Below are positions 1 to 64,000 of a DNA stretch of 64,000 nucleotides, piece by piece. The notes below the pieces were generated by a model. It was given only the letters and a program-made list of their open reading frames with translations, was not told the DNA's origin and made no database searches. Numbering within the stretch: position 1 is the first letter of the stretch; each line of letters opens with the position of its first letter. The stretch lies in assembly GCA_024123955.1 (NCBI GenBank), contig CP099652.1:5704001-5768000 (forward strand). The letters are read 5' to 3'. Source of the stretch: Oxalobacteraceae bacterium OTU3CINTB1. Its GTDB lineage: Bacteria; Pseudomonadota; Gammaproteobacteria; Burkholderiales; Burkholderiaceae_D. Made by a program: the position numbers and the translations under genes.

Positions 1-96
1 ACACGCGGCGGCCATATGGGACCGATCACCCATGGCGACGCGATCAACCCCACCATCGCCGCGTTCCTGCGCGGTGAAGACCTGGCCCAAGGCTGA
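1..96 (+). CDS. C-terminal end of an alpha/beta hydrolase (partial)
   Basis: Only the last 31 codons are in the window, open at the left edge and ending with TGA at 94-96. The tail contains GGHMGPITH followed by NPTIAAFL, the usual end of an alpha/beta-hydrolase in which the catalytic His lies in a G-H-M-G-P context and a last helix follows. The stop is one base before the ATG at 98, so the two genes are probably co-transcribed and translationally coupled. Substrate unknown. Frame choice rests on the family-like ending and the tight junction. Confidence 0.6.
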   Translation, partial: TRGGHMGPITHGDAINPTIAAFLRGEDLAQG

Positions 97-97
97 C

Positions 98-967
98 ATG
101 CAAAATAACCTCCCATCGCGCGGCGCGGCCTCGCTCCTTCAACGCGGCCTGCTGGCACTGGCGTTCAGCGCCGCTGCCGTCCTGTCGCATGCCGCTGTCA
201 AGCCGGTGACGGTGGCGCCCGAGGTCACTGGCGAATGGGTCACGCCCGACGGCGCATGGGACGGCCGGACCGTGTTGCTGCTGCACGGCTTCGCCGACGA
301 CCTGAATGGCGCCGGGGACCTGAGCAAACGCATGTCGACCAAGCTGGCGCAAGTGGGTATCGCCTCGCTGCGCATCAACTTCCGTGGCGAAGGCGCGCGC
401 ATGCGCAGCGAAATCGACTCGACGCTCGACACCCGGATCGCCGACACCGAGGCCGCGTATGCGTTCCTGCAAAAGCAGCCCGGCGTCAAGATCGCGCACA
501 GCGCGGTGCTGGGCTGGAGTTTGGGCGGCGCCACAGCCATGCTCGTGGGTGGAAAGCATCCCGAATGGTTCCGCAGCATGGTGCTGTGGTCCACGCCGAG
601 CGGGGATATTTACAAGTACATGATGTCGAAGCCGACGGCGCAGAAGGCTGTGCGGGACGGCGTGGCATCGGAGGTGGTGCCAGGCTGGAAAACCATCGTC
701 ACCAAGCGCGAGTTCTACGAGAGCTTCAAGGGCGTGGACCTGGACAAATCGCTGGCCAGGTATCCGGGCGCGTTTTTGACCGTCCGTGGCAGCAAGGACT
801 ACCTGCCGCAGCGTGATTTCGACTTGATCCGCATCGCGCCGGGCAAGCCCGCGCAAGCGGAAATGATCGACGGCGCGGATCACGTATTCAACGTGTTCGA
901 GGCCGGAAGCCCGGCGGCTCAGCGCCTGATCGATCTCACCGCCGCGTGGCTCGCAAAAACCCTGTAA
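98..967 (+). CDS. Secreted alpha/beta hydrolase
   Basis: A 289-residue protein. I start at ATG 98 because it gives a clean Sec signal peptide (basic MQNNLPSRG start, hydrophobic LLALAFSAAAVLSHAA core); the frame stays open to position 32, but that extension reads through the end of the preceding hydrolase. The fold markers are LLLHGF near residue 47, the nucleophile elbow GWSLGG, and a late D-G-A-D-H as the catalytic His region. Probably a periplasmic esterase or peptidase-like hydrolase; the substrate cannot be told. It runs opposite to the xyloglucan operon, converging on it with a REP-like palindrome between. Confidence 0.8.
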   Translation: MQNNLPSRGAASLLQRGLLALAFSAAAVLSHAAVKPVTVAPEVTGEWVTPDGAWDGRTVLLLHGFADDLNGAGDLSKRMSTKLAQVGIASLRINFRGEGARMRSEIDSTLDTRIADTEAAYAFLQKQPGVKIAHSAVLGWSLGGATAMLVGGKHPEWFRSMVLWSTPSGDIYKYMMSKPTAQKAVRDGVASEVVPGWKTIVTKREFYESFKGVDLDKSLARYPGAFLTVRGSKDYLPQRDFDLIRIAPGKPAQAEMIDGADHVFNVFEAGSPAAQRLIDLTAAWLAKTL

Positions 968-975
968 CGACGGCG

Positions 976-1081
976 GGGGTCAAGTCTGACATTCGGACAC
1001 GAGCACATCCTTGAGCGCCCCGCATCCTTCATGCCTGGAGCCATACCTATCAGCTCGTGTCCGAATGTCAGACTTGACCCC
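976..1081. repeat. REP/BIME-like perfect inverted repeat
   Basis: Two perfect 29-bp arms (976-1004 and 1053-1081) enclose a 48-bp spacer. Each arm begins at its outer end with GGGGTCAAGTCTGACATTCG. The same outer end, GGGTCAAGTCTGACA, recurs alone at 35650-35664, so this is a dispersed family. It lies between two converging genes and could act as a bidirectional terminator or mRNA-stabilising structure for the GH2 and hydrolase transcripts. Similar palindromes are mobilised by RAYT transposases; no RAYT gene is in the window. Confidence 0.85.
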
Positions 1082-1091
1082 GATAGGTTTT

Positions 1092-3863
1092 CTAGTCACC
1101 TACGACGATATCGATCGTATTTTCCAGCCAGATCCCCAGGTTGGGCGTGCGGCCGCGCTGCGCCGACGGTCCCAGTTCATGCGGCGGGTGGAACTTGGTC
1201 CCAATCGGCAGGATCGCGTTCAGGAACGAGATATCCCCCGGCGGGAAATCAATGTGCGTGGCCTTCGGCTCGAAGCCTTCGCCGCTGGCCTCCCTTGGCG
1301 TGAAGAGCCGCAGCGCGATGTCCTCGCTGTGATTGATGAACGTGATCGGCAGGTTGTTGGTCGCCAGCTTTGCCCAGTAGACCTTGTCGTGGAAGCCCTT
1401 GAACTCTGGATAGTTCCAAGACAGGCCAGTGATGGTGTCGTTGTAGTCCTTCTGCCATACGTCGAACTCCACGCCCTGCGTGCGATTTTTCCACACGCGA
1501 TAAGGACCACGTCCCAGCCAGCGCATCGAATTCACCTGCGCGTCCGGATAATCGAAGGTCACGCCCAACGCATCGGCGGGTTTGCCACCTTCCATGTTGT
1601 ACGCGTAGTTGACGCTCAAGGTGCCGGCGGCATTGAGGCGCCAGTTCACCTTGCGCAGATTGCCCGTATATTCGGCTTGGACAAGCACGTCGTTGCCATC
1701 GCGCCGCGCGGCGATGCGCTTCAACGTCGCGGCGCCCGCCACCAGGCGCGGGCCGTTCGTCAGCGGCACAATCGTATCTCCCTTCTTCAGCGCACGCAGA
1801 TAGCCCGTGCTCTTGTCGATGACGGCGCTTAGCGCGCCGGCCTTCAGCTCGAAGCCGTCGCCCGCCTCCGTCAACGTGGCCGCGCTTGACGCCGCGGCCA
1901 CCGGTTGCATGCGCTGCGCCACCTGCTGCGCGCTGGCGATCATCCACGACCATGTGTAGATCTCGCGGCCGCCGCGGTCCGTCGCCGTGAAGTACAAGGC
2001 ATCCTGCTGCGCCCAGTCGGCCGGCAAGGCGATGCTGGTGGTGCCGCGCATGCCGGCGGCGACATCGGGCGCCTTTGCACTGCCCTTGGCTACAACCTTA
2101 TGGCCTGTCTCGCTGCCGAACTTCACCAACTGCCAACTCAACTTCACCTGATTCAGATTGGAGATATCGTAGCGATTCTCCAGCGTGATCTTGCCGTCGA
2201 AGGTAGGTGGCAGGAAGGCCATCTCCGACAACGGCAGGTACACCGGCGTCCAGATCTTCTTCACGGCGAAGAAGCTGCCCTCCTTCTCGCGGTAAGGCCC
2301 GACGATGCCGTCCGGCGCCAGATTGCCGGCGACGTCGATGGCGCCATTCTTATCGTCGCGAACGATACCCTCGTCGGCGAAAGCCCAGATAAAGCCCCCG
2401 GCGCTCAGCGGATTGGCCAGCATATCCTTCCACCAGTCGTCCAGGCTCGCGCCGGCGCCGCCGTCGTACAGCCCATGCAGGAACTCCGTCGGCATGAAGA
2501 CATCGCGTCCATGGAACAGCGAGGTGGCGCAGCAGTCATAGGTCGGATAGTGCGCGGTATCGATGCCGCCGTAATTCGCCCATGGATGGATGACGGGACG
2601 CTTTTGCGTGTCCCACTCCGGATACAGCTTGTCCAGATCCAGATTGAACCCGCCCTCGTTACCGTTGGCCCAAAAGACGATCGACGGGTGGTGCTGGTCG
2701 CGCGTGACCAGTTCCTTCACCAGCGGCGTCGAGACATCGGTGTCGTAGAATTTCTGCCAGCCGGTCAACTCGTCGATCACATACAAACCCACTTCATCGG
2801 CGACATCGAGGAAATGCGGGTCCGGCGGATAATGGGACATCCGCACCGCGTTCATATTCATTTCCTTCATCAGCTTCGCGTCCTGGTAGCTCAGCGCCTT
2901 GCTGCTGGCGCGGCCCGACGTCGGCCAGATCGTGTGCCGGTTCGATCCTTTGAAACGCACCTTGTAGCCGTTGACATACACGCCATCGCGCGGCCGCAGT
3001 TCGATGGTGCGGAAGCCGATGGTCTTGCTCACTTCATGCACCACCTTCCTGCCGCTGACCAGCTGGAAGTTGACCTTGTAGCGTTGTGGATTCTCGGCCG
3101 ACCAGGGCGTCACCTTCGCCACGTTGCCGCTGACGTGGGCCTTACCGCCGACGACATGCGCGCTCATTTCCTTGCCAAGCGCCTTGCCATCCAAAGTGGT
3201 CACGCGCGCGACCACCTTGCCGTCCGGCTGGCCGGCCAGGAAGACATCGGCACTGAAATCGCCGTTGTGGCGCGCATCGAGGCTGATGCGGTCGATATTC
3301 TCCAGCGGTTTGGCCTCCAGCCACACGGGCCTGTAGATCCCGCTGAACAGCCAGTAGTCCGAGCTACGCTCCGCGCGGTTGACCGATTTATTGGCGGAGT
3401 AGCGGTTGACCGTCACCTCCAGCTGGTTGCCCTGCCCCGGCTTCAGCAACTTGGAGATATCGTAGCGGAATTCATAAAAGCCGCCCTGATGGACGGCGCC
3501 CGCAGGCTGTCCGTTGATCTTCACCAGCGTATCGGTCATCGAGGCGCCGAACACGATATCGATTTGCTTGCCCTGCCAGTTGGCCGGCACCTCGAACTGG
3601 TGGCGGTAGATGCCGGTGGTGTCCGGCGCCGGGTCTTTTTCCCAGTCGTTGAAATAGCGGTAGGTGCCGAAGCCCTCCATCTCCCAGTTCGACGGCACCG
3701 GTATGGTCTTCCACGCGCCGCTATTGCGCCCGCCGTTGACCATGAACTCCCAGTCGACACGATGGTCCTTGTCGGTGCCGCTCAAATACCTTGTCTGCGT
3801 ACCTTCCGCAAAAGCCAGTCCGCTCAATGCCAGCAGCAGCGTTCCAAGGACCTGTCGCATCAT
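1092..3863 (-). CDS. GH2 beta-galactosidase, secreted
   Basis: A 923-residue glycoside hydrolase family 2 enzyme. Order: signal peptide (about 1-20), N-terminal sugar-binding jelly roll with [10 protein letters not shown] and [10 protein letters not shown], Ig-like domain, then the TIM barrel. VRMSHYPP is typical of GH2; NEGG in [10 protein letters not shown] gives the acid/base (about E403), and MPTEF gives the nucleophile (about E460). The frame is open much further upstream, but ATG at 3863 overlaps the stop of the GH95 gene as ATGA and has GGGAG eight bases before it. Last gene of the operon. It probably removes beta-galactosyl groups from imported oligosaccharides in the periplasm, duplicating or complementing the GH35; a beta-glucuronidase or mannosidase role is less likely from context. 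Confidence 0.88.
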
Positions 3864-6208
3864 AGTTTTTCTCCCAGACGTTTGCTCTCCCCGACCTTGA
3901 GGTTGAGCGGAATGACCTTGTCGCCGTAACGTACCTTGCCGGCGCCCTCGCCCGCCGTGCGGCGTATCGTCGCCGAAGCCAGCTTGCCGTTCTTCCATGC
4001 CAGATCGACCTCGTAGCCGCCGCGCGCGCGCAAGCCCTTGACCGAGCCGGTGCCCCATGCCGAAGGCAGCGCCGGCAGCAAGTGCAGCTCGCCCGTCTGC
4101 GATTGCAGCAGCATTTCGCAAATCGCCGCGGTCGCGCCGAAGTTACCGTCGATCTGGAACGGTGGATGCGCATCGAACATGTTGGCGTAGGTGCCGCCGG
4201 CGTTGTTCGACTCCGTGCCCTGGCCGCTCTGTTGCGCGGCGCGCGCGCCGGGTTTCGCCAGCTGCCCGCGCAGCATCTTGTACGCCCGATCGCCATCCAG
4301 CAGGCGCGCCCAGAAAGCCGTCTTCCACGCCATCGACCAGCCGGTGCCGGCGTCGCCACGGCTCTCCAGCGACTTGCGGGCGGCTGCCGCCAGCTCGGGC
4401 GTTTTGGTCGGCGAGATCTGACGGCCCGGGAAGACGCCAAACAAGTGCGACACGTGGCGATGCGTGTCGCCCGGTTTATCCAGCACCGGATCGCTCTTCT
4501 TCTCCTCCATCCATTCCAGCAGCTGCCCCCAGCTGCCGATGCGCGGCGCAGCCAGCCTGTCGCGCAAGCCCGCTATCTGGTCGCGGAACCCAGTATCGCC
4601 CAGGACATCCGCCGCATCGACGGTATTGTTGAACAGGTCCCAGATGATAGCCTGGTCGTAGGTCACACCGTCCTCGATCGGGCCATGCTCCGGCGACCAG
4701 CCCAGCGGCGCGACCAGGCGGCCGTCGGGCAGCACCTTCAGATAGTCCTGCCAGAACGCGACCGCCTCCTTCATCACCGGATACGCCACCTCGCGCAGAT
4801 ACGTCTTGTCCTGCGTGTACGCGTAGTGTTCCCAGAAGTGCTGGGCATACCAGGCGTTGCCGGTCTTGTTCCAGATGTAGCCCATGGCGCCGAACGGATT
4901 GGACTCGGTACGCAAGGTCCAGCCGCGCACCGGCTTGCCGGCCGCGCTGACGAAGGTTTCCTCCTTCTGCACCGCCTCGCCGCTCAGGTCCGGCGCGGCC
5001 ATCACCACCGAGGACGGATCGGCGATCGCCTTGGCCGCCGTGTCGGCGATCAACTGGCGGTACACCGGCGCCACGCCCTGCACGAAGTTCAGGAAAGGCA
5101 GCGCGTGTTCCGACAGGTTGGCCGGTTCGGCCGGCCAGTAGTTCATCTGGACGTTGATGTTGGTGTGGTAGTCCGAGCGCCATGGCGGCGTCGGGTTGTT
5201 GTTCCACAGCCCTTGCAGATTGGCCGGCAGCGAACCGCGCGAGCTGGAGATCAGCAGGTAGCGGCCGTACTGGAAGAACTGCGCCTCCAGCTCCGGGTCC
5301 CTGCCCTCGGTGGTATAGGTCTCGATGCGCTGGTCGGTCGGCAGCGCGCGCCGCGCCGCCGTGGCCGCGCCGAAGTCCACGCCGACGCGGTTGAACTGCG
5401 CCTGGAAATCCTTGCGGTGTTCCGCCAGCAGCGAAGGCCACGGACGCGCCGCCGCGCCCACCTGCGCCGACAGGCGCGCCAGCGGATGCCCGCCCTGGAA
5501 CTTCTTCGCCGCATCGAGCACGTAGCTGGTACCCGCGCCGAGTATCAGGGTCACCGCGTCGCAGCCGGTGAAGGTGATCTTGTTGCCGTCGATGGCGATG
5601 GCGCCGCCCTCGTTTTGCACCTGCACCTGGCTGGCGTAGTCCATCGCGTTCGACGACGGATCGCCCTTGCCGCGCATCGACCCGGTGGCGACGATGCGGT
5701 TGCCCAGCGCGTTGATCTGCGCGCCGTGCGCGTCGGTCAGTTCGATCGAACCAGTGTACTGCCCGCGCTTGTCGGCCGTCAGCCGCACCGCGATCACCTG
5801 TGCCGGATAACTGGCGAAGGCTTCGCGCTTGAACTTCACGCCCTTGTGCGTGTAGCTGACGCTGTGCAGGCTCTGGCCGATATCGAGCCGGCGCGAATAA
5901 TCGGTGGTGGCCTGGTCATGCCCAGGCAGGTTCACATACACGTCGCCGAACGGCTGGTAGGAACCCATCACCTTGTCGTCGCCGGTCCATAGCGTGATGT
6001 CGTTGAACTGGATGCGCTCGCGCGCCAGCTGGCCGAAGATCATTGCGCCGATACGGCCGTTACCGATCGGCAGCGCTTCGCGCTCCCAACCCTCCGGCGT
6101 ATCGGGCGCCGGCTGTTTGTAGCGCAGCGTCAGATCCGGGGCCGCCGCCGCCGCGACGACGACCAGGGCCGATGAGAAAAACAATGTGGAGCGCAGCAGA
6201 ATTTTCAT
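3860..6208 (-). CDS. GH95 alpha-L-fucosidase, secreted
   Basis: A 782-residue GH95 enzyme, matching family length. Signal peptide [20 protein letters not shown], then the N-terminal beta domain beginning [26 protein letters not shown], a GH95 signature. In the helical barrel [14 protein letters not shown] holds the Asn pair (about N350 and N352), SPEHGP the catalytic Glu (about E507), and IDGNFGATA the Asp that in this family activates the Asn/water pair. It removes alpha-1,2-L-fucose from galactose on fucosylated xyloglucan side chains. Start 6208 gives the signal peptide; the longer frame to 6271 does not. Eighty-eight bases separate it from GH31 upstream and it overlaps GH2 by 4 bases. Confidence 0.93.
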
Positions 6209-6296
6209 GAATATTGTCTTGTGAAGCGAAACAAAAACGGCGGAGGCGGCATGTACCGCCCCCGCCGTCATCGAGGAACCATCGTCAGCGCGGAAA

Positions 6297-9173
6297 TCAG
6301 CGTTTGACGGTGACCGCCTTGCCTTCGTAGCTCACCGTCTTGTCGGCGGCATCAAAGTTATCCGAGCTCGATACGCCGGCCTTGATGAAGCGTACCTTGA
6401 ACTCACGCTTGGCGACCATGCCCTTGTACTGGCCAACGCGCTCGCCGATGGTGACGGTGCCGGTCTTGTCGTTGTAGCTCAGCGGAATACGCGAGAACTC
6501 GTTGCGCAGGTACGCATTCGACACGCCGTCATCCTCGTACAGGCTGAATTTGCCGTCCGCGCCGGTGTAGATGTTCAGCGTGATCGGCGCGTCCGGTTTC
6601 TCGTCGACGTACTGGGTCACAGGACCCATCGGCAGGATCGCGCCGGCTTTCACCAGCAGCGGCATACGGGTCTCCGGCGCCTTGATCGAGGTCCTGGTGC
6701 CGCCCTTGTGCACTTCGCCGGTATAGAAGTCATACCAGTTCGCGCCCTTCGGCATGTAGACGTCGCGCTCGCGGCCACCGTACACATATACCGGAGCGAC
6801 CATCAGGTTGTGGCCGAACAGGTATTGGTCCTTGATGTTCTTGACCGCGTCGTCTTTCGGGAAGTCCATCACCAGACCGCGCATGATGGTGCCCGAGTCG
6901 TAGTGGGTGGTCGCCGCCGTCGAGTAAATATAAGGCATCAGGCGATAACGCAGCTTGTCGTACCAGACCATCGAGTCGCGCATCGGCGAGCCTTCAGGCG
7001 AGATCTCGTGGATTTCGCGCTTGACCACTTCGCCGTGGGAGCGGAACAGCGGCGACAACGCGCCGAACTGCCACCAGCGCAGATTCAGCTCGCGCCATTC
7101 CTTCATGTCCTCCGGATTGGCGACGGCCGCGCCGACCACGCGGTTTTCCTGCGCGGTGCCGGTGGCGCCGACCTGGTAACGCGCTTCCTGCGCGTAGCCG
7201 CCGATATCGTGCGTCCAGTTCGGGATCCCCGACATCGAGATGCTCACGCCGGCCGAGATCTGGTCGTACAGGTTGTTCCAGCGGCTGACGGTGTCGCCGC
7301 TCCACAGCGCGGTGGCGTTGCGCTGGATACCCGCGAAACCGGAACGCGACAGGATGAACTGGCGCTTGTCCGGCTGGTCGCCCTTCAGGCCTTGGTAGAA
7401 GCCCTCGGTATGCACCAGGCTATACGGATTGAAGGTGACTTCGCCGGCGCCGTAGACGGTCGGTCCGATCAGCTTCTTGAAGTCCTCCAGGCGGGTGTTC
7501 GACAGCACGTCAGGCTCGGTATTGTCCATCCACCAGGCGTCGAAGCCCAGGTCGACCAGCTTGGACTTCATCTGGCGGTAGTACATCTCGCGCGCGCCCT
7601 TGGTGTACGGATCGTAGTGGCTGTTCTTGTAGCCAGGGCCAACCCAGTCAAGATCGCCGTTTTCGACGTTCTTGGTCCACATGTAGCCCTTCGATTCGAG
7701 CTCCTTGTAGTTGGCGGTGTTCGAGTAGAACTTGCCCCAGATCGAAATCATGATGCGGGCGTTGTTCTTATGGACCTCGTCGACCAAACCTTTAGGATCG
7801 GGGAAGCGCTGTTTGTCGAAGTCGTGCGAGCCCCAGCCGTCTTGCGGCCAGTAGAACCAGTCCTGCACCATGTTATCGACCGGCCAGCCCTGCTTGCGGT
7901 ACTCCTTCAACACGCCGAGCAGCTGCTCCTGCGTCTCGTAGCGCTGGCGCGACTGCCACAGGCCGTAGGCCCACTTCGGCATCATCGGCGCCTGGCCCGT
8001 CAGGTGACGGTAGCCGGCGATGACGTTGTCGATGCTGGTCTCGCCGTTGACGACGTAGTAGTTGATGCTCTGCGCGACTTCCGACGAGAAGGTCAGCGAA
8101 TGGCGCTCAGGCGCAGGCAGCGGATCATTGTGGGTCATGGCGATCATGCCGCCCGACGGTTTCCATTCCAGTTGCAGCTTGACCGGTTTGCCCGCTTCGA
8201 ACTTCTGCTCGAAGTTGTGGTACCACGGATTCCAGCCCTGGCGCCACACGTCCATGACTTCCTTGCCGTCCATGGTCAGCTTGGCGTAGTCCGACGAATA
8301 CATCTGCATCTTGTGCACGCCGGCCTTGTCGGACGTCAGCGTACCTTCCCACACCACCTTGACGCCGGTAGCCTTCTTCGGATCGCCCAGTTCCTTCGGC
8401 CAGTTCTCGGCCACGTCCTTCAGGTACTGGTAATCGATGTCCTTTTCCTGGCGCGTCAGCACCAGTTTGTCGTCGACGTAGTAGCGTGCGGTCAGGCCGC
8501 CGGCCTTGCCTTCGGCGTCGACCAGTTTCAGGTCGCGGCTCAGGAAGCCGTATGGCTTGGCGTCGCCGAAGCGCGAGATCGAATTGTTATCCCACAAAAC
8601 ACCGTAGTTCTTGTCCGAGACCACGAACGGCACGGCGATGACCATATTGTGCTGCATCAGCAGCACGTCTTCGCCGTTCAGGTTCATCTGGCCGTTCTGG
8701 TGCTGGCCCAAGCCGTAGTAGGCGTCCTTGGTGCCGTGGTTGAAGCCCTGCTTGACCGCCATGAACGGCTTACCGCCGACATCGACCGGGTCCATGCTTT
8801 CCGAGGCCTGGCTCAGGAAAGCCTTGCCGGCCGCGTTGAAGAACTGCACCTGGCCGGTCGCCAGCGACACCGCCACGGAGATTTTCTTGGCCTTGAGCGT
8901 GACCTTGTCCTTGCCAGACGACGTGACGCTGAAGATACCGCTAACAGGTGCGGCCACCGTCATCAGCGATGGCGTGAGCTCCTTGCCTTCCTTGTCGGTC
9001 TTGACGACGTGGATGATATTGTCGCTCATGACTTCCAGGCGCACTTCCTTGGCGCCGGAATCGGGCTTGACCACCACGCCGGTGGAGGTTTTTTCAAACG
9101 TGCCGGCCAGGGCCTGGCCGGACATCATCACCGCCAGGCACGAAGCCGCCGGTACTATCGCTTTGAATCGCAT
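6297..9173 (-). CDS. GH31 alpha-xylosidase with PA14 insertion, secreted
   Basis: A 958-residue protein: signal peptide (about 1-23), GH31 N-terminal beta-sandwich, then an inserted PA14-like domain (about 225-355, including [25 protein letters not shown] and [11 protein letters not shown]), then the (beta/alpha)8 barrel. [11 protein letters not shown] carries the nucleophile (about D550), and [11 protein letters not shown] the acid/base (about D627). The PA14 insertion is the architecture of the Cellvibrio Xyl31A xyloglucan alpha-xylosidase, where it helps recognise long oligosaccharides. It would release xylose from the non-reducing end of xyloglucan oligosaccharides in the periplasm, feeding the xylose importer encoded nearby. 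AGGAGAT precedes the ATG. Confidence 0.94.
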
Positions 9174-9197
9174 GTTCTCTATCTCCTGTTTTTATAC

Positions 9198-10844
9198 TCA
9201 GTACGTTCCGACTTTGACCTTCAACACCACCGGCTTGCCGGTCAGATTGAGGCCGTAGTCCGTCTGGTCGCCGTTCCAGTTGCGCTCCATGATCCATTTA
9301 CCGGATGGATCATAGTACCCTTCCTCGACGCGCGCCCACATGGTTGGTTTGCCGTCCGCGTTGTCGATCTTCACGCGCGCATGCTGGCCGACGATGATGA
9401 ACTCATTGTCGGCGATCTGCGCGATCGCCACGCCACCGTTGGGCTTCTCGGTGCCGGCCGGCAGGTCCTTCACTTCCTTGAAATACTCACGTTCGCCGAA
9501 CTGCCATTCGCGGAACGAGATCGTGCCTTTCCAACCCTTCATCGCGATGGTCTGCGGCGCGCGGTCGTCGCCCTCGGCCACGCCGTAGGTGCGGCCCTCG
9601 AAGGCCCACTTGGACCACTGGCGCTCCATCGGCCGGAAGGCCGAATAAATGCGACCATATGGCTCGACCATCGTTTTATCGGTGGCCTTGTGACCGAGCG
9701 GGAAATTGCTGTAGTCCGCGTAGTCGATGCCGAACGGCGAGAAGTTGATCGCGCCGCGGCCCAGCACGAGATAGGCATAGCGTACGTATTCGGCGGCGTT
9801 GCTCATCTCCGGCACGGCCAGCGGATTGTCCGGACGCTGGAACTTGTCAAGCGTGGCGGCGAACTTCTTCGAATCCGGGCTGTAGATGTCCGGCGCGGCG
9901 AAGTCGATCGCCGGCGCGGCGGCCTTGTAGATATCGATCACGTCGAAGGTCGGGCCGCCGCTGGCGAAGTTCTTGTTCCACGGCTTGACCGGCTCCTCGA
10001 GCGAATCGCGGATCGAGTTATTGACGTACATCGGCAAGTTGTACACCGCGCGTCCCGCCTTGGCGATGTCGCCGATGTAGCTGGCGATCGAATACGCGTG
10101 GAAGTACTCGTCGGCGTAGTCGCCGTAGACCTGTTTCCAGGTGCCGCTGGCGGCCAGCGCCACCGGCGATTTCTTACGCTTCAATACCGCCTCGGGCACC
10201 GGCGAATTGAACGCCGCTTCGGCTTTCGGGCCGTAGTCGCGCGCGTAACCGTAGGTGCCCACTTCGTTCTGAACCTGCATCATGATGACGGTGCGGTGCG
10301 CCTCGTCGATCTTTTTGATGTGCGTCATCAGCGCGACAAACGCCTTCTTGTCGGCCTTCAGGGTTTCCTCGCCTTGCGGCGACAGGCAGTAAATCGGCTT
10401 GCCTTCCTTGTCCAGCATGCGCGGGAAGCGTGCGTTGTTAAACTTGACCCACTCCGGCGCATAATTGGCACCGGTGTTTTTCCAGGTGCCGAACCACAGC
10501 AGCACCAGGCGCACCTTGTTCTTGCGCGCCTCGGCCACCAGCGTATCGACGTAGCTGAAATCGAACTTGCCTTCCACCTGCTCGATCTGCTCCCATGCGA
10601 CCGGGATCTCGAGGGTGTTGGCGTTCATGTCCTTGATCGCCGCCCACACCTTGTTCAGTGCCAGCGGATAGTTACTCGAATTCTGCGCCTGCCCGCCGAA
10701 CATGACAAAAGGCGCGCCGTCCACCATCAAGGCGTGACGGCCATCCTTTTGCACCAGTTCGGGGATAGGCGCGGCCGCCGCGCCAGCTGCGGCCAACATA
10801 ACAAAACTAAAGGAGCTTACAAGCTGGCGGGCGGTAATCTTCAT
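9198..10844 (-). CDS. GH35 beta-galactosidase (DUF5597 type), secreted
   Basis: A 548-residue protein with a signal peptide (about 1-25). MVDGAPFVMFGGQAQNSS and NTLEIPVAWEQIE are typical of the bacterial xyloglucan GH35 subgroup. QVQNEVGTYG carries the acid/base (about E194) and LAVPEMSNAAEY the nucleophile (about E346). A C-terminal beta domain follows (KGTISFREWQFGERE). It removes beta-1,2-galactose from xyloglucan side chains so that GH31 can reach the xylose. Twenty-one bases downstream of the TonB receptor and 24 bases upstream of GH31, so clearly one operon. Confidence 0.93.
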   Translation of the reverse strand: MKITARQLVSSFSFVMLAAAGAAAAPIPELVQKDGRHALMVDGAPFVMFGGQAQNSSNYPLALNKVWAAIKDMNANTLEIPVAWEQIEQVEGKFDFSYVDTLVAEARKNKVRLVLLWFGTWKNTGANYAPEWVKFNNARFPRMLDKEGKPIYCLSPQGEETLKADKKAFVALMTHIKKIDEAHRTVIMMQVQNEVGTYGYARDYGPKAEAAFNSPVPEAVLKRKKSPVALAASGTWKQVYGDYADEYFHAYSIASYIGDIAKAGRAVYNLPMYVNNSIRDSLEEPVKPWNKNFASGGPTFDVIDIYKAAAPAIDFAAPDIYSPDSKKFAATLDKFQRPDNPLAVPEMSNAAEYVRYAYLVLGRGAINFSPFGIDYADYSNFPLGHKATDKTMVEPYGRIYSAFRPMERQWSKWAFEGRTYGVAEGDDRAPQTIAMKGWKGTISFREWQFGEREYFKEVKDLPAGTEKPNGGVAIAQIADNEFIIVGQHARVKIDNADGKPTMWARVEEGYYDPSGKWIMERNWNGDQTDYGLNLTGKPVVLKVKVGTY

Positions 10845-10865
10845 GCGGTCTAGCCTTTCCTCGTA

Positions 10866-13800
10866 TTAGAACGTGTAGCGCAGTTGCGCGGTGTAGCGGC
10901 GGCCGGTGACGAACCACGCGCGGCCGTTCATGCCGGTCGTCTGCTGCATCAACTGCTTGAACTGCGCGTTGGTCAGATTCTGCGCTTCGAAGCCCAGCGA
11001 CAGGTTGTCGTTGATCTTGTAGTTGATCGAACCGTCGAGCTGACCGTAGGCGTCGGCCCAGGTAGGCAGACCCCAGACGATGTTACGCGCACCCGGCGTG
11101 GCGCTGGCCGGATTGGTATCCACGCCATCGGTGCCCTTGGTGCCGTTGACGTTCACGCCTTGCAAGCTCTTCGAACGCCAGTTGTACGCCAGGCGGCTCG
11201 AGAACGGGCCCTGATCGTAGATCACCGCGATGTTATACGACTGGCGCGACAGGTTCTCCAGCGGCAGGTTGCCGAAGGTGCGGCCGTTGGTGTCGCAACC
11301 GTTGATGTTCAGGTTGACGTTGGCGGCCGACGAATCGCTGCTGCAGTACTCCGAGAAGACGTTCTTGTACAGATCGCGCTTGCTGTCGACGAAGGTGAAG
11401 TTCGCCTGCACGCCCAGGCCGGACAACAGGCCTGGCAGCTTGTCGAAGGTCTGCTGGTAGGCCAGCTCGAAACCGCGCGCATGGCCGCGGGCGCCGTTGA
11501 TAGGACCGGTGGCCGCGAAGTTCTGCAGGTTGCCATTGATGTCCGGCAGCGCGAAGTTGTAGGTCTGGTTGACGATGATGTCTTTCAGACGCTTGTTGAA
11601 CACCGCCAGCGTGAGCGAGCCGACCGGCGAGAAGTACCATTCGGCGGTCAGGTCGAGCTGCTTGGACGTGGTCGGACGCAGGTTCGGGTTGCCCGACGCG
11701 GTGCCGCTCAGGCTAACGTTCGAAACGTTGGTCGCGCCGCCGATGGTGGTGGTGTTGTAGCCGGTCGACAGCGAAGTGTATGCCTGCAGCTGATCGAAGT
11801 CGGGACGCGACATCGCCGAAGCGAAGGCGAAACGGAACTGCAGCGCGTCGGTGGCCTTCAGGCGCAGGTTCAGGCTAGGCAGGAAGTTGTGATAACGGTT
11901 CTCGAAGGTCTGCGCCTGCGCGTACGCGGCGATCACGGGGATCGTCTCGCCGGTGTAGCTGCCCGGCGCCGGCTGGCCCGACGGCGGGTTGTACACGGTG
12001 TAGCCGGCGGCTTTCGAATCGGTCTTCACGTAGCGCAGACCGACGTTGCCGTCGATCGGGAACTTCAGCTCATCCCAGCCGAAGCGCAGCTGGCCGTAGG
12101 CGGCCTGGGTCTTCTCGCTTTGCTGGTTGGTGCCTGCCGGATCGGTGCCGAAGGTGGCCGCTTTCCACGGCGTGCAGGTGCCTGGCTGCGCGCACAGCAG
12201 GTCGTGGTAGGCGTGCAAGGCGGCGTAGCTGTTCGGATAACCCGCCGACGTCGAACTGGCCGGGATGATCAGCGACGGCATGCTCATTCTGCCGTTGAAG
12301 AAATTATCGAAGTTCTTGATGGTGGTGTTGCCGGCGAAGCGCGGATCGCTCAGGAACGCCTCGGACGTGATCTGTCCGGCGCCGGTGCCGACCTGCCATG
12401 GCGCCGAGATGGCGGCCCAGTTGTAGTCCGGGTTGGACTTTTGCGTCACCGCGTCGCGGTCGGTCAGGCGCACGCCGAAACGCAAGTCGCGCAGCACCGG
12501 ATTGTCGAACGAGTAGGTGGCGTCGGTGCGCCATGCGGTTTCCTTGCCCTTGCTGCGGTCCAGGTGCTCCTGGGTGAAGTTCCAGTAGTTGTTGGCCGGG
12601 TTGAGCAGCGCGGCGCGGTCGGCGTCGTTGAAGATCAGGTTGGGCAGCGATCCGGTCAGGTCGAGCTTCTGCGACGGCATCTTGACGGCGGTGGCCACGG
12701 TCGAATCGAGGCTGTCGGTGTTGGCGCGAATGCGCTGCACATCGGTGGTGACGGTCCAGGCGTCGCTTGGACGCCAACGCAGGTTCCACGAGATGTCGGT
12801 GGTGTCCGAATTGCGGGTCGCCGTGCGGTTGTCGTTGCCGAAATCGATGCCGCCGGTGGAGGTCAGGGTGCCGGACATGAAGCGGCCGTTCGCATCATAG
12901 ACGCCGTTGCTCACGCCCAGGCTCGAAACGTTCGCCGCCGAGAAGATCGCCTGCTCGTCCCAGGTCATCTTGTACTTCGATTTGAAGTATGTCAGCGAGC
13001 TGCTTAACGTGCTGTCGAGCTTCCACTGCAAGGCGCCGTACGCGCCTTCGCGCTTGCGGTCGAATTGCAAGGTGCGCCACTGCGCGCCCTTCGGCACATA
13101 GGTGGTCTTGCCGTTGGCGTCGACGAACGGGTAGTACGGCTCGACCTGCAGCGCGTCGGTGCGGGTACCGCTTTCCGAGTAGGCCAGGTCGACCAGCGCA
13201 CCGATTTCGCCGAACGGGGTTTTCCAGCGGTTCGACACCAGGCCGGAATACGACGGCGACTTCTTACCCTTCTTCAGCTCCGAATAGGTGGTCTCTCCGG
13301 AGACGGCGCCATGGAAGCCCTTGTAATCGAAGGGCATCGCGGTGCGCAGGTTGACCAGGCCACCGATGCCGCCTTCGGTCTGTTCGGCCGACGGGTTCTT
13401 GTAAATGTCGACGCCGGCCAGCAGCTCCGGCGGCACGTCGCCGAAGTTGAGCGAGCGGCCGCCGTTGGCGGAGAACGAGTCGCGGCCGTTCAATTCGGAG
13501 CGCACATAGCTCAGGCCACGGATCGATACGCCCGAGCCTTCGACCGAGAAATGCTCCGGATCGCTCTTGGACATGGTGCGGTCGATGGTCACGCCGGCGA
13601 CGCGTTGCAGTACCTCGGTCACCGAGCGGTCCGGCAGCTTGCCGATGTCGTCGGCGGCGATCGAATCGACCACCTCGTCGGAGTTCTGTTTGATTTTCTG
13701 GGCCGACTGCAGCGCCGCGCGCTGGCCGGTGATCACCACCGCCACCGGCTCGGCGGCCGGCGTGGTGGTCGGGGCGGCGGGCGCCGGGGCGGTCTGCGCG

Positions 13801-13874
13801 TGCGAAGCACTGCTGGCCATCATCGCCATTTGGGCCAGGCCCAAAGCGATTGCTGTTTTTTTAAACTGTTTCAT
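10866..13874 (-). CDS. TonB-dependent outer-membrane receptor (xyloglucan oligosaccharide uptake)
   Basis: A 1002-residue receptor of the large oligosaccharide-importing class. Signal peptide (about 1-27), a short Pro/Ala stretch, VVITGQRAALQSAQKIKQNSDEVVDSI at the start of the plug domain, SVTEVLQRVAGVTI and VSIRGLSYVRSELNG in the plug, then the 22-strand barrel ending in the aromatic QLRYTF. Proteins of this type use TonB/ExbBD to bring oligosaccharides into the periplasm. First gene of the receptor-GH35-GH31-GH95-GH2 operon; TTGGAGAGC precedes the ATG. Its substrate is inferred from the downstream enzymes as xyloglucan oligosaccharides released by the secreted GH74. Confidence 0.93.
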   Translation of the reverse strand: MKQFKKTAIALGLAQMAMMASSASHAQTAPAPAAPTTTPAAEPVAVVITGQRAALQSAQKIKQNSDEVVDSIAADDIGKLPDRSVTEVLQRVAGVTIDRTMSKSDPEHFSVEGSGVSIRGLSYVRSELNGRDSFSANGGRSLNFGDVPPELLAGVDIYKNPSAEQTEGGIGGLVNLRTAMPFDYKGFHGAVSGETTYSELKKGKKSPSYSGLVSNRWKTPFGEIGALVDLAYSESGTRTDALQVEPYYPFVDANGKTTYVPKGAQWRTLQFDRKREGAYGALQWKLDSTLSSSLTYFKSKYKMTWDEQAIFSAANVSSLGVSNGVYDANGRFMSGTLTSTGGIDFGNDNRTATRNSDTTDISWNLRWRPSDAWTVTTDVQRIRANTDSLDSTVATAVKMPSQKLDLTGSLPNLIFNDADRAALLNPANNYWNFTQEHLDRSKGKETAWRTDATYSFDNPVLRDLRFGVRLTDRDAVTQKSNPDYNWAAISAPWQVGTGAGQITSEAFLSDPRFAGNTTIKNFDNFFNGRMSMPSLIIPASSTSAGYPNSYAALHAYHDLLCAQPGTCTPWKAATFGTDPAGTNQQSEKTQAAYGQLRFGWDELKFPIDGNVGLRYVKTDSKAAGYTVYNPPSGQPAPGSYTGETIPVIAAYAQAQTFENRYHNFLPSLNLRLKATDALQFRFAFASAMSRPDFDQLQAYTSLSTGYNTTTIGGATNVSNVSLSGTASGNPNLRPTTSKQLDLTAEWYFSPVGSLTLAVFNKRLKDIIVNQTYNFALPDINGNLQNFAATGPINGARGHARGFELAYQQTFDKLPGLLSGLGVQANFTFVDSKRDLYKNVFSEYCSSDSSAANVNLNINGCDTNGRTFGNLPLENLSRQSYNIAVIYDQGPFSSRLAYNWRSKSLQGVNVNGTKGTDGVDTNPASATPGARNIVWGLPTWADAYGQLDGSINYKINDNLSLGFEAQNLTNAQFKQLMQQTTGMNGRAWFVTGRRYTAQLRYTF

Positions 13875-14138
13875 GTTATGCTCTCCAAAAGGTATATGAA
13901 TTTTTCATAGCTCTCAGGCTATTTGTTATTGGTGCTTTTCAGGGGCACTTGGGACTGGCCTGGGGTGGGTGATACCGGACGCGGGACGAACGACGCCCGC
14001 AGGCGCCACAAGGCGCGGTTTTTCGATCTTCATGGATACGTCTCGCTCTTTGATATTTTTTTTCGTTCTGGCTGAACTGGCGGGGTGCCAAGGCCACACG
14101 ATGATATGCAAACATTTTGCAAGTTACGTAAAAGCGTG
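13875..14138 (-). promoter_or_regulatory. Long 5' leader and promoter region of the receptor operon
   Basis: The 264 bases between the putative XylR operator and the receptor start hold no conserved gene. In the direction of the operon I see an A/T-rich stretch near 14,100-14,130 that could contain the promoter, a GCGCC-TTGT-GGCGC hairpin (14003-14016) preceded by A-rich sequence, and a possible 35-codon leader frame. Read on the plus strand the same hairpin is followed by five T and could end stray rightward transcription. No exact -35/-10 pair can be assigned by eye. Confidence 0.4.
13926..14033 (-). CDS. Possible leader peptide (35 residues)
   Basis: A small frame starting ATG at 14033, beginning MKIEKPRLVAPAGVV and ending with TAA 52 bases before the receptor ATG. 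A purine-rich GAGCGAGACG lies 5-14 bases upstream of the start. The peptide is Pro-rich, has no membrane segment and no family I recognise. It overlaps the leader hairpin, so its translation could affect receptor expression. It may equally be a chance frame in a GC-rich leader. Confidence 0.25.
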   Translation of the reverse strand: MKIEKPRLVAPAGVVRPASGITHPRPVPSAPEKHQ

Positions 14139-14162
14139 GCAATTGCGAAATTCACCAAGCGG
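14139..14162 (-). promoter_or_regulatory. Putative XylR operator 1 (receptor operon)
   Basis: Plus-strand sequence GGCAATTGCGAAATTC followed by ACCAAGCGG. It matches the elements at 22058 and 26968 at nearly all positions (CAATT, CGAAA, CACCAAGC), with a further GAATGATA just outside (14164-14171). It lies 265 bases upstream of the receptor start. AraC-type regulators bind such asymmetric elements as direct half-sites. Binding by the XylR encoded at 22150-23379 is inferred from co-location. Confidence 0.6.
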
Positions 14163-14243
14163 CGGAATGATAATCCGCAAGCGTCTCGTACTTTAAACAA
14201 ACTCTTACAAAAACTCGCAGGCAAAACACGGCTGTAAACGACA

Positions 14244-14269
14244 ACGCGGCCCGTCGTTGCGGGCCGCGT
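14244..14269 (-). terminator. Terminator-like hairpin after xylH
   Basis: Perfect 10-bp arms ACGCGGCCCG and CGGGCCGCGT with a 6-base loop, 47 bases after the xylH stop. Followed on the minus strand by TGTCGTTTAC, a weak T-rich tail, so it may be an imperfect intrinsic terminator or a 3' stabiliser. It would close the xylX/B-xylD-xylFGH operon before the next promoter region. Confidence 0.6.
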
Positions 14270-14315
14270 GTTATTGCTGAAACCGGACTCAGCTATCCGG
14301 CTTGGCTATTCAAAT

Positions 14316-15458
14316 TCAACGGCGGCCCGAACGCGTCGCCACATCGACCCACACCGCCAAGGTCAGGATGCAGCCCTTGACGATCATCTGCCAGTAGGTG
14401 TCGACGTCCAGCATCGACATGCCATTATCCAGGCTGGCCATCACCAGCGCGCCGATCAAGGCGCCGTACACAGTGCCCGAGCCGCCGCGCATCGAGGTGC
14501 CGCCGATGAAGCAGGCCGCGATCGCATCGAGTTCGCCCGAGGTGCCGGCCGACGGCGAACCTGCCGCCAGGCGGGCCGTGTTGATCAAGCCGGCCAGCGC
14601 GCACATCAAACCCATGATCCCGAAGATCCACAGCTTCACCGCTTGCACGTTGACGCCGGAAAGACGGGTCGCCTCCATGTTGCTGCCCACCGCGTAGATG
14701 CGGCGACCGAACACCGTTTGCGTGGCGACGTAGCTGAAGATCCCCAGCAACGCCAGCAACAACAGCACCGGCAGCGGAATGCCCTCGTAGCTGTTCAAGG
14801 TGCGCACGAAAGCGAACAACACCACACCGATGGCCGCAAGGCGCAAACCGTCGCGCCACATCGGCGGCACCGGCAGGCCATGGCGGGCCAGGCTCGCGCG
14901 CTGGCGCCAGGTCAGCACCGCGCCCAGGATGAACAGGCCGACGCCCAGCACCACGCCCATTTGCGGCGACAGGTAGCCCTGGCCCAGGTGCACCAGCGGT
15001 TCGGACACCGGAGCCACCGTCACGCCGTCGGTCACGCCCAGCACGATGCCGCGGTAGGCCAGCATGCCGCCCAGGCCCACAATAAACGACGGTATGTGCT
15101 TATAGGCCGTCAGGTAGCCGTTGAACAGGCCAAGCACCAGGCCACAGGCCAGCACCACCGCGACGGTGGCCGGCAGCGGCAGGTGGTGGGTGACGTCGAG
15201 CACCGCCGCCACGCCGCCCAGAAGGCCGAGCAGCGAGCCGACCGACAAGTCGATCTCGCCGGCGATGATGACGAAGGCCATGCCGCAGGCGACGATGCCG
15301 GTGACGGCCATCTGGCGCATCAGGTTCGACAGGTTGCGCGGCGAGATGAAGCCGCCCTCCGTCTTCCAGCTGAAGAAGGCCCAGATGATGGCGATGGCGA
15401 TCAGCAGCGCGAGGATCTTGTACTGCGTGAAGAGCTGTTTGAGATTTATGGTTTTCAT
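14316..15458 (-). CDS. xylH: Xylose ABC transporter, permease XylH
   Basis: A 380-residue inner-membrane permease of the BPD_transp_2 (ribose/xylose) family with about ten hydrophobic segments. ITGIVACGMAFVIIAGEIDLSVGS-like sequence (TGIVACGMAFVIIAGEIDLS) is the hallmark near residue 55, and FIVGLGGMLAYRGI follows. SGVNVQAVKLWIFGIMGL near residue 280 is the coupling-helix region that contacts the ATPase. I start at ATG 15458; a GTG three codons earlier is possible. It pairs with the ATPase and binding protein encoded just upstream to import D-xylose, the monosaccharide released by the periplasmic alpha-xylosidase. Confidence 0.93.
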   Translation of the reverse strand: MKTINLKQLFTQYKILALLIAIAIIWAFFSWKTEGGFISPRNLSNLMRQMAVTGIVACGMAFVIIAGEIDLSVGSLLGLLGGVAAVLDVTHHLPLPATVAVVLACGLVLGLFNGYLTAYKHIPSFIVGLGGMLAYRGIVLGVTDGVTVAPVSEPLVHLGQGYLSPQMGVVLGVGLFILGAVLTWRQRASLARHGLPVPPMWRDGLRLAAIGVVLFAFVRTLNSYEGIPLPVLLLLALLGIFSYVATQTVFGRRIYAVGSNMEATRLSGVNVQAVKLWIFGIMGLMCALAGLINTARLAAGSPSAGTSGELDAIAACFIGGTSMRGGSGTVYGALIGALVMASLDNGMSMLDVDTYWQMIVKGCILTLAVWVDVATRSGRR

Positions 15459-15477
15459 GGAGTTCACAGATAAGTCA

Positions 15478-17004
15478 TCACGAATGATCGAGTGCCGCCG
15501 ACAGCAGCGTTTCCTGGGTCAGGTTCTGGTTGACGAAATCGCCGCGCAGTTTGCCCTCTCCCATCACCAGCACGCGGTCGGACACGCCCAGCACTTCGGC
15601 CAGTTCGGACGACACCATGATGATGGAGACGCCCTGGCTGGCCAATTCCAGCATCAGTTTGTAGATTTCGAACTTGGCGCCGACGTCGACGCCGCGGGTC
15701 GGCTCGTCGAGGATCAGCACCTTGGGGCGCGTCAGCAGCATCTTCGACAGCACCGCCTTCTGCTGGTTGCCGCCCGAGAGCGACGTAATCGACAGGAACG
15801 GGCTGGCCGTCTTCAGGCCCAGTCGCGCGATCTCCTCGCTGACCACCTTGAGTTCAGCCTCGCGGTCGATGCGGGTAAAGTTCGAGAAGCGTCCCAGCAC
15901 CGACAAGGTGATGTTCTGGCCGACGTCCAGGTCGCGCACGATGCCGTGCTGCTTGCGGTCCTCCGGCACCAGCGCCAGGCCGGCGCGGATCGCCTTGAGC
16001 GGCGTGCTGGTATCGATTTTGGCGCCGTTGAGCCAGACCTCGGCTTCCGAGCGGCCCGGATAGGCGCCGAACAGCGCCGACACCAGCTCCGTGCGGCCGG
16101 CGCCGACCAGGCCCGCGATGCCGAGGATCTCGCCCTTGCGCAGCGCGAAGGACACGTTGTCGACCTTCCTGCGTTCCGGCTTCTCGACGTCGTAGCAAAT
16201 CACGTTGCGCGCCTCGAACACGATTTCCTCGCTGGGCGTACGCTCCAGGGTCGGATACAGCTGGTTCATTTCGCGGCCGACCATCTGCGCGATGATCTGC
16301 TTGACGTCCATCTTGTCCATCGGCGTGGTGGCGATGTGCTGGCCGTCGCGAATCACGACGATGGTGTCGCAGATCGCCTCGACCTCGTCGAGCTTGTGCG
16401 AGATGTAGACGCAGGCCACGCCCTTGGCCTTCAGGCCGCGGATAATATTGAGCAGCACCTGGATCTCGGAGGTCGTCAGCGACGACGACGGCTCGTCCAG
16501 GATCAGCAGGCGCGCATTCTTGTTCAGCGCCTTGGCGATCTCGATCAACTGCTGGTGGCCGCCGCCGTAGTTCGACACCGGCAGCACCACGTTGACGTCG
16601 TTCAGGTTCAATTCTTTCAGCAGCGCCTCGGCGCGCTGGTTCATGGCCGAATAATCCATGCGGCCGCCCGGCAAGGTGATCTCGTTGCCGAGGAACAGAT
16701 TCTCGGTGACGGACAGCTCGGGCACCAGCATCAGTTCCTGGTGGATGATAACGACGCCGGCGGCCTCGCTCTCGCGGATCGACTGCGCCCGCAGCGGCTT
16801 GCCGTCGAACAGGATCTCGCCGTCCCAGGTGCCGTGCGGGTAGACGGCGGACAGCACTTTCATCAGGGTCGACTTGCCGGCGCCATTCTCGCCGCACAAG
16901 CCGATGCACTCACCGGCCCTGACTTGCAGGTCGATGCCGTCGAGCGCCGGAACACCGCCAAATTTTTTGACGATGCCCTTCATTTCTAGCAAATAGCCGG
17001 ACAT
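15478..17004 (-). CDS. xylG: Xylose ABC transporter, double ATPase XylG
   Basis: A 508-residue protein with two ATPase halves, as in sugar importers. First half: Walker [10 protein letters not shown], signature YGGGHQQ, Walker [11 protein letters not shown]. Second half: degenerate Walker [10 protein letters not shown], signature LSGGNQQK, Walker [15 protein letters not shown]. The ATG at 17004 ([17 protein letters not shown]) fits the family start; the frame stays open to 17055 without family similarity. GAGAACC precedes the start. It energises xylose import with XylF and XylH; 132 bases separate it from xylF, with a strong hairpin between. Confidence 0.94.
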
Positions 17005-17097
17005 ACTGGTTCTCGCAGAGGTGGTGGAACTCGCCACGCGCAAGCCGCTGCACAATCAGCGGAACGGGGCGTGGCGAAAGACAGTGCGAACGCACGG

Positions 17098-17118
17098 CGG
17101 GGCGTGGACGACGCCCCG
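17098..17118 (-). promoter_or_regulatory. Hairpin between xylF and xylG
   Basis: Perfect 8-bp stem CGGGGCGT/ACGCCCCG with a 5-base loop, 19 bases after the xylF stop and without a T-run. Position and strength fit an mRNA element that protects the upstream xylF message or partly blocks read-through, raising the amount of binding protein over ATPase and permease, as in the maltose and ribose systems. This role is inferred. Confidence 0.6.
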
Positions 17119-17136
17119 GTCTTCATGAAGCGGCGA

Positions 17137-18144
17137 TTATTTCGCGGTCGCGAGTTGGGCCTTGGTATAGAAGCCGTCGGCAACGATGACATCCATATTC
17201 GCCTTGGTCAGCATGGTCGGCTTCAGCAGCAGCGTATCGACTTCTTTGAACCCGTTCTGGTACTTCGAGTTGAAGCCCGGCTTTTCGCCGCGCACCAGTT
17301 GAACCGACAGCTTGGCCGCCTCGGTGGCGATCAGCTTGAGCGGCTTGTAGACGGTCATGGTCTGGGTGCCGGCGATGACGCGGCGCACGCCGGCCAGATC
17401 GGCGTCCTGGCCGGAGACGGCCACTTTGCCGTCCAGCTTTTGCGAAGCCAGCGCCTGGATCGCGCCGCCGGCGGTGGCGTCGTTGGAGGCGACCACCGCA
17501 TCGAGCTTGTTGCCGTTGGCGGTCAGCGCGTTTTCGACGATGGACATCGCTTCGGCAGGATTCCAGTCCTTGACCCACTGCTTGCCGACGACCTTGATAT
17601 CGCCCTTGTCGATCAGCGGCTGCAGCACTTTCAGTTGGCCTTCGCGCAGCATCTTGGCGTTGTTGTCGGTTGGCGCGCCGCCCAGCAGGTAGTAGTTACC
17701 CTTCGGTTTGACGGCGACCACGCCCTGCGCCTGCATTTCGCCCACGGCCTTGTTATCGAAGGAGATGTAGGCGTCGATGTCGGCGTTGAGGATCAGGCGG
17801 TCGTACGAGACCACCTTGATCTTGGCCTTCTTCGCTTCCTTGACGGCGTTGTTCAGCACCGTGGCGTTGTAGGGAACGATGACCAGCACGTCGACGCCGC
17901 GCGAGATCAGGTTTTCGATCTGGGCGATCTGGCGCTGCTCGCTGGCGTCGGCCGACTGCACGAAGACTTTGGCGCCCTGCTTTTCAGCGGCGGCGACGAA
18001 GTAGTCGCGATCGCGCGCCCAGCGCTCGAGGCGCAGGTCGTCGATGGAAAAGCCGATTTTAGGATTCTTGGCGTCCGCCATGGCGTTACCGCCGGCGCAC
18101 ACCATCATGACCGCGATGGCGGCCGCACTCAGTAATTTCTTCAT
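17137..18144 (-). CDS. xylF: Periplasmic D-xylose-binding protein XylF
   Basis: A 335-residue substrate-binding protein with signal peptide MKKLLSAAAIAVMMVCAGGNAMA and the type 1 periplasmic-binding fold. IGFSIDDLRLERWARDRDYF, ADASEQRQIAQIENLI, GVDVLVIVPYN, VSYDRLI and VVASNDATAGGAIQAL follow the XylF pattern. It captures xylose in the periplasm and delivers it to XylGH. AGGAGACG precedes the ATG. About 100 bases separate it from the dehydratase gene upstream; no operator-like element is seen in that gap, so it is probably read from the promoter near 22,050. Confidence 0.94.
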   Translation of the reverse strand: MKKLLSAAAIAVMMVCAGGNAMADAKNPKIGFSIDDLRLERWARDRDYFVAAAEKQGAKVFVQSADASEQRQIAQIENLISRGVDVLVIVPYNATVLNNAVKEAKKAKIKVVSYDRLILNADIDAYISFDNKAVGEMQAQGVVAVKPKGNYYLLGGAPTDNNAKMLREGQLKVLQPLIDKGDIKVVGKQWVKDWNPAEAMSIVENALTANGNKLDAVVASNDATAGGAIQALASQKLDGKVAVSGQDADLAGVRRVIAGTQTMTVYKPLKLIATEAAKLSVQLVRGEKPGFNSKYQNGFKEVDTLLLKPTMLTKANMDVIVADGFYTKAQLATAK

Positions 18145-18245
18145 TTGTTTCGTCTCCTGATTCGAATGCCGTTTTGCCTGACACAGGCCCTACATTTCTA
18201 GCTCGTTACCGTACAGGTCTATGCCTACTTTTACAGATAGTGTTC

Positions 18246-20036
18246 CTAATGATTATGCCGGGCCGGATTATCCGCCACGCCCCGGTATGGTACAGCCAGT
18301 TCCATGCATGCGCCGTTTTCCATTTGGCCCACGGTGCTGCGATAAATCTCCTGCCAGGGCGTCTGGCTGGCCGGGATGGCCGGCAGCGCGCCCTTCTTGC
18401 GTTCTTCCCATTCCGCTTCCGGCACCAGCGCGTCGCAGGTGCCGGCGTTCAGGTCGACGCGGATCATGTCACCGGTGCGCAGCCACGCCAGGCCACCGCC
18501 GACGGCGCTTTCCGGCGACGCGTTCAAGATCGACGGGCTGTCCGAGGTGCCGGACTGGCGGCCGTCGCCGAGCGTCGGCAGCCAGTTGATGCCGCGCTTG
18601 ACCAGCGCGTCGGGCGGTTGCATGTTCACCACCTCGGCCGAACCGGGCCAGCCCACCGGGCCTGCGCCACGGATGACCAGGATGCAGTCCTCGTCGATGT
18701 TCAGCGCCGGATCGTTGATGCGGTTGTGATAATCGGTCGAGCCGTCGAACACCACGGCGCGCGATTCGAACACATTCTCCTGGCCCGGCCTGCTCAGATA
18801 GCGCTCGCGGAAAGCCGGCGAAATCACGCTGGTCTTCATGATGGCGAAGTCGAACAGGTTGCCCTTCAAGACGAAGAAACCGGCATCCTCCTTGAGCGGC
18901 GCGTTGAACGGGAAGATCACTTCGCGGTCCTGCGTCTCTTTGCCCGTGAGGTTGTCGCGCATGGTGCGGCCGGTGACGGTGGCGCGGTCCGAGCGCAACA
19001 TGCCCTGCTGCTCCAGCTCCCACATCACGGCCGGCACGCCGCCAGCGCGGTGGAAACGCTCGCCGAGGAATTTACCGGCCGGCTGCATGTTCAGCAGCAG
19101 CGGCACCTTGTGGCCGTATTCCATCCAGTCGCTCGAATGCAGCTCGACGCCGGCGTGGCGCGCCATCGCGACGATGTGCTGCTGCGCGTTGGTCGAACCG
19201 CCGATGGCGGCATTGACCACGATCGCGTCGAGGAAGGCGTCGCGGTTCAGGATCGAAGAAGGCTTGATGTCCAGCTTTGCCATCTCGACGATGCGGCGGC
19301 CGGTTTCGTACGCCATCTGGCCGCGTTCGCGGTAAGGCGCCGGAATCGCCGAGCAACCGGTCAGCGACATGCCCAGCGCCTCGGCGATGGCGTTCATCGT
19401 CGACGCCGTGCCCATGGTGTTGCAGTGTCCCGCCGACGGCGCCGAAGCGGCGGCGATCTGCAGGAACTTTTCGTTGTCGATGGTGCCGGCGGCCAGCTGG
19501 CGGCGGCCTTTCCAGATCGCCGCGCCGGAACCTGCCAGTTCGCCTTCGAACCAGCCGTCCAGCATCGGACCGCCGGACAGCACGATGGCGGGAATATCCA
19601 CCGTCGATGCGGCCATGATCTGCGACGGCGTGGTCTTGTCGCAGCCGGTGGTCAGGACCACGGCGTCGATCGGATAGCCGTGCAGGATCTCGACCAGGCC
19701 CATATAGGCCAGGTTGCGGTCGATCGCCGCCGTCGGACGACGGCAGTTTTCGAAGATCGGATGCAGCGGGAATTCCATCGCGATACCGCCGGCATCACGG
19801 ATGCCGTCGCGCACGCGCTTGGCCAGTTCCAGGTGGATGCGGTTGCACGGGCTGATATCGCTGCCGCTTTGGGCGATGCCGATGATCGGCCGGCCCGAGC
19901 GCAGCTCTTCCGGCGTGATCCCGTAGTTCATGAAGCGCTCGAGATACAGCGCGGTCATGTCGATGTGGTCCGGGTTGTCGAACCAGTCTTGCGAGCGGTA
20001 GCGGCGTGGCTGCTGGTTGTTCATGTCATTACCCAT
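18246..20036 (-). CDS. xylD: IlvD/Edd-family sugar-acid dehydratase, probably D-xylonate dehydratase
   Basis: A 596-residue dehydratase. Cys residues in DISPCNR, TTGCDKTTPS and AGHCNTMGTAS mark the iron-sulfur cluster site of the IlvD/Edd family; GGSTNAQQH and a C-terminal GDGRQSGTSDSPSI are also family features. It should convert D-xylonate to 2-keto-3-deoxy-D-xylonate (step 3 of the Weimberg/Dahms route); L-arabonate or another aldonate is possible because these enzymes overlap in specificity. I start at ATG 20036, four bases after the stop of the upstream gene. A GTG at 20078 lies inside the SDR coding end and has no support. No strong Shine-Dalgarno is visible, consistent with translational coupling. 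Confidence 0.85.
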   Translation of the reverse strand: MGNDMNNQQPRRYRSQDWFDNPDHIDMTALYLERFMNYGITPEELRSGRPIIGIAQSGSDISPCNRIHLELAKRVRDGIRDAGGIAMEFPLHPIFENCRRPTAAIDRNLAYMGLVEILHGYPIDAVVLTTGCDKTTPSQIMAASTVDIPAIVLSGGPMLDGWFEGELAGSGAAIWKGRRQLAAGTIDNEKFLQIAAASAPSAGHCNTMGTASTMNAIAEALGMSLTGCSAIPAPYRERGQMAYETGRRIVEMAKLDIKPSSILNRDAFLDAIVVNAAIGGSTNAQQHIVAMARHAGVELHSSDWMEYGHKVPLLLNMQPAGKFLGERFHRAGGVPAVMWELEQQGMLRSDRATVTGRTMRDNLTGKETQDREVIFPFNAPLKEDAGFFVLKGNLFDFAIMKTSVISPAFRERYLSRPGQENVFESRAVVFDGSTDYHNRINDPALNIDEDCILVIRGAGPVGWPGSAEVVNMQPPDALVKRGINWLPTLGDGRQSGTSDSPSILNASPESAVGGGLAWLRTGDMIRVDLNAGTCDALVPEAEWEERKKGALPAIPASQTPWQEIYRSTVGQMENGACMELAVPYRGVADNPARHNH

Positions 20037-20040
20037 ATCT

Positions 20041-21993
20041 TTATGCGCCGTACCAGCCGGCGTCGACGAAGTATTCACGACCGGAGCACGCCGAGGCGCT
20101 GTCCGAGGAAAGGAACAGCGTTATCGCCGCCACGTCGTCCACTTGCACGCGCTTTTTCAGGCACTGGCCGGCCAGGATGCGAGCTTCCTCGTCCGGCGTG
20201 TGCCACAGCGCTTCCTGGCGCGGCGTGCGTACGCCACCAGGAATAATGCAATTGACACGGATATTATCAGGTCCAAGATCACGCGCAAGGCCGCGGGTCA
20301 TGCCCTCGATGGCGGCTTTGGCCATCATGTACAGGGTCAGGTCCGGCAGCGCCAGGTGCCACGAGATCGAACCGAAGTTCAGGATCACGCCGCCGCCCTG
20401 CTCGCGCATGCCCTGCGCCACGGCCTTGGCGCAGAAGTATTGGTGGCGCAGGTTGACCGCCATGCGGCCTTCCCAGTATGCCGGCGTGACGTCTTCCAGA
20501 TTGTGGCGGTCGTCGTTGGCGGCGTTGTTGATCAGGATATCGACGGTGCCGATGTCGGCGAAGGTCTTGGCCAGCACGTCGAGATTGGTCAGGTCGCAGT
20601 GCAGGTACTTCGGCGGCACGGCGAGGGTCGACAAGGTCGCCTCCAGCGCGCGCGAATCGGCTTCCGCGATATCGAGGAAGGTCACGCGGGCGCCTTGGCG
20701 AGCGTATGCCTCGACGATGCCGGCTCCGATGCCGCTGCCGCCACCGGTGACGACCACGCGCTTGCCGGCCAGGCTGGGATAGATCGCCTGTTCCGGCTTG
20801 GTCTGCGTAGCCGGTTTCGCGGCCACTGGAGCGGAAGCGCGGGCACGGTTCATCAGCGCGCGCACGCCGTAGGTCCACGGTGCGATCTGGTCGCTGCGCT
20901 GCACGTGGTTGACCAGGGCCCCCAGCGAAGGCGTCGAGATGCTGACACGGTCGCCCAGGTGGTGGGTGAAACCGCCGCCGACGGCGTCGCGGTCTTTAAT
21001 CGGCGAGAACATCGTACCGAGGAACAGCATGAAGCCGTCCGGGTACTGGTGGTGGCGGCCGCACACCTGGCTGACCAGGTCCAGCGGATCGCGGCTGATT
21101 TCGCGCATGCGGCTGGCGCCGGCCAGACGGAAGTCGTCGTCCTGGCCTTCGATCAGCATGCTCACTTCCGCGTTGCGGATGGTGTCGATGGTGAAGTGTT
21201 CGTCGAACAGGCGGATGAACGGGCCGATCGAGCACGAGCCGTTGTTGTCTTTCGCTTTACCCAGCAACAGCGCGCTGCGGCCTTCGATGTCGCGCAGGTT
21301 GACGTCGTTGCCCAGTGTCGCGCCGAGCACCTTGGCCTGGCTGTTGACGGCCAGGACGATCTCCGGCTCCGGGTTGTTCCACTTCGAATCCGGGTGCAGC
21401 CCGACGTCGGCGCCCACGCCGACAGCGGACATCGGCTGCGACTTGGAGAACACCTCGGCGTCCGGGCCGATACCGACTTCCATGTACGGCGACCACAGGC
21501 CGCGCTCGATCAGGTCCGACTTCAGCTTGGCCGCTTCCGGCGAACCCGGACGGATGGCCGACAGGTCGGAACCGATGATGGTCTGGATTTCGGCGCGCAG
21601 GGCGTTGGCGCGCGACGGATCGCCGGCGGCCTGCTCTTCGATCACGCGTTCCAGCAGGCTGACCGCGAAGGTCACGCCGCAGGCCTTGATCGCCTGCAGG
21701 TCGCATGGCGCCAGCAGGCGCGGGATGCCGTCGCCGGCGGCGCCGATGGCGTTTTCCAGCAAGGCCTGAACGGGGCCGAGCGATTCGCCGGGAGCGGAAC
21801 GGGCCACTTCCAGCGCGTCGTCGCGCTCCAGCAAATCGGACATGGTCGGGGCGTGGCCGGTGATGTCGAACACCTCGCCGTTGCGTACGGCGACCACACA
21901 AGGACCATTGATGACGCCATCACGCCATACACGTCCCACCAGCACTGCGCGGCTCACATCGTCCGGCAGCATCGAATTTATATTATTTTCCAA
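20041..21993 (-). CDS. Natural fusion: FAH-family XylX-like dehydratase + SDR XylB-like xylose dehydrogenase
   Basis: A 650-residue two-domain protein. Residues about 1-385 are a fumarylacetoacetate-hydrolase-family domain like 2-keto-3-deoxy-xylonate dehydratase (XylX): metal ligands in NNPEPEIVLAV (about E209, E211) and GNDVNLRD (about D230), and a conserved Lys in LLLGKAKD. After an Ala/Pro-rich linker (about 385-405), residues about 406-650 are a short-chain dehydrogenase: TGGGSGIG, NNAAN, catalytic Ser (about 542) and YMMAK (Y555, K559). Both sites look intact, so one polypeptide may do steps 1 and 4 of oxidative xylose breakdown. TTG at 21993 is chosen because GGAGAG lies seven bases upstream; ATG 21972 is an alternative, and the frame is open to 22020. 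First gene of the operon, behind operator 2. Confidence 0.85.
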   Translation of the reverse strand: MENNINSMLPDDVSRAVLVGRVWRDGVINGPCVVAVRNGEVFDITGHAPTMSDLLERDDALEVARSAPGESLGPVQALLENAIGAAGDGIPRLLAPCDLQAIKACGVTFAVSLLERVIEEQAAGDPSRANALRAEIQTIIGSDLSAIRPGSPEAAKLKSDLIERGLWSPYMEVGIGPDAEVFSKSQPMSAVGVGADVGLHPDSKWNNPEPEIVLAVNSQAKVLGATLGNDVNLRDIEGRSALLLGKAKDNNGSCSIGPFIRLFDEHFTIDTIRNAEVSMLIEGQDDDFRLAGASRMREISRDPLDLVSQVCGRHHQYPDGFMLFLGTMFSPIKDRDAVGGGFTHHLGDRVSISTPSLGALVNHVQRSDQIAPWTYGVRALMNRARASAPVAAKPATQTKPEQAIYPSLAGKRVVVTGGGSGIGAGIVEAYARQGARVTFLDIAEADSRALEATLSTLAVPPKYLHCDLTNLDVLAKTFADIGTVDILINNAANDDRHNLEDVTPAYWEGRMAVNLRHQYFCAKAVAQGMREQGGGVILNFGSISWHLALPDLTLYMMAKAAIEGMTRGLARDLGPDNIRVNCIIPGGVRTPRQEALWHTPDEEARILAGQCLKKRVQVDDVAAITLFLSSDSASACSGREYFVDAGWYGA

Positions 21994-22057
21994 GGTCTCT
22001 CTCTCCAGGCAGGCTAGCAAACTGCGTGGGAGATTTTCACCTTATTCAGGGGTGGGG

Positions 22058-22083
22058 GCAATTACGAAAACCACCAAGCACGG
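22058..22083 (-). promoter_or_regulatory. Putative XylR operator 2 (xylX/B operon)
   Basis: Plus-strand GCAATTACGAAAACC followed by ACCAAGCACGG, in the 156-base gap between xylR and the fusion gene. It matches operators 1 and 3 at CAATT, CGAAA and CACCAAGC, with ATGAT just outside. On the minus strand GAATAAGGTGAAAAT (22034-22048) follows 15-20 bases downstream and recurs almost unchanged before the GH74 gene, so it may be a second half-site or part of the promoter. Confidence 0.65.
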
Positions 22084-22149
22084 TCATGATTTACGCGTAT
22101 TTTGGTCAAATACGTTAAACCCGCACGGTGATCCGCTGCGGGGTGGGGT

Positions 22150-23379
22150 TCAGGCTACGCTGCGCAGGGCGGGTGGCGCGTCCTCCGGCGCGGCCGCCGC
22201 CTCCGGACATTTGAGCATGCGGTCCTGGTAGGCGCGGGGCGTGCAACCCAGCTCACGCTTGAACACCGCGTGCATGTACTGGACAGACGTGAAGCCGCAA
22301 GTCAGCGCCACCTCGGCGATGCTGCTGTCGCCGCGCGCCAGGCGCTCGGTGGCCGCGTCCAGCTTGAAGCGCAGGATCACATCGTGCACGCTGCAATCGA
22401 GCTCCTGGCGGAAGTACGACTCCAGCGACGAGCGCGAAATGCCGACATACTCCGCCACCTGGTGGGTCTTGATGCCCTGGCAGGCGTACTGGCGGATGAA
22501 ATGGCGCGCGCGCATCACGTGCGGATGCTTGGGCGCCTCGTGGCGGGTGGAGGTCTGGACGTTGATGCCGACCGGCGGCACCATCACGCGCGTGCCCTGC
22601 AAGCGCACGCCGTGCAGCATCTGGTCCAGCAGGTGGGCGGCGGTGCGGCCCATCTCCTGGGCGCCCTGGATCACGGAACTGAGCGGAATGCGGGTAAGCA
22701 TGCGCGCCAGTGGATCGTTGTCGATGCCGATCAGCGCCACTTGCTCCGGCACCTCGATATTGGCCATGATGCAGGCCTGCAGCAGCTGGCGCGCGCGGGC
22801 GTCGGTGACGGCGATGATGCCGACCGGCTTGGGCAGGCTATGCAGCCACTTGATCTGCTGTTCGACCGCCTCGTCCCACGAGGCGGCGCTGGTGCCCAGG
22901 CCGCGATAAATCTGCGGCTCCATCTTGTCGTCGGCCATCAGTTTGCGGAAGGCGGTCTCGCGCTCCTGCGCCCAGCGGTTTTCCTGCGCCTCGGGCAGGC
23001 TGAACATGGCGAAATGGCGCAGGCCGGCCTCGATTAGATGATCGTGGGCAAGTTTAATCAGTTTGAAGTTGTCGGTCGCGACATAGGGCACGCCGGTCGG
23101 GTAGTTGGTTTCGCTGGCGTAGGAGCCGCCCACGGCCACCACCGGGATGCGGGTGCGCGCCAGCGCGGCGGCCACGGCCGGATCGTCGAAGTCGGCGATG
23201 ATGCCGTCGCCCTGCCAGTGTTCGATGCCCGGCAGGCGCAGGCGGAAGTCTTCCTCCAGGAACAGATCCCAGGACGCGCGGGTGCTGCTTAAATGCGCGG
23301 CAATACCGGCGATGACTTCGCGGTCAAAAATCTTGTTTGCGTTAAATAACAGCGCAATACGGTGGGACTTCATCGGCAT
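22150..23379 (-). CDS. xylR: XylR-type xylose regulator (periplasmic-binding-like domain + AraC HTH)
   Basis: A 409-residue homologue of E. coli XylR (392 residues). The N-terminal sensor resembles it strongly: HRIALLFNANKIFDREV, WDLFLEEDFRLRL, GDGIIADFDD, VAVGGSYASETNYP, YVATDN and GIIAVTDARARQLLQ. The C-terminal AraC domain (about 295-395) has YVGISRSSLESYFRQELD and VALTCGFTSVQYMHAVFKRELGCTPRAYQ, the two helix-turn-helices. I start at ATG 23379 with GAGG nine bases upstream; a TTG at 23385 is possible. In the known protein xylose binding turns on transcription. It is set directly upstream of the operon it is expected to control, and operators are found before three transcription units here. 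Confidence 0.93.
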   Translation of the reverse strand: MPMKSHRIALLFNANKIFDREVIAGIAAHLSSTRASWDLFLEEDFRLRLPGIEHWQGDGIIADFDDPAVAAALARTRIPVVAVGGSYASETNYPTGVPYVATDNFKLIKLAHDHLIEAGLRHFAMFSLPEAQENRWAQERETAFRKLMADDKMEPQIYRGLGTSAASWDEAVEQQIKWLHSLPKPVGIIAVTDARARQLLQACIMANIEVPEQVALIGIDNDPLARMLTRIPLSSVIQGAQEMGRTAAHLLDQMLHGVRLQGTRVMVPPVGINVQTSTRHEAPKHPHVMRARHFIRQYACQGIKTHQVAEYVGISRSSLESYFRQELDCSVHDVILRFKLDAATERLARGDSSIAEVALTCGFTSVQYMHAVFKRELGCTPRAYQDRMLKCPEAAAAPEDAPPALRSVA

Positions 23380-23511
23380 CTTCAACTACCTCAATCGGAA
23401 ACGGCTCGTCTCATCGCACCCTCTCTGGGATGCGATTTGTATTGTGGCATGATTCCGTCACGATTTAGATGAAAAAGACGTTCCCGTCCGCAAATGAAGC
23501 CATCTATTCGG

Positions 23512-26500
23512 CTATTTTTCTCCTGTCGGAGGGGTAGGTTCCCCAAATACAATGCCTCGGCCGGCCGTACTCATGAAAACGATGCCAAAAGTATTCATGT
23601 CACCGATAACGAATTGGGCATCGCCCGGACCGCCGTATTGATGATCATCGTCATTAATACGTAACCAAGTGGCGCCGCTATCGGTCGAACGGAACACGCC
23701 GCGCACGCCGCCGACGGTGCCCCAGATATACACGGCGGGATAATTGGCGCCCGGCGCGGCCTTGCCGAAGCCTACCGCCGCCGCGTAGCCGACGCCCGGC
23801 AGACTGCTAAAGCTCTTGCCGGAATCGGTCGAACGGGCCAGGCCGGCGTCGTATTGCGGCACCCAGATGTCGCCCTCGCGCCCCGGCGCCGCGCGCAGCA
23901 CCGCGCGCGTGCGCTTGGCCGACGCCAGCGCGCCGGCGGGGGCGAAACTGGCGCCGCCGTCGCTGCTCACCAGCACATGGTCGCCGCCGATGGCGTAAAA
24001 CTTCTTCGCGTCGACCGGATCGGCCACCGGACGGGCGCCGCCCAGGCCCTTGACCGGATTCCAGCTATCGCCGCCGTTGGTGCTGACGTAGCTGGTGTCC
24101 AACTTCTCTGGACTGTGCACGATCGTCTTGCCGTCGGCGCTCAGCGCCAGTTGGCCTTTGGTGCCGTGCATGGCCGCGGTCTTCTTCCAGCTCACGCCCA
24201 TGTCGTGGGAGATGTACATGGCGCTGCCGGCGCGGGCCACCACGTTGGGATTGCCGGCCGCGTAGTCCAGGCCCCAGGTGGTGCCCATGGTCGGCGTGTG
24301 GATCGACGAATATTTGGTCGGATCGGTGTGGCGGAAGCCGTCATAGTCGCCGATCGCCGAGATCACGGGGCCGCCAGGGATGCTGACCAGGTTGAGCGGC
24401 ACCGACTCCTCCAGGCCCTCGTCCTCGAACTTCCAGATCGCCGGCGAGGCGTTAATGTCGGTCGAATTGAAGATGCCGTTGCCGGAGACGACCATCAGCT
24501 TCTTCGTGTCGAAGGGATCGAATTCCACGCTGGCCGCCCAGTGTATGAAGCTGCCGGCGATCCAGCTCACGCCATTGGCGTCGATCTTCACGCCCTGGTC
24601 GACGATGCTCTTCCAGCTTTTGCCGCCGTCCAGCGTCTCGAAGAACTGGTCGCGGATCGCGTTGGTCTGGTTGTGGTAGTAGCTGATGGTGGTGACCACC
24701 ATGCGTTTGGGATTGCCGGGATCGACGGTGATGCCGGCGTAGGCGCGGTTCAGCGGCGGCGAGATGTCGGTCCACTTCTTCGCGGCGATATCGTACTGCC
24801 ACACGCCGCCCTCCTCCAGGCCCTCGCCATGGGCGACATCGCCCCACGGGCCAGCGCCTTTGGCGAACGTCACCACCAGCTTGCCGTCGGCCAGCACCGC
24901 GCGGTGCGGCATCAGCTTGGACGGGCCGCCCGCCATTGCGCTGAAGGTCTTGCCGGCGTCCTCGGACACATACATATTGGCGCCGTCCTTGCCGAAGCGC
25001 GAGACGCCGGCGAACAGGCGCTGCGTGGCGCCATCCTTCATGCTGGACGGATCGAGGACGACAAGACTGACGCCGTTCTTGTTGACCGGCGTGGTGGTCA
25101 CGTCCAGGCCATCGAGACGGCGCCAGGTCAGGCCCTCGTCCACGCTCTTGAACATGCCGTTGGCACGGGTGCCGATGTAGAGGATCTGGCCGTTGGCCGG
25201 ATCGACCTGCAGCTTCTCGCCGTTGCCGCGCCCCATGCCGTTGCCATGCACCTTGAACTGCTGGGTGACGTCGATCTTGGTGAAGGTTTTGCCGTAGTCG
25301 CTGGATTTCAGGATCGCGCTGGCGCCGCCGTTCAAATATTCGATACCGGTCGACATATACACCCGTCCCGGCGTGCCCGGATCGATGGCGATCGACTCCA
25401 CGCCCAACAGGCCGGTCTCGCGGTCCGACACCCAGTCCATCAGCGCGATCCAGCGCTTGTTCGGCGCGTCCCAGCGGTAGGCGCCGCCGACGTCGGTGCG
25501 CAGATAAATCAGCCCCTTCTCGGTTTTACTGGTGATGATGCCGGAGACGAAACCGCTGCCGCCAATGGCCACCGGCTGCCATGCATACGGTGGCGCGGAA
25601 CCCTCGCCCGCCGGCATCAGCTTTTTCAGCTCCGGCGCCAGCGCCCTGGCCCAGATTTCATAGCCCTTTTCGTTCGGATGCAACAGGTCCGGCATGATGT
25701 CGGTCGACAGCGTGCCGTCCGGCGCCAGGAACTGCTGATTGAAATCGGCGAAAAAAACCTTCTTGTTGTCGGCGTAGCCGGCGATGATGGCGTTGACCTG
25801 GTTGTTGATCCGGCGCAGCGGGTCGTTCGGCTTTTCACCGCGCGGGAAGATCGCCAGCAGCAGGATTTTGGTCTCCGGCAGGCGGCGGCGCAACTCCTCG
25901 ATATTGCGCTTGATGCCGGCGGCCGTGGTGTTCGGATCCTCCTGGCGGTGGCCGGTGTTATTGGTGCCGAACATCAGCACCGCGACCTTGGGCGCGATGC
26001 CATCGACCTCGCCATGCTGCAGGCGCCACAGCACGTTCTCGGTGCGGTCGCCGCCGAAACCCAGCGCCAGCCCGTTCATCGGTTTGTAATAGCGCTCCCA
26101 CACGGGCGCGCCGCTCTTTTCCCACCCCTCGGTGATGGAGTCGCCGATGAAAACGATCTGGTTCTTTTTGCCCAGCGCCTTGGCCTCCTCCAGCTTTTTC
26201 TCGTGGCGCGGCGTCCACCAAGCGATCGACCACGATTCATTCAACTTGTCCGGCGTGACCGACACAGTCTTGTAGTCCGGGCAGCTGGCGTTCGGCTTTC
26301 CGCTCCTGAGGATCTTGATGTTGGCGACGGCGATTTCGCCGGTGCCGGTCCCCTCGACCGCGAACGGCCGCACCACCTTGCTGAAATCGTCGCCGTCGCG
26401 CGCGAAGCAGCTCATCGCAAACACCAGATGCCGCCAGCCCTTGCCCGCCGCCTCGCGCCCCGGCAGCACGTATGGCACGCCGCGCTCGCAATTTTCGCCG

Positions 26501-26910
26501 CAGCCGACCTTGAAATTGATGCCGCCGTTGGCCAATTCCTTGACGTTGACGTCCAGCGCCAGCACGCCCTTGGCCATGTAGGGACGCAGGTCGAGCGGCT
26601 GCTTGCCGCCATCGATGCGCAGGCTGGCGTACCAGGTGTCCTTCCATTGCAAGGTCAGCGCGTCATCGGCCTTCTTCATGTCGGACTTGCTGACAGTTAC
26701 GCTACCGTTCGGCGACTTGTTGGCGGGCGCGATGACGGCGCTGGCGCCCTCAAGCGTTTTCTGCGTGTCGGAATCGGCGACGGCGGCCTGTAAGGAGCCG
26801 AGCGGGCGGGCGCTGTAAATATTGAGTTCGTTGGTCGGCGCGCCTGCGCCTGCCTGGGCGGCGCAGGCGAGCGCGATGGCGGCAAAGGTCCGCCGATGGG
26901 TGATCGTCAT
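23512..26910 (-). CDS. Secreted three-domain protein: ExoP-like galactose-binding domain + SGNH esterase + GH74 xyloglucanase
   Basis: An 1132-residue protein starting at ATG 26910 (a GTG at 26940 would spoil the signal peptide). Signal peptide about 1-23. Residues about 27-225: beta-sandwich with GWRHLVFAMSCFARDG and VVRPFAVEGTGTGEIAVANIKI, like the C-terminal galactose-binding-like domain of ExoP-type glucanases. About 226-432: SGNH hydrolase with FIGDSITEGW (Ser258), GFGGDRTENV, MFGTNNTG and MPDLLHPN (D408, H411). About 440-1132: GH74 seven-bladed propellers with RTDVGGAYRWD (base about D473) and GDYDGFRH (acid), plus repeated S-x-D-x-G-x-T/S-W turns. It should cut the xyloglucan backbone outside the cell, while the esterase could remove acetyl groups. 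It stands alone behind operator 3. Confidence 0.9.
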   Translation of the reverse strand: MTITHRRTFAAIALACAAQAGAGAPTNELNIYSARPLGSLQAAVADSDTQKTLEGASAVIAPANKSPNGSVTVSKSDMKKADDALTLQWKDTWYASLRIDGGKQPLDLRPYMAKGVLALDVNVKELANGGINFKVGCGENCERGVPYVLPGREAAGKGWRHLVFAMSCFARDGDDFSKVVRPFAVEGTGTGEIAVANIKILRSGKPNASCPDYKTVSVTPDKLNESWSIAWWTPRHEKKLEEAKALGKKNQIVFIGDSITEGWEKSGAPVWERYYKPMNGLALGFGGDRTENVLWRLQHGEVDGIAPKVAVLMFGTNNTGHRQEDPNTTAAGIKRNIEELRRRLPETKILLLAIFPRGEKPNDPLRRINNQVNAIIAGYADNKKVFFADFNQQFLAPDGTLSTDIMPDLLHPNEKGYEIWARALAPELKKLMPAGEGSAPPYAWQPVAIGGSGFVSGIITSKTEKGLIYLRTDVGGAYRWDAPNKRWIALMDWVSDRETGLLGVESIAIDPGTPGRVYMSTGIEYLNGGASAILKSSDYGKTFTKIDVTQQFKVHGNGMGRGNGEKLQVDPANGQILYIGTRANGMFKSVDEGLTWRRLDGLDVTTTPVNKNGVSLVVLDPSSMKDGATQRLFAGVSRFGKDGANMYVSEDAGKTFSAMAGGPSKLMPHRAVLADGKLVVTFAKGAGPWGDVAHGEGLEEGGVWQYDIAAKKWTDISPPLNRAYAGITVDPGNPKRMVVTTISYYHNQTNAIRDQFFETLDGGKSWKSIVDQGVKIDANGVSWIAGSFIHWAASVEFDPFDTKKLMVVSGNGIFNSTDINASPAIWKFEDEGLEESVPLNLVSIPGGPVISAIGDYDGFRHTDPTKYSSIHTPTMGTTWGLDYAAGNPNVVARAGSAMYISHDMGVSWKKTAAMHGTKGQLALSADGKTIVHSPEKLDTSYVSTNGGDSWNPVKGLGGARPVADPVDAKKFYAIGGDHVLVSSDGGASFAPAGALASAKRTRAVLRAAPGREGDIWVPQYDAGLARSTDSGKSFSSLPGVGYAAAVGFGKAAPGANYPAVYIWGTVGGVRGVFRSTDSGATWLRINDDDHQYGGPGDAQFVIGDMNTFGIVFMSTAGRGIVFGEPTPPTGEK

Positions 26911-26967
26911 TAAGCTGTCTCGTACCGATAGTATTTTCACCTATTCTGCGAGCAGCAAAGAGCCGCC

Positions 26968-26991
26968 GCAATTGCGAAAATCACCAAGCGG
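26968..26991 (-). promoter_or_regulatory. Putative XylR operator 3 (GH74 gene; divergent hydrolase)
   Basis: Plus-strand GCAATTGCGAAAATC followed by ACCAAGCGG, then GAATGATA (26994-27001). Fifty-eight bases upstream of the GH74 start. It is the closest match to operator 1. The minus-strand element GAATAGGTGAAAAT (26934-26947) lies downstream, as at operator 2 but about one helical turn further away. The region also separates GH74 from a divergent alpha/beta hydrolase, which could share control. Confidence 0.65.
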
Positions 26992-27160
26992 ACGAATGAT
27001 ATTGGCCGCACCGGTGGCGGCGCCTCACTCTTTCGGGTGTAGGCCGGCGCCGCGCGCCGGCATACGCTGTGCCGTCTTAGCGCCGCGGCGACGCAATCCG
27101 TCACGGCATCCATTCACCCGCCGCCGGCATCCAGAACCGTCGGCATTCCAGGAGCCCACC

Positions 27161-28102
27161 ATGAACCGCCTCTTCCCCTACCACAGCCTCGCCCTGCGCG
27201 GCGCGGCCGCCGCCGTGCTGGTCCTCGCCGCCCACGTATCCCTGGCCGCCGCGCCCATCGACACGCCTGTGCCCGGCTTCAGCGACAAGTACGCCACCGT
27301 CAACGGCGTGCGCCTGCACTACAAGATCGGCGGCCAGGGCACGCCGGTGGTCCTGCTGCACGGCTACGCGCAAACGGGCCACATGTGGGGACCGGCCATG
27401 CGCGAGCTGGTCAAAAAGCATACGGTCATCGTGCCGGACCTGCGCGGCGCCGGCGGCTCGGACAAGCCGGCCGGCGGCTACGACAAAAAAACCATGGCGG
27501 TCGACATCCATGAACTGGTCAAATCGGTCAGCAGCGGGCCGGCGGCGGTGGTCGGCCACGACATCGGCTTGATGGTGGCCTACGGCTACGCCGCGCAGTT
27601 CCCGGCCGACACCAGCCGCCTGGTCGTCATGGACGCATTCGTGCCGGGCGTCGGCGAGTGGCGCACCGCCTTCCCGGCGCAGGCGGTATGGCATTTCCAC
27701 TTCTACGGCGATACGCCGCTGGCGCTCGTCAAGGGGCGCGAGCGCATCTACTTCGAACACTTCTGGAACGACTTCTCGGCCGACAAGGGCAAGTCGATCA
27801 AGGAGGCCGACCGCAAGCTGTACACGGCCGCGTACGCGCAGCCGGACGGCATGCGCGCCGGCTTCTCCTATTTCAGCGACTTCGAAAAGGACGCCGCCGA
27901 TTTCGGTCCGATGAGCCAGACCAAGCTGACCATGCCGGTGCTGGCCATCGGCGGCGAGAAGTCGGCCGGCGCCTTCGTCGGCAACCAGGCCAAACTCTAC
28001 GCCACCAACGTGCAAAGCCTGATCATCAAGGGCTCCGGCCACTGGCTGATCGACGAGGCGCCGGAACAGGTGGTGCCGGCGCTGGTGTCGTTCATCGACT
28101 AA
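27161..28102 (+). CDS. Secreted alpha/beta hydrolase with Asp nucleophile (epoxide hydrolase/dehalogenase type)
   Basis: A 313-residue protein. ATG 27161 follows CAGGAGCCCACC and gives a signal peptide ending near LAAAP; the frame is open far upstream but without a start context. VVLLHGYAQTGHMW holds the oxyanion HG, and VVGHDIGLMVAYGYA places Asp rather than Ser at the nucleophile elbow, as in epoxide hydrolases and haloacid/haloalkane dehalogenases. KGSGHWLIDEAPE contains the catalytic His. It is divergent from the GH74 gene over a 250-base control region with operator 3, and its 3' end overlaps the GH43 gene by 11 bases tail to tail. Substrate and any link to xyloglucan are unknown. Confidence 0.82.
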   Translation: MNRLFPYHSLALRGAAAAVLVLAAHVSLAAAPIDTPVPGFSDKYATVNGVRLHYKIGGQGTPVVLLHGYAQTGHMWGPAMRELVKKHTVIVPDLRGAGGSDKPAGGYDKKTMAVDIHELVKSVSSGPAAVVGHDIGLMVAYGYAAQFPADTSRLVVMDAFVPGVGEWRTAFPAQAVWHFHFYGDTPLALVKGRERIYFEHFWNDFSADKGKSIKEADRKLYTAAYAQPDGMRAGFSYFSDFEKDAADFGPMSQTKLTMPVLAIGGEKSAGAFVGNQAKLYATNVQSLIIKGSGHWLIDEAPEQVVPALVSFID

Positions 28103-29744
28103 GCGTTGCGGGGCGCGTCAGGGCGACGCAATATGGCCGCTCCCGATAGTCGAAATAATCGAAATCCGCGTGCATGCCGCTGCCGGCCATGTCCTGGCAC
28201 GCCATGCCGACAAACGCCCCGGTGAAGTTGGGCTGGCCTGGCGCGTTGGCCTCGTCCGACAAGATGCTGGCGTCGAACTGCTGCGGCAGCCACTGCCAGT
28301 CGCCATCCGCGATCTGGTAGCCGAAATACAGCCGCTCCTCGTCGACCTCCACGCGCAACGCGACCGGCCCGCTTGAAGGCAACGGAATAGGCGCGGTGAA
28401 GGTATCCGTCTGCACATGGTTGGGCAGGCTCGTCATCACACGCAAATGCTTGCCGACCGCCTGGTCGTGCGTAATGTACAGATAGTGGAACTTGGCGCCG
28501 CCGTAATAGCAGACCAGCCCGGCCTGCTGCTGGTAATGCTCCGGCTCGAAATCGACCACGGTGGAGGCGCTGTAACAGTGAGACTGCTGGCGGCGCGCCA
28601 CCAGCGCCTGCCGGAACTGGCTGCCCAGGCTCTCGCGGCCATACAAACGCAAATGGCCGGGCCGCGCGGTCAGGCTGAACAGCTCCTCCGGCCAAGGCGT
28701 GCGCAGCCACTGGAAGGCCAGCGGCAATTGCGGCGCATCGAATTCCTCGCGGACCGGCTCGACGGGCCACGGATGCGGCGGCAAGCCCGGCGCGGCGGCC
28801 TCAAGCTGCGCCGTCCCCTGCCCGTCCACCGTGCGCAGCCAGCCATCGTCGCCCCATACCGCCGGCTGGATCGCAGTCTCGCGCCCCAGCGTGCAGGTGC
28901 CGCGATTGCGCAGCGGCCGGCCGCAAAGGTACACCATATACGTTTGTCCATCCTGCGTCTCGACCAAATCGGCGTGGCCGGCGCGCTGCAGCCCTGCATC
29001 GGGCCGGTGGCGCGAACTGAGGATGGTCTGGTCGGGATGCAGCTCATACGGGCCGTGCAGGTCGCGCGCCCGCGCCATCGTCACGCCGTGGTTCCAGCCG
29101 GTGCCGCCCTCGGCGGTCAGCAGATAGTAATAACCGTCGCGCTTGTACAGGTGCGGCGCTTCGGTCAGCCCGTGCGCCGTGCCTTTGAAGATGTTCTCGC
29201 GACGGCCGATTAGCCGCCCTTCCGCCACCGAATACTCCTGCGCGACGATGCCGGCGAAACGGTTGCCGCCGGGCCGGTGGTCCCACAGCTGGTTCAGCAG
29301 ATACTTGCGGCCGTCGTCGTCATGGAACAGCGACGGATCGAAGCCGCTGCTATTGAGATAAACCGGATCGGACCACGGACCGTCGATGGCCGGACTGGTC
29401 ACCAGGTAATTATGGAAGTCCCGCAGCGAAGCGCTGCCCGCCGCGCCACCGGTGGAGGTGCGGCCGTAGCGCTTGACGTCGGTGTAGATCAGCCAGAACA
29501 AGCCGTCCGCATAGGTCAGGCATGGCGCCCACACGCCGCAGGAATCGGGCGCGCCCAGCATGTTGAGCTGGCTCGCGCGCGTGAGCGGACGGCACAGCAG
29601 GCGCCAGTTGACCAGGTCGCGCGAATGGTGGATCTGCACGCCCGGATACCATTCGAAGGTGGACGTGGCGATGTAATAGTCGTCCCCCACCCGCACGATG
29701 GACGGGTCGGGATTGAAGCCGGGCAGGATGGGATTCTGGATCAT
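28092..29744 (-). CDS. GH43 beta-xylosidase/arabinofuranosidase, cytoplasmic
   Basis: A 550-residue GH43 enzyme of the XynB-like subgroup. It starts directly with NPILPGFNPDPSIVRVGDDYY (general base Asp in NPDPS), has SGFDPSLFHD (pKa-modulating Asp) and LTEAPHLYKRDGYYYL (acid Glu), followed by the C-terminal DUF1349-like beta-sandwich with QQQAGLVCYYGGAKFHYLYI. No signal peptide, so it acts inside the cell on imported xylo-oligosaccharides, giving xylose. Its ATG overlaps the stop of the MFS gene as ATGA, so importer and enzyme are made together. Confidence 0.92.
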   Translation of the reverse strand: MIQNPILPGFNPDPSIVRVGDDYYIATSTFEWYPGVQIHHSRDLVNWRLLCRPLTRASQLNMLGAPDSCGVWAPCLTYADGLFWLIYTDVKRYGRTSTGGAAGSASLRDFHNYLVTSPAIDGPWSDPVYLNSSGFDPSLFHDDDGRKYLLNQLWDHRPGGNRFAGIVAQEYSVAEGRLIGRRENIFKGTAHGLTEAPHLYKRDGYYYLLTAEGGTGWNHGVTMARARDLHGPYELHPDQTILSSRHRPDAGLQRAGHADLVETQDGQTYMVYLCGRPLRNRGTCTLGRETAIQPAVWGDDGWLRTVDGQGTAQLEAAAPGLPPHPWPVEPVREEFDAPQLPLAFQWLRTPWPEELFSLTARPGHLRLYGRESLGSQFRQALVARRQQSHCYSASTVVDFEPEHYQQQAGLVCYYGGAKFHYLYITHDQAVGKHLRVMTSLPNHVQTDTFTAPIPLPSSGPVALRVEVDEERLYFGYQIADGDWQWLPQQFDASILSDEANAPGQPNFTGAFVGMACQDMAGSGMHADFDYFDYRERPYCVALTRPATLSR

Positions 29745-31024
29745 GCTGATTTGATGATGAGGGGTTCTGGGATCGTCGCCGCCGGTTCACGCACCAGCGT
29801 CCACAGCAGCACGGCGGCCACCAGGTCGAGCACGGCCAGGCTGACAAAAAACGGCGTGTAGCCGACGGTGGCCATCAGGCCGCCGATCAGCAACGAGAAT
29901 ATCAGCAGACCGAGGTTGCCGAAGGTGCCGCACATGCCGGCGACCGTGGCCACCTCGTTGCGCCGGAACAGATCGGACGACATCGTGATGACGGTGACGG
30001 ACAAGGTCTGGTGCGCGAAGCCGGCCAGGCTGAGCAAAGCGATCGCGGCGTAGGGACTGTCGACGAAGCCGACGAACGCCACGCCCATCATCATGCAGGC
30101 GCCCAGGGTGAAGGCGCCGCGCCGCGCGTTGATCAGGCGCACGCCGCGCTTTTGCAGCGCCAGCACCACCACCGGCCCGAACATGCAGCCCAGGTCGGCG
30201 GCCAGGAAAGGCAGCCAGGCGAACATGGCGATTTGCGCCAGGTCGAAATGGCGCACCGTTGTCAGGTACAGCGGCACCCAGAACGACAGCGTGCCCCAGG
30301 CCGGATCGGCCAGGAAACGCGGCAGTGCGATACCCCAGAAATTGCGCATCTTCAGGATGCTGACGATGGACGGGCGCTTGCCGTCGCCTTCCAGGTGCTT
30401 TTCCTGGCCGGCGGCGATGTGCTCCCGCTCGGTGGACGACAGGCGGCGGTGGCGGGCCGGCGCGTCGTACAGCAGCAGCCAGGCCGCCACCCACACCAGG
30501 CCGAGCGCGCCGGTGATGACGAAAGCGGACTGCCAGTTGTAATACAGGATCGCCCACACCACCAGCGGCGGCGCCAGCATGGAGCCGAACGAGGCGCCGA
30601 CGTTGTAGATGCCGCCTGCCAGGCCCCGCTCCTTGGCCGGGAACCATTCGGACACGGCCTTCATGCCGGCGGGATTGGCCGAACCCTCCGCCAACCCCAG
30701 CAGGGCACGCAGCGCGGCCAGCGTCTGCCAGTTGGTGGCCATGCCGTGCATCATGCAGATGACCGACCAGGCGGCGGCGAACATGGCGAAGCCCCATTTC
30801 AAGCCGATCACGTCGAGGATGTAGCCGCACAAAGGCTGCAACATGATGGTGCCCTGGAAGGCGGCCGTGATGTACGAGTATTCCTTGGTGGTGATACCCA
30901 ACTCGGTGAGCAAGGTGGGCGCGGCGACGGCCAGGGTGCTGCGCGTCAGGTAGTTGATGACCGCGCCCAGCATGATCAGACTGATCATCCACCAGCGTAA
31001 TCCCTTGATCTTCGAGACGGACAT
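29741..31024 (-). CDS. MFS transporter, anion:cation symporter (ExuT-like) family
   Basis: A 427-residue protein with twelve hydrophobic segments. LGAVINYLTRSTLAVAAP in the first helix, GYILDVIGLKWGFAMFAAAW, and RALLGLAEGSANPAGMKAVSEWFPAKERGLAGGIYNVGASFG are typical of the ACS family that carries hexuronates, glucarate and related sugars. Upstream partner of the GH43 xylosidase with a 4-base overlap, suggesting import of xylo-oligosaccharides or substituted sugar acids. No copy of the XylR-like element is found upstream of this pair. Confidence 0.88.
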   Translation of the reverse strand: MSVSKIKGLRWWMISLIMLGAVINYLTRSTLAVAAPTLLTELGITTKEYSYITAAFQGTIMLQPLCGYILDVIGLKWGFAMFAAAWSVICMMHGMATNWQTLAALRALLGLAEGSANPAGMKAVSEWFPAKERGLAGGIYNVGASFGSMLAPPLVVWAILYYNWQSAFVITGALGLVWVAAWLLLYDAPARHRRLSSTEREHIAAGQEKHLEGDGKRPSIVSILKMRNFWGIALPRFLADPAWGTLSFWVPLYLTTVRHFDLAQIAMFAWLPFLAADLGCMFGPVVVLALQKRGVRLINARRGAFTLGACMMMGVAFVGFVDSPYAAIALLSLAGFAHQTLSVTVITMSSDLFRRNEVATVAGMCGTFGNLGLLIFSLLIGGLMATVGYTPFFVSLAVLDLVAAVLLWTLVREPAATIPEPLIIKSA

Positions 31025-31403
31025 GTTTGCGCAATCATTGAGATGAGAGCGGCAACATTACCACAGTTTTCGGGCCGGATGATAGCGCAATCTTCGCGCT
31101 CGGGAGCGAGTCACGGCCGGCATGGGCATGGCCGCACGCCGCAAGCATGGAGGCGACAAGGTCTAACGCCCCCCCGGCATCATGACCGCTCCACGGCTCG
31201 CACTAGCCTCTCCGGCGCGAGCTGTCATCACATCACCGTCTCGCTGAAGTGGCCAGCCACTTCACTCAGGATGGGCAAGATGCGCCGCATGTCACAACGA
31301 TCGCCCGCCAGATGTTTTAGCAATGAAATGTAACGCGCAAAAACGATGGTATCTTGAAGCCGTAGTACGGATGAATGCCTACTTCGCGTGAAAGGATTCC
31401 ACC
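31025..31403. promoter_or_regulatory. 379-base intergenic region upstream of the MFS gene, with a palindrome
   Basis: No coding frame with a family look is found. It should contain the leftward promoter of the MFS-GH43 pair and the rightward promoter of the small gene at 31404. The clearest structure is a nearly gapless palindrome, TGAAGTGGC-CA-GCCACTTCA (31245-31264), of the size of a dimeric repressor site (LacI or GntR like). It lies 220 bases upstream of the MFS start and 140 bases upstream of the small gene. Confidence 0.4.
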
Positions 31404-31550
31404 ATGAACAAGATCTCCCTGTACGTCATCGTTGCCGTGCTGGTGGCAATCATCGGCTACTTCGCCTTTGATCGCAGCAACGCCAGCAAGTTGACCGGAA
31501 CCCAGACGTCCCAGCATCAAGATTTCGATAAACGACCAACCCCAACGTGA
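31404..31550 (+). CDS. Small single-pass membrane protein (48 residues)
   Basis: Begins MNKISLYVIVAVLVAIIGYF, one N-terminal membrane helix or uncleaved signal anchor, followed by a short polar tail rich in Ser, Thr, Gln and Asp. AAAGGATTCC precedes the ATG at good distance. No family recognised. Its length and design fit a small inner-membrane regulator or stress protein, but nothing nearby tells its function. Confidence 0.6.
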   Translation: MNKISLYVIVAVLVAIIGYFAFDRSNASKLTGTQTSQHQDFDKRPTPT

Positions 31551-31654
31551 CGCGCCCCCTAAGGCACCACCTCGTTTGAAACCGTTCAGGCCATCACCGC
31601 GTATATCCCTCCAGCACAGAGGCATTTCTGCTGATATGCACGGGAGGTGGCGCC

Positions 31655-31891
31655 ATGAGAAAAGTTGTTCTTGCAGCTCAATTCGCTGCGCACTGGAATG
31701 CCGTCATCACGCTCGTCGATGCGGAAAAGCTGGTTTACGAGGCTTTCCTTTCCACGCACTCGGAAGCTGAGTTTTGCCGCTGGAATACCTCTCTCAATCC
31801 GACATGGGCGCAGTCCTTCTTCCTGACCTTCAGAGATGAGCCGGGGATCGATCTTGCTTGGGTTATCGAGGCGTTGTATGAGATTCGCTAG
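31655..31891 (+). CDS. Hypothetical protein (78 residues)
   Basis: Starts MRKVVLAAQFAAHWNAVITL with GGGAGG nine bases upstream of the ATG. Soluble, mixed alpha/beta composition with several Trp and Phe residues (FCRWNTSLNPTWAQSFFLTF). No family recognised. It is in a stretch of small poorly conserved genes between the sugar island and the prophage. Confidence 0.5.
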   Translation: MRKVVLAAQFAAHWNAVITLVDAEKLVYEAFLSTHSEAEFCRWNTSLNPTWAQSFFLTFRDEPGIDLAWVIEALYEIR

Positions 31892-31905
31892 CGCTAGTAA
31901 GCGCA

Positions 31906-32355
31906 CTAGTCGCAGCGGATGCTAGCTGCGGCTAGCCGTTGGCCGGTGCGCTTTTCGCTAGTCTCGCAGTACCTGATTCTAACCGGTACGGCATACATTA
32001 GGCGAAGATCTGAACCGCCATTTTCGTAGTTGCAGAAGACCCATTTCTCGCCGTCCTCATCTGTTCCGTGAAAATGAAATCGGCGCCCTCTTCCGTTGGG
32101 CAGGTCGTCGCCACGAAGCTCACCGTTCGCTTCGGCTAGTCCTGTTAGCGCCCCCGCTTGATTGAGTGGCAGACCGGCCCTGTCGGTCACTGGCGCGTAC
32201 CGGCCCTTGTTGCGCATTTCCAGCAACCGCTGCTCGTCAGGATAGCGCAACGGGCACTGAAGAGCGAGCGGCGCAGCCACCGCTGCTTGGGTGAGGTAGA
32301 GCGCGATCAAACTAAAAAACAACCCAGAAGGTTTCGGCATTATCGGAGTCATCAT
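31906..32355 (-). CDS. Hypothetical secreted protein (149 residues)
   Basis: Signal-peptide-like start MMTPIMPKPSGLFFSLIALYLTQAAVAAP, then a mature part with four Cys (LQCPLRY, VFCNYE, IRYCETS, SIRCD) that could form two disulfides. This layout resembles STY0301-like small periplasmic proteins, including orphan immunity-type proteins, though I cannot assign a family. ATG 32355 is preferred over the GTG at 32364. Overlaps the questionable frame at 32312-32665. Confidence 0.6.
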   Translation of the reverse strand: MMTPIMPKPSGLFFSLIALYLTQAAVAAPLALQCPLRYPDEQRLLEMRNKGRYAPVTDRAGLPLNQAGALTGLAEANGELRGDDLPNGRGRRFHFHGTDEDGEKWVFCNYENGGSDLRLMYAVPVRIRYCETSEKRTGQRLAAASIRCD

Positions 32356-32665
32356 ATTCGCCACCGTCCTCTTTCAGTTTCGCTCTTGGATAGATTTCCC
32401 GCATGCCGATCATCCGCTTGTCTTTCCACTGATCAATGACAAGAATGTATCTCGGACGGCCAGTCTCGGGATCGATTGGCCCCATGCCCATGAAGAACGC
32501 CGCGTGATTCCCCTTCTTCTGATTAGCGTAGCGCTTCTTTTTGTATTGGATCGAAGGCTGTGCTATTTTCGTATTTTTCCCCGAGAATATACGATGACGA
32601 TAATCCGCTGGTTGGCTGGATGGGCGCTGCTGGTTTGCAGCTTTACTGCGCAAGCGGACGGGCAA
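32312..32665 (-). CDS. Doubtful or decayed hypothetical gene
   Basis: The C-terminal 60 residues look like genuine protein (GPIDPETGRPRYILVIDQW, GMREIYPRAKLKEDGG, DNAETFWVVF), ending just inside the next gene. The N-terminal part is low-complexity and overlaps the start of the divergent hydrolase gene. No good ribosome site precedes the internal ATG at 32491. Most likely a gene that lost its 5' end when the hydrolase region was rearranged. Confidence 0.35.
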   Translation of the reverse strand: MPVRLRSKAANQQRPSSQPADYRHRIFSGKNTKIAQPSIQYKKKRYANQKKGNHAAFFMGMGPIDPETGRPRYILVIDQWKDKRMIGMREIYPRAKLKEDGGEYDDSDNAETFWVVF

Positions 32666-33373
32666 ACCTTCAAGGTGCCCACCCGCCCCGGAGTTGAAAC
32701 CAGCCTCTACTGGGAAGCACAGGAAGGCGCCAAGGCGACGGTGTTACTGTTCACAGGCGGCAATGGCGGCTACGGCAAAGTGGTCGACGGCAAGCCGACC
32801 AGCCGCAACTTTCTCGCCCGCAGCGTCGCGCTGTTCCTGGCGGACGGCTTCAACGTCGCCATCTTCGGGCTGCCCAGCGATACACCGGCGCTGGATTACG
32901 GCGACCGCGTCAATGAAAAACACCTGGCCGATGTTCACGCCGCGCTGGAATTCGTGCGCACCAAGAGTCCGGCGCCGATCTGGCTGGTGGGCACCAGTCG
33001 CGGCACCATCTCAGCGACCTATGCGGCCATCGGCAGCACTGGCGACGCCGGTATCGCCGGCCTGGTACTGACCTCCAGCGTGACCGCATACAAAAAACAG
33101 GGCGCTGTGCCATCGCAGAACCTGGCCGCGCTCAAGCTGCCCGTACTGGTGGTGCATCATGCCAGCGACGCCTGCCCGATCTGCCAGCCGTACGACCTGG
33201 ACTGGATCATGAAGGGGCTGAAAAATACACCCATCAAGAAATTGGTAATGGTCACGGGCGGAGTCAACCCGAGCGGAGATGTGTGTGAGGCCATGCACTA
33301 CCACGGCTTCATCGGCCAGGAAAAAGAAGTGGTGGATTTGATGGCGAACTGGATGAAAAATCCGGTGAACTGA
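32594..33373 (+). CDS. Secreted alpha/beta hydrolase (dienelactone-hydrolase-like)
   Basis: A 259-residue protein with signal peptide MTIIRWLAGWALLVCSFTAQA. Fold markers: TVLLFTGGNGGYG, nucleophile elbow LVGTSRGTISA, PVLVVHHASDACPICQP (acid region with a CPIC pair) and a late HYHGF as the His. ATG 32594 is chosen for the signal peptide. The stop overlaps the next ATG by one base. A 158-bp stretch of its 3' end is repeated 740 bp downstream as a broken copy. Confidence 0.75.
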   Translation: MTIIRWLAGWALLVCSFTAQADGQTFKVPTRPGVETSLYWEAQEGAKATVLLFTGGNGGYGKVVDGKPTSRNFLARSVALFLADGFNVAIFGLPSDTPALDYGDRVNEKHLADVHAALEFVRTKSPAPIWLVGTSRGTISATYAAIGSTGDAGIAGLVLTSSVTAYKKQGAVPSQNLAALKLPVLVVHHASDACPICQPYDLDWIMKGLKNTPIKKLVMVTGGVNPSGDVCEAMHYHGFIGQEKEVVDLMANWMKNPVN

Positions 33374-33396
33374 TGGCGTATGTGGAAGGACACCTC

Positions 33397-33897
33397 ATGA
33401 CCGAGCTCGGTTTGCGCGCCGCGCGCCCGGACGATGCGAACGCGATGCTTGCGCTGTTTCATTCGGTCACGTCCGAAGGCGACACGCTTCCGTTCCGCGA
33501 TGAAGTCAATCTCGAGTTCATCGAAAGCCAATGGCTTGGCGCACATGGATGTGTCGTCGCCTATCGCGAAGGCTTTTTGCTCGGCATGTATCGTTACGGT
33601 CCCAATATGCCGGGCCGAGGTTCGCACATTGCCACAGCCACTTTTTTAGTCGCCGAACAGGCCCGAGGTCAAGGCATTGGCCGCACGCTCGTCAAGCACT
33701 GCCTCGCAGAAGCAAGAGCAGCGGGATTTCGGGCAATGCAATTTAACCAGGTTGTGGCCACCAATCTCGCGGCGATCTCCTTGTATCGGTCGCTGGATTT
33801 CAAGACGGTGGGTACGATCCCTGGAGCATTCGCGCATCCCCAGCTTGGCTATGTCGCAGCTTATGTCATGTACCTTGATTTATGCGGGCCACTGTGA
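33397..33897 (+). CDS. GNAT-family N-acetyltransferase
   Basis: A 166-residue acetyltransferase. LRAARPDDANAMLALF opens the fold; FLVAEQARGQGIGRTLVKHCLAEARAAGF is motif A with the acetyl-CoA loop (Q/R-x-x-G-x-G/A), and NLAAISLYRSLDFKTVGTIPGAF is motif B. ATG 33397 has GGAAGGA six bases upstream; a start at 33373, overlapping the hydrolase stop, is possible. Substrate unknown. The gene is wedged between the intact hydrolase and its duplicated fragment. Confidence 0.8.
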   Translation: MTELGLRAARPDDANAMLALFHSVTSEGDTLPFRDEVNLEFIESQWLGAHGCVVAYREGFLLGMYRYGPNMPGRGSHIATATFLVAEQARGQGIGRTLVKHCLAEARAAGFRAMQFNQVVATNLAAISLYRSLDFKTVGTIPGAFAHPQLGYVAAYVMYLDLCGPL

Positions 33898-33909
33898 AAA
33901 TTGCGCGTC

Positions 33910-34067
33910 GCCTGCTCGATCTGCCAGCCGCACGACTTGGACTGGATCATGAAGGGGCTGAAAAATACACCCGTCAAGAAATTGGCGATGATCACGGGCG
34001 GAGTCAACCCGAGCGGACATGTGTGTGAGGCCATGCACTACCACGGCTTCATCGGTCAGGAAAAAGA
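33910..34067 (+). pseudogene. Duplicated 3' fragment of the alpha/beta hydrolase
   Basis: These 158 bases match 33170-33327 inside the hydrolase gene with only about nine mismatches (about 94-95% identity); several of the changes alter codons. It lacks the first two thirds of the gene and diverges after GFIGQEKD. It starts 12 bases after the acetyltransferase stop. It is the scar of a paralogous copy mostly deleted or replaced. Confidence 0.85.
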
Positions 34068-34216
34068 TTGGTTTCCTCAAGTCCCTGTAGGCATAAATCC
34101 ATTCCAAATTAAATCCCGCGCAAATCGACAACCGCAGCCCGACACAACAATAGCGGTGTCGAGCCGCTCGGTGTCGACGCTCTCAACTCAGGAGGTGGAA
34201 TGGAAAGGAAAACCGC

Positions 34217-34559
34217 ATAAAGACGTTCGCGTTGACGCTTCTGTTGATTGGCGGGCAAGCTGGAGCTGCGACGCAGCAGCCGATACAGGGTGTCGGGCGC
34301 AGCGGTGGTCCGCGACATGCTGGCCAGCCCTAGGGATGACGCGCTCAATAACTTCCGGCGAGAGCGGGCCATGGGTTACATCGATGGCGCGATGGACGCT
34401 GGCGTAGGCCAGCAATGGTGCCCGGCAGGCAAGAAAGTCCCCCATGAGCTGAACTATCTGGTCATCGAGGAAATGGCGCGCATGCCGACAGCGAAGCTGA
34501 AAAGTAACGCTGCCACGCTTGTGTTCATCCCCTTGCGGCGCATATCCATGCAAGCCTAG
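34217..34559 (+). pseudogene. Frameshifted Rap1a/Tai-like immunity protein
   Basis: From 34217 one frame reads a perfect signal peptide (KTFALTLLLIGGQAGAA) but its first codon is ATA, set eight bases after AAGGA; it stops at TAG near 34331. The mature part continues in another frame: GAAVVRDMLASPRDDAL, AMGYIDGAMDAGVGQQWCP, VPHELNYLVIEEMARMP, ending at 34559. GYI-x-G-x-x-DA followed by WC-P is the pattern of the Rap1a/Tai type VI immunity family. A lost start codon and one frameshift near 34285-34310 argue that the gene is dead. Confidence 0.6.
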
Positions 34560-34838
34560 AGCCACGTCATGAAGCATTCTTTTTCTGAGGTGCAGCGTAA
34601 ATATCCCAAGACCTATTTGCGGGTAAGCTACACGCGATCGATAGCATCGATAGCATTGGTGCTAGCCTCCAAGTCACTGCTATCGATAGGCTCTAAGACC
34701 ACATTACGAGTGCAGTGTGTATAGGAATTCACCTTAACGTCGGGAGCGCTAGTGCAAATTGTCCGTCACCGCTTCTGTGGTGGATATCGGCACTACATTC
34801 TTTAACAAATCATCTTGCGCTTTCTTCGCTACTGCCTC

Positions 34839-35246
34839 TTATTCCTTTGCCTGTTCTTTTTTTACCGCCTGGAAGGCATTATCAAATCCACGAACGCCGA
34901 TGTAGATTGCGGCCGTAAATGCCAGTATCGACAAAAATAGCGCTTGAGACGTAACCATACCGTTAAACACCGCCGCACCAGCGGCAAACATCGCTACCCC
35001 GACCTCTAGCGCGCCATACCAAAGGCGTTTTTTTTCGCGAAACCAATAGCCGCCAAGAGCAAGCATAAAACAGGAGAGCACTCCAACGATCGTCCAAGCC
35101 ACTACTTGGACTGAAATTCGAAAATCTACATTTACCCAGGTTGCGAACGCATCAAATAGGATCAAAAAACCAGTGCCCAGTATCAAGCAGCCAACTACTC
35201 CAATCGCAACCGCGCTGGCGACCTTCTTTCCTAGTGTGTGTGTCAT
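34839..35246 (-). CDS. Four-helix membrane protein, unknown function
   Basis: A 135-residue protein with four hydrophobic segments (AVAIGVVGCLILGTGFLIL; VVAWTIVGVLSCFMLALGG; LEVGVAMFAAGAAVF; ALFLSILAFTAAIYIGV) and a Lys-rich C-terminus. GAGG precedes the ATG by five bases. Sequence is clearly more A/T-rich than the sugar island, as is the surrounding 34,560-35,300, so it is probably acquired. No family recognised. Confidence 0.6.
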   Translation of the reverse strand: MTHTLGKKVASAVAIGVVGCLILGTGFLILFDAFATWVNVDFRISVQVVAWTIVGVLSCFMLALGGYWFREKKRLWYGALEVGVAMFAAGAAVFNGMVTSQALFLSILAFTAAIYIGVRGFDNAFQAVKKEQAKE

Positions 35247-35649
35247 GAATACCTCTTTGTTATTTTAGCAACCCAATATAACACAATAATTCCCTTAGGG
35301 CAATTAATTACCATGCTCAACGGCAACCGAAGGCATCGCAATCGCATTGTCAGGGGTTACAGAACGCGAGACACGCACGTTGTGTAGCAGCAGACGTCGG
35401 CGGCGGGTCGTCCGCCCTGTTGCGCTCTTCCATGTCGTCACGGAAGAGCCGCTTGGTCGGGCGCCTAGTTTGCATGACTGTGTAGCGAAGTAGCGGCGCA
35501 AAAGTAAGAAGCCCCGAGCCAACTAAGGCGGGGGGCTTCTCCCCCGCCGCGCGATGGCCTCGCATCATCTTGGCGCCGAGGTCGCGGTTGCTGTGCCGCC
35601 ACAGGCACAGGTCGACCGGACCTATTTCCATGCGCAGCATCGGCGTCGA

Positions 35650-35664
35650 GGGTCAAGTCTGACA
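35650..35664 (+). repeat. Single REP-like half-element
   Basis: GGGTCAAGTCTGACA, identical to the outer end of the inverted repeat at 976-1081. Only one arm is present and the match stops after 15 bases, so this is a solitary or decayed copy. Confidence 0.6.
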
Positions 35665-35868
35665 ATCAGCCAAATGAACGCGAGAAACAGTGTTGGCAGG
35701 AATTTTTGCGCTACGCGCTGCGCCTGTCGGCGCGCCACCGCTTACGCGGCGGCAGTCAGCCGATTCCGAGAGGCACGCCCCTGCAGGGGCGAGGCCTTCG
35801 AACCGGCCGCCTTGGCGACCTCGGAGGGCACGCAGGCGCCCTCCTTCGCTCCGCCACGAAAGAAATGC

Positions 35869-35896
35869 AAAAAGGCCACCCGAGGGTGGCCTTTTT
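35869..35896. terminator. Bidirectional intrinsic terminator
   Basis: AAAAAGGCCACCC and GGGTGGCCTTTTT are perfect 13-base complements with a 2-base centre (effectively a GC-rich stem with a CGAG loop). It has a T-run in both directions. Read on the minus strand it follows the tRNA-like remnant at 35911-35947, as a native tRNA terminator would. Confidence 0.85.
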
Positions 35897-35910
35897 CACA
35901 TTTCTATTCT

Positions 35911-35953
35911 TGGCGGAGAGAGGGTCCGCCCTTTAGGGATTCGAACTAGTTCG
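35911..35953 (-). other. Possible left attachment site (tRNA 3'-end-like)
   Basis: On the minus strand the sequence runs AGTTCGAATCCCT, then about a dozen extra bases, then CTCTCCGCCA. TTCGAATCCC and a CTCTCCGCCA end are what a tRNA-Ser-like T-arm and acceptor end would give, and a terminator follows on the same strand. The extra bases mean it is not an intact tRNA end. Just inside is a 12-base palindrome CGAACTAGTTCG (35942-35953). Located 117 bases before the integrase start. No second copy is in the window to prove the core. Confidence 0.35.
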
Positions 35954-36069
35954 CATTTGTTCGTTTCGCCTTATGGATAAAGGGCTTAACTACAATCGTT
36001 TGTTCGCACTCGTCCGTACCAATGCGGTACAATCCGCGCATCTAATGTGGGTAGGGATGGGGGTAGGAA

Positions 36070-37305
36070 ATGGCGAAGACGGTAGAAAAGCTCAGTCCGC
36101 TAGCGGTGAGCAAGATGAAGGAGCCCGGCTATTATGGCGACGGCGCCGGCCTTTGGCTACAGGTTTCCAAGTCGGGCAGCAAGAGCTGGATCTTCCGTTT
36201 CACCTTCGGCGGCAAGCAGCGGGAAATGGGGCTGGGGCCGATGCATACCGTCAACCTCGGGGAGGCGCGCACGAAGGCAAAGGAATGTCGAGTCCATCTG
36301 CTGGGCGGCCAAGACCCACTTGAAGTCCGCAAAGCCGAGCAGCTCGCCGGCGCCGCCGAGCGCGCCAAAATGATGACGTTCGACCAGTGCGCGGCCGCCT
36401 ACATCGCAGCCCATCGGGGCGGCTGGAAGAATGCCAAACACGCCAACCAGTGGGAGAACACGCTGGCCACGTATGCCAGCCCGATTATCGGCGCGCTCCC
36501 GGTGGCGGCCGTCGACATCGCGCTGGTCGTCAAGGTGCTCAGCCCGATCTGGCTCGAAAAGACCGAAACCGCCACAAGGCTGCGCGGGCGGATCGAAAGT
36601 ATCCTCGACTGGGCCACCGTCAGTAAGTTCCGGGCCGGAGATAATCCGGCGCGCTGGCGCGGGCATCTCGACAACCTGCTGGCCGACCCGGGCAAAGTGG
36701 CGAAGGTTACTCACCACCCCGCCCTGCCGTGGCGAGAGATTGGGGCGTTCATGGTCGACCTACGCCAGCGGGAAGGCATCGGCGCGCGCGCAGTGGAGTT
36801 CGCAATCCTGACCGCGACACGCTCCGGCGAGGTGCGCGGCGCTCAATGGCAAGAGATTGATGTGGATGCGGCGCTGTGGACAATTCCGGCCGAGCGCATG
36901 AAGGCCGGCCGGGAGCACCGGGTACCACTGTCCACCTACACGCTGGCGCTACTCAAGAACATGCCGAGGCTCGGCGATGTGGTTTTCCCTGGCAAGACCG
37001 ACACCACCGCCCTTTCGGATATGAGCCTGACGGCAGTGCTGCGGCGTATGGGCCGCAAGGACATCACCGTGCACGGCTTCCGATCGACCTTCCGCGACTG
37101 GTGCTCGGAATCCGTCGCCAACTCATTCCCGCGCGAGGTCTGCGAGCACGCGCTGGCCCACAGCCTACCGGACAAAACTGAGGCGGCATACCGGCGCGGC
37201 GACCTGCTGGATAAGCGCGTGATGCTCATGCAGGCCTGGGCGGACTTCTGCGCGACCATGCCGTCGGCGGCCAAAATCACAACGATCCGCAAACGGGTTG
37301 CGTGA
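36070..37305 (+). CDS. int: P4-type tyrosine integrase
   Basis: A 411-residue site-specific recombinase. The DUF4102 arm-binding domain opens the protein (YGDGAGLWLQVSKSGSKSWIFRF, REMGLGPMHTVNLGEAR), then the SAM-like core-binding domain (MTFDQCAAAYIAAHRGGWKN), then the catalytic domain: TATRSGEVRGAQW (Arg I), HGFRSTFRDW (His-x-x-Arg) and AYRRGDLLDKR (Tyr nucleophile). Members of this group usually integrate at tRNA genes. GTAGGAA precedes the ATG. It marks the left end of the prophage. Confidence 0.95.
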   Translation: MAKTVEKLSPLAVSKMKEPGYYGDGAGLWLQVSKSGSKSWIFRFTFGGKQREMGLGPMHTVNLGEARTKAKECRVHLLGGQDPLEVRKAEQLAGAAERAKMMTFDQCAAAYIAAHRGGWKNAKHANQWENTLATYASPIIGALPVAAVDIALVVKVLSPIWLEKTETATRLRGRIESILDWATVSKFRAGDNPARWRGHLDNLLADPGKVAKVTHHPALPWREIGAFMVDLRQREGIGARAVEFAILTATRSGEVRGAQWQEIDVDAALWTIPAERMKAGREHRVPLSTYTLALLKNMPRLGDVVFPGKTDTTALSDMSLTAVLRRMGRKDITVHGFRSTFRDWCSESVANSFPREVCEHALAHSLPDKTEAAYRRGDLLDKRVMLMQAWADFCATMPSAAKITTIRKRVA

Positions 37306-37398
37306 ATCGCTGTCGAACAGCTGAGGCTAAACTTTCATTTACTCCACAAAGAGTTACCAAACTGTCATACTCTCCGCATCCGTTAAGCGAGGTTCAAG

Positions 37399-37947
37399 AT
37401 GACCGCAGAAGAAAATATTCCGTCGGACTATGCGTGGGAACAATGGTTGAGAGTAACTAACCGATGTGATCTAAGCGCATTGTACAATCGCAAACGGGAA
37501 AGGTTTTTTATCCTATCCGACCGCTGGGCGAAAATCTGCTCTCTCATAGCAAGCGGTGCAGCATTCAGTTCTTTTCTGGCCAGTCCAGAACAGAAAGCGA
37601 TGGCAGCGGTAGTGGTCTCCGCTGTAACATTACCTTCGCTCCTCTTCAGTTGGAGCGATAAGGCTAGACTCCATGCAGAGTTAGCCCAAAAATATCTTGC
37701 GCTAAGAGCGGAAATTTCTCGGGTCGGAAAGCGGGATTTCACGGAGAAAGATATTGATAATTGGCAAGCGGAATTATTTTTAATAGAAAAATCGGAGCCG
37801 CCGATTTTAAGCGCTGTTCTTGCCGAATGCCACAATCATATTGCATCTCGTGAACATGAGCCCGAGAAATTGATTAAACTTTCAATGCGTCAAAAATTTT
37901 TAGCCCATTTGTTCGACACTCATATTTCTTGGCCAGTGGCAAAATGA
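37399..37947 (+). CDS. SLATT-like two-helix membrane protein (possible defence or exclusion protein)
   Basis: A 182-residue protein: a soluble N-terminal stretch with WEQWLRVTNRCDLSALYNRKRERFFILSDRWAKICS, two adjacent membrane helices (SLIASGAAFSSFLA and MAAVVVSAVTLPSLLFSW), then a helical tail starting DKARLHAELAQKYLALRAEI. A paired-helix core followed by an L-x-x-x-Y-x-x-L-R-x-E-type helix is the layout of SLATT/2TM effector domains linked to CBASS-like systems. No cyclase or nuclease partner is adjacent. GC is clearly lower than in its neighbours, and it follows the integrase as a cargo gene would. GAGG precedes the ATG. Family assignment is tentative. Confidence 0.6.
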   Translation: MTAEENIPSDYAWEQWLRVTNRCDLSALYNRKRERFFILSDRWAKICSLIASGAAFSSFLASPEQKAMAAVVVSAVTLPSLLFSWSDKARLHAELAQKYLALRAEISRVGKRDFTEKDIDNWQAELFLIEKSEPPILSAVLAECHNHIASREHEPEKLIKLSMRQKFLAHLFDTHISWPVAK

Positions 37948-38036
37948 TTACTGCGCGTCTTAATAGTTGAGGCCCTCCAACGCAGCGCCGCACCGATATG
38001 TATCTTGCTATCTTAGGCGCTCACAGGGGGTGACAC

Positions 38037-38297
38037 ATGGGCGAACTGAACAGGCAGGATATTTGCGCAGCGCTGGGCGTGAGCGATTCGACCATCCGAC
38101 GCTTGGAGCTGCGGGGGCTTCCATACACGCCGGTTGGGAAGCGGTCGCACCGCTACGATCTCGTCGAGTGCAAGGCTTGGTTGAAGGCCAATCCGCCAGG
38201 CGACATACCGAAGGCACCACGCGAGACCGCCTGGTCCGGAACAAAAGAGTTCTTGGAGGCCTCAAGGCGGCAGCGGAGGCGCGTTGAGCCAAGCTGA
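38037..38297 (+). CDS. Small HTH protein (MerR/Nu1/excisionase-like)
   Basis: An 86-residue protein with an N-terminal winged-helix-like motif, LNRQDICAALGVSDSTIRRLELRGLPYTPVGKRSHRYDLVECKAWL, as in phage excisionases, AlpA regulators and Nu1-like proteins. The tail is basic (RRQRRRVEPS). GGGGGT precedes the ATG. Close to the integrase and away from the terminase, so an excisionase or regulator role is more likely than DNA packaging. Its 3' end overlaps the next, broken gene. Confidence 0.6.
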   Translation: MGELNRQDICAALGVSDSTIRRLELRGLPYTPVGKRSHRYDLVECKAWLKANPPGDIPKAPRETAWSGTKEFLEASRRQRRRVEPS

Positions 38298-38579
38298 AAT
38301 ATCGGAGATGCTCGACGCAATCGCGAACCTCCGGTGGCGGATCGAGTAGCTGGAGGCCGCGCCTCGCACATTCCTCTCGCCTGAGGAGATAGCGGTGCTG
38401 GCGGGCCGGAAGAGTAAATCGCGCCAAATCGAAGCATTGCGCGCGATGGGCATATCATTCTTCATAAATGGCATCGGCCACCCAGTCGTCGCGCGGTCGG
38501 TCGTCGAAGGGGGGGGGGCAAGCCCATCACCGAACCGCCGACGATGAAATGGGTTCCACCTGGGTTGAGGCCAAAATAG
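38284..38579 (+). pseudogene. DUF4224-type phage protein, broken by TAG and a poly-G frameshift
   Basis: From TTG 38284 (or ATG 38308) the frame reads MLDAIANLRWRIE, meets TAG at 38347-38349 where a Gln codon would fit, then continues LEAAPRTFLSPEEIAVLAGR, SRQIEALRAMGISFFINGIG and HPVVARSVVEGG, the DUF4224 pattern. At a run of ten G (38509-38518) the family-like end KPITEPPTMKWVPPGLRPK lies in another frame that would need eight or eleven G. Two lesions argue for a pseudogene; the G-run could also be a slippage or sequencing effect. Confidence 0.65.
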
Positions 38580-38603
38580 CCGGCGGCCAGCAGCGCGCCG
38601 CGA

Positions 38604-38903
38604 CTAGCGGTCCGGGTCGCCGCCACGCGGCCCCCTCTCTTGGCGCTCATGCAGATCATCCAGCGGCGCCTGCTCGGCCACGACAGGCTCACCCTCAAGC
38701 TCGCGCCGCAGCGCGTTCAGCACCAGGTCGCTGCCGCCGATGCCTCCTCGAGCCGTCAACTGATATTGGTGTGCACGCAGCGCGATCGCGCGCAGCCGCT
38801 TGATCTCCCACAACAGGCGAATGATGTCGGCCGGGTCACGGCGCAGGCCGATGTCGCGCAGCTCGACAGCGGTAAGTGGTGGTCGAAAACTCATGTGTTT
38901 CAT
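38604..38903 (-). CDS. Conserved-looking phage protein of unknown function (99 residues)
   Basis: MSFRPPLTAVELRDIGLRRDPADIIRLLWEIKRLRAIALRAHQYQ forms two amphipathic helices; the tail is charged. It is divergent from the SRAP gene and its start lies 10 bases from the LexA box, so it should also be damage-inducible. No family recognised. The start could be ATG 38903 or ATG 38894; neither has a strong ribosome site. Confidence 0.6.
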   Translation of the reverse strand: MKHMSFRPPLTAVELRDIGLRRDPADIIRLLWEIKRLRAIALRAHQYQLTARGGIGGSDLVLNALRRELEGEPVVAEQAPLDDLHERQERGPRGGDPDR

Positions 38904-38913
38904 GAAAACAATA

Positions 38914-38933
38914 TACTGTATGGATATACAGTA
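38914..38933. promoter_or_regulatory. LexA (SOS) box
   Basis: TACTGTATGGATATACAGTA, a perfect palindrome at both CTGT-N8-ACAG ends and differing from the E. coli consensus TACTGTATATATATACAGTA only in the two central bases. It lies 55 bases upstream of the SRAP gene and 10 bases upstream of the divergent 99-residue gene, so both are probably derepressed on DNA damage. Confidence 0.9.
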
Positions 38934-38988
38934 TAATTGCGAATCTCGAAAAGCGCTATGATGTCACTTTGATCTCGCCGAGAAAATC

Positions 38989-39687
38989 ATGTGCGTCAAT
39001 TATCGCCCGCCAGACCCTGACATGCTCAACACCGTGATGGGCGTGCTGATCAACTTGCGCGAGGTCGGCGTCTGGAAAACCGAGGCGTGGAAGGACTATG
39101 CAGCGCCCATCGTGCGACGAGGCGCCGACGGCGGCCGCAAGGGTTTGCTGGCGACCTACGGCATGGTGCCGCGTCAGCAAATTCCGGCCGGCGTGCGTCC
39201 GTACGACACGATGAACGCGCGCGCTGAGACGGTTGGCCAGCTCCGGTCGTTTTCCGGCGCTTGGAAGCGGACGCAATTATGCCTTGTGCCGATGACTGCG
39301 TTTTATGAGCCCTGCTACGAAAGCGGCAAGGCGGTACGGTGGGGAATCGGGATGGCGGACCAGTCGATGTTCGCCGTGGCCGGCCTGTGGCGGGAATGGG
39401 AAGACGAGGCGGGCAGGACGGCATCGTTCACCCAGCTGACAATGAACGCCGACGACCACCCGCTGATGAGGCGATTCCACAAACCGGGCGACGAAAAGCG
39501 TGCGCTGGTGGTGGTACCGCAAGCAGAATGGGATGATTGGCTGAACTGCAACGATCCGGAATATGCGCGCAGCTTCCTGCGCCCCTACCCTGCCGAACTG
39601 ATGCGGTCGTGGGAATTTCCGGTACCGCCACGCGCAAAGAAGGCGCCAGCACCGCCGGCGCCCGACACGCAGATGGGATTGATATGA
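38989..39687 (+). CDS. SRAP/YedK-HMCES family protein (abasic-site DNA-protein crosslinker)
   Basis: A 232-residue SOS-response-associated peptidase-fold protein. The initiator Met precedes Cys2 (MCVNY), whose processed N-terminal Cys forms the thiazolidine bond with abasic sites in single-stranded DNA. NARAET (N-A-R-x-E), TAFYEPCYESGK and TMNADDHPLMRRFH are the family motifs. The host uses such proteins to shield abasic sites; in a prophage it may protect replicating phage DNA during induction. A LexA box lies upstream. The stop overlaps the next ATG. Confidence 0.93.
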   Translation: MCVNYRPPDPDMLNTVMGVLINLREVGVWKTEAWKDYAAPIVRRGADGGRKGLLATYGMVPRQQIPAGVRPYDTMNARAETVGQLRSFSGAWKRTQLCLVPMTAFYEPCYESGKAVRWGIGMADQSMFAVAGLWREWEDEAGRTASFTQLTMNADDHPLMRRFHKPGDEKRALVVVPQAEWDDWLNCNDPEYARSFLRPYPAELMRSWEFPVPPRAKKAPAPPAPDTQMGLI

Positions 39688-39926
39688 CGAACGAATTAAA
39701 CGAGGACAGGCCAAACGAGGGCGACTTGGTCCGCATGGGCGGCAAGCCCAATGGCCAGGTGATGTGGGTGACGTGCTCCGCTCTTGGCGAGGATCACGAC
39801 TGGGAAGGCGTGCGGAATGGGATCTACTGCGAATGGGTGCTCGACGGCGAGCCGCAGTTCGAGGTGTTCCGGCCCGGCCAGCTGGAAGTCGTGCAGCCGG
39901 TCGGCTCTACAGACAGCCCGCAATAG
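39684..39926 (+). CDS. DUF2158/YodC-like small protein (80 residues)
   Basis: Starts at ATG 39684, overlapping the SRAP stop as ATGA, so it is translated with SRAP. EGDLVRMGGKPNGQVMWV and YCEWVLDGEPQFEVFRPGQLEVV resemble DUF2158 proteins (GD-V-x-L-x-S-GG-P-x-M-x-V ... C-x-W). Function unknown; co-expression suggests an SOS-linked role. Confidence 0.6.
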   Translation: MTNELNEDRPNEGDLVRMGGKPNGQVMWVTCSALGEDHDWEGVRNGIYCEWVLDGEPQFEVFRPGQLEVVQPVGSTDSPQ

Positions 39927-39980
39927 CCGCCTTGAGCTTTCCCTCGTAGGCGTGTGCACGCGGCCAGTCGACCGCTCTAA

Positions 39981-41468
39981 CTACAGCGACACCTTCACCA
40001 GGGTCCCGCTCACACTCGACGGCCCGCCGGTGCCGCTGGTCGCATACAGCACCCACCAGGCGCCCGTCGGAACGGTGAACGTGCTCGTCTCACCGTTCGC
40101 CAGCGCGCCGGTCGAATAGGTTATGGTGGCGCCGGACCACACCTCCAGCGTCAGTTTGCCGCCGCCGGTGGTCGCCGCGGTGAGTTTCAGCTTGTCGCCG
40201 GCGGCCGGCTTCGACCAGTTGACGATGCTGATGCCGCGCCCATTTCCGTTAGCCATTGTTGCTGGCGTCGACGTCGCCGGGAATTTCAGCGACTGCGACG
40301 CGGTGTCGTACACGCCGCGCGTCGAACCCCGGTGCTGCGACCAGCCGCCGCGCATCGACAGCAGGTTCAGGTTCTTCTCCAGCGCCATCGGCCGGCCGGC
40401 ACCGTCCAGCCACGAATCGGCCGCCACCACCTGGCGAAGCGAGGCGCGGATCAGCTGCAGGTCGAGCGCGGCCTTGCTGTCCCACCCACCTTTATGCAGG
40501 CTGAAATCGGAGCCGTTCTCAACATAAATGTAGAAAGGCGTGCCGGCGTTCTGGTCGACCACGTAGGCGCCGTAGGTCATCAGCGTGGCGGCCACCTTGC
40601 GCAGTGCCGGATTGGTGACGCTGGTCAGGTTGAACGACGGCGGCAGCATCATCAGCGCGCCCTCCGGAAGCTGGCCGGAGTTCAGGCTGGCAGCGTAGGT
40701 GTCGGCCGAGGTGGCCGGGTAAATGTAGGCCGGCTTCGGCGACAGTGCGTTGAACGTCAGCGACATCGACAGCGCGTGGCGGTACATCGGCGCGCCATCG
40801 TTGATCTCGTGCTTGCGGATCAGGCCTCCGATGGGCGCCACACCTGCAGCGCGCGCGCCCTGGTAGTGGTGCGACGGGCCGCCCCAGCCGGTACCGTCAA
40901 TCCGGGTCCAGGCGTATTGCGCCGCGACCCATCGGCCCGCGACCTTCTTCAAGCCCCAGAACGAATGCACGATTCCGGTAACCGAGTCGACCACGTCGGC
41001 ATGGCCGTCGCCACCCGTCGCTGGCGTGGTGTCGGCTGGCCAGCGCGGGATCGTGACCGACGGCAGCCACATTTCGCCGTCCGGGTCCCACACGCCCGCC
41101 TTGCCCGCTACCGGGTAGATCGTCGCCGGCAGGTCGCCCGGCCGCGCCTCGAACGCGCCAGTGGAATACTGGCCGGGGCCGACGAAAGGTGCGTAATCGG
41201 ACTCGGGGATGATATAGCTGCCGAAGCGCGGGTTGACCGGACGGGCGTTCCACAGCGACGTGATCGCGAACGGCCGCAGGAAGGTGCCGAACCCGGGCGC
41301 GGCGACCGGCGCCGGCGCCGCTGGCGTGATGACGGCGCCGACGGTGCTGCTCGAGCCGGAGGAGCCGGCCGACACGGTGGCGCCGGTGCTGGTGGATGTC
41401 TGGGCGCTGGCAGGCGACGCGCTGAGCAGGAATGCGGCGGCGAGCGCAACGAGGTGGCGAATATGCAT
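39981..41468 (-). CDS. Large secreted protein at the 3' end of the late operon, unknown function
   Basis: A 495-residue protein with signal peptide MHIRHLVALAAAFLLSASPASA, a Ser/Thr/Ala linker (about 24-58), a folded body with FLRPFAITSLWNARPVNPRFGSYIIP, VHSFWGLKKVAGRWVAAQYAW and WSQHRGSTRGVYDTASQSL, and a C-terminal beta domain with TGGGKLTLEVWSG and FTVPTGAWWVLYA. Unusual for a phage virion gene because it has a Sec signal. GGAG precedes the ATG at 41468. It lies after the spanins, a usual site for lysogenic-conversion cargo. A secreted carbohydrate-active or adhesive function is possible; I recognise no catalytic motif. Confidence 0.7.
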   Translation of the reverse strand: MHIRHLVALAAAFLLSASPASAQTSTSTGATVSAGSSGSSSTVGAVITPAAPAPVAAPGFGTFLRPFAITSLWNARPVNPRFGSYIIPESDYAPFVGPGQYSTGAFEARPGDLPATIYPVAGKAGVWDPDGEMWLPSVTIPRWPADTTPATGGDGHADVVDSVTGIVHSFWGLKKVAGRWVAAQYAWTRIDGTGWGGPSHHYQGARAAGVAPIGGLIRKHEINDGAPMYRHALSMSLTFNALSPKPAYIYPATSADTYAASLNSGQLPEGALMMLPPSFNLTSVTNPALRKVAATLMTYGAYVVDQNAGTPFYIYVENGSDFSLHKGGWDSKAALDLQLIRASLRQVVAADSWLDGAGRPMALEKNLNLLSMRGGWSQHRGSTRGVYDTASQSLKFPATSTPATMANGNGRGISIVNWSKPAAGDKLKLTAATTGGGKLTLEVWSGATITYSTGALANGETSTFTVPTGAWWVLYATSGTGGPSSVSGTLVKVSL

Positions 41469-41483
41469 GTGATGCTCCAAGGG

Positions 41484-41738
41484 TTATTTCGGCCAGGCGT
41501 CGACCGTCTTTCGGTGCCGGATGGCGCAATCGGAAATGATCAAAAACAGGTGCTCCCGCACCCAGGTATCGAGCACGTCGAAGTCATCGGTGATCGGGAC
41601 GGCGCCGATCGGCGCGCAGTCACTTGCCAGGTACTGGTCGAGCGGCGGCCGCGTCGGCGGCGGCTGCGGCTTCGGCGAGGTTGCGCAGCCGGGCAGGACC
41701 AGGCTTGCAATCAGCAGGTAGCGATGGAGGTGGCGCAT
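41484..41738 (-). CDS. Rz1-like outer-membrane spanin lipoprotein
   Basis: An 84-residue protein with a lipoprotein signal: LIASLVLPGCATSP, Cys18 as the lipidation site, then a Pro-rich stretch (PKPQPPPTRPPLD), as in Rz1. The start lies inside the Rz gene in another frame and it extends 136 bases past the Rz stop. With Rz it should bridge the periplasm and fuse the membranes in the last step of lysis. Confidence 0.88.
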   Translation of the reverse strand: MRHLHRYLLIASLVLPGCATSPKPQPPPTRPPLDQYLASDCAPIGAVPITDDFDVLDTWVREHLFLIISDCAIRHRKTVDAWPK

Positions 41739-42018
41739 TTTTGATCTTCCGGTTGATGGTGTCGAGCTTGACGCCCAGGGCTGTGATATCGACCTGTGCG
41801 GTACCGGCCGCGTCCTTGATGACGGTGGCGGCCAGTTTGTAGTCGGACAGCGCGACGGCCGAAGCCTGCGTGATGGCCTCGGCGTTGTTTAGCTTTACGC
41901 CGGAGAGCTCGGCCGCGCCGCGCCAGCCCTGGACCTGCCAGCCGGCGCCGAAGCCGATCGCTAGGGCGGCCGCGCCGGCGCCGAGCAGCACGAACGGGTT
42001 GAGGGCGAGCGGGTTCAT
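41620..42018 (-). CDS. Rz-like inner-membrane spanin
   Basis: A 132-residue protein: N-terminal membrane helix (VLLGAGAAALAIGFGAGW), then a helical periplasmic domain (SDYKLAATVIKDAAGTAQVDI). The start overlaps the endolysin stop as ATGA, and the Rz1 frame is partly nested within it, the classic spanin arrangement. Acts with Rz1 after the endolysin has cut the wall. Confidence 0.85.
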   Translation of the reverse strand: MNPLALNPFVLLGAGAAALAIGFGAGWQVQGWRGAAELSGVKLNNAEAITQASAVALSDYKLAATVIKDAAGTAQVDITALGVKLDTINRKIKNAPPPSLPADCKPGPARLRNLAEAAAAADAAAARPVPGK

Positions 42019-42452
42019 CGGATACCGACCGAATAGACCACGCCACCCGGCGAGAACGTCGCGGTCAGCACCTGGTTGCGCGGCTTGCCGGCGGCCAGGC
42101 CAATATGGACCCAGGTTCCCTCGTAGATCAGCTGGTCGAACTCGATGCCGGCATTGATGATGGCCTTGGCCAGATCCTTCGGTGCTATGCCGGCAACGGT
42201 GATGTCGGCGGCCAAGCCCTGCATGTGGGCGCTGTCGCGCGCGCCGCCGGCGGCCGCATTCAGCACCGGCGACCGGTAGCCGCTTGACACCGTGATCGGG
42301 CGGTCGACCAGCGCGCGCACTTGCTCGAGCAAGGCGGCGAGGCGGCGCAAGTTCTCGATGATGGCCGGCCCCGGCCGGTTGTCGATTCGGCGGCGCGCGG
42401 CGATCTGCGATGCCACCAACTCCTCAAGGGTGAAGTGTTCAGTCAGGTTCAT
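42015..42452 (-). CDS. Endolysin, M15-type D-Ala-D-Ala/L,D-peptidase
   Basis: A 145-residue zinc peptidase of the peptidase M15 family. TEHFTLEELVASQ opens the protein; SSGYRSPVLN, SAHMQGLAADI (first metal His and Asp) and YEGTWVHIGL (second His) are the catalytic motifs. It cleaves peptide bonds in peptidoglycan. No signal peptide, so it needs the holin encoded two bases upstream. ATG 42452 follows GGAGAAAG; the longer open frame to 42770 is not used. Confidence 0.93.
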   Translation of the reverse strand: MNLTEHFTLEELVASQIAARRRIDNRPGPAIIENLRRLAALLEQVRALVDRPITVSSGYRSPVLNAAAGGARDSAHMQGLAADITVAGIAPKDLAKAIINAGIEFDQLIYEGTWVHIGLAAGKPRNQVLTATFSPGGVVYSVGIR

Positions 42453-42454
42453 GG

Positions 42455-42682
42455 CTATTCTTTCTCCGGAAGATTTGGTTGCGCCAAGTAGGCGGCGAGG
42501 AAGGCGCCGACGAAGCCGACCGCGGCCACCGCCTGTGGCACCCATGGCGGGACGGTGCTGACTAACCCGGCGGCCGTCAGCGCGCCCCAAGCTGTGAAGG
42601 CGGCGGCGCCGACCTTGATGATCTTCACCGACCAACGCTTCTTGATAGCCGCGCGGTCCGCGACCAGTTTGATATTTTTCAT
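42455..42682 (-). CDS. Holin (two-helix)
   Basis: A 75-residue protein with a basic N-terminus (NIKLVADRAAIKKRWSVK) and two hydrophobic helices (VGAAAFTAWGALTAAGLVS; QAVAAVGFVGAFLAAYLAQ) with a short Pro/Trp turn. Sits between the 120-residue lysis-module protein (ATGA overlap) and the endolysin (2-base gap), the expected place for a class II holin. Confidence 0.85.
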   Translation of the reverse strand: MKNIKLVADRAAIKKRWSVKIIKVGAAAFTAWGALTAAGLVSTVPPWVPQAVAAVGFVGAFLAAYLAQPNLPEKE

Positions 42683-43041
42683 TTGAGCTTCCAGAGTGCG
42701 TAGACGGCAGCGGCGGCGCCAGCCATGGCGGCAACCCATTTCGCCGGCCGCTCGAGCCAGCCCAGCACACGGACGCCGCCCCGCATGGATGTCATCACCT
42801 CCCCCATGTCGCGAAGCGAGGGGATGTCGAGCTGGCCAATCAGCGCTTTGATCGCGTCGATGCCGGCGAGCGTTTCCTGCGTGAGGGTCGTGTTGCCGGC
42901 CATATTGCCCTTGAGGGTGTGGACATCGCTGGCCATTGCGTCGAGGCGGACGACAACCTGCGCCACGACACCCTCCACTTCCGCGATCCGGCGCTGGTTT
43001 TCCGCGTGATGCAGGGCGGTGGTCATTTCGTCTGCTGGCAT
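42679..43041 (-). CDS. XhlA-like lysis-module protein with C-terminal membrane helix
   Basis: A 120-residue protein. The N-terminal part is helical (NQRRIAEVEGVVAQVVVRLDAMASDVHTLKGNM, coiled-coil-like), followed by a C-terminal membrane helix (WVAAMAGAAAAVYALWKLK). Phage proteins of this shape beside holins (XhlA type) help holin/endolysin function. AAAGGC precedes the ATG. A tail-related role is possible. Confidence 0.6.
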   Translation of the reverse strand: MPADEMTTALHHAENQRRIAEVEGVVAQVVVRLDAMASDVHTLKGNMAGNTTLTQETLAGIDAIKALIGQLDIPSLRDMGEVMTSMRGGVRVLGWLERPAKWVAAMAGAAAAVYALWKLK

Positions 43042-43061
43042 GCTTGCCTTTCATTGGGCGT

Positions 43062-43083
43062 AAAAAAACCCGCTTAAGCGGGT
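43062..43083 (-). terminator. Intrinsic terminator before the lysis module
   Basis: ACCCGCTTAAGCGGGT on the minus strand, a perfect palindrome, followed by seven T. It overlaps the end of the 74-residue gene and lies 21 bases upstream of the lysis-module start. It would separate tail-fibre and lysis expression unless transcription is antiterminated. Confidence 0.8.
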
Positions 43084-43298
43084 GTGGTGGCTGCGGGTGG
43101 TTCAGCTGGAGGGTCTTCGGGCTCAGGTGTTGCATCAGGGTCGTCGTCGCGCCAGTCCCACGTGTAGCCGTTGGTGGCGCAGTACCACTCGACATGGCAG
43201 CGCGACGTGTTGATCGTGTTGATCTTCGCCCCGCCCTCGTAGATATTAGCGTTGCCGATCTTTTCGTGACCGGTGCATGCGTACGGAATGTTAGCCAT
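43074..43298 (-). CDS. Small phage protein of unknown function (74 residues)
   Basis: MANIPYACTGHEKIGNANIYEGG, then CHVEWYCATNGYTWDW and a Pro/Glu-rich tail (DATPEPEDPPAEPPAATTPA). Three Cys. It follows the tail-fibre gene by 10 bases, a position often used by fibre chaperones or small tip proteins. No family recognised. Confidence 0.6.
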   Translation of the reverse strand: MANIPYACTGHEKIGNANIYEGGAKINTINTSRCHVEWYCATNGYTWDWRDDDPDATPEPEDPPAEPPAATTPA

Positions 43299-43308
43299 TG
43301 TCTACCTC

Positions 43309-45210
43309 TTAGTTGTTCCATCCAATAAAAATCAATCCACCCTCCGCAGCCCCACCGGTTGGATTCCCCGGCGCGGCGCCAGCAAATCCTCCGACGCCGC
43401 CCCCAGGGCCTTGCGGTTGGCGAATGGTGTTTATCGAAAAGGATGCGGTCCCACCCATAGCGCCAAAACCAGTTGCCTGCCTCGCCGCATCGCTACCAAC
43501 GTGACCAGCTGTTGCTCCACCAAAATAACTTATCGCGGGGCTAGTGCTGCCGGCGTTCACACCCGCAGAGCCCGCACCAGTGGCATTAGCGAATGTCTGC
43601 GCGTAAGTCGCCAGCCCAGTAGCATCGCCGTCCGAGTTCACCCCGGCAGCGCCATTTACATTCGTGAGAGCGTCGCCACCGGGCCCACCTGCGCCTGCGC
43701 CGCCACCCCGCCCACCCTGAGCAGCATCACCACCTTTGCCGCCAAGGGCTGCGCCGCCCGATACTGTCGCTAACGTGCCTCCGGTAGTAATATCGCCGCC
43801 GTTGTAGCCAATCCCCTGGATACCAGGTGCGCCCCCGCCCGTGGCGTACAGTCCCGTCGCGTCATTGCCCGTGATGTTGCCTCCACGCCCGCCAGTGATA
43901 TTGATATCGCCACCACTGGCCGTGCCGCCCAGTCCGCCGAGCACCGGACCGACTGTGGCCGCGTTACCGCCGCCACCGCCGTTGCACGTCATGGTGGCGT
44001 AGCCTGGGACAACAAACGTCGTGACGCCTCCAGCGGTGCCATTGATCGGAGTGCCGGCATACGTGATCGTCGACGGGCCGCTGCCAGAGGTGAAGGCGTA
44101 AGGTGTTCCGGCCGTCAGTTGCCGGATGGCGATAGAGACGCCGCCCGCACCAGCTCCAGTTGCACAACTACCAAAACCGGTTCCGACAACACCGCCACCG
44201 CCCGGCGCGCCAATCTGGATGATGAGGTGAGGACCGGTAACCTTGGGGATGAAGTTTCCGGACGCGCGCATGACGCGCCAGTGGCGGAAGCCGGATGCGG
44301 CGATACCAGCCCCGCGCCGCACGTCGATTAGGAATTCCGTCGTTGTGCGCGCCGTGATGTCGATCTCGTCGCCGGGCAACAGCGTGACCGAACCGCCCTT
44401 TACCTTAAGGCTGGCGCCAGCCGTGATGGTCGGCGTGCCGGTGATGTGGTACGAGCGCTTGCTACCCGGCTGCGGTGCTGGGGCGAATGCGTTGATGGTT
44501 GCGCCGCCGGTCAGATCGCCGAAGTTGCCGCCCGTGGACCATGGATCGATCGTGGACGCACTGGCCAGGTCGGCGCCCTTCTTCAGATTGAGCGCGCTGG
44601 TCAGCGTGCCGCCGGCGGTGCCGCCGGTAGGGCCGTCCGGACCAGCAACCGAGATCGACCAGTCATTCGGAGTACCTGTCCCTTCAAAACTATCGATGGT
44701 CAGCGTCAGGTTGGGACCGACATAACTTTTCACGGCGCCGAACATTTTCACATTCAGCGCAGCGGCGACCATAGGGATGTTGGGGAGGAACTGCTTGCCG
44801 GCGCCGACGACGAAAACCTTGTCACCATTCCCGACCAACACGGAGCTCGTGCTGGTGGCTGTAATTGTCGTGCCCGCGTTCGAGGCGCTGACCGCCGCAG
44901 CTGCCGCGCTGTCCGCCGCGTTGGTGGCCTTGGTCGTGGCGATTGCCGCTTGCGCGGCGGCGACCGCAGCCTGGGCGGTCGCGGTGCCGGCGCTGGTGTT
45001 GGCTTGGGTAGCTTGGGTGCTGGCGGTGGTGGCGCTATCGTGCGCATCCACCGCATTCGTGTACACGTTTTGACCGAGGGCGGACAGTTGCTCACTAAAT
45101 GGCTGGAGTGCGCCAAGAAGATCATCGGCCTCGACGTCGAACGAGTCGACGCGATCAGTGCTCGGAGCCGGCGGAAGCACTGAAACTGCTGGAGGGACGT
45201 TTATGCTCAT
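43309..45210 (-). CDS. Tail fibre / receptor-binding protein with glycine-rich tip
   Basis: A 633-residue protein. Residues about 45-110 are Ala/Thr-rich repeats (TQATQANTSAGTATAQAAVAAAQAAIATTKA) likely forming a trimeric coiled shaft. The central part contains IDSFEGTGTPNDWSISVAGPDGPTGG. The last 270 residues are glycine-rich (GGGGNAATVGPVLGGLGG, GGKGGDAAQGGRGGGAG) and end in EGGLIFIGWN, the layout of glycine-rich tail tips in which polyglycine-II layers carry host-binding loops. Likely determines host recognition. Confidence 0.8.
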   Translation of the reverse strand: MSINVPPAVSVLPPAPSTDRVDSFDVEADDLLGALQPFSEQLSALGQNVYTNAVDAHDSATTASTQATQANTSAGTATAQAAVAAAQAAIATTKATNAADSAAAAAVSASNAGTTITATSTSSVLVGNGDKVFVVGAGKQFLPNIPMVAAALNVKMFGAVKSYVGPNLTLTIDSFEGTGTPNDWSISVAGPDGPTGGTAGGTLTSALNLKKGADLASASTIDPWSTGGNFGDLTGGATINAFAPAPQPGSKRSYHITGTPTITAGASLKVKGGSVTLLPGDEIDITARTTTEFLIDVRRGAGIAASGFRHWRVMRASGNFIPKVTGPHLIIQIGAPGGGGVVGTGFGSCATGAGAGGVSIAIRQLTAGTPYAFTSGSGPSTITYAGTPINGTAGGVTTFVVPGYATMTCNGGGGGNAATVGPVLGGLGGTASGGDINITGGRGGNITGNDATGLYATGGGAPGIQGIGYNGGDITTGGTLATVSGGAALGGKGGDAAQGGRGGGAGAGGPGGDALTNVNGAAGVNSDGDATGLATYAQTFANATGAGSAGVNAGSTSPAISYFGGATAGHVGSDAARQATGFGAMGGTASFSINTIRQPQGPGGGVGGFAGAAPGNPTGGAAEGGLIFIGWNN

Positions 45211-45212
45211 TG

Positions 45213-46271
45213 TTACACTTCCTCTAATTCAAGGGTGATGATGCCGTGCGTGGACGGCTCAAGGTCGAGGCTGAATTCCTTGTGGATGCCAAAAATAAAC
45301 GTGGGCTCGAAATTGTTCGATCGGAAGTCGTCCAGCGCCGACCAGACCGCTGGCACCCCGTTCAGCCGCTCGCGCACCTCCAACAAAGCACTGGTTAGGC
45401 TTTTGTCGAACACAACGCGCTCGTTCACCTTCGGCACCGAACGGCGCGGTTGCAGCGTGACGTTGCCGAATTTGTCGCGCTCGACGTTGGAGAAATTAAG
45501 GTGATCGGAGGTGATGGCCGCCAAGGTCTTGCCGAGGTAGACGGCATTGCCGACGATGATCCCGCCGACGGCACGCAGGCCATTCGTCTTGTGGACGGTG
45601 ACGGTGATCTCGGCATTTCGGTACGGCGGCAGGTTGAAGAACTGAATGGCCTTGCGGGTTTTGAACTGGCCGAAAAAATAGTCCCGCCAGCGAAACGACT
45701 TACGCAGGCTCAGCGCGACAGAAACGGCATACACTTCCCGCCCACCTGTCGTGACCGAGATAGAGACGCTGGATGCATCCAGGCCGATCACGGCGATGGA
45801 ATCGGTGCGCACGCCAGGCGCCAGCGTATAGACGATATCAACCGGCGCCACGGTCTGCGTGTTTCGCAGGTTGTCGAATGCCGCCATCTTGTTCGTCGGC
45901 CCGGCCGGCCGCCACGCCGTTCCCGTCGCCAGAGGCTGGCCAAGGTTTGCGCCCGCGATCATCGACTGGTAGACGAGGTGCGCAACCGGGTCGATTACGT
46001 AGTCGTCCAGCGAGTAGGAGTGCGTAGGATCGTAGACCGCGTACGTGGTGCCGATGTTCTGCCACCATGTGGGACTGCTTGACGGTGCGTGGCCGACATT
46101 TCCGGCTGCCAGCGACTTCCACACAGTGATCACGCCGCCAATGACTCCGGTGCTGCTGGTGGCCCCGGCGCTATAGGTGGTCCCGATGGCATGCGCCGCC
46201 GGCGCGACTTCGACAATTGAGCTTGATATCAGGACGGCGTCGGTGACGGCAAGCGGTGGAATGACTCTCAT
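45213..46271 (-). CDS. Tail protein, probably baseplate/tip component
   Basis: A 352-residue protein between tape measure and fibre. GTTYAVYDPTHSYSLDDYVIDPVAHLVYQSMI resembles carbohydrate-binding or chitin-binding-like modules in tail proteins; the rest (RKSFRWRDYFFGQFKTRKAIQFFNLPPYRNAEITV) is beta-rich. The start overlaps the tape-measure stop as ATGA. Role inferred from position. Confidence 0.7.
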   Translation of the reverse strand: MRVIPPLAVTDAVLISSSIVEVAPAAHAIGTTYSAGATSSTGVIGGVITVWKSLAAGNVGHAPSSSPTWWQNIGTTYAVYDPTHSYSLDDYVIDPVAHLVYQSMIAGANLGQPLATGTAWRPAGPTNKMAAFDNLRNTQTVAPVDIVYTLAPGVRTDSIAVIGLDASSVSISVTTGGREVYAVSVALSLRKSFRWRDYFFGQFKTRKAIQFFNLPPYRNAEITVTVHKTNGLRAVGGIIVGNAVYLGKTLAAITSDHLNFSNVERDKFGNVTLQPRRSVPKVNERVVFDKSLTSALLEVRERLNGVPAVWSALDDFRSNNFEPTFIFGIHKEFSLDLEPSTHGIITLELEEV

Positions 46272-49200
46272 GCAAATTCCCTTGTGACGATGTAGTCCTT
46301 GCCTTGCGTTACGCGCGTGAGCGTCTTGGATGATGCTTCCGAGCTATTAGCCGTCCGGTCGGCTGGACCTTGCAGCTTCTCGACCGCTGCGCGCAGACGG
46401 ATCACTTCCGCCAGCAGCGCAGCATTGCTCTCGCGCGGTGCCGACAGTCGCGCCATTAGTTCGCGGTTGTCGGCAGCCGGGATAATCGCTTCGCCCTCGT
46501 GGATGTAGGCCGGCATGTCGCGCGGAACATAGTTCGTGCCGACCGCGAACGGATGCAGCTTCTTGTATTCGTCGCTAGCCATGATGGCCTTCTGGATATC
46601 CTCCAGCGTCGACGTACCGCTGCTAAGTGCCCCGGTCCAGAATTGAAGCCCGCTGGCTGCCGGTGCGCGACCGAGCAGGTTTTGGAACATGGCAGTGATA
46701 GCGCCACTGCCGTTAGTTGGGTTTGCCTGAGCCGCCTTGACCGCTGCCGCTACCGCCGCCAACGCCGCAGGGACCGAATCGACACCTACCTTGATGCCAT
46801 TGAGCAGGTCGACCTTTTGCTGGTCCGCCGCTACAAGTTGATCCAGGCGGGCGATTTCGTTCTCGTAGGTCTGTTGAAGGATGTCCTTTTGCTTCTGGGC
46901 CAGCGCAAGCGCCTTTTGCTCATTCGTCAATTGGGCTTCCGTCAGCTCGGCGAGCCCGGAGACGTCATTGGCCGTCCGATACAGGTCGCGCTGATAGTCT
47001 TGGTACGACGCAAATTGCGACGACGAATCTTTGCCGATTACGCTCAGAGCCGACTTCAGGTCCTCGGCCTTTGGCAGCGCGCCGCCGGCTTTCGCGATCG
47101 CCAGCGCCGCCGAGATCTGCGCTTGCGCCTGAGCGCGGCTTTCCGCCTCCTGACCGGGAACCGTCATGCCATCGAGCGCGCTTTGAAGCGACCCAGATAA
47201 CGAGGTCAGGTCGCTGATCGACAGGCCAACCCGGTCAATCTGCGCCTGCAAGATGTTGCCTTGCGCCTTGGTGGCCGCTTCCAGCTTCGACTTTTCAGAA
47301 TTGACCGACGCTGTGAGGGAACTGAAGGCCACGTCCACGGCCGTGCGCAGGGACTGAGCCGCCTGCTTGGCCGCTTCGATTGCCGCCACCTCCGCCTGCA
47401 GCGCTTCGCGGCGCTCGTACAGCTTCAGGGTGGACGCATCCAGCCCGGCTACGTCAGCCGCGCGCGCTTGCGCCGATGTCATCAGCGACCGCTCAAGGGA
47501 CTTGATGTCGCTTTCGTAGCTGCTGTTGAGCTCCGCTAACTTCGCCGCAGCTTGCTTCGCTGATCCCGCCAATGAGTCGGTGTAGTCGGTCATCTGCTTG
47601 AACTGCGGCGCCAGCGCGAGCAGCGCGGCGTACTGCGCCGCTCCAGCCTCGGTCGCCAGCTTCCCGCTGCTGGCGAGGTCCAGCACCGCCGCCTTGAACT
47701 CGGCCGTGGTGTCGACTCCCGCCAGCCCCAAGGCCTTCAGCTGATCGCCGATGTTCTCGATGATCGGCTTCATCTGCTCTTCCGGCGACAGGAAGTTCTG
47801 CGCGAAGAACGCTGTGCCGCTGGCCAGCTGATCAAGGCCGCCGGCGGCGGCAATCAGGCGCTCGCGGGCCGCGATTGAGGCAACACCCACGGCGCCGAAC
47901 GCTTGCATCGACGTCCGGCCGATGGTCAGCAAAACCGAATCCACCGCCTTGTAGTCGCCGGCGAGGCGCTGCAGGGTCGCACTGGCGGCTTCGCCATCGG
48001 CAGCGAAACTGCTCAAGCTGGGGACCAGTTCCTTTGCAATGGTGTCCGCCACGCCGGAGAAGAACGTTGCGATAGCCGCCTTGTTGGCCTCAACGTCCTT
48101 GGTTAACGTGACGTCGAGTTTTTGCGTGCGACCGGCCAGGCTGGTGATATCTGCGCCGAGCGTCTTGGCAAAGTCGCCGCTGACGGCTTTCAACTGCTTG
48201 TAGGTGTCGGAGAAAATCGTGCTGACGCCTGCGTCGACCGGAGAGGTATCGGTACCAGATTTATTGCTGCGGAACCACCCACCTTTTTGCGTCCAATTCG
48301 CATAGTCCTCACCGGTGAAGCCATCCGCTGTCAGCGTTCCGCGCACGCCCTGGGTCGATATTTTCTTATCGCCCATTCCGAATGCGCGGTTCACAGCCCC
48401 GCCGATCAGGCCGCCGACGAGGGCGCCGATGGCGGTCCCGATCACCGGCACGATACTGCCGACCACCGCGCCAACAGCTGTGCCTGTGTTCACTGCACTG
48501 TTGCCCGATCCCCCAAATGCGGAATAGCCGCCTGACACCAGCCGCCCGCCGTATACCCCGCCGGCGATCCCGGCAAGCGCGCCAGCGGCAGCGCCGGCAC
48601 CGCTCGCTAGGCCCGAAACCGGCATGCCCGAACCGGCGGCCGAGTAGAATCCAGTATAGGTGCCCAGCATGTTGAGCCCGGTCTGCACCGCTTCGGCCGT
48701 GGTAGCGGAAAGGCCCGAAAACCCGGTCGTGATCGCGTCGTAGATGCCCTTCCCTGTTTGCAGGAGGCTCGTTGCCTGCCCGGCAGCTCCAGCGGAGCCA
48801 GCGCCAGACGGGCCGGCAAGGTTTGCGATGCCCGAAAAACCGCTGACCTGCGCTCCGATGTTGAAGATCCACTTCTTGATCGTCATCTGGTACAGCAGGT
48901 CCAACAGCCCGTTTTTCAGCGTGTCGCGAAGGCGATCGAATGCGGATTTGCCACTGTCGAAGATCGAAATGAAGGTGTCGTGCGCGGTCTGCTCGATCGA
49001 CTCCCACACTTTTTTCTGCTGGTCCACCTGAGCAGTCTTGAGGATCGATTCACGCTGCGCGTCGCCGATGCCGCGAATGGCCGCAGCGCTCCGACGCAGC
49101 GCCACGGCCTCGGTCTCGCGGCCGACGATGGTGTCGAGAATTCCGGCTTCCACCTCCTTGCGGGTGGCGACCTCCTCCACCAGGGCGCGATTAAAGTCGG

Positions 49201-51946
49201 CGACACGATCCTTGCTCAGACCGATCAGGGCGTTCGCGTCACGCTGGGCGACCAGTTGGGCATCCAAAGCCTCAGCCTCGTCGCCGCGCTTCTGCGCGAG
49301 ATCGGCCAGGTTCGCGGCGGACTGGCGCGTATCCTTTACCTCGATCTCGAATATTTCATTCTTTAGCTGCGCCTGCCGAGTCAGCGCCTTCTCGTCGATG
49401 AGCGCGATCTGCGCGCGCAGGGCGGCCTGCTCCTTCAGGCTATTCGGCTTGCCGGCCGTAAGGGTCAGCTCCTGCTGTAGGCGCGACTTCTCCCGCGCAA
49501 GGGCGGCCTGGTCGAGCTCCTCCACCTTCGTCGCATAGTCGATCTCCGCCGACAGGCTGGTGGCGAGGCCGGCCGAGCGCGCGGACGCCACGTTCATGGC
49601 GGTTCGCTTCGCCCGCTCCTCTTCGACCTCGCCGCGCGATTTGATCTTCTCGATCTGCTGGTCGATCGTCAGGTTGTAGACATCGGCGTATTTTTTACGG
49701 ATGGCGGCAAGACGATCCTCAATCAGTTTCGGATCAACCTTGGCTTCTGCACCCTGCTCGGTCGCGCGCTTCAGCTCGTTCTTCAGCTGCATTTCGCGAG
49801 TGAGATACTTCTCGTTGTCGGCCGCCCAGACAACGCCGGCCTCGCGTAGTTTGTTGGACTCGCGTTCCTTCTCGGCCTTTTCTCCCTCCAGTTTGATCTG
49901 GTTGCGCAGGCTCGCCTCAAGCTTCAAGTCTTCGGCGACTTGTAGGCTCGCCTCCCCACGACCGCTAAAGCGATCATATTGCTGCGCAAACAGCACCGAG
50001 CCCACGTCTTTGCCTGGCGCCTTCGGTGCGGGTTTAGATGCCTTCGCGATCCGCGCCTGCACTGCGGCGAGCTTGTCCTCAAGCGTTTCAGGGCGGCCGG
50101 AGTTGAGCATTGCATCCCAAGCGCCCTTGGCCTCATCCTTGACCTTGATCCACGCCTTGCTCAAGCCACTGAGGTTCGCCTCCACCTTCGCCGATACGGT
50201 CGATGCGCCTTGTGCATAAGCAGTCTGCGCAATCGTTGCCGCCTCGATGGTGCGCCCTTGCAGCTCCAACGCCTTCACCTGGTTGTACACCTCGGCCGTG
50301 AGGAAATGGTATTGCTCGTTCAATTTGAGTAGCGTCGCGGCAGGTGCTTTGCCCAGCTCGGCGAATTCACCAGCCGTGTCCTCTACGCTTTTGCCGAGCG
50401 CGCGCTGCGCCTGGATTGCGACCAGGCTGAACTTTTGTAGGTTCTCCGCGGCGACCTTGCCGGTGCCCACGATAGCGACGAGCGACTCGGCGGCAGCGCC
50501 TTGGGTGCCGACGGTTTGGCTGATGGCGCGGGCCATGTTGCTGAGCTGGTTTGCGGTCGTTCCAGCCACGTTGCCACTGGTGGCAATCGCCTTACCATAG
50601 GCGATTGATTCATTAGCGCCCTGAACGTATGCGACCGTGAGCACCGCGACTGCTGCCGCGACGATCGTCACGGGTGAGACGAGGCCGAGCACGTACCCGC
50701 CCAAGGCCTTCGCGGCGTTGCCGGCACCGCCGAACATGTCTTTCAGCTGGCCGCCCTGCTGCAGCAGGACGGTCAGAACCGGCTGGCCTCCTTGGATGCT
50801 GGTGACGATGTCGGTGAACTGCGCCGGCACGCCACGCAGCGCGGCGGCGGTGGCGGCGGCGGACATGCCCGTGCGGTTCAAGCCCTGCTCTTGGGCACGC
50901 AGCTGGGCGATCATCGGTGCGGCCTGCGCGGCGACGCCCATTTGAGCGGCCTGCAACTCCAGCAACTCGACGCGGGTCTTCCCAATGGCGGCGGCCTGCT
51001 GCTGCAAACCGGTGATGAAGTTGTCGCGCCCGGTTTGCGCCTGAGCGGCCTGCTGCTGCGCGAGCGCGGATGCGCGTGCGGCGGCGGCGACGGCATCCTC
51101 CGCCGCCTTCAGGCGCGTCAATTCTTGGATCAGCGGCTCGGCGGCACCGGCGGCGCCGGCCTGGGCAGCACGGTAGCGCATGATCTCGTCGGCCGTCTTG
51201 CCATACAGCGCGACCTGCTCGCGCAGGCCGGCCACGTACGCGTCACTCTTCGCCTGCGTCTGCACGGCCTGCTGCTGGGCCTGGGCGGCCGCACGCGCAG
51301 CAGTGGCCACCGACTCTTCGGCAGCCCGCAACCGGCCGAGCTCTTGAATCAGCGGTTCAGCGGCGCCGGCGGCGCCAGCCTGGGCAGCACGGTACCGGGT
51401 GACCTCATCCGCACTTTTTCCGTAGAGGGCAACCTGCTCCCGCAGAGCGGCGATAAAATCGTCCTGCCTCGCTTGGGCCTGTGCCACCTCGCGGGCGGCG
51501 GCGGCTTGTACGCGCGCGGCCTCGGCGGCAGCTTGCGCTGCGGCCTGCTGTGCGGCAGACGTGGCCGCAGCACTGGCAGCGGCGCGCGCCTGGGCGGCTT
51601 CGAGCTCGCGCAACTGGGTGAGGAGCGGTGTCAGGGTGGCGAGATTGGCGCCGCGACGACCGGCCAAGTCCTCGAAGAACTCGCTGGCGGCCTTCTTGCC
51701 CGCGCCGAATCCGGCGACGGCGCGCTGCAGCTGTTGGGTGATGTTGCGGGTGGCCGCGTCCATGCCACTGGCGGCGCGCGTGGCGCCTTCCGCGATGCCA
51801 TCCAGGGACCGACGACCTTGCGAGCCGAGGTTCTGAAGGTTACGACCGGTGCGGTCAACCCGCGCGTCGACGTTGTCCAGCCCGGAATCGACACGGGTCG
51901 AATCTACGCCCAGTTCGATTGTTGCGCCGCCGACGGTATTTGACAT
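46268..51946 (-). CDS. Tape measure protein
   Basis: An 1892-residue protein, the largest in the window, setting tail length. It starts MSNTVGGATIELGVDS at ATG 51946 after TTGGAACCCC; the open frame to 52138 is not used. Long Ala/Gln coiled coils follow, with about three copies of a 73-residue repeat (REQVALYGKSADEVTRYRAAQ type) encoded near 50,890-51,470, a hydrophobic Gly/Ala region (AGAAAGALAGIAGGVYGGRL, IVPVIGTAIGALVGGLIGGA), and a late DUF4214-like module (MFQNLLGRAPAASGLQFW). The end has GTNYVPRDMPAYIHEGEAIIP, typical of tape-measure C-termini. Confidence 0.93.
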   Translation of the reverse strand: MSNTVGGATIELGVDSTRVDSGLDNVDARVDRTGRNLQNLGSQGRRSLDGIAEGATRAASGMDAATRNITQQLQRAVAGFGAGKKAASEFFEDLAGRRGANLATLTPLLTQLRELEAAQARAAASAAATSAAQQAAAQAAAEAARVQAAAAREVAQAQARQDDFIAALREQVALYGKSADEVTRYRAAQAGAAGAAEPLIQELGRLRAAEESVATAARAAAQAQQQAVQTQAKSDAYVAGLREQVALYGKTADEIMRYRAAQAGAAGAAEPLIQELTRLKAAEDAVAAAARASALAQQQAAQAQTGRDNFITGLQQQAAAIGKTRVELLELQAAQMGVAAQAAPMIAQLRAQEQGLNRTGMSAAATAAALRGVPAQFTDIVTSIQGGQPVLTVLLQQGGQLKDMFGGAGNAAKALGGYVLGLVSPVTIVAAAVAVLTVAYVQGANESIAYGKAIATSGNVAGTTANQLSNMARAISQTVGTQGAAAESLVAIVGTGKVAAENLQKFSLVAIQAQRALGKSVEDTAGEFAELGKAPAATLLKLNEQYHFLTAEVYNQVKALELQGRTIEAATIAQTAYAQGASTVSAKVEANLSGLSKAWIKVKDEAKGAWDAMLNSGRPETLEDKLAAVQARIAKASKPAPKAPGKDVGSVLFAQQYDRFSGRGEASLQVAEDLKLEASLRNQIKLEGEKAEKERESNKLREAGVVWAADNEKYLTREMQLKNELKRATEQGAEAKVDPKLIEDRLAAIRKKYADVYNLTIDQQIEKIKSRGEVEEERAKRTAMNVASARSAGLATSLSAEIDYATKVEELDQAALAREKSRLQQELTLTAGKPNSLKEQAALRAQIALIDEKALTRQAQLKNEIFEIEVKDTRQSAANLADLAQKRGDEAEALDAQLVAQRDANALIGLSKDRVADFNRALVEEVATRKEVEAGILDTIVGRETEAVALRRSAAAIRGIGDAQRESILKTAQVDQQKKVWESIEQTAHDTFISIFDSGKSAFDRLRDTLKNGLLDLLYQMTIKKWIFNIGAQVSGFSGIANLAGPSGAGSAGAAGQATSLLQTGKGIYDAITTGFSGLSATTAEAVQTGLNMLGTYTGFYSAAGSGMPVSGLASGAGAAAGALAGIAGGVYGGRLVSGGYSAFGGSGNSAVNTGTAVGAVVGSIVPVIGTAIGALVGGLIGGAVNRAFGMGDKKISTQGVRGTLTADGFTGEDYANWTQKGGWFRSNKSGTDTSPVDAGVSTIFSDTYKQLKAVSGDFAKTLGADITSLAGRTQKLDVTLTKDVEANKAAIATFFSGVADTIAKELVPSLSSFAADGEAASATLQRLAGDYKAVDSVLLTIGRTSMQAFGAVGVASIAARERLIAAAGGLDQLASGTAFFAQNFLSPEEQMKPIIENIGDQLKALGLAGVDTTAEFKAAVLDLASSGKLATEAGAAQYAALLALAPQFKQMTDYTDSLAGSAKQAAAKLAELNSSYESDIKSLERSLMTSAQARAADVAGLDASTLKLYERREALQAEVAAIEAAKQAAQSLRTAVDVAFSSLTASVNSEKSKLEAATKAQGNILQAQIDRVGLSISDLTSLSGSLQSALDGMTVPGQEAESRAQAQAQISAALAIAKAGGALPKAEDLKSALSVIGKDSSSQFASYQDYQRDLYRTANDVSGLAELTEAQLTNEQKALALAQKQKDILQQTYENEIARLDQLVAADQQKVDLLNGIKVGVDSVPAALAAVAAAVKAAQANPTNGSGAITAMFQNLLGRAPAASGLQFWTGALSSGTSTLEDIQKAIMASDEYKKLHPFAVGTNYVPRDMPAYIHEGEAIIPAADNRELMARLSAPRESNAALLAEVIRLRAAVEKLQGPADRTANSSEASSKTLTRVTQGKDYIVTREFA

Positions 51947-51957
51947 GGGGTTCCAAT

Positions 51958-51980
51958 AAAAAAAGCCGCTCGAGGCGGCT
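51958..51980 (-). terminator. Terminator-like hairpin before the tape measure gene
   Basis: AGCCGC-CTCGA-GCGGCT on the minus strand followed by seven T, ending 12 bases before the tape-measure ATG and 2 bases after the end of the chaperone extension. It may lower read-through or act as a 5' hairpin. Confidence 0.8.
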
Positions 51981-51981
51981 G

Positions 51982-52272
51982 TTACTTCTTGCGCATTTCC
52001 TGCAGCGCGGCGATTTCCATCGTGCGCAGATCGGCCTCCATCTGCTCGTACTCGTCCGGCACCAAGCCCATGCGGTCCATCTTGTGTAGGGCGAAGTGGT
52101 AGTCCAGTCCAGTAGGGCCATTCATGCCGACGCGCCATTGCGTGTCCATCTTGGCGAACAGACGATGCACCACTTCGTTGTCGGGATATATCTCGACCGG
52201 GTCGCTCACAAAGTCCTCCGGGGCGAATCCCGACTCCTCCATTTCTTGCTGAGTCGGGATTCGCTCGTACAT
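51982..52272 (-). CDS. Tail assembly chaperone extension (T part, DUF1799), read by -1 frameshift
   Basis: The frame MYERIPTQQEMEESGFAPEDF...KMDRMGLVPDEYEQMEADLRTMEIAALQEMRKK has 96 residues from its own ATG and no good ribosome site. It is in the -1 frame of the upstream chaperone gene, and slipping at A_AAA_AAC (52293-52299) joins VKK to LIALARSMYERIP without a stop. The fused product would be about 231 residues. Lambda-like phages need both short (G) and extended (GT) forms to load tail tube subunits on the tape measure. Confidence 0.85.
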   Translation of the reverse strand: MYERIPTQQEMEESGFAPEDFVSDPVEIYPDNEVVHRLFAKMDTQWRVGMNGPTGLDYHFALHKMDRMGLVPDEYEQMEADLRTMEIAALQEMRKK

Positions 52273-52289
52273 GGACCGTGCAAGCGCGA

Positions 52290-52676
52290 TCAGTTTTTTA
52301 CGCGCGCCTCGCCCACCGATTGGCGATAGGTCAGTGCTATGGCGGCGAGCGCGCCGGGATATTCGTCCTCCAGCTGCAACAGCGCCGGCTCGCCGAACCT
52401 GTCGTCCAGATCCCAGCCTTCGGCGATTTTCAGCACGAATTCGGTATTCGACTTGTCCTGCTCCATGAAGTAGTCAGCGACGGTCTTTTGCGGCGCGCCG
52501 GCGGCTGGCGCTGCGGCCGGCTCTTCCGATTTCGGATCGAAGAGCGCAGCGAATTCCGAGCGCGTGCGGTAGATGAACTTGACCTCGATATCTGCGATCG
52601 AGCCGTCCAGCAGAACGATGCCCACAGCTTTTTCGAAGGTTTTTGGTTTGTTGCCCAGCGTGACTTTGTTTGCCAT
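52290..52676 (-). CDS. Tail assembly chaperone (G part)
   Basis: A 128-residue protein: KVTLGNKPKTFEKAVGIVLLDGSIADIEVKFIYRTRSEFAAL, an Ala/Pro linker, then YFMEQDKSNTEFVLKIAEGWDLDD and EDEYPGALAAIALTYRQSVGEARVKN. It lies between tail tube and tape measure, the universal place for this chaperone, and ends in a slippery heptamer immediately before TGA. Confidence 0.88.
   Translation of the reverse strand: MANKVTLGNKPKTFEKAVGIVLLDGSIADIEVKFIYRTRSEFAALFDPKSEEPAAAPAAGAPQKTVADYFMEQDKSNTEFVLKIAEGWDLDDRFGEPALLQLEDEYPGALAAIALTYRQSVGEARVKN
52293..52299 (-). promoter_or_regulatory. Programmed -1 ribosomal frameshift heptamer A_AAA_AAC
   Basis: In the zero frame of the chaperone gene the codons are GTA AAA AAC TGA, so the heptamer A_AAA_AAC is correctly phased directly before the stop. 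After a -1 slip translation continues as CTG ATC GCG into the DUF1799 frame. No long stable stem is obvious just downstream, so the stop context and heptamer may be the main stimulators. Confidence 0.85.
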
Positions 52677-52695
52677 TTTTTGCTTTCAGTGGAAT

Positions 52696-52752
52696 AAAAA
52701 AACCCGCAAGGTGCGACCAGGCGGGCGTAAAAAAGCCTGCGGATGAAGGCCT
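52696..52752 (-). terminator. Two tandem terminator-like hairpins before the chaperone gene
   Basis: Read leftward, GCCT-8-AGGC with six T (52729-52750) is followed by CCCGC-13-GCGGG with seven T (52696-52725). They fill the gap between tail-tube stop and chaperone start; the second ends 20 bases before the chaperone ATG. Each stem is short, so partial termination is likely, letting tail tube be made in excess. Confidence 0.65.
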
Positions 52753-52770
52753 TGGAGACGCGGGAAATGC

Positions 52771-53418
52771 TTACGCGGCGTAGCGCGTCAGACGGTTGTT
52801 GCCGTTGAAGGCGGCCGACACCTGGTTGATCTGGCCGTCTTGCAGCTTTACGGCCTCGTTCAGGGCGACGGTGCATGGCTGGTAGATGGTCGCGCCGGAG
52901 CGGCTGAGCATCTTCAAGCAGGTGTCGGTCTGCACTTCGGTCAGCGACTTGAGCGCGGTGTAGCCGGCGGTGCCGATGGAGTCGGCGTCCAGGTTCATGG
53001 TGTAGCCGGTGGCGGCGAAGCCGTCGTTGATCGAGAACTCGGTGTCCGATTCGGTGAACTTGTAGTTGACCGTTTTCGGGTCGCCTCCGGACGACGCAGG
53101 GTTCATCACGGTGGTGATCTGGGTGAAGGTCAGGATCTTGCGAACCGAACCGATGCCAAGCCCGGCCGGGAAGAAGTTCGAATTGGTCGTGTCCTGGCCT
53201 TCCAGCACGAAGGTATCGGTGGTTACCGATTTGGCGCGGAAGACGCGGCGGCTGATACGCCCCCAACCCGACGTGACTTCGAGGATGTCGTTGTTGGCGA
53301 AGCTGTGGCCGACGGAGGTGACCACGGCTTCCGCCGCGTTGGTGACGATGGTGGTGGTTTTCGGGGTGCCGTAGGAGGTTGCGATAAAGAACAGCGTGCC
53401 GGTGGGTACTTGTGCCAT
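52771..53418 (-). CDS. Tail tube protein
   Basis: A 215-residue major tail protein starting MAQVPTGTLFFIATSYGTPKTT at ATG 53418. It has an Ig-like beta fold look with EAVVTSVGHSFANNDILEVTSGWGRI, KILTFTQITTVMNPASSGGDPKTV and QINQVSAAFNGNNRLTRYA. A longer frame to 53478 reads through the terminator hairpin and is rejected. Placed between the tail terminator and the chaperone, as in lambda-like tails. Confidence 0.88.
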   Translation of the reverse strand: MAQVPTGTLFFIATSYGTPKTTTIVTNAAEAVVTSVGHSFANNDILEVTSGWGRISRRVFRAKSVTTDTFVLEGQDTTNSNFFPAGLGIGSVRKILTFTQITTVMNPASSGGDPKTVNYKFTESDTEFSINDGFAATGYTMNLDADSIGTAGYTALKSLTEVQTDTCLKMLSRSGATIYQPCTVALNEAVKLQDGQINQVSAAFNGNNRLTRYAA

Positions 53419-53442
53419 GGTGTAATCCTTTTCAATGGACGT

Positions 53443-53464
53443 AAAAAAAGCCGCTTGCGGCGGC
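53443..53464 (-). terminator. Terminator-like hairpin before the tail tube gene
   Basis: GCCGC-CGCAA-GCGGC on the minus strand followed by seven T, ending 25 bases before the tail-tube ATG and 36 bases after the DUF3168 stop. Confidence 0.75.
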
Positions 53465-53499
53465 CTGGTGGTGCCCATGAAGGGCTGGAAAGTTGTGCT

Positions 53500-53850
53500 T
53501 CAATACCAAATGCTGAAATCCTGTCGGGCACCGCGCAGCTTTGTTTCGGGCTCGTAGACGGAGGCGCGCGCGCCGATCACGGACGTCTGCAGTTCGGTGA
53601 TCGGGCGCAATGTGTCTTCGACCAATTCGCTCAGGCTCGAGGCGCCGAGTCGCGTCTCGGCCCACACGTTGATCTGCACCCGTGCGTTGCGGCGGTCCGG
53701 GATTGAGCCCTCCGTGTAGTTGACGACGTCGCCGCCGACCTGCTGATACGTGATATAGGGCCTCGCCACTCCATCGGGGGCGACGTCGGGATAGACCTCG
53801 CCATTGACCAGAGGCGACAACGCCGCGAAAAGCTGGGCATCCAAACTCAT
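53500..53850 (-). CDS. Tail terminator, DUF3168 family
   Basis: A 116-residue protein: LFAALSPLVNGEVYPDVAPDGVARPYITYQQVGGD, then ARVQINVWAETRLGASSLSELVEDTLRPI and ARQDFSIWY. Length and motifs match the DUF3168 tail-completion/terminator family that caps the tail tube. ATG overlaps the stop of the gp10-like gene. Confidence 0.88.
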   Translation of the reverse strand: MSLDAQLFAALSPLVNGEVYPDVAPDGVARPYITYQQVGGDVVNYTEGSIPDRRNARVQINVWAETRLGASSLSELVEDTLRPITELQTSVIGARASVYEPETKLRGARQDFSIWY

Positions 53851-54308
53851 GAGCGAGCCTCAATTTCTGATAATTTCGCCGTCATCCGCGCCCTGCCGGC
53901 GTCCATCGCATCGTTTAGCCTGGATGTCGATGTCCTGATGAACGAGTGCGCTGGCGCACGCGAGGTCCCGAACTCGACCATCGCGCCATAGGGTGCCTTC
54001 CGATGGTTCCAGCTGACGCGGTACAGCTTGAGCGTGGCTCTCGATTTTTCCGGCGAGAAGACGCGGTAGATGGCGTCCTTCAGGGTGCCTGGCTGGAACA
54101 AGTACTTGGTTCCGTTTTTCTTAAACTGGCTACCGTAAAAAAAGTGCGGCGAAAGTGAAACCGGGACGCGCATCCGCGCCTCGTCGTAGATAACTAGCGC
54201 CATGCCGGCCGCGCCTTCGATGGCCACCTCGTTCTTCACTGTTTCGCCAAAAGCCCGTAATTTAGCCTTCAGTCCCGCCATCTCGGAGAGGTTGATATTG
54301 AAACTCAC
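53847..54308 (-). CDS. HK97 gp10-like tail completion protein
   Basis: A 153-residue protein with GLKAKLRAFGETVKNEVAIEGAAGMALVIYDEARMRVPV and the family end HRKAPYGAMVEFGTSRAPAHSFIRTS. It helps join the head connector to the tail. Overlaps neighbours on both sides by 4 bases. Confidence 0.88.
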   Translation of the reverse strand: MSFNINLSEMAGLKAKLRAFGETVKNEVAIEGAAGMALVIYDEARMRVPVSLSPHFFYGSQFKKNGTKYLFQPGTLKDAIYRVFSPEKSRATLKLYRVSWNHRKAPYGAMVEFGTSRAPAHSFIRTSTSRLNDAMDAGRARMTAKLSEIEARS

Positions 54309-54637
54309 GCATCACCCCTGGAGCACATCAACAGCAGATCGCGGCCCGTTTGGCCCAGCGTGGCAGCAACTCTGTAGACGTCGGCGCCGTACAGCACGCG
54401 CAGCTTTAAAGGCAGGCCTGGTCGATGGCGAATCGTGATGCGCGTGGTGACGCTCGCCTGCTCGGCGTCGGAGGAGATGTATTCCTTGCCGCTGATATCT
54501 TTGATCTCGGCCCAGCACTTGCCGTCACCGTCCGGGAACACGTTGACCCAGCCGACGATCGGCTGACCGCCCGCGTCGCGACCGTCGGCCGCCTTCTGGA
54601 TGGTAACGCGCTTATCGAGGCGCGCGGGCAGGCTCAC
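54305..54637 (-). CDS. Head closure / head-tail adaptor (SPP1 gp16-like)
   Basis: A 110-residue beta-rich protein, MSLPARLDKRVTIQKAADGRD, WAEIKDISGKEY, TTRITIRHRPGL, ADVYRVAATLGQTGRDLLLMCSR: the phage head-tail joining family that follows the gp6 connector. Four-base overlaps on both sides. Confidence 0.87.
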   Translation of the reverse strand: MSLPARLDKRVTIQKAADGRDAGGQPIVGWVNVFPDGDGKCWAEIKDISGKEYISSDAEQASVTTRITIRHRPGLPLKLRVLYGADVYRVAATLGQTGRDLLLMCSRGDA

Positions 54638-55239
54638 GCGTAGCTCCGGACGCGATCGAGCAGCCCGTCGATGAATTTCGACTGGACGGTGTCCCGCTCC
54701 ACGCGCGTCGCTGGATCGAACTGCTCAGCGAGTTTTGCCAGGATGTACAACTGGACCTCCTCCGGCGTTGCGGCCGGCGTGTTCCCATACCCGCATTTCA
54801 CTACCACCACCACGGCGTCCTCACCGTCGGCGGTCGCCGGCCATGTGGCGCCGCGCGCGGGCAACAGCGTGGTGGCGTAACGGCTGCGGTTGATGCGATA
54901 TTCGGATGCATCCATCACGCGCCCGGCCCCGGCCTGGTCGATATAAGTCACGGAAGTGACGGTCATCACCGGATGCGGGAGGTTGATCTCGACAGCTTTG
55001 ACGTCCGGCGCCGGCTGGCCGAGCGCCCAGCACTGCACGCCAGGGAAAGCTGGCAAGCGAACCTCCCACGTCTGCTCCATCATGCGCTGGCCGGTCTCGT
55101 GCTCCAGATCGGCGATGACGCCCTTAGTCCAGATGGTGACCAGCGCATCCATGTCGTTGCCGTCAATGCGCAGTGCCTGCTTAGCCTCGTCCAATGTAAC
55201 GGCGAGCACGGTCGGGGCAGCGGTGCGGATCATGGTCAT
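54634..55239 (-). CDS. Head-tail connector (HK97 gp6-like)
   Basis: A 201-residue protein beginning with LAVTLDEAKQALRIDGNDMDALVTIWTKGVIADLEHETGQRMMEQTWEV, the helical adaptor fold of gp6-like connectors, with an inserted beta part and a C-terminal helix (QLYILAKLAEQFDP). Docks to the portal. Confidence 0.9.
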   Translation of the reverse strand: MTMIRTAAPTVLAVTLDEAKQALRIDGNDMDALVTIWTKGVIADLEHETGQRMMEQTWEVRLPAFPGVQCWALGQPAPDVKAVEINLPHPVMTVTSVTYIDQAGAGRVMDASEYRINRSRYATTLLPARGATWPATADGEDAVVVVVKCGYGNTPAATPEEVQLYILAKLAEQFDPATRVERDTVQSKFIDGLLDRVRSYA

Positions 55240-55291
55240 CGCATACTCCCTTCAGGCAGGCCGGCCCCGGTTTCGGTGGTGATGGTCATGG

Positions 55292-57265
55292 TTACGCAGG
55301 GACGTAGGTAATGGCCGCAGCCACTGCCGCCGACCGCGCGGTATTCGGGTGCGTGCCGTCGGTCGTGGAATTGGCCGGCCAAGTGTTGCTGTTGCGCGCA
55401 GTACTCGCGGCATCCGACGTCTCGATGACGGTGGTGATACCGGCGATGCCAGCGCGGATGCCGGTGTTGACAGAGGTGAGCGCACCCCAGTTGCCGTCGT
55501 TCCGCTGCGTTTGATTTTCCACAGTAGCCCAGCCGTCGGTCGAATCGGTTCGCGGGGTGAGGGTCGTAAGCGCCATGGCCTTACCCGAGAACTTGGCGTT
55601 GACGGTGGCGTAGTCGGCAAACAACTGCGTCTGCGTACGATTCAATCGCAGATCGTTGACCCCATAAAGATTTGCCACATGCGTAGCTGAGGCGTTCAGC
55701 AACGCGAAGTACGGGTCAAGATCACCATTTGCGCTGGCAAACAGCGCGACGAAGTGCTGGACGCCCATGCCGCCCTTGGCAAACTTAGCATAAGGTTTAC
55801 CCGTTTTATCGAAGACGCGCGGGATCATACCGCTCGAACCTTTGGCGCCGACGCCGGTGACGTCGCCCGTACCGAAGCCGAGACTGTCAGCGAGGATGAC
55901 GTGCGATTTGACGTTCGCGGCCGCCACAGTGCCGGTAATAAGGGATGAGCCAAAATAGAACGTGCTCGCGGTGCCCGCTGTTTGATGCGCTGGCGCATTG
56001 CCGGAGGTGGCGTATTTAGCGTGCAAGGTTCCGAGCGCGGCAGACGAAGCCGGCAATTCAATGGCGGCACAATCGACAGTAACGCCGCTCAAATTAAGGG
56101 TATGTTCGAACCAGGTTGCGCCTGCTGGAATCGTGATTGCCAACGGATCGCTAGTGATCGTGCGCTTCGTATTGCCAATAACCATCGGAGCCGCGCCGCC
56201 GTACAGAACGGGTGTGAAAGTGCCGATTGGATATTCGACGTATTTCCGCCACGCCGAATCGGCGGTGTTGTTTGCCGTCGAGTAGAAGGCGACAAACGAG
56301 TCATTGATAAAGGTGCGCTGATCGGTGAAAACCAAGTTGCTGATATCGCCTTCGGGACTGGCCACGTGGGGGATTTGACAACCGATAGCGGCGGGGCACG
56401 ACAACAATGCGGTAGGGAAGCTGCTCGACGATACAATGGCGTTATTCGTAACCCCGCCCGCCGCAGCGATGACCGCCGCACCAGCACCGGTTGATACCGC
56501 CGCCGAGCCGACACCGTTCGATGCCGTGTCGGTCACGCTCGGGATCTTGCCGACGTCGCCAACCAACGGGGTGTAGCCGGTCGACTGAGTGCCGCTGGCC
56601 ACCTGGGTGCCATCCATGCGAATGACGCGGGTGACGGTCGGCGTCGGGCTACCGCTGAAGGTTGCGCCGGTAATGGCGAGCGGAACGCCCTGCTGTGGCG
56701 TACCGGTGATGGCTGCGGCGCTCAAGACTGCTGGCGCAGCGGTCCCGCTGGTCGGCTGCACGCTGTTCGACACCGGCGAGAAATCGGACCAGTCGAAGGA
56801 GTTCCGGAAGCGCACCCGGCCGGTGATGGAAGCGCCTGCCGTCTTTGCGATCGTCTGCGGGCTACCAGTCAGCGCGGTGGTGGCGCCGTCGCTACCCAAA
56901 AATTCGGCGCTCGTGATGGCGTTGCCGCCGTCCGCCGGAATCGTATAGGCAACCGAGATGGCGTTTGCCATGGCGGTGAGGGTCGGTGCGACTGGGGTAA
57001 ACGGCTTGGTGATGGATGCGCCGCCGCCCAGGGTAATGATCGTGTTGTTCGGGCCGGCAAGCCCCAGAACGTTGCCCGCGCCGTCCAGGACCAAGCTAGT
57101 GGTGCGGAACTGGTTGGGTAGCACTGGCGGGACGTAGACCACCCCGCCGGTCAGATTGGCTGATGCCATCTTCGCGGCGATCAGACCCGCTTCCGTGCCG
57201 CTGTCGATGGTGACAATGGCGTTTGCAGGGTAAATGCCATATGCGGCAAGGAGGCGGATTGTCAT
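55292..57265 (-). CDS. Virion-associated SGNH/GDSL esterase with N-terminal decoration-like domains
   Basis: A 657-residue protein in the head module. About 1-270 are beta/Ig-like and Ala/Thr/Gly-rich, with fibronectin-like turns (VAYTIPADGGNAITSAEF, RNSFDWSDFSPVSNSV). The C-terminal half has the SGNH hydrolase plan: ILADSLGFGTGDV (block I, ADS replacing GDS), GSSGMIPRVF, NLYGVNDLR (block III, G-x-N-D), and DGTHPNTARSA (block V, Asp and His). It may deacetylate surface polysaccharide. GGAATAAA precedes the ATG. Confidence 0.75.
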   Translation of the reverse strand: MTIRLLAAYGIYPANAIVTIDSGTEAGLIAAKMASANLTGGVVYVPPVLPNQFRTTSLVLDGAGNVLGLAGPNNTIITLGGGASITKPFTPVAPTLTAMANAISVAYTIPADGGNAITSAEFLGSDGATTALTGSPQTIAKTAGASITGRVRFRNSFDWSDFSPVSNSVQPTSGTAAPAVLSAAAITGTPQQGVPLAITGATFSGSPTPTVTRVIRMDGTQVASGTQSTGYTPLVGDVGKIPSVTDTASNGVGSAAVSTGAGAAVIAAAGGVTNNAIVSSSSFPTALLSCPAAIGCQIPHVASPEGDISNLVFTDQRTFINDSFVAFYSTANNTADSAWRKYVEYPIGTFTPVLYGGAAPMVIGNTKRTITSDPLAITIPAGATWFEHTLNLSGVTVDCAAIELPASSAALGTLHAKYATSGNAPAHQTAGTASTFYFGSSLITGTVAAANVKSHVILADSLGFGTGDVTGVGAKGSSGMIPRVFDKTGKPYAKFAKGGMGVQHFVALFASANGDLDPYFALLNASATHVANLYGVNDLRLNRTQTQLFADYATVNAKFSGKAMALTTLTPRTDSTDGWATVENQTQRNDGNWGALTSVNTGIRAGIAGITTVIETSDAASTARNSNTWPANSTTDGTHPNTARSAAVAAAITYVPA

Positions 57266-57266
57266 T

Positions 57267-57536
57267 TTATTCCTTGGTCAGGGATTCGGCGTAGGCCACA
57301 GCGGCCGGGTCGGTGTCGATGGTGCCGGCGAGCGTTGCGGCAAGTTCGGCGTCGAGTTCGACGACGTCGTTGCATTCGCCGTGCGGGCCGGCGACCAGCA
57401 CGCGGGCTTTGACGGTTGGAGGCGCGCCGGGCGTGGTATTGGCGACCGGCTCAGCCACTGGTTCGGGCGCCACTTCCGGATCTGCAAAAGTGGGCGCTGG
57501 CGCTGCGGGCGCGGCTGCGGTATTGGATTTGGCCAT
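57267..57536 (-). CDS. Small head-module protein of unknown function (89 residues)
   Basis: An Ala/Pro-rich N-terminus (AAAPAAPAPTFADPEVAPEPVAEPV) followed by a compact end, VKARVLVAGPHGECNDVVELDAELAATLAGTIDTDPAAVAYAESL. The end resembles short proteins found after capsid genes. It precedes the SGNH protein by one base. Confidence 0.65.
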   Translation of the reverse strand: MAKSNTAAAPAAPAPTFADPEVAPEPVAEPVANTTPGAPPTVKARVLVAGPHGECNDVVELDAELAATLAGTIDTDPAAVAYAESLTKE

Positions 57537-57564
57537 GATGGTTTCCTGGATAAGTGGCGAAGGA

Positions 57565-57578
57565 CGGGCCGAAGCCCG
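57565..57578 (-). promoter_or_regulatory. C(UUCG)G tetraloop hairpin between capsid and next gene
   Basis: On the minus strand CGGGC-TTCG-GCCCG, a very stable UUCG tetraloop hairpin 15 bases after the capsid stop. It lacks a T-run, so it is more likely a 3' stabiliser for the capsid message than a terminator. Confidence 0.6.
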
Positions 57579-57593
57579 CCGCCTGCTTGCGTA

Positions 57594-58787
57594 TTACGAC
57601 GCGGAGTTGGTGTAGACCTTCACGGCCGCAGGCTCCAGCAGGTTGCCGCCCGAACGAGTCCAGCCGCAGAAGCCGACTTGGTTTTTCAGCGCGAAGGCCG
57701 AATCATCAAAGCGACGCATAGCGGTCGTGTTGGCGACATCACGGATCGTGTATTGGGAGAGGTCGCCGAATGCGATCGATTTCGCGTTTGCTCCCATCAC
57801 CGGCACGTCGTCATTGATCGCGACAGGAAAACCGTTCAGCATGTCGGGCGCATCCTGGGTAATTGCGGGTGCCCAGATCGGGCGGCCGGTGGTGTCTTTG
57901 AGCTTCGAGACGGTCGCAACGGAAGCGTCGGCCATCATGTATTTCGCGTTGGATCGGTAAGCGCGATTGACAGCGTGCTTCAGGTCGACCAGGTCGTCGT
58001 AGGTGACAGTGACGGTCTGGCCGGTGGCGCCGACCTTGCCGACGCCGGCGCGTGGAATAATGCCGTCGGGCAGAGTCGTGCCGGCGCCAGTCGTAAAGTG
58101 CGTGTTTTGAATGCGGGCAATACGGGTGGCCAGGCGATTGACCACGAAGGCGATCACGTCGATGGCACTATCCTGGATCAGCTCCAGCGGCAGCGCAATC
58201 TGGTTCGAGGTGTAGTAGAACGGGTTCAGCGCAACGGTGCCGAAGGTGACGTCGCCAGTCGGTGCCGGCTGGTTCTGTCCGACGATCGAACCAACTTCAC
58301 CGGTGCCGTCGGAAGTGGGCCAGTTCATCGCGTTGCCGCCTGCAGTGGTCAGGATCGTGGCAACTTCACGCATGCCGCCGTATGCCTTCAGCCTGTCGAT
58401 GACCATGGTCGCGATTTCGGCCGGAACGGTGTAGCCGCCCTCTGCCGACGTGGTGGTCGACATTGCGTTGCGGATCTGGATGGCCTGCTCGTTGGTCACA
58501 TTGGTGCCATTGCGCAGGTACAGCGCGACGGCGACCAGCGCGTCGACTTGCACGCCGTCTTCCTTCTTGGCCGGGTTGACGTTGAAGAACTGATCGGCTT
58601 CCAGTTCACGCATGGTTTCGATGTTCTTGATCTGCACCTTGGCAGCGTTAATCTCGCTGACAAAGCCGTCGAACTTCGCTTGGTCTTCGGGCGACCACTT
58701 GGCGTCACCCTTGTTGGCCAGCAAGTTCTGGGACTGGGTTGCGAGGTTGGCAATCATCTCGCGCAGTTGCTGAATGGTCATATGCAT
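57594..58787 (-). CDS. HK97-fold major capsid protein
   Basis: A 397-residue capsid with the delta/scaffold part fused at the N-terminus (LREMIANLATQSQNLLANKGDAKWSPEDQAKFDGFVSEINAAK). The mature fold shows GGYTVPAEIATMVIDRLKAYGGMREVATIL, LPLELIQDSAIDVIAFVVNRLATRIARIQN and MLNGFPVAINDDVP. The start may be 58787 or ATG 58781, which has the better spacing from GAAAG. The delta domain should be removed by the upstream protease. Confidence 0.95.
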   Translation of the reverse strand: MHMTIQQLREMIANLATQSQNLLANKGDAKWSPEDQAKFDGFVSEINAAKVQIKNIETMRELEADQFFNVNPAKKEDGVQVDALVAVALYLRNGTNVTNEQAIQIRNAMSTTTSAEGGYTVPAEIATMVIDRLKAYGGMREVATILTTAGGNAMNWPTSDGTGEVGSIVGQNQPAPTGDVTFGTVALNPFYYTSNQIALPLELIQDSAIDVIAFVVNRLATRIARIQNTHFTTGAGTTLPDGIIPRAGVGKVGATGQTVTVTYDDLVDLKHAVNRAYRSNAKYMMADASVATVSKLKDTTGRPIWAPAITQDAPDMLNGFPVAINDDVPVMGANAKSIAFGDLSQYTIRDVANTTAMRRFDDSAFALKNQVGFCGWTRSGGNLLEPAAVKVYTNSAS

Positions 58788-58796
58788 CTTTCAAAT

Positions 58797-58821
58797 AAAA
58801 AAGGGAGCCGCAAGGGCTCCC
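58797..58821 (-). terminator. Terminator-like hairpin before the capsid gene
   Basis: GGGAGCC-CTTGC-GGCTCCC on the minus strand followed by six T, ending 10 bases before the capsid start. It divides protease and capsid messages and would place a stable stem at the very 5' side of the capsid ribosome site. Confidence 0.8.
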
Positions 58822-58866
58822 GATTGGGTGAGGTGACCGACCTCGGCGGGTGTGCGCGAGAGCGCT

Positions 58867-59661
58867 TTACGTGGCTTGCAGCAGGGCGAGCAGGTTGATG
58901 TTTGCTTGTTTCATGCAGGGCGCAGGCTCGGCCGGCTCCGGCTCAGCAGCCGGTTCGGCTGCGGGTTTGGGCGCTGGATCGACGGCAGTGACTGGCGGCG
59001 CAACTACCGGAGCGGGCGCCGCCTCAGGCGCATGGATGGCGACGGGAGCCTTCGCGAACGCCGCCAGGTTCCAGGTGTTGCCGACCTTGGCGGTGGACTG
59101 CATGCGGTCCACGAAGCCGGCGGCGATCGCCTCGCTGGCGTCGAACCAGGTTTCGGCTTCCATCCATGCCACGATCTGTTCGGCGGTCTGACCGGTCTCG
59201 GCCGCGTACTCAGCGATAATCGAACCCTCGACTTTCTCGAGCAGGTCGGCCGTCTTGCGCATGTCGGCCTTATCACCCCATGCCATGCCGCTGGCGTTGT
59301 GGATCATGAAGAATCCGCCATCGGAGATCTCGACCTCGTTGCACGCCAGCGCAATGCTAGTGGCCGCGCTGGCAGCCAGGCTGTCGATGTGGGCGATGGT
59401 CTTGCCGGCGAAGCGCTTGATGGCCTCGATGATGGCTCGCGCCTCGAACACGCTGCCACCCGGAGAGTTGATGCGGATGTGCAGCACAGGCGCGTCGGCG
59501 ACCTGATTCAGCGCGGTGATCACCGAGTTGGCGCTGACGCCCCAGTACGGGTCGATGACGTCGTAGATGTACATCGTGGCCTCGGCCTCGTTGCGCACCA
59601 TGTTGAATGCCTGCTTCTCGCGCTTAGCGTTGTCCAGGTACAGTTGCAGAATTTTATTCAT
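58867..59661 (-). CDS. ClpP-like prohead protease
   Basis: A 264-residue serine protease of the S14/ClpP-like phage type. RINSPGGSVFEARAIIEAI, the nucleophile loop DSLAASAATSIALA, and FFMIHNASGMAWGDKADMRKTADLLEKV with the His are its motifs. A long Ala/Pro tail ends the protein. It matures the capsid by cutting the delta domain. ATG overlaps the portal stop. Confidence 0.93.
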   Translation of the reverse strand: MNKILQLYLDNAKREKQAFNMVRNEAEATMYIYDVIDPYWGVSANSVITALNQVADAPVLHIRINSPGGSVFEARAIIEAIKRFAGKTIAHIDSLAASAATSIALACNEVEISDGGFFMIHNASGMAWGDKADMRKTADLLEKVEGSIIAEYAAETGQTAEQIVAWMEAETWFDASEAIAAGFVDRMQSTAKVGNTWNLAAFAKAPVAIHAPEAAPAPVVAPPVTAVDPAPKPAAEPAAEPEPAEPAPCMKQANINLLALLQAT

Positions 59662-60968
59662 GGCGCTGGCGGCTCCTCGGTTGCTGATTTGTTGGCCGGC
59701 TTGCCGGTGTCGCGCGGCGCGCGGAAAATTTCATCGCCGCCGGGAACTGGCGCCAGGCGCTTGATCCGGCGGACTTCGTTGATGGTCATGTGACCGTCGC
59801 CGGCGCCCGGCCCGCCCAGGGCGATGCGGAAGTAGGCGCCCTGGGCCGCGAGGTCACCCTCGGTCAGCGCATCACGGTAGAACTCAACAAACTTTCCGGT
59901 GTCGCGCGGGAATAGCTTGCGGTTCAGTTCCTGTTCGATCTTGCGAAGCCAGGGCTGAAGGGTGTATTGAACAAAGGCGCGGCCGATACTTTCGATGCCG
60001 GAGCCCCAGCTGGTGGCGCCGGTGGACTCGTTGATCATGAAACCCGGTACGCCGAATGCGCGGGCGACGTCGAGCACCTGGAACTTCCGGCCCTCAAGCA
60101 GCTGGGCGTCCTCGGCGTTCAGGCTGATCTCTTTCGCCTCCAAGCCTTCCGTCAACACGAGCGGCAGGCGATGGGAATTGCTCATGCCGGAGTATTTGCG
60201 CACGAAAGCCGACTGCAGGTCCGTGATCTGCTCGGGATTCATCTTGGATTTGCTGCTCAGAACGATGGATGGGTGGGCGCCGTTCTCGAAGAACTTGCCG
60301 CTGTATTCATCCATGGCCAGCGCATTACCGATGGCATTGCGCGCGCCGTACTGGATGACCGACATGGATCGCATGGTGGCGTCGTCGAAGCCCAGGCCCG
60401 GGAAGTGCAGGATGTCGGACGGGTCGAACCAGGTCGAGATGCCGTGCGAGGTCAGGTTGACGTAATAACGCACGCCATCCGGCAGACGCATCGGCGAAAC
60501 CGAGCCCCATGGCAGTGGCAGGATCTCGCGCACATCGCCGCGAATGTTTCGGCGAATCAGAGCGTAGCCATCGCCGCGCAGCAGTTGCGCCATGCTGACG
60601 CCCTCCCACATGCTGGCGGAGGTGTACTGCGGCGATGGCTGCTCGTTCAGTAGATACCAGAGCGCATCGCGCGGAAGTCGATCTGGCACGTCGCCATCGG
60701 CCATTCGATAGATGTGGATCGGCATGCTGACGATAGCGCCGGCGATCTTGGCGACACATGCGGCCACGGCCGACACGCGCATCGCGCTGGTCGCGGATAC
60801 CGTGGTGCCGGATTCGCTGACACCAAACGCCTCCATCACGTCGGCGCTGTATGCGACATTCGAGACTTGGCGCGCGCTCTCACGCTCAGCTTTCCATTGC
60901 GTCAGGATCGCCGACCCCGGCACCGCAGCACGGCGCTGCACGTCGTCCCACGATGTGTTTTTCGTCAT
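59658..60968 (-). CDS. Portal protein (HK97 gp3-like)
   Basis: A 436-residue portal. VAACVAKIAGAIVSMPIHIYR, YTSASMWEGVSMAQLLRGDGYALIRRN, DILHFPGLGFDDATMRSMSVIQYGARNAIG and GVPGFMINESTGATSWGSGIESIGRAFVQYTLQPWLRKIEQELNRKLFP are the family signature. ATG 60968 overlaps the terminase stop as ATGA; the longer frame to 61133 lies in the terminase gene. Forms the DNA entry ring. Confidence 0.95.
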   Translation of the reverse strand: MTKNTSWDDVQRRAAVPGSAILTQWKAERESARQVSNVAYSADVMEAFGVSESGTTVSATSAMRVSAVAACVAKIAGAIVSMPIHIYRMADGDVPDRLPRDALWYLLNEQPSPQYTSASMWEGVSMAQLLRGDGYALIRRNIRGDVREILPLPWGSVSPMRLPDGVRYYVNLTSHGISTWFDPSDILHFPGLGFDDATMRSMSVIQYGARNAIGNALAMDEYSGKFFENGAHPSIVLSSKSKMNPEQITDLQSAFVRKYSGMSNSHRLPLVLTEGLEAKEISLNAEDAQLLEGRKFQVLDVARAFGVPGFMINESTGATSWGSGIESIGRAFVQYTLQPWLRKIEQELNRKLFPRDTGKFVEFYRDALTEGDLAAQGAYFRIALGGPGAGDGHMTINEVRRIKRLAPVPGGDEIFRAPRDTGKPANKSATEEPPAP

Positions 60969-62632
60969 AGCTCTACGTAACCTTGGGAAATAGTGTTGCT
61001 GGTAGGATTCAACGCAAGCAGCGTCACAGCATTGAATAGAGCAGCGAGCGGGTCGATTTTGGCTGTGCCGCTCGCCTGCTTCGTGATCGTGATCGCGTTG
61101 CCTACCGCGACCACCTTTGCGTTGCCGACGCACCAGTTCATGAGGCGCTGGCCGCCATGCCAGAACTCGCCGGCGGCCAGCTTGCGCTCAGTCGTCTTGA
61201 TGGCGCCGTTCATTTTCCAGCCCTGCGAGATGCCGACGATCAAGTCGGCCGGAATGCCCTCGGCTTCCAGCATGTCGAGAATCGTTCCCAGGCCGGCCGG
61301 GTCGACGCCGATCTTGTCCAGCTTGCCGGAGCTCCAAACTTGCGCGGCCATGCTGACCAGCTCGGAGACGTCGTCGCCGATGCGCTCGACCAGAGTCAAG
61401 TCACCATCCTTTTCGAAGTCATGGAACCGGGCCGCCTCGGATTTGCGCAGCTCAAGCACCGAAGGGTGGGCCCAGGCGTGCGTCCAGGCGAACCATTCGC
61501 GCGTCGTCAGGCAGCGCCCCACGGCAGCGAAGCCAAGCAAGTCGTCCAAGCCGCCGCCGTCGATGCCAAGGTCGATGACCTCGCAGCGAGCGATCAGGGC
61601 GTCCAGCGAGAGCTTAGGCAGCGCCTGTTGCTCCCAGTGGTTGGCGCCAGCCCAGCGGTCGGACCGCAGCGCCAGGCCGATCTCGACGTTTAAGTGCTTT
61701 GCGAGAAAGCCCCGAAACTCGGTTTCGCCCTTCTCTTGCGCCTGGCGGTAGCCGCGCGCGATGAATTCTTCGTCGACCGACGCGCCCATGTTCGGGTTCG
61801 TCACGTAGGCGTTCTTCACCTCGCGGTGCGCGCCGGCGTCGAGCATGTGCTGGGGGAATTCGTACAGGATGGGATAGAAGGCCGGATCGACAATGCGGCC
61901 GTCACGCACGCCGCGCGCATACAACAGGCGGGAGAGGAAGGCGCCAGCTGGAGGATCGTCGGACTGAGTAGTCGCGAAGATGACGAAACCCTCGGGACGG
62001 GATGCCAGGCCGCCAGTGGCTTCCAGTAGCATCGCGTCGGCGCGCGGGTTCTTGCCGAACAGCCAGAGCTCATCGATAAAAACGCCGATGGCCTTCTTGC
62101 CCGATACAGTCTCGCCGTCGGCTGCCACCACCTTGAGGGTGGCGTTCGTCTGCAGGTGCGTGATGGTCCGGATGTGGTCCTGAACCTTCAGTAGCGCGCC
62201 CAGCTCGTCGTCGGCGCGAATCATCGCGGCGATCGGCTTGTAGCTGTTGTCGGCGACTTCCTTGGTCGGCGCCAGGACGATGAATTCACCCTCAAGCCGC
62301 CAGTTCAGCAGCAGCGCCGTCAACATGATGCCGGCGGCGATCGTACTTTTTCCGTTCTTCTTGCTGATCAAGAGCATGAACTCTTTGATCATGCGGCGGC
62401 CAGTGTCGGCGTCATAGGAGCCGAAGATGCCCTCGACGAATTCGCGCACCCAGGGCTTGACCACGTCGCCCATGCGCGGGCTGCCGGGCGCGTCGACCAT
62501 GCGCAGTTCGGAGAAGATCGCCCAGGCTAAGGCTGCCTGTTCCGGAAAAAGCGGCGGGCATGGCGTCAGGGTCAGGCCCGCAGCAATGCGCTCCTCCCAG
62601 TCAAGGCAGGCGGTAGACCACGAGAAACTCAT
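60965..62632 (-). CDS. Terminase large subunit (HK97 type)
   Basis: A 555-residue packaging motor. Walker A region FMLLISKKNGKST, Walker B VFIDELWLFG, coupling motif FATTQSD, then the RNase-H-like nuclease part with LGIDGGGLDDLLGFAAV (first Asp) and GVDPAGLG. N-terminal PWVREFVEGIFG is typical of this family, suggesting cos packaging with an HNH helper, as in HK97. ATG overlaps the TerS stop. Confidence 0.95.
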   Translation of the reverse strand: MSFSWSTACLDWEERIAAGLTLTPCPPLFPEQAALAWAIFSELRMVDAPGSPRMGDVVKPWVREFVEGIFGSYDADTGRRMIKEFMLLISKKNGKSTIAAGIMLTALLLNWRLEGEFIVLAPTKEVADNSYKPIAAMIRADDELGALLKVQDHIRTITHLQTNATLKVVAADGETVSGKKAIGVFIDELWLFGKNPRADAMLLEATGGLASRPEGFVIFATTQSDDPPAGAFLSRLLYARGVRDGRIVDPAFYPILYEFPQHMLDAGAHREVKNAYVTNPNMGASVDEEFIARGYRQAQEKGETEFRGFLAKHLNVEIGLALRSDRWAGANHWEQQALPKLSLDALIARCEVIDLGIDGGGLDDLLGFAAVGRCLTTREWFAWTHAWAHPSVLELRKSEAARFHDFEKDGDLTLVERIGDDVSELVSMAAQVWSSGKLDKIGVDPAGLGTILDMLEAEGIPADLIVGISQGWKMNGAIKTTERKLAAGEFWHGGQRLMNWCVGNAKVVAVGNAITITKQASGTAKIDPLAALFNAVTLLALNPTSNTISQGYVEL

Positions 62633-63105
62633 TTCTTACCGCCCACCACCAGGCGGGGCGGCGGTGGCGGTGCGCCAAAGCGGCCTTGGCCCGCGGTCTT
62701 GGCGGCGTCCAGCTTGCCATCCTTCTTGCCGCCCTCGCCCAGCTTCTGATGCGTGAAGGGCATCAGCGCCTTGGCCGAGTCGATGCGTTGGCGCATGTCC
62801 AGCTCAGGCGCGTTCATAGCGGCGGCAAGGAACTCTTTCGGGTCGACATAGTGCGCGCCGTTCAGCGGGTCGACGTTCTCGTCATCAGGGTCCGTGACTG
62901 GCGACTTGGGCGCAGTGGCTGGCGCTGCAGCTGGGGTAACGCGGCGGGCGGCAAGGTATGCGGCGACATCAGGATCTTTAACAAGGCGTGACCCTGCCGC
63001 CGATGCCGTGGTCGCGCTGTATTTCGCCTCGATAGCCGCGTCTTTATTGGAGCGGCCGGCCAAAACGGCATCGGCAAACACCCGCTTTTTGCCTGTTAAA
63101 GCCAT
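62629..63105 (-). CDS. Terminase small subunit
   Basis: A 158-residue protein with an N-terminal HTH (RVFADAVLAGRSNKDAAIEAKYSATTASAAGSRLVKDPDVAAYL), an Ala/Pro linker and a C-terminal part (DPKEFLAAAMNAPELDMRQRIDSAKALMPFTHQKLGEGGKKD) that should oligomerise and bind the large subunit. ATG 63105 has GAGG at proper distance; a start at 63111 is too close to it. Recognises phage DNA for packaging. Confidence 0.88.
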   Translation of the reverse strand: MALTGKKRVFADAVLAGRSNKDAAIEAKYSATTASAAGSRLVKDPDVAAYLAARRVTPAAAPATAPKSPVTDPDDENVDPLNGAHYVDPKEFLAAAMNAPELDMRQRIDSAKALMPFTHQKLGEGGKKDGKLDAAKTAGQGRFGAPPPPPRLVVGGKK

Positions 63106-63351
63106 TAACATTGTCCTCAGGGGGAAATAAAATCTGCGAATGGGGTACACGCGGTCTAGGCCGGGAAAGGCTCTAGACTTTAGACCCGCCCCACCCTTCC
63201 AATTGGGCTTGAGCACAGCCCTTTAGAGCGATAAAAAAGAAGATTCGATCCTCTGTTGGCACTCAGCGAAGATCGCCACCAAGGGCCGCTAAATAAATCT
63301 GACCCAAATCGCCATCCCCGAACCATTCGCAAGACACCATCAGTTACTGAA

Positions 63352-63552
63352 TCAATCCAGGAACGTGCCGCCCGGTTCAGCCCTGCGGTTGCCCTGCCCT
63401 GCTGCGGTGTGCTTGCAGAAGGTCGCTGTGTGTGTTGTTGCTCCGCAGTACGTGCATCGCAAATGGTTCCGAGCCACGCTGCCACCATAGGTGTGCGGGC
63501 ACAGCTCGACGGGATGGTCGTTGCCGCAGTAGGTGCAGTAAGCGGGACTCAT
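63352..63552 (-). CDS. Double CCHC zinc-knuckle protein
   Basis: A 66-residue protein with two knuckles: C-x2-C-x3-H-x4-C (CTYCGNDHPVELC) and C-x2-C-x4-H-x4-C (CTYCGATTHTATFC). Start overlaps the HNH stop as ATGA, so they are made together. Such knuckles bind single-stranded nucleic acid. Its place between HNH and TerS suggests a role in cos cleavage or packaging. Confidence 0.8.
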   Translation of the reverse strand: MSPAYCTYCGNDHPVELCPHTYGGSVARNHLRCTYCGATTHTATFCKHTAAGQGNRRAEPGGTFLD

Positions 63553-63938
63553 CCCATCATCTCCTCGCGCTGCTTGTCGCGGCTGTGGTGTGTGGCACAT
63601 AACGACTGCCACTTGCTGCTATCCCAGAAGATCACCATGTCGCCTCGATGCGGCACGCTGTGGTCGACCACGGTAGCCATCGGCAGGCCAATGCCCTTGG
63701 ACATACAGGCCATGCCAACCACCACTGCGTCATCGGATTGGGGAATGCCCGCCTCTTTCAGGCAATACACACAGAAGGGATGCTTGACCAGGTAGGCGGC
63801 GCGGGCTTGCTGCCACTTGTAGCCGTAGCCGCGCGCGGTGCTGCTGGTCTTGTCGGCGCGCCATGCGCCAGGTGTCATCGTGGCGATGCGGGCAGGTGCG
63901 GCGGTGATGCGGGGCTTGAGGTTGTGCAGCTTAGCCAT
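63549..63938 (-). CDS. HNH endonuclease (packaging-associated)
   Basis: A 129-residue HNH protein. Zinc ligands in HPFCVYC and TVVDHSVPHRGD, and LCATHHSRDKQREE, complete the beta-beta-alpha-metal site. The N-terminus begins MAKLHNLKPRIT at ATG 63938, one base overlapping the previous stop. HK97-type phages need such a nuclease with TerL to cut cos ends. Confidence 0.92.
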   Translation of the reverse strand: MAKLHNLKPRITAAPARIATMTPGAWRADKTSSTARGYGYKWQQARAAYLVKHPFCVYCLKEAGIPQSDDAVVVGMACMSKGIGLPMATVVDHSVPHRGDMVIFWDSSKWQSLCATHHSRDKQREEMMG

Positions 63939-64000
63939 CAGCGCATCGTGCGCCAAGCGGCGCGCAGGGAATAGAACACGCCGAAATCACGACGCATGCC
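63938..64000 (-). CDS. C-terminal end of a phage gene (partial)
   Basis: The minus-strand frame ending in TGA at 63938-63940 reads GMRRDFGVFYSLRAAWRTMR and is open at the right edge. The stop overlaps the HNH start (TGATG), as expected for operon neighbours. Too short to identify. Confidence 0.55.
   Translation of the reverse strand, partial: GMRRDFGVFYSLRAAWRTMR

Follow-up and report, generated by a model that had tools for sequence, protein, structure and literature searches.

The 64,000-nucleotide stretch analysed here (the window) carries three minus-strand units concerned with xyloglucan and xylose, which are listed in Table 1 together with the sequence elements in front of them. A TonB-dependent receptor is encoded with GH31, GH35 and GH95 enzymes and an endo-xyloglucanase, which by domain and PDB matches is the composition of a xyloglucan utilization locus. 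The source is a soil bacterium related to Duganella.

Table 1. Genes and predicted regulatory elements of the locus (window positions)
Feature	Position	Strand	Basis or remark
GH2 beta-galactosidase-like enzyme	1092..4121	-	PF02836/PF02837
GH95 alpha-L-fucosidase	3860..6271	-	PF22124; PDB kin 7znz, 7kmq
GH31 alpha-xylosidase	6297..9173	-	Best PDB kin 2xvg, alpha-xylosidase Xyl31A, E=0
GH35 beta-galactosidase	9198..10844	-	NF051902 just over cut-off; best PDB kin 3u7v, 7kmn, 5jaw Bgl35A
TonB-dependent receptor, 1002 aa	10866..13874	-	PF00593/PF07715, TIGR01782
Promoter 1: -35 TTGCCA, 17 bp, -10 CAAAAT	14114..14142	-	-35 overlaps operator 1
Predicted XylR operator 1	14139..14174	-	56.3 bits; perfect pattern match; 5' of TonB receptor-GH35-GH31-GH95-GH2 unit
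XylH-type permease	14316..15467	-	PF02653; every NCBIfam match below cut-off
XylG, D-xylose ABC transporter ATPase	15478..17055	-	TIGR02633 above cut-off
XylF, D-xylose binding protein	17137..18144	-	TIGR02634 above cut-off
XylD, IlvD/Edd-family sugar-acid dehydratase	18246..20078	-	PF00920, NF009560
XylX-XylB fusion: FAA-hydrolase-type domain + D-xylose 1-dehydrogenase	20041..21972	-	PF01557, NF053674; PDB 9kkt over residues 14-392
Promoter 2: -35 TTGCCC, 17 bp, -10 GAAAAT	22033..22061	-	-35 overlaps operator 2
Predicted XylR operator 2	22058..22093	-	50.0 bits; perfect pattern match; 5' of xylXB-xylD-xylFGH operon
XylR, periplasmic-binding-like ligand domain + AraC-type DNA-binding domain	22150..23379	-	PF22177, PF13377, PF12833; PDB 4fe7
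Exop_C + GDSL esterase domain fused to GH74 endo-xyloglucanase	23512..26910	-	Pfam; PDB 6p2l over residues 456-1132
Promoter 3: -35 TTGCGG, 17 bp, -10 CAGAAT	26943..26971	-	-35 overlaps operator 3
Predicted XylR operator 3	26968..27003	-	58.1 bits; perfect pattern match; 5' of esterase-GH74 gene, xylR behind that gene

The GH31 protein also has a PA14 match slightly below Pfam's cut-off, and the GH2 reading frame overlaps that of GH95, the real GH2 start probably lying later. The ATG at 26910 is a likelier start of the esterase-GH74 gene than the GTG at 26940, as is the ATG at 21972 for XylX-XylB compared with the TTG at 22020. The GDSL domain of the esterase-GH74 protein (residues 241-450) was considered as a CE20 esterase as in Xanthomonas, but this was rejected when the PDB search returned GDSL proteins of the PAF-acetylhydrolase type, and no CE family is claimed.

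Xylose dehydrogenase, xylonate dehydratase and 2-keto-3-deoxyxylonate dehydratase of the Weimberg pathway all have sequence matches in the middle unit, XylB being called by an equivalog and XylD and XylX by family-level match only. An earlier note on this DNA had the operon oxidize xylose as far as central metabolism; this holds for the early oxidative steps but not for the rest, as the lactonase and aldehyde dehydrogenase homologues are located elsewhere. With a relative's operon as the query, the best lactonase homologue (53%, its matched frame interrupted by one TGA) and the aldehyde dehydrogenase homologues (59 and 58%) were found elsewhere in the genome, none of them near any of its 14 operator sites described below. 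XylX and XylD both lie beside XylR in 9 of 23 close-relative loci, and XylX or XylD is absent there from the other 14, as called by a simple gene caller whose absences may include misses.

The earlier note had seen one element in three copies of the same orientation, each 5' of a separate minus-strand unit, and our pattern search bears this out. CAATTRCGAAA begins at 14140, 22059 and 26969, one base past the positions given before; CACCAAGC follows exactly 2 bases after it in all three copies, and ATGAT likewise lies at a constant distance: CAATTRCGAAANNCACCAAGCNNNNNMATGATW. The motif common to the three places (operators 1 to 3 in Table 1) is 36 bp long and can be written as WWATCRTT-N8-TTGGTGATTTTCGYAATTGC. 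For scoring, a matrix was built from 138 sites in related genomes, with the window left out and close kin included. The three operators score 50-58 bits, while the next-best site in the window has -0.5 and the best score over 60 first-order simulated windows is 7.2 bits. With up to 3 mismatches allowed, the core pattern has 3 matches in the window against a mean of 0.02 in shuffles, and the full pattern has three perfect copies plus one at 3 mismatches in the whole genome against none for the reversed control.

Every operator overlaps a -35 (TTGCNN) followed 17 bp further by a -10, a promoter that the earlier note did not have. The -10 is conserved across the 138 training sites (A 125, A 130 and T 124 of 138), in the choice of which it was not used; these sites come from related genomes and hence are not independent. 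The spacers vary, whereas the operator and the -10 stay conserved, and the reversed pattern has no match in 294 genomes, which speaks against a mobile or repeated element or mere chance as the source of the motif. Such an origin has next to no probability in our view and was rejected on the pattern counts, the reversed-pattern controls and the matrix scores.

The operator reaches upstream from the -35 and leaves the spacer and the -10 free, and both hexamers are poor matches to the consensus, as in activated promoters. This location is like that of a class II activator site, the end of which overlaps the -35 of a weak promoter. The overlap would suit a repressor too, and XylR might then repress these promoters without xylose rather than activate them, but the free spacer and -10 and the weak hexamers make this unlikely, and the available parts of two papers report E. 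coli XylR and Vibrio XylRA as activators (PMC8534289, PMC12125979).

This genome and its relatives were scanned for the motif, as the earlier note had proposed, and this returned further sites in the genome itself and a co-occurrence of the motif with XylR across the relatives. The joint regulon proposed before is supported, but its extent of three units was too narrow, as there are 11 further places in the genome, two of them weak. The refined pattern at up to 3 mismatches has 14 sites in the genome and none when reversed. They are followed by the TonB receptor unit, the xyl operon, esterase-GH74, GH74-CBM2, a TonB receptor, GH31, a halogenase-like gene and then GH29, GH97, GH2, GH42, a second xylR, GH27, CE2 and one unknown gene. 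Genes for xylose, TonB receptors, glycosidases/esterases or xylR thus come after 13 of the 14 sites, in one case with the halogenase-like gene in between. The two weak sites stand before GH27 (10 bits under the full matrix) and the unknown 761-aa gene (20 bits), and neither has a -10. One of the nine core-pattern matches, C1:2356491, lies outside the 14 refined matches with a best full-matrix score of -22 and no CAZyme found behind it, and was taken as chance. As predicted from these sites, the regulon extends far past the three units of the window.

XylR has both the N-terminal XylR/periplasmic-binding domain and the C-terminal AraC helix-turn-helix, and its best structural kin is E. coli XylR (PDB 4fe7, E=1.7e-113), to which it is 47% identical. 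Alignment of 80 sequences, E. coli included, has 94 invariant columns. The gene is linked to xylose genes by the adjoining xylXB-xylD-xylFGH, and is separated from GH74 in front of it by ~130 bp that hold no strong terminator.

Among 294 genomes of the family, the motif is present in 91 of the 96 with XylR and in 3 of the 198 without (Fisher 1.5e-65, a test that ignores the kinship of the genomes), and within the window's genus in 20/20 with XylR and 0/6 without. The discordant genomes are five that have XylR but no site at 2 mismatches and three that have a site but no detected XylR. Genera g27 and g29, two others of the family, have a single site, and in all 34 of their genomes with both site and gene it lies 124-253 bp away from the frame of XylR. 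The XylR clade has 23 other loci, which keep the three sites of the window 23, 22 and 19 times; in the 4 that lack the middle one, no XylB/XylX was called at that place. We attribute the operators to XylR because motif and gene co-occur across genomes and the lone site adjoins xylR in two other genera; on the same evidence it is probable, as the earlier note had it, that one regulon with XylR as its regulator joins the three units. A different regulator binding the motif, with XylR as a bystander, is very unlikely in view of the same counts and the lone site beside xylR.

The genome encodes a second XylR (C1:2729528-2730706), and the sites could be common to both proteins or belong mainly to the second one. 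The two are 75% identical with similar DNA-binding domains, and the second locus has three similar sites of its own, before GH42, the second xylR itself and the halogenase-like/GH29 pair. We consider this possible but doubtful, as sites are retained in relatives where just one XylR, that of the window type, was detected (9 in G089, 4 in G040 and 6 in G188), and the three sites have the window XylR as their neighbouring gene and are kept along with it. The XylR of the window remains the regulator we prefer: it is very probable, judging from the sequence patterns, that the 36-bp element is its operator, through which it would activate the three units and promoters in trans.

We infer binding, activation, xylose as the effector and autoregulation as follows. 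GH31 would free xylose from the side chains of xyloglucan, and the xylose would enter via XylFGH and bind the ligand domain of XylR. With xylose bound, XylR would recruit RNA polymerase to the promoters of all three window units (receptor/side-chain genes, xylXB-xylD-xylFGH and esterase-GH74) and, in trans, to some ten more. Its own expression may rise as well, because xylR sits close behind GH74 without a strong terminator. One sugar signal would thus tie the extracellular digestion of plant walls to central metabolism, and the predicted operator is a precise one for an AraC-type XylR outside the gammaproteobacteria.

The E. coli system is alike in domain architecture, in the sequence identity given above and in the linked xylFGH (PDB 4fe7), and its XylR activates both the xylAB and the xylFGHR operons, according to the part of PMC8534289 available. 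It differs in having two divergent operons, with no polysaccharide genes described alongside in that part, and its operator is not recognised by our matrix, which gave nothing convincing in the xylA-xylF region (best -15.5). A likeness to the xylA-xylF promoters picked by eye was dropped for want of a matrix match. Our operator cannot be tied by sequence to the E. coli XylR sites, and such likeness is not a strict requirement, as operators diverge.

The xyloglucan locus of Xanthomonas, in the excerpt of PMC8245568, also has GH74, GH31, GH35, GH95, an esterase and TonB transporters adjoining xylose genes. It is induced by xyloglucan oligosaccharides, jointly with the xylose isomerase and xylulokinase genes. 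These stand in place of oxidative genes, and that excerpt names no XylR of the present type; the X. oryzae XylR in its reference list is LacI-type. The Cellvibrio japonicus locus has a TonB transporter together with GH31, GH35 and GH95, with enzymes closely similar to ours, while its GH74 lies elsewhere and is not induced, and the accessible text (PMC5816542) mentions no xylose operon or XylR. The contrast with Cellvibrio drawn in the earlier note agrees with this text, but a linkage of xyloglucan and xylose genes was already described in Xanthomonas.

A close likeness in control comes from Vibrio strain EA2 and its xul locus, for which we rely on sections of PMC12125979. There, too, the genes run from polysaccharide digestion to the catabolism of xylose, with several operators for an activator of the XylR type, and XylRA binds xylose (ITC) and its operators (EMSA) in vitro. 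The effector would be alike too if it is xylose here as inferred. The EA2 locus is a single one for beta-1,3-xylan, with the isomerase pathway and ABC/MFS import; in our organism the polymer is xyloglucan, with a TonB receptor and oxidative enzymes, and the promoters are spread across the genome. Control of polysaccharide use by sensing a monosaccharide was termed uncommon in that 2025 paper, and control of xylan digestion by an XylR homologue via xylose is thus already known in Vibrio.

The motif heads the XylX-XylB-XylD-XylFGH-XylR operon of Janthinobacterium in 13 of 14 loci, the remaining one being cut inside the operon, and no xyloglucan genes are attached in these 21-kb loci. Genus g6, which we take as Janthinobacterium judging by matching coordinates, has one site per genome in 24/24 XylR-bearing genomes. 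More broadly, XylR-bearing genomes of three other genera have one site each (bar one without) and those of the window's genus from 1 up to 14, a graded series in which the growth of a sugar regulon into a polysaccharide regulon can be traced. We think it reasonably likely that a self-linked xylose regulon with one site in Oxalobacteraceae became in the Duganella group a genome-wide master regulon of about a dozen promoters, run by a free monosaccharide and covering the complete breakdown of fucogalacto-xyloglucan, here with two XylR paralogues of overlapping operators.

The three elements that the earlier note had placed before three minus-strand units are present as claimed, except that the plus-strand copies of CAATTRCGAAANNCACCAAGCNNNNNMATGATW in the window start one base later (14140, 22059 and 26969), and that note's observation as a whole was judged right. 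The core pattern (19 specified positions, up to three mismatches) matches the window three times, against a mean of 0.02 after shuffling. Read on the minus strand toward the governed genes, the element is WWATCRTT-N8-TTGGTGATTTTCGYAATTGC, in which we read the blocks WTCRT and TTCRY, 22 bp apart, as a putative imperfect direct repeat. Its end overlaps the -35 (TTGCCA, TTGCCC and TTGCGG), with the -10 following at 17 bp (CAAAAT, GAAAAT and CAGAAT). The -10 is also conserved in a matrix built from 138 sites of relatives, in whose selection it played no part. Operators of class II AraC-type activators lie upstream of the -35 and overlap it. The matrix did not recognize the E. coli xylA-xylF region, which counts against an operator conserved across the XylR family.

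Predicted XylR sites and associated features
Feature	Coordinates	Content
Site 1	window 14139-14174	precedes TonB receptor, GH35, GH31, GH95, GH2
Site 2	window 22058-22093	precedes fused XylX-XylB, XylD, XylF, XylG, XylH
Site 3	window 26968-27003	precedes esterase-GH74; XylR ~130 bp further on
XylX-XylB	window 20041-21972	one fused polypeptide
XylR	window 22150-23379 (-)	AraC-type regulator
Esterase-GH74	window 23512-26910	Exop_C/GDSL-esterase part and GH74 in one protein
GH43 beta-xylosidase-type and MFS transporter genes	window 28092-31024	adjoin locus, same strand; no own predicted site in window
Second XylR locus	L197:6874-14047	GH42, tryptophan-halogenase-like gene, GH29 fucosidase; three predicted sites
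761-aa protein	L210:1192-3477	weak site; no Pfam or NCBIfam match

The likely starts of xylXB and esterase-GH74 are, in our reading, ATG 21972 and ATG 26910, since the longer frames would begin upstream of the predicted transcription start or right at it. Between esterase-GH74 and xylR a single weak hairpin, with a stem of 5 pairs, resembles a terminator, which is within the chance level of the region. The best solved relatives of the GH31 are the alpha-xylosidase Xyl31A entries 2xvg/2xvk/2xvl, then 7kmp and BoGH31A; those of the GH35 are 3u7v, 7kmn and Bgl35A. The esterase domain is closer to PAF-acetylhydrolase than to any named CE family.

The proposal of one XylR regulon was judged right at its core but too narrow in scope. 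Over the whole genome the core pattern (up to three mismatches) gives 9 places and one match of the reversed control, and the refined 36-bp pattern gives 14 and none. Besides the three in the window, the sites precede GH74-CBM2, a TonB receptor (~0.3 kb downstream), GH31, a tryptophan-halogenase-like gene followed by GH29, GH97, an exo-beta-galactosidase-like GH2, GH42, the second xylR, GH27 with a BD-FAE esterase gene, CE2 and the 761-aa protein. This list makes 13 of the 14 compatible with a plant-wall sugar regulon, if the sites leading first into the halogenase-like gene and into xylR itself are included. The enzymes (alpha-xylosidase, beta- and alpha-galactosidase types, fucosidases, esterase and GH74) would suit fucogalacto-xyloglucan, with substrates assigned by family. 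A -10 of type NNNAAT or CAAACT lies at 17 bp in 12 of the 14; the GH27 and 761-aa sites lack one there and have the lowest matrix scores.

The motif and XylR occur together across the family. Among 294 genomes, XylR (E 1e-30 or better) was called in 96 and the refined pattern (up to two mismatches) in 94, with no control match: 91 have both, five XylR only (G014, G054, G125, G193 and G275; 43% identical in G125), three the motif with no detected XylR (G002, G083 and G159) and 195 neither. Fisher tests give 1.5e-65 overall and 4.3e-6 within genus (20/20 vs 0/6), the genomes being related and not independent trials. Genomes with both spread over nine genera; XylR without the motif was called in two genomes of a tenth genus, g15. 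All 34 genomes with both in genera g27 and g29 have one site each, 124-253 bases from the XylR frame. In G089, G040 and G188, where a single XylR was detected and is of the window type, there are 9, 4 and 6 sites. G177, G283 and G289 each have 13-14 predicted sites, and their clusters near another XylR (L145, L146 and L152) resemble plant-wall degradation loci.

The best 80 of 443 XylR relatives in named genomes come mainly from Duganella, Massilia, Pseudoduganella, Rugamonas, Janthinobacterium, Collimonas and Undibacterium. A tree of 80 rows puts the window XylR, which shares 99% identity with the Duganella sp. CF517 protein, in a clade of 24 and the second XylR of this genome in the sister clade of 21. 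All 23 other loci of the window clade have a site (up to three mismatches) ahead of the esterase/GH74 gene, 22 have one ahead of the TonB receptor and 19 ahead of XylXB or XylB; in the four loci that lack this last site, neither XylB nor XylX was called there. XylX and XylD occur together in just nine, ten keep XylB with XylF or XylFGH, three have XylF alone and one has none. Hence the link between digestion and uptake is steady and the oxidative one variable; the oxidative half of the proposal was overstated. Of 14 Janthinobacterium loci, 13 have the motif ahead of xylX-xylB-xylD-xylFGH-xylR, and the 14th is cut within the operon.

XylX and XylB are likewise fused in nine of the 23 loci and separate in Janthinobacterium. 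The GDSL esterase and GH74 are fused in seven, adjacent genes in 13 and without a called GH74 in three. The GH43 and MFS transporter genes adjoin the locus in many relatives as well. The matched frame of the genome's best xylonolactonase-like hit, at L215, contains one internal TGA.

We infer that xylose is the effector of the window XylR; E. coli XylR (PMC8534289) and Vibrio XylRA (PMC12125979) respond to it. The matches listed from the open-licence PMC literature hold no Oxalobacteraceae account of such a regulon, and a 2024 review, in the part consulted, names xylan and arabinan regulators and none of XylR type for xyloglucan (PMC10766802). ITC and EMSA data are given for a Vibrio XylR homologue that controls a beta-1,3-xylan locus, in a paper that calls polysaccharide control through monosaccharide sensing uncommon (PMC12125979). 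Cellvibrio groups a TonB transporter, GH31, GH35 and GH95, with GH74 not among them (PMC5816542). In Xanthomonas, xyloglucan genes are joined to xylulokinase and isomerase genes, and xyloglucan oligosaccharides induce them jointly (PMC8245568).
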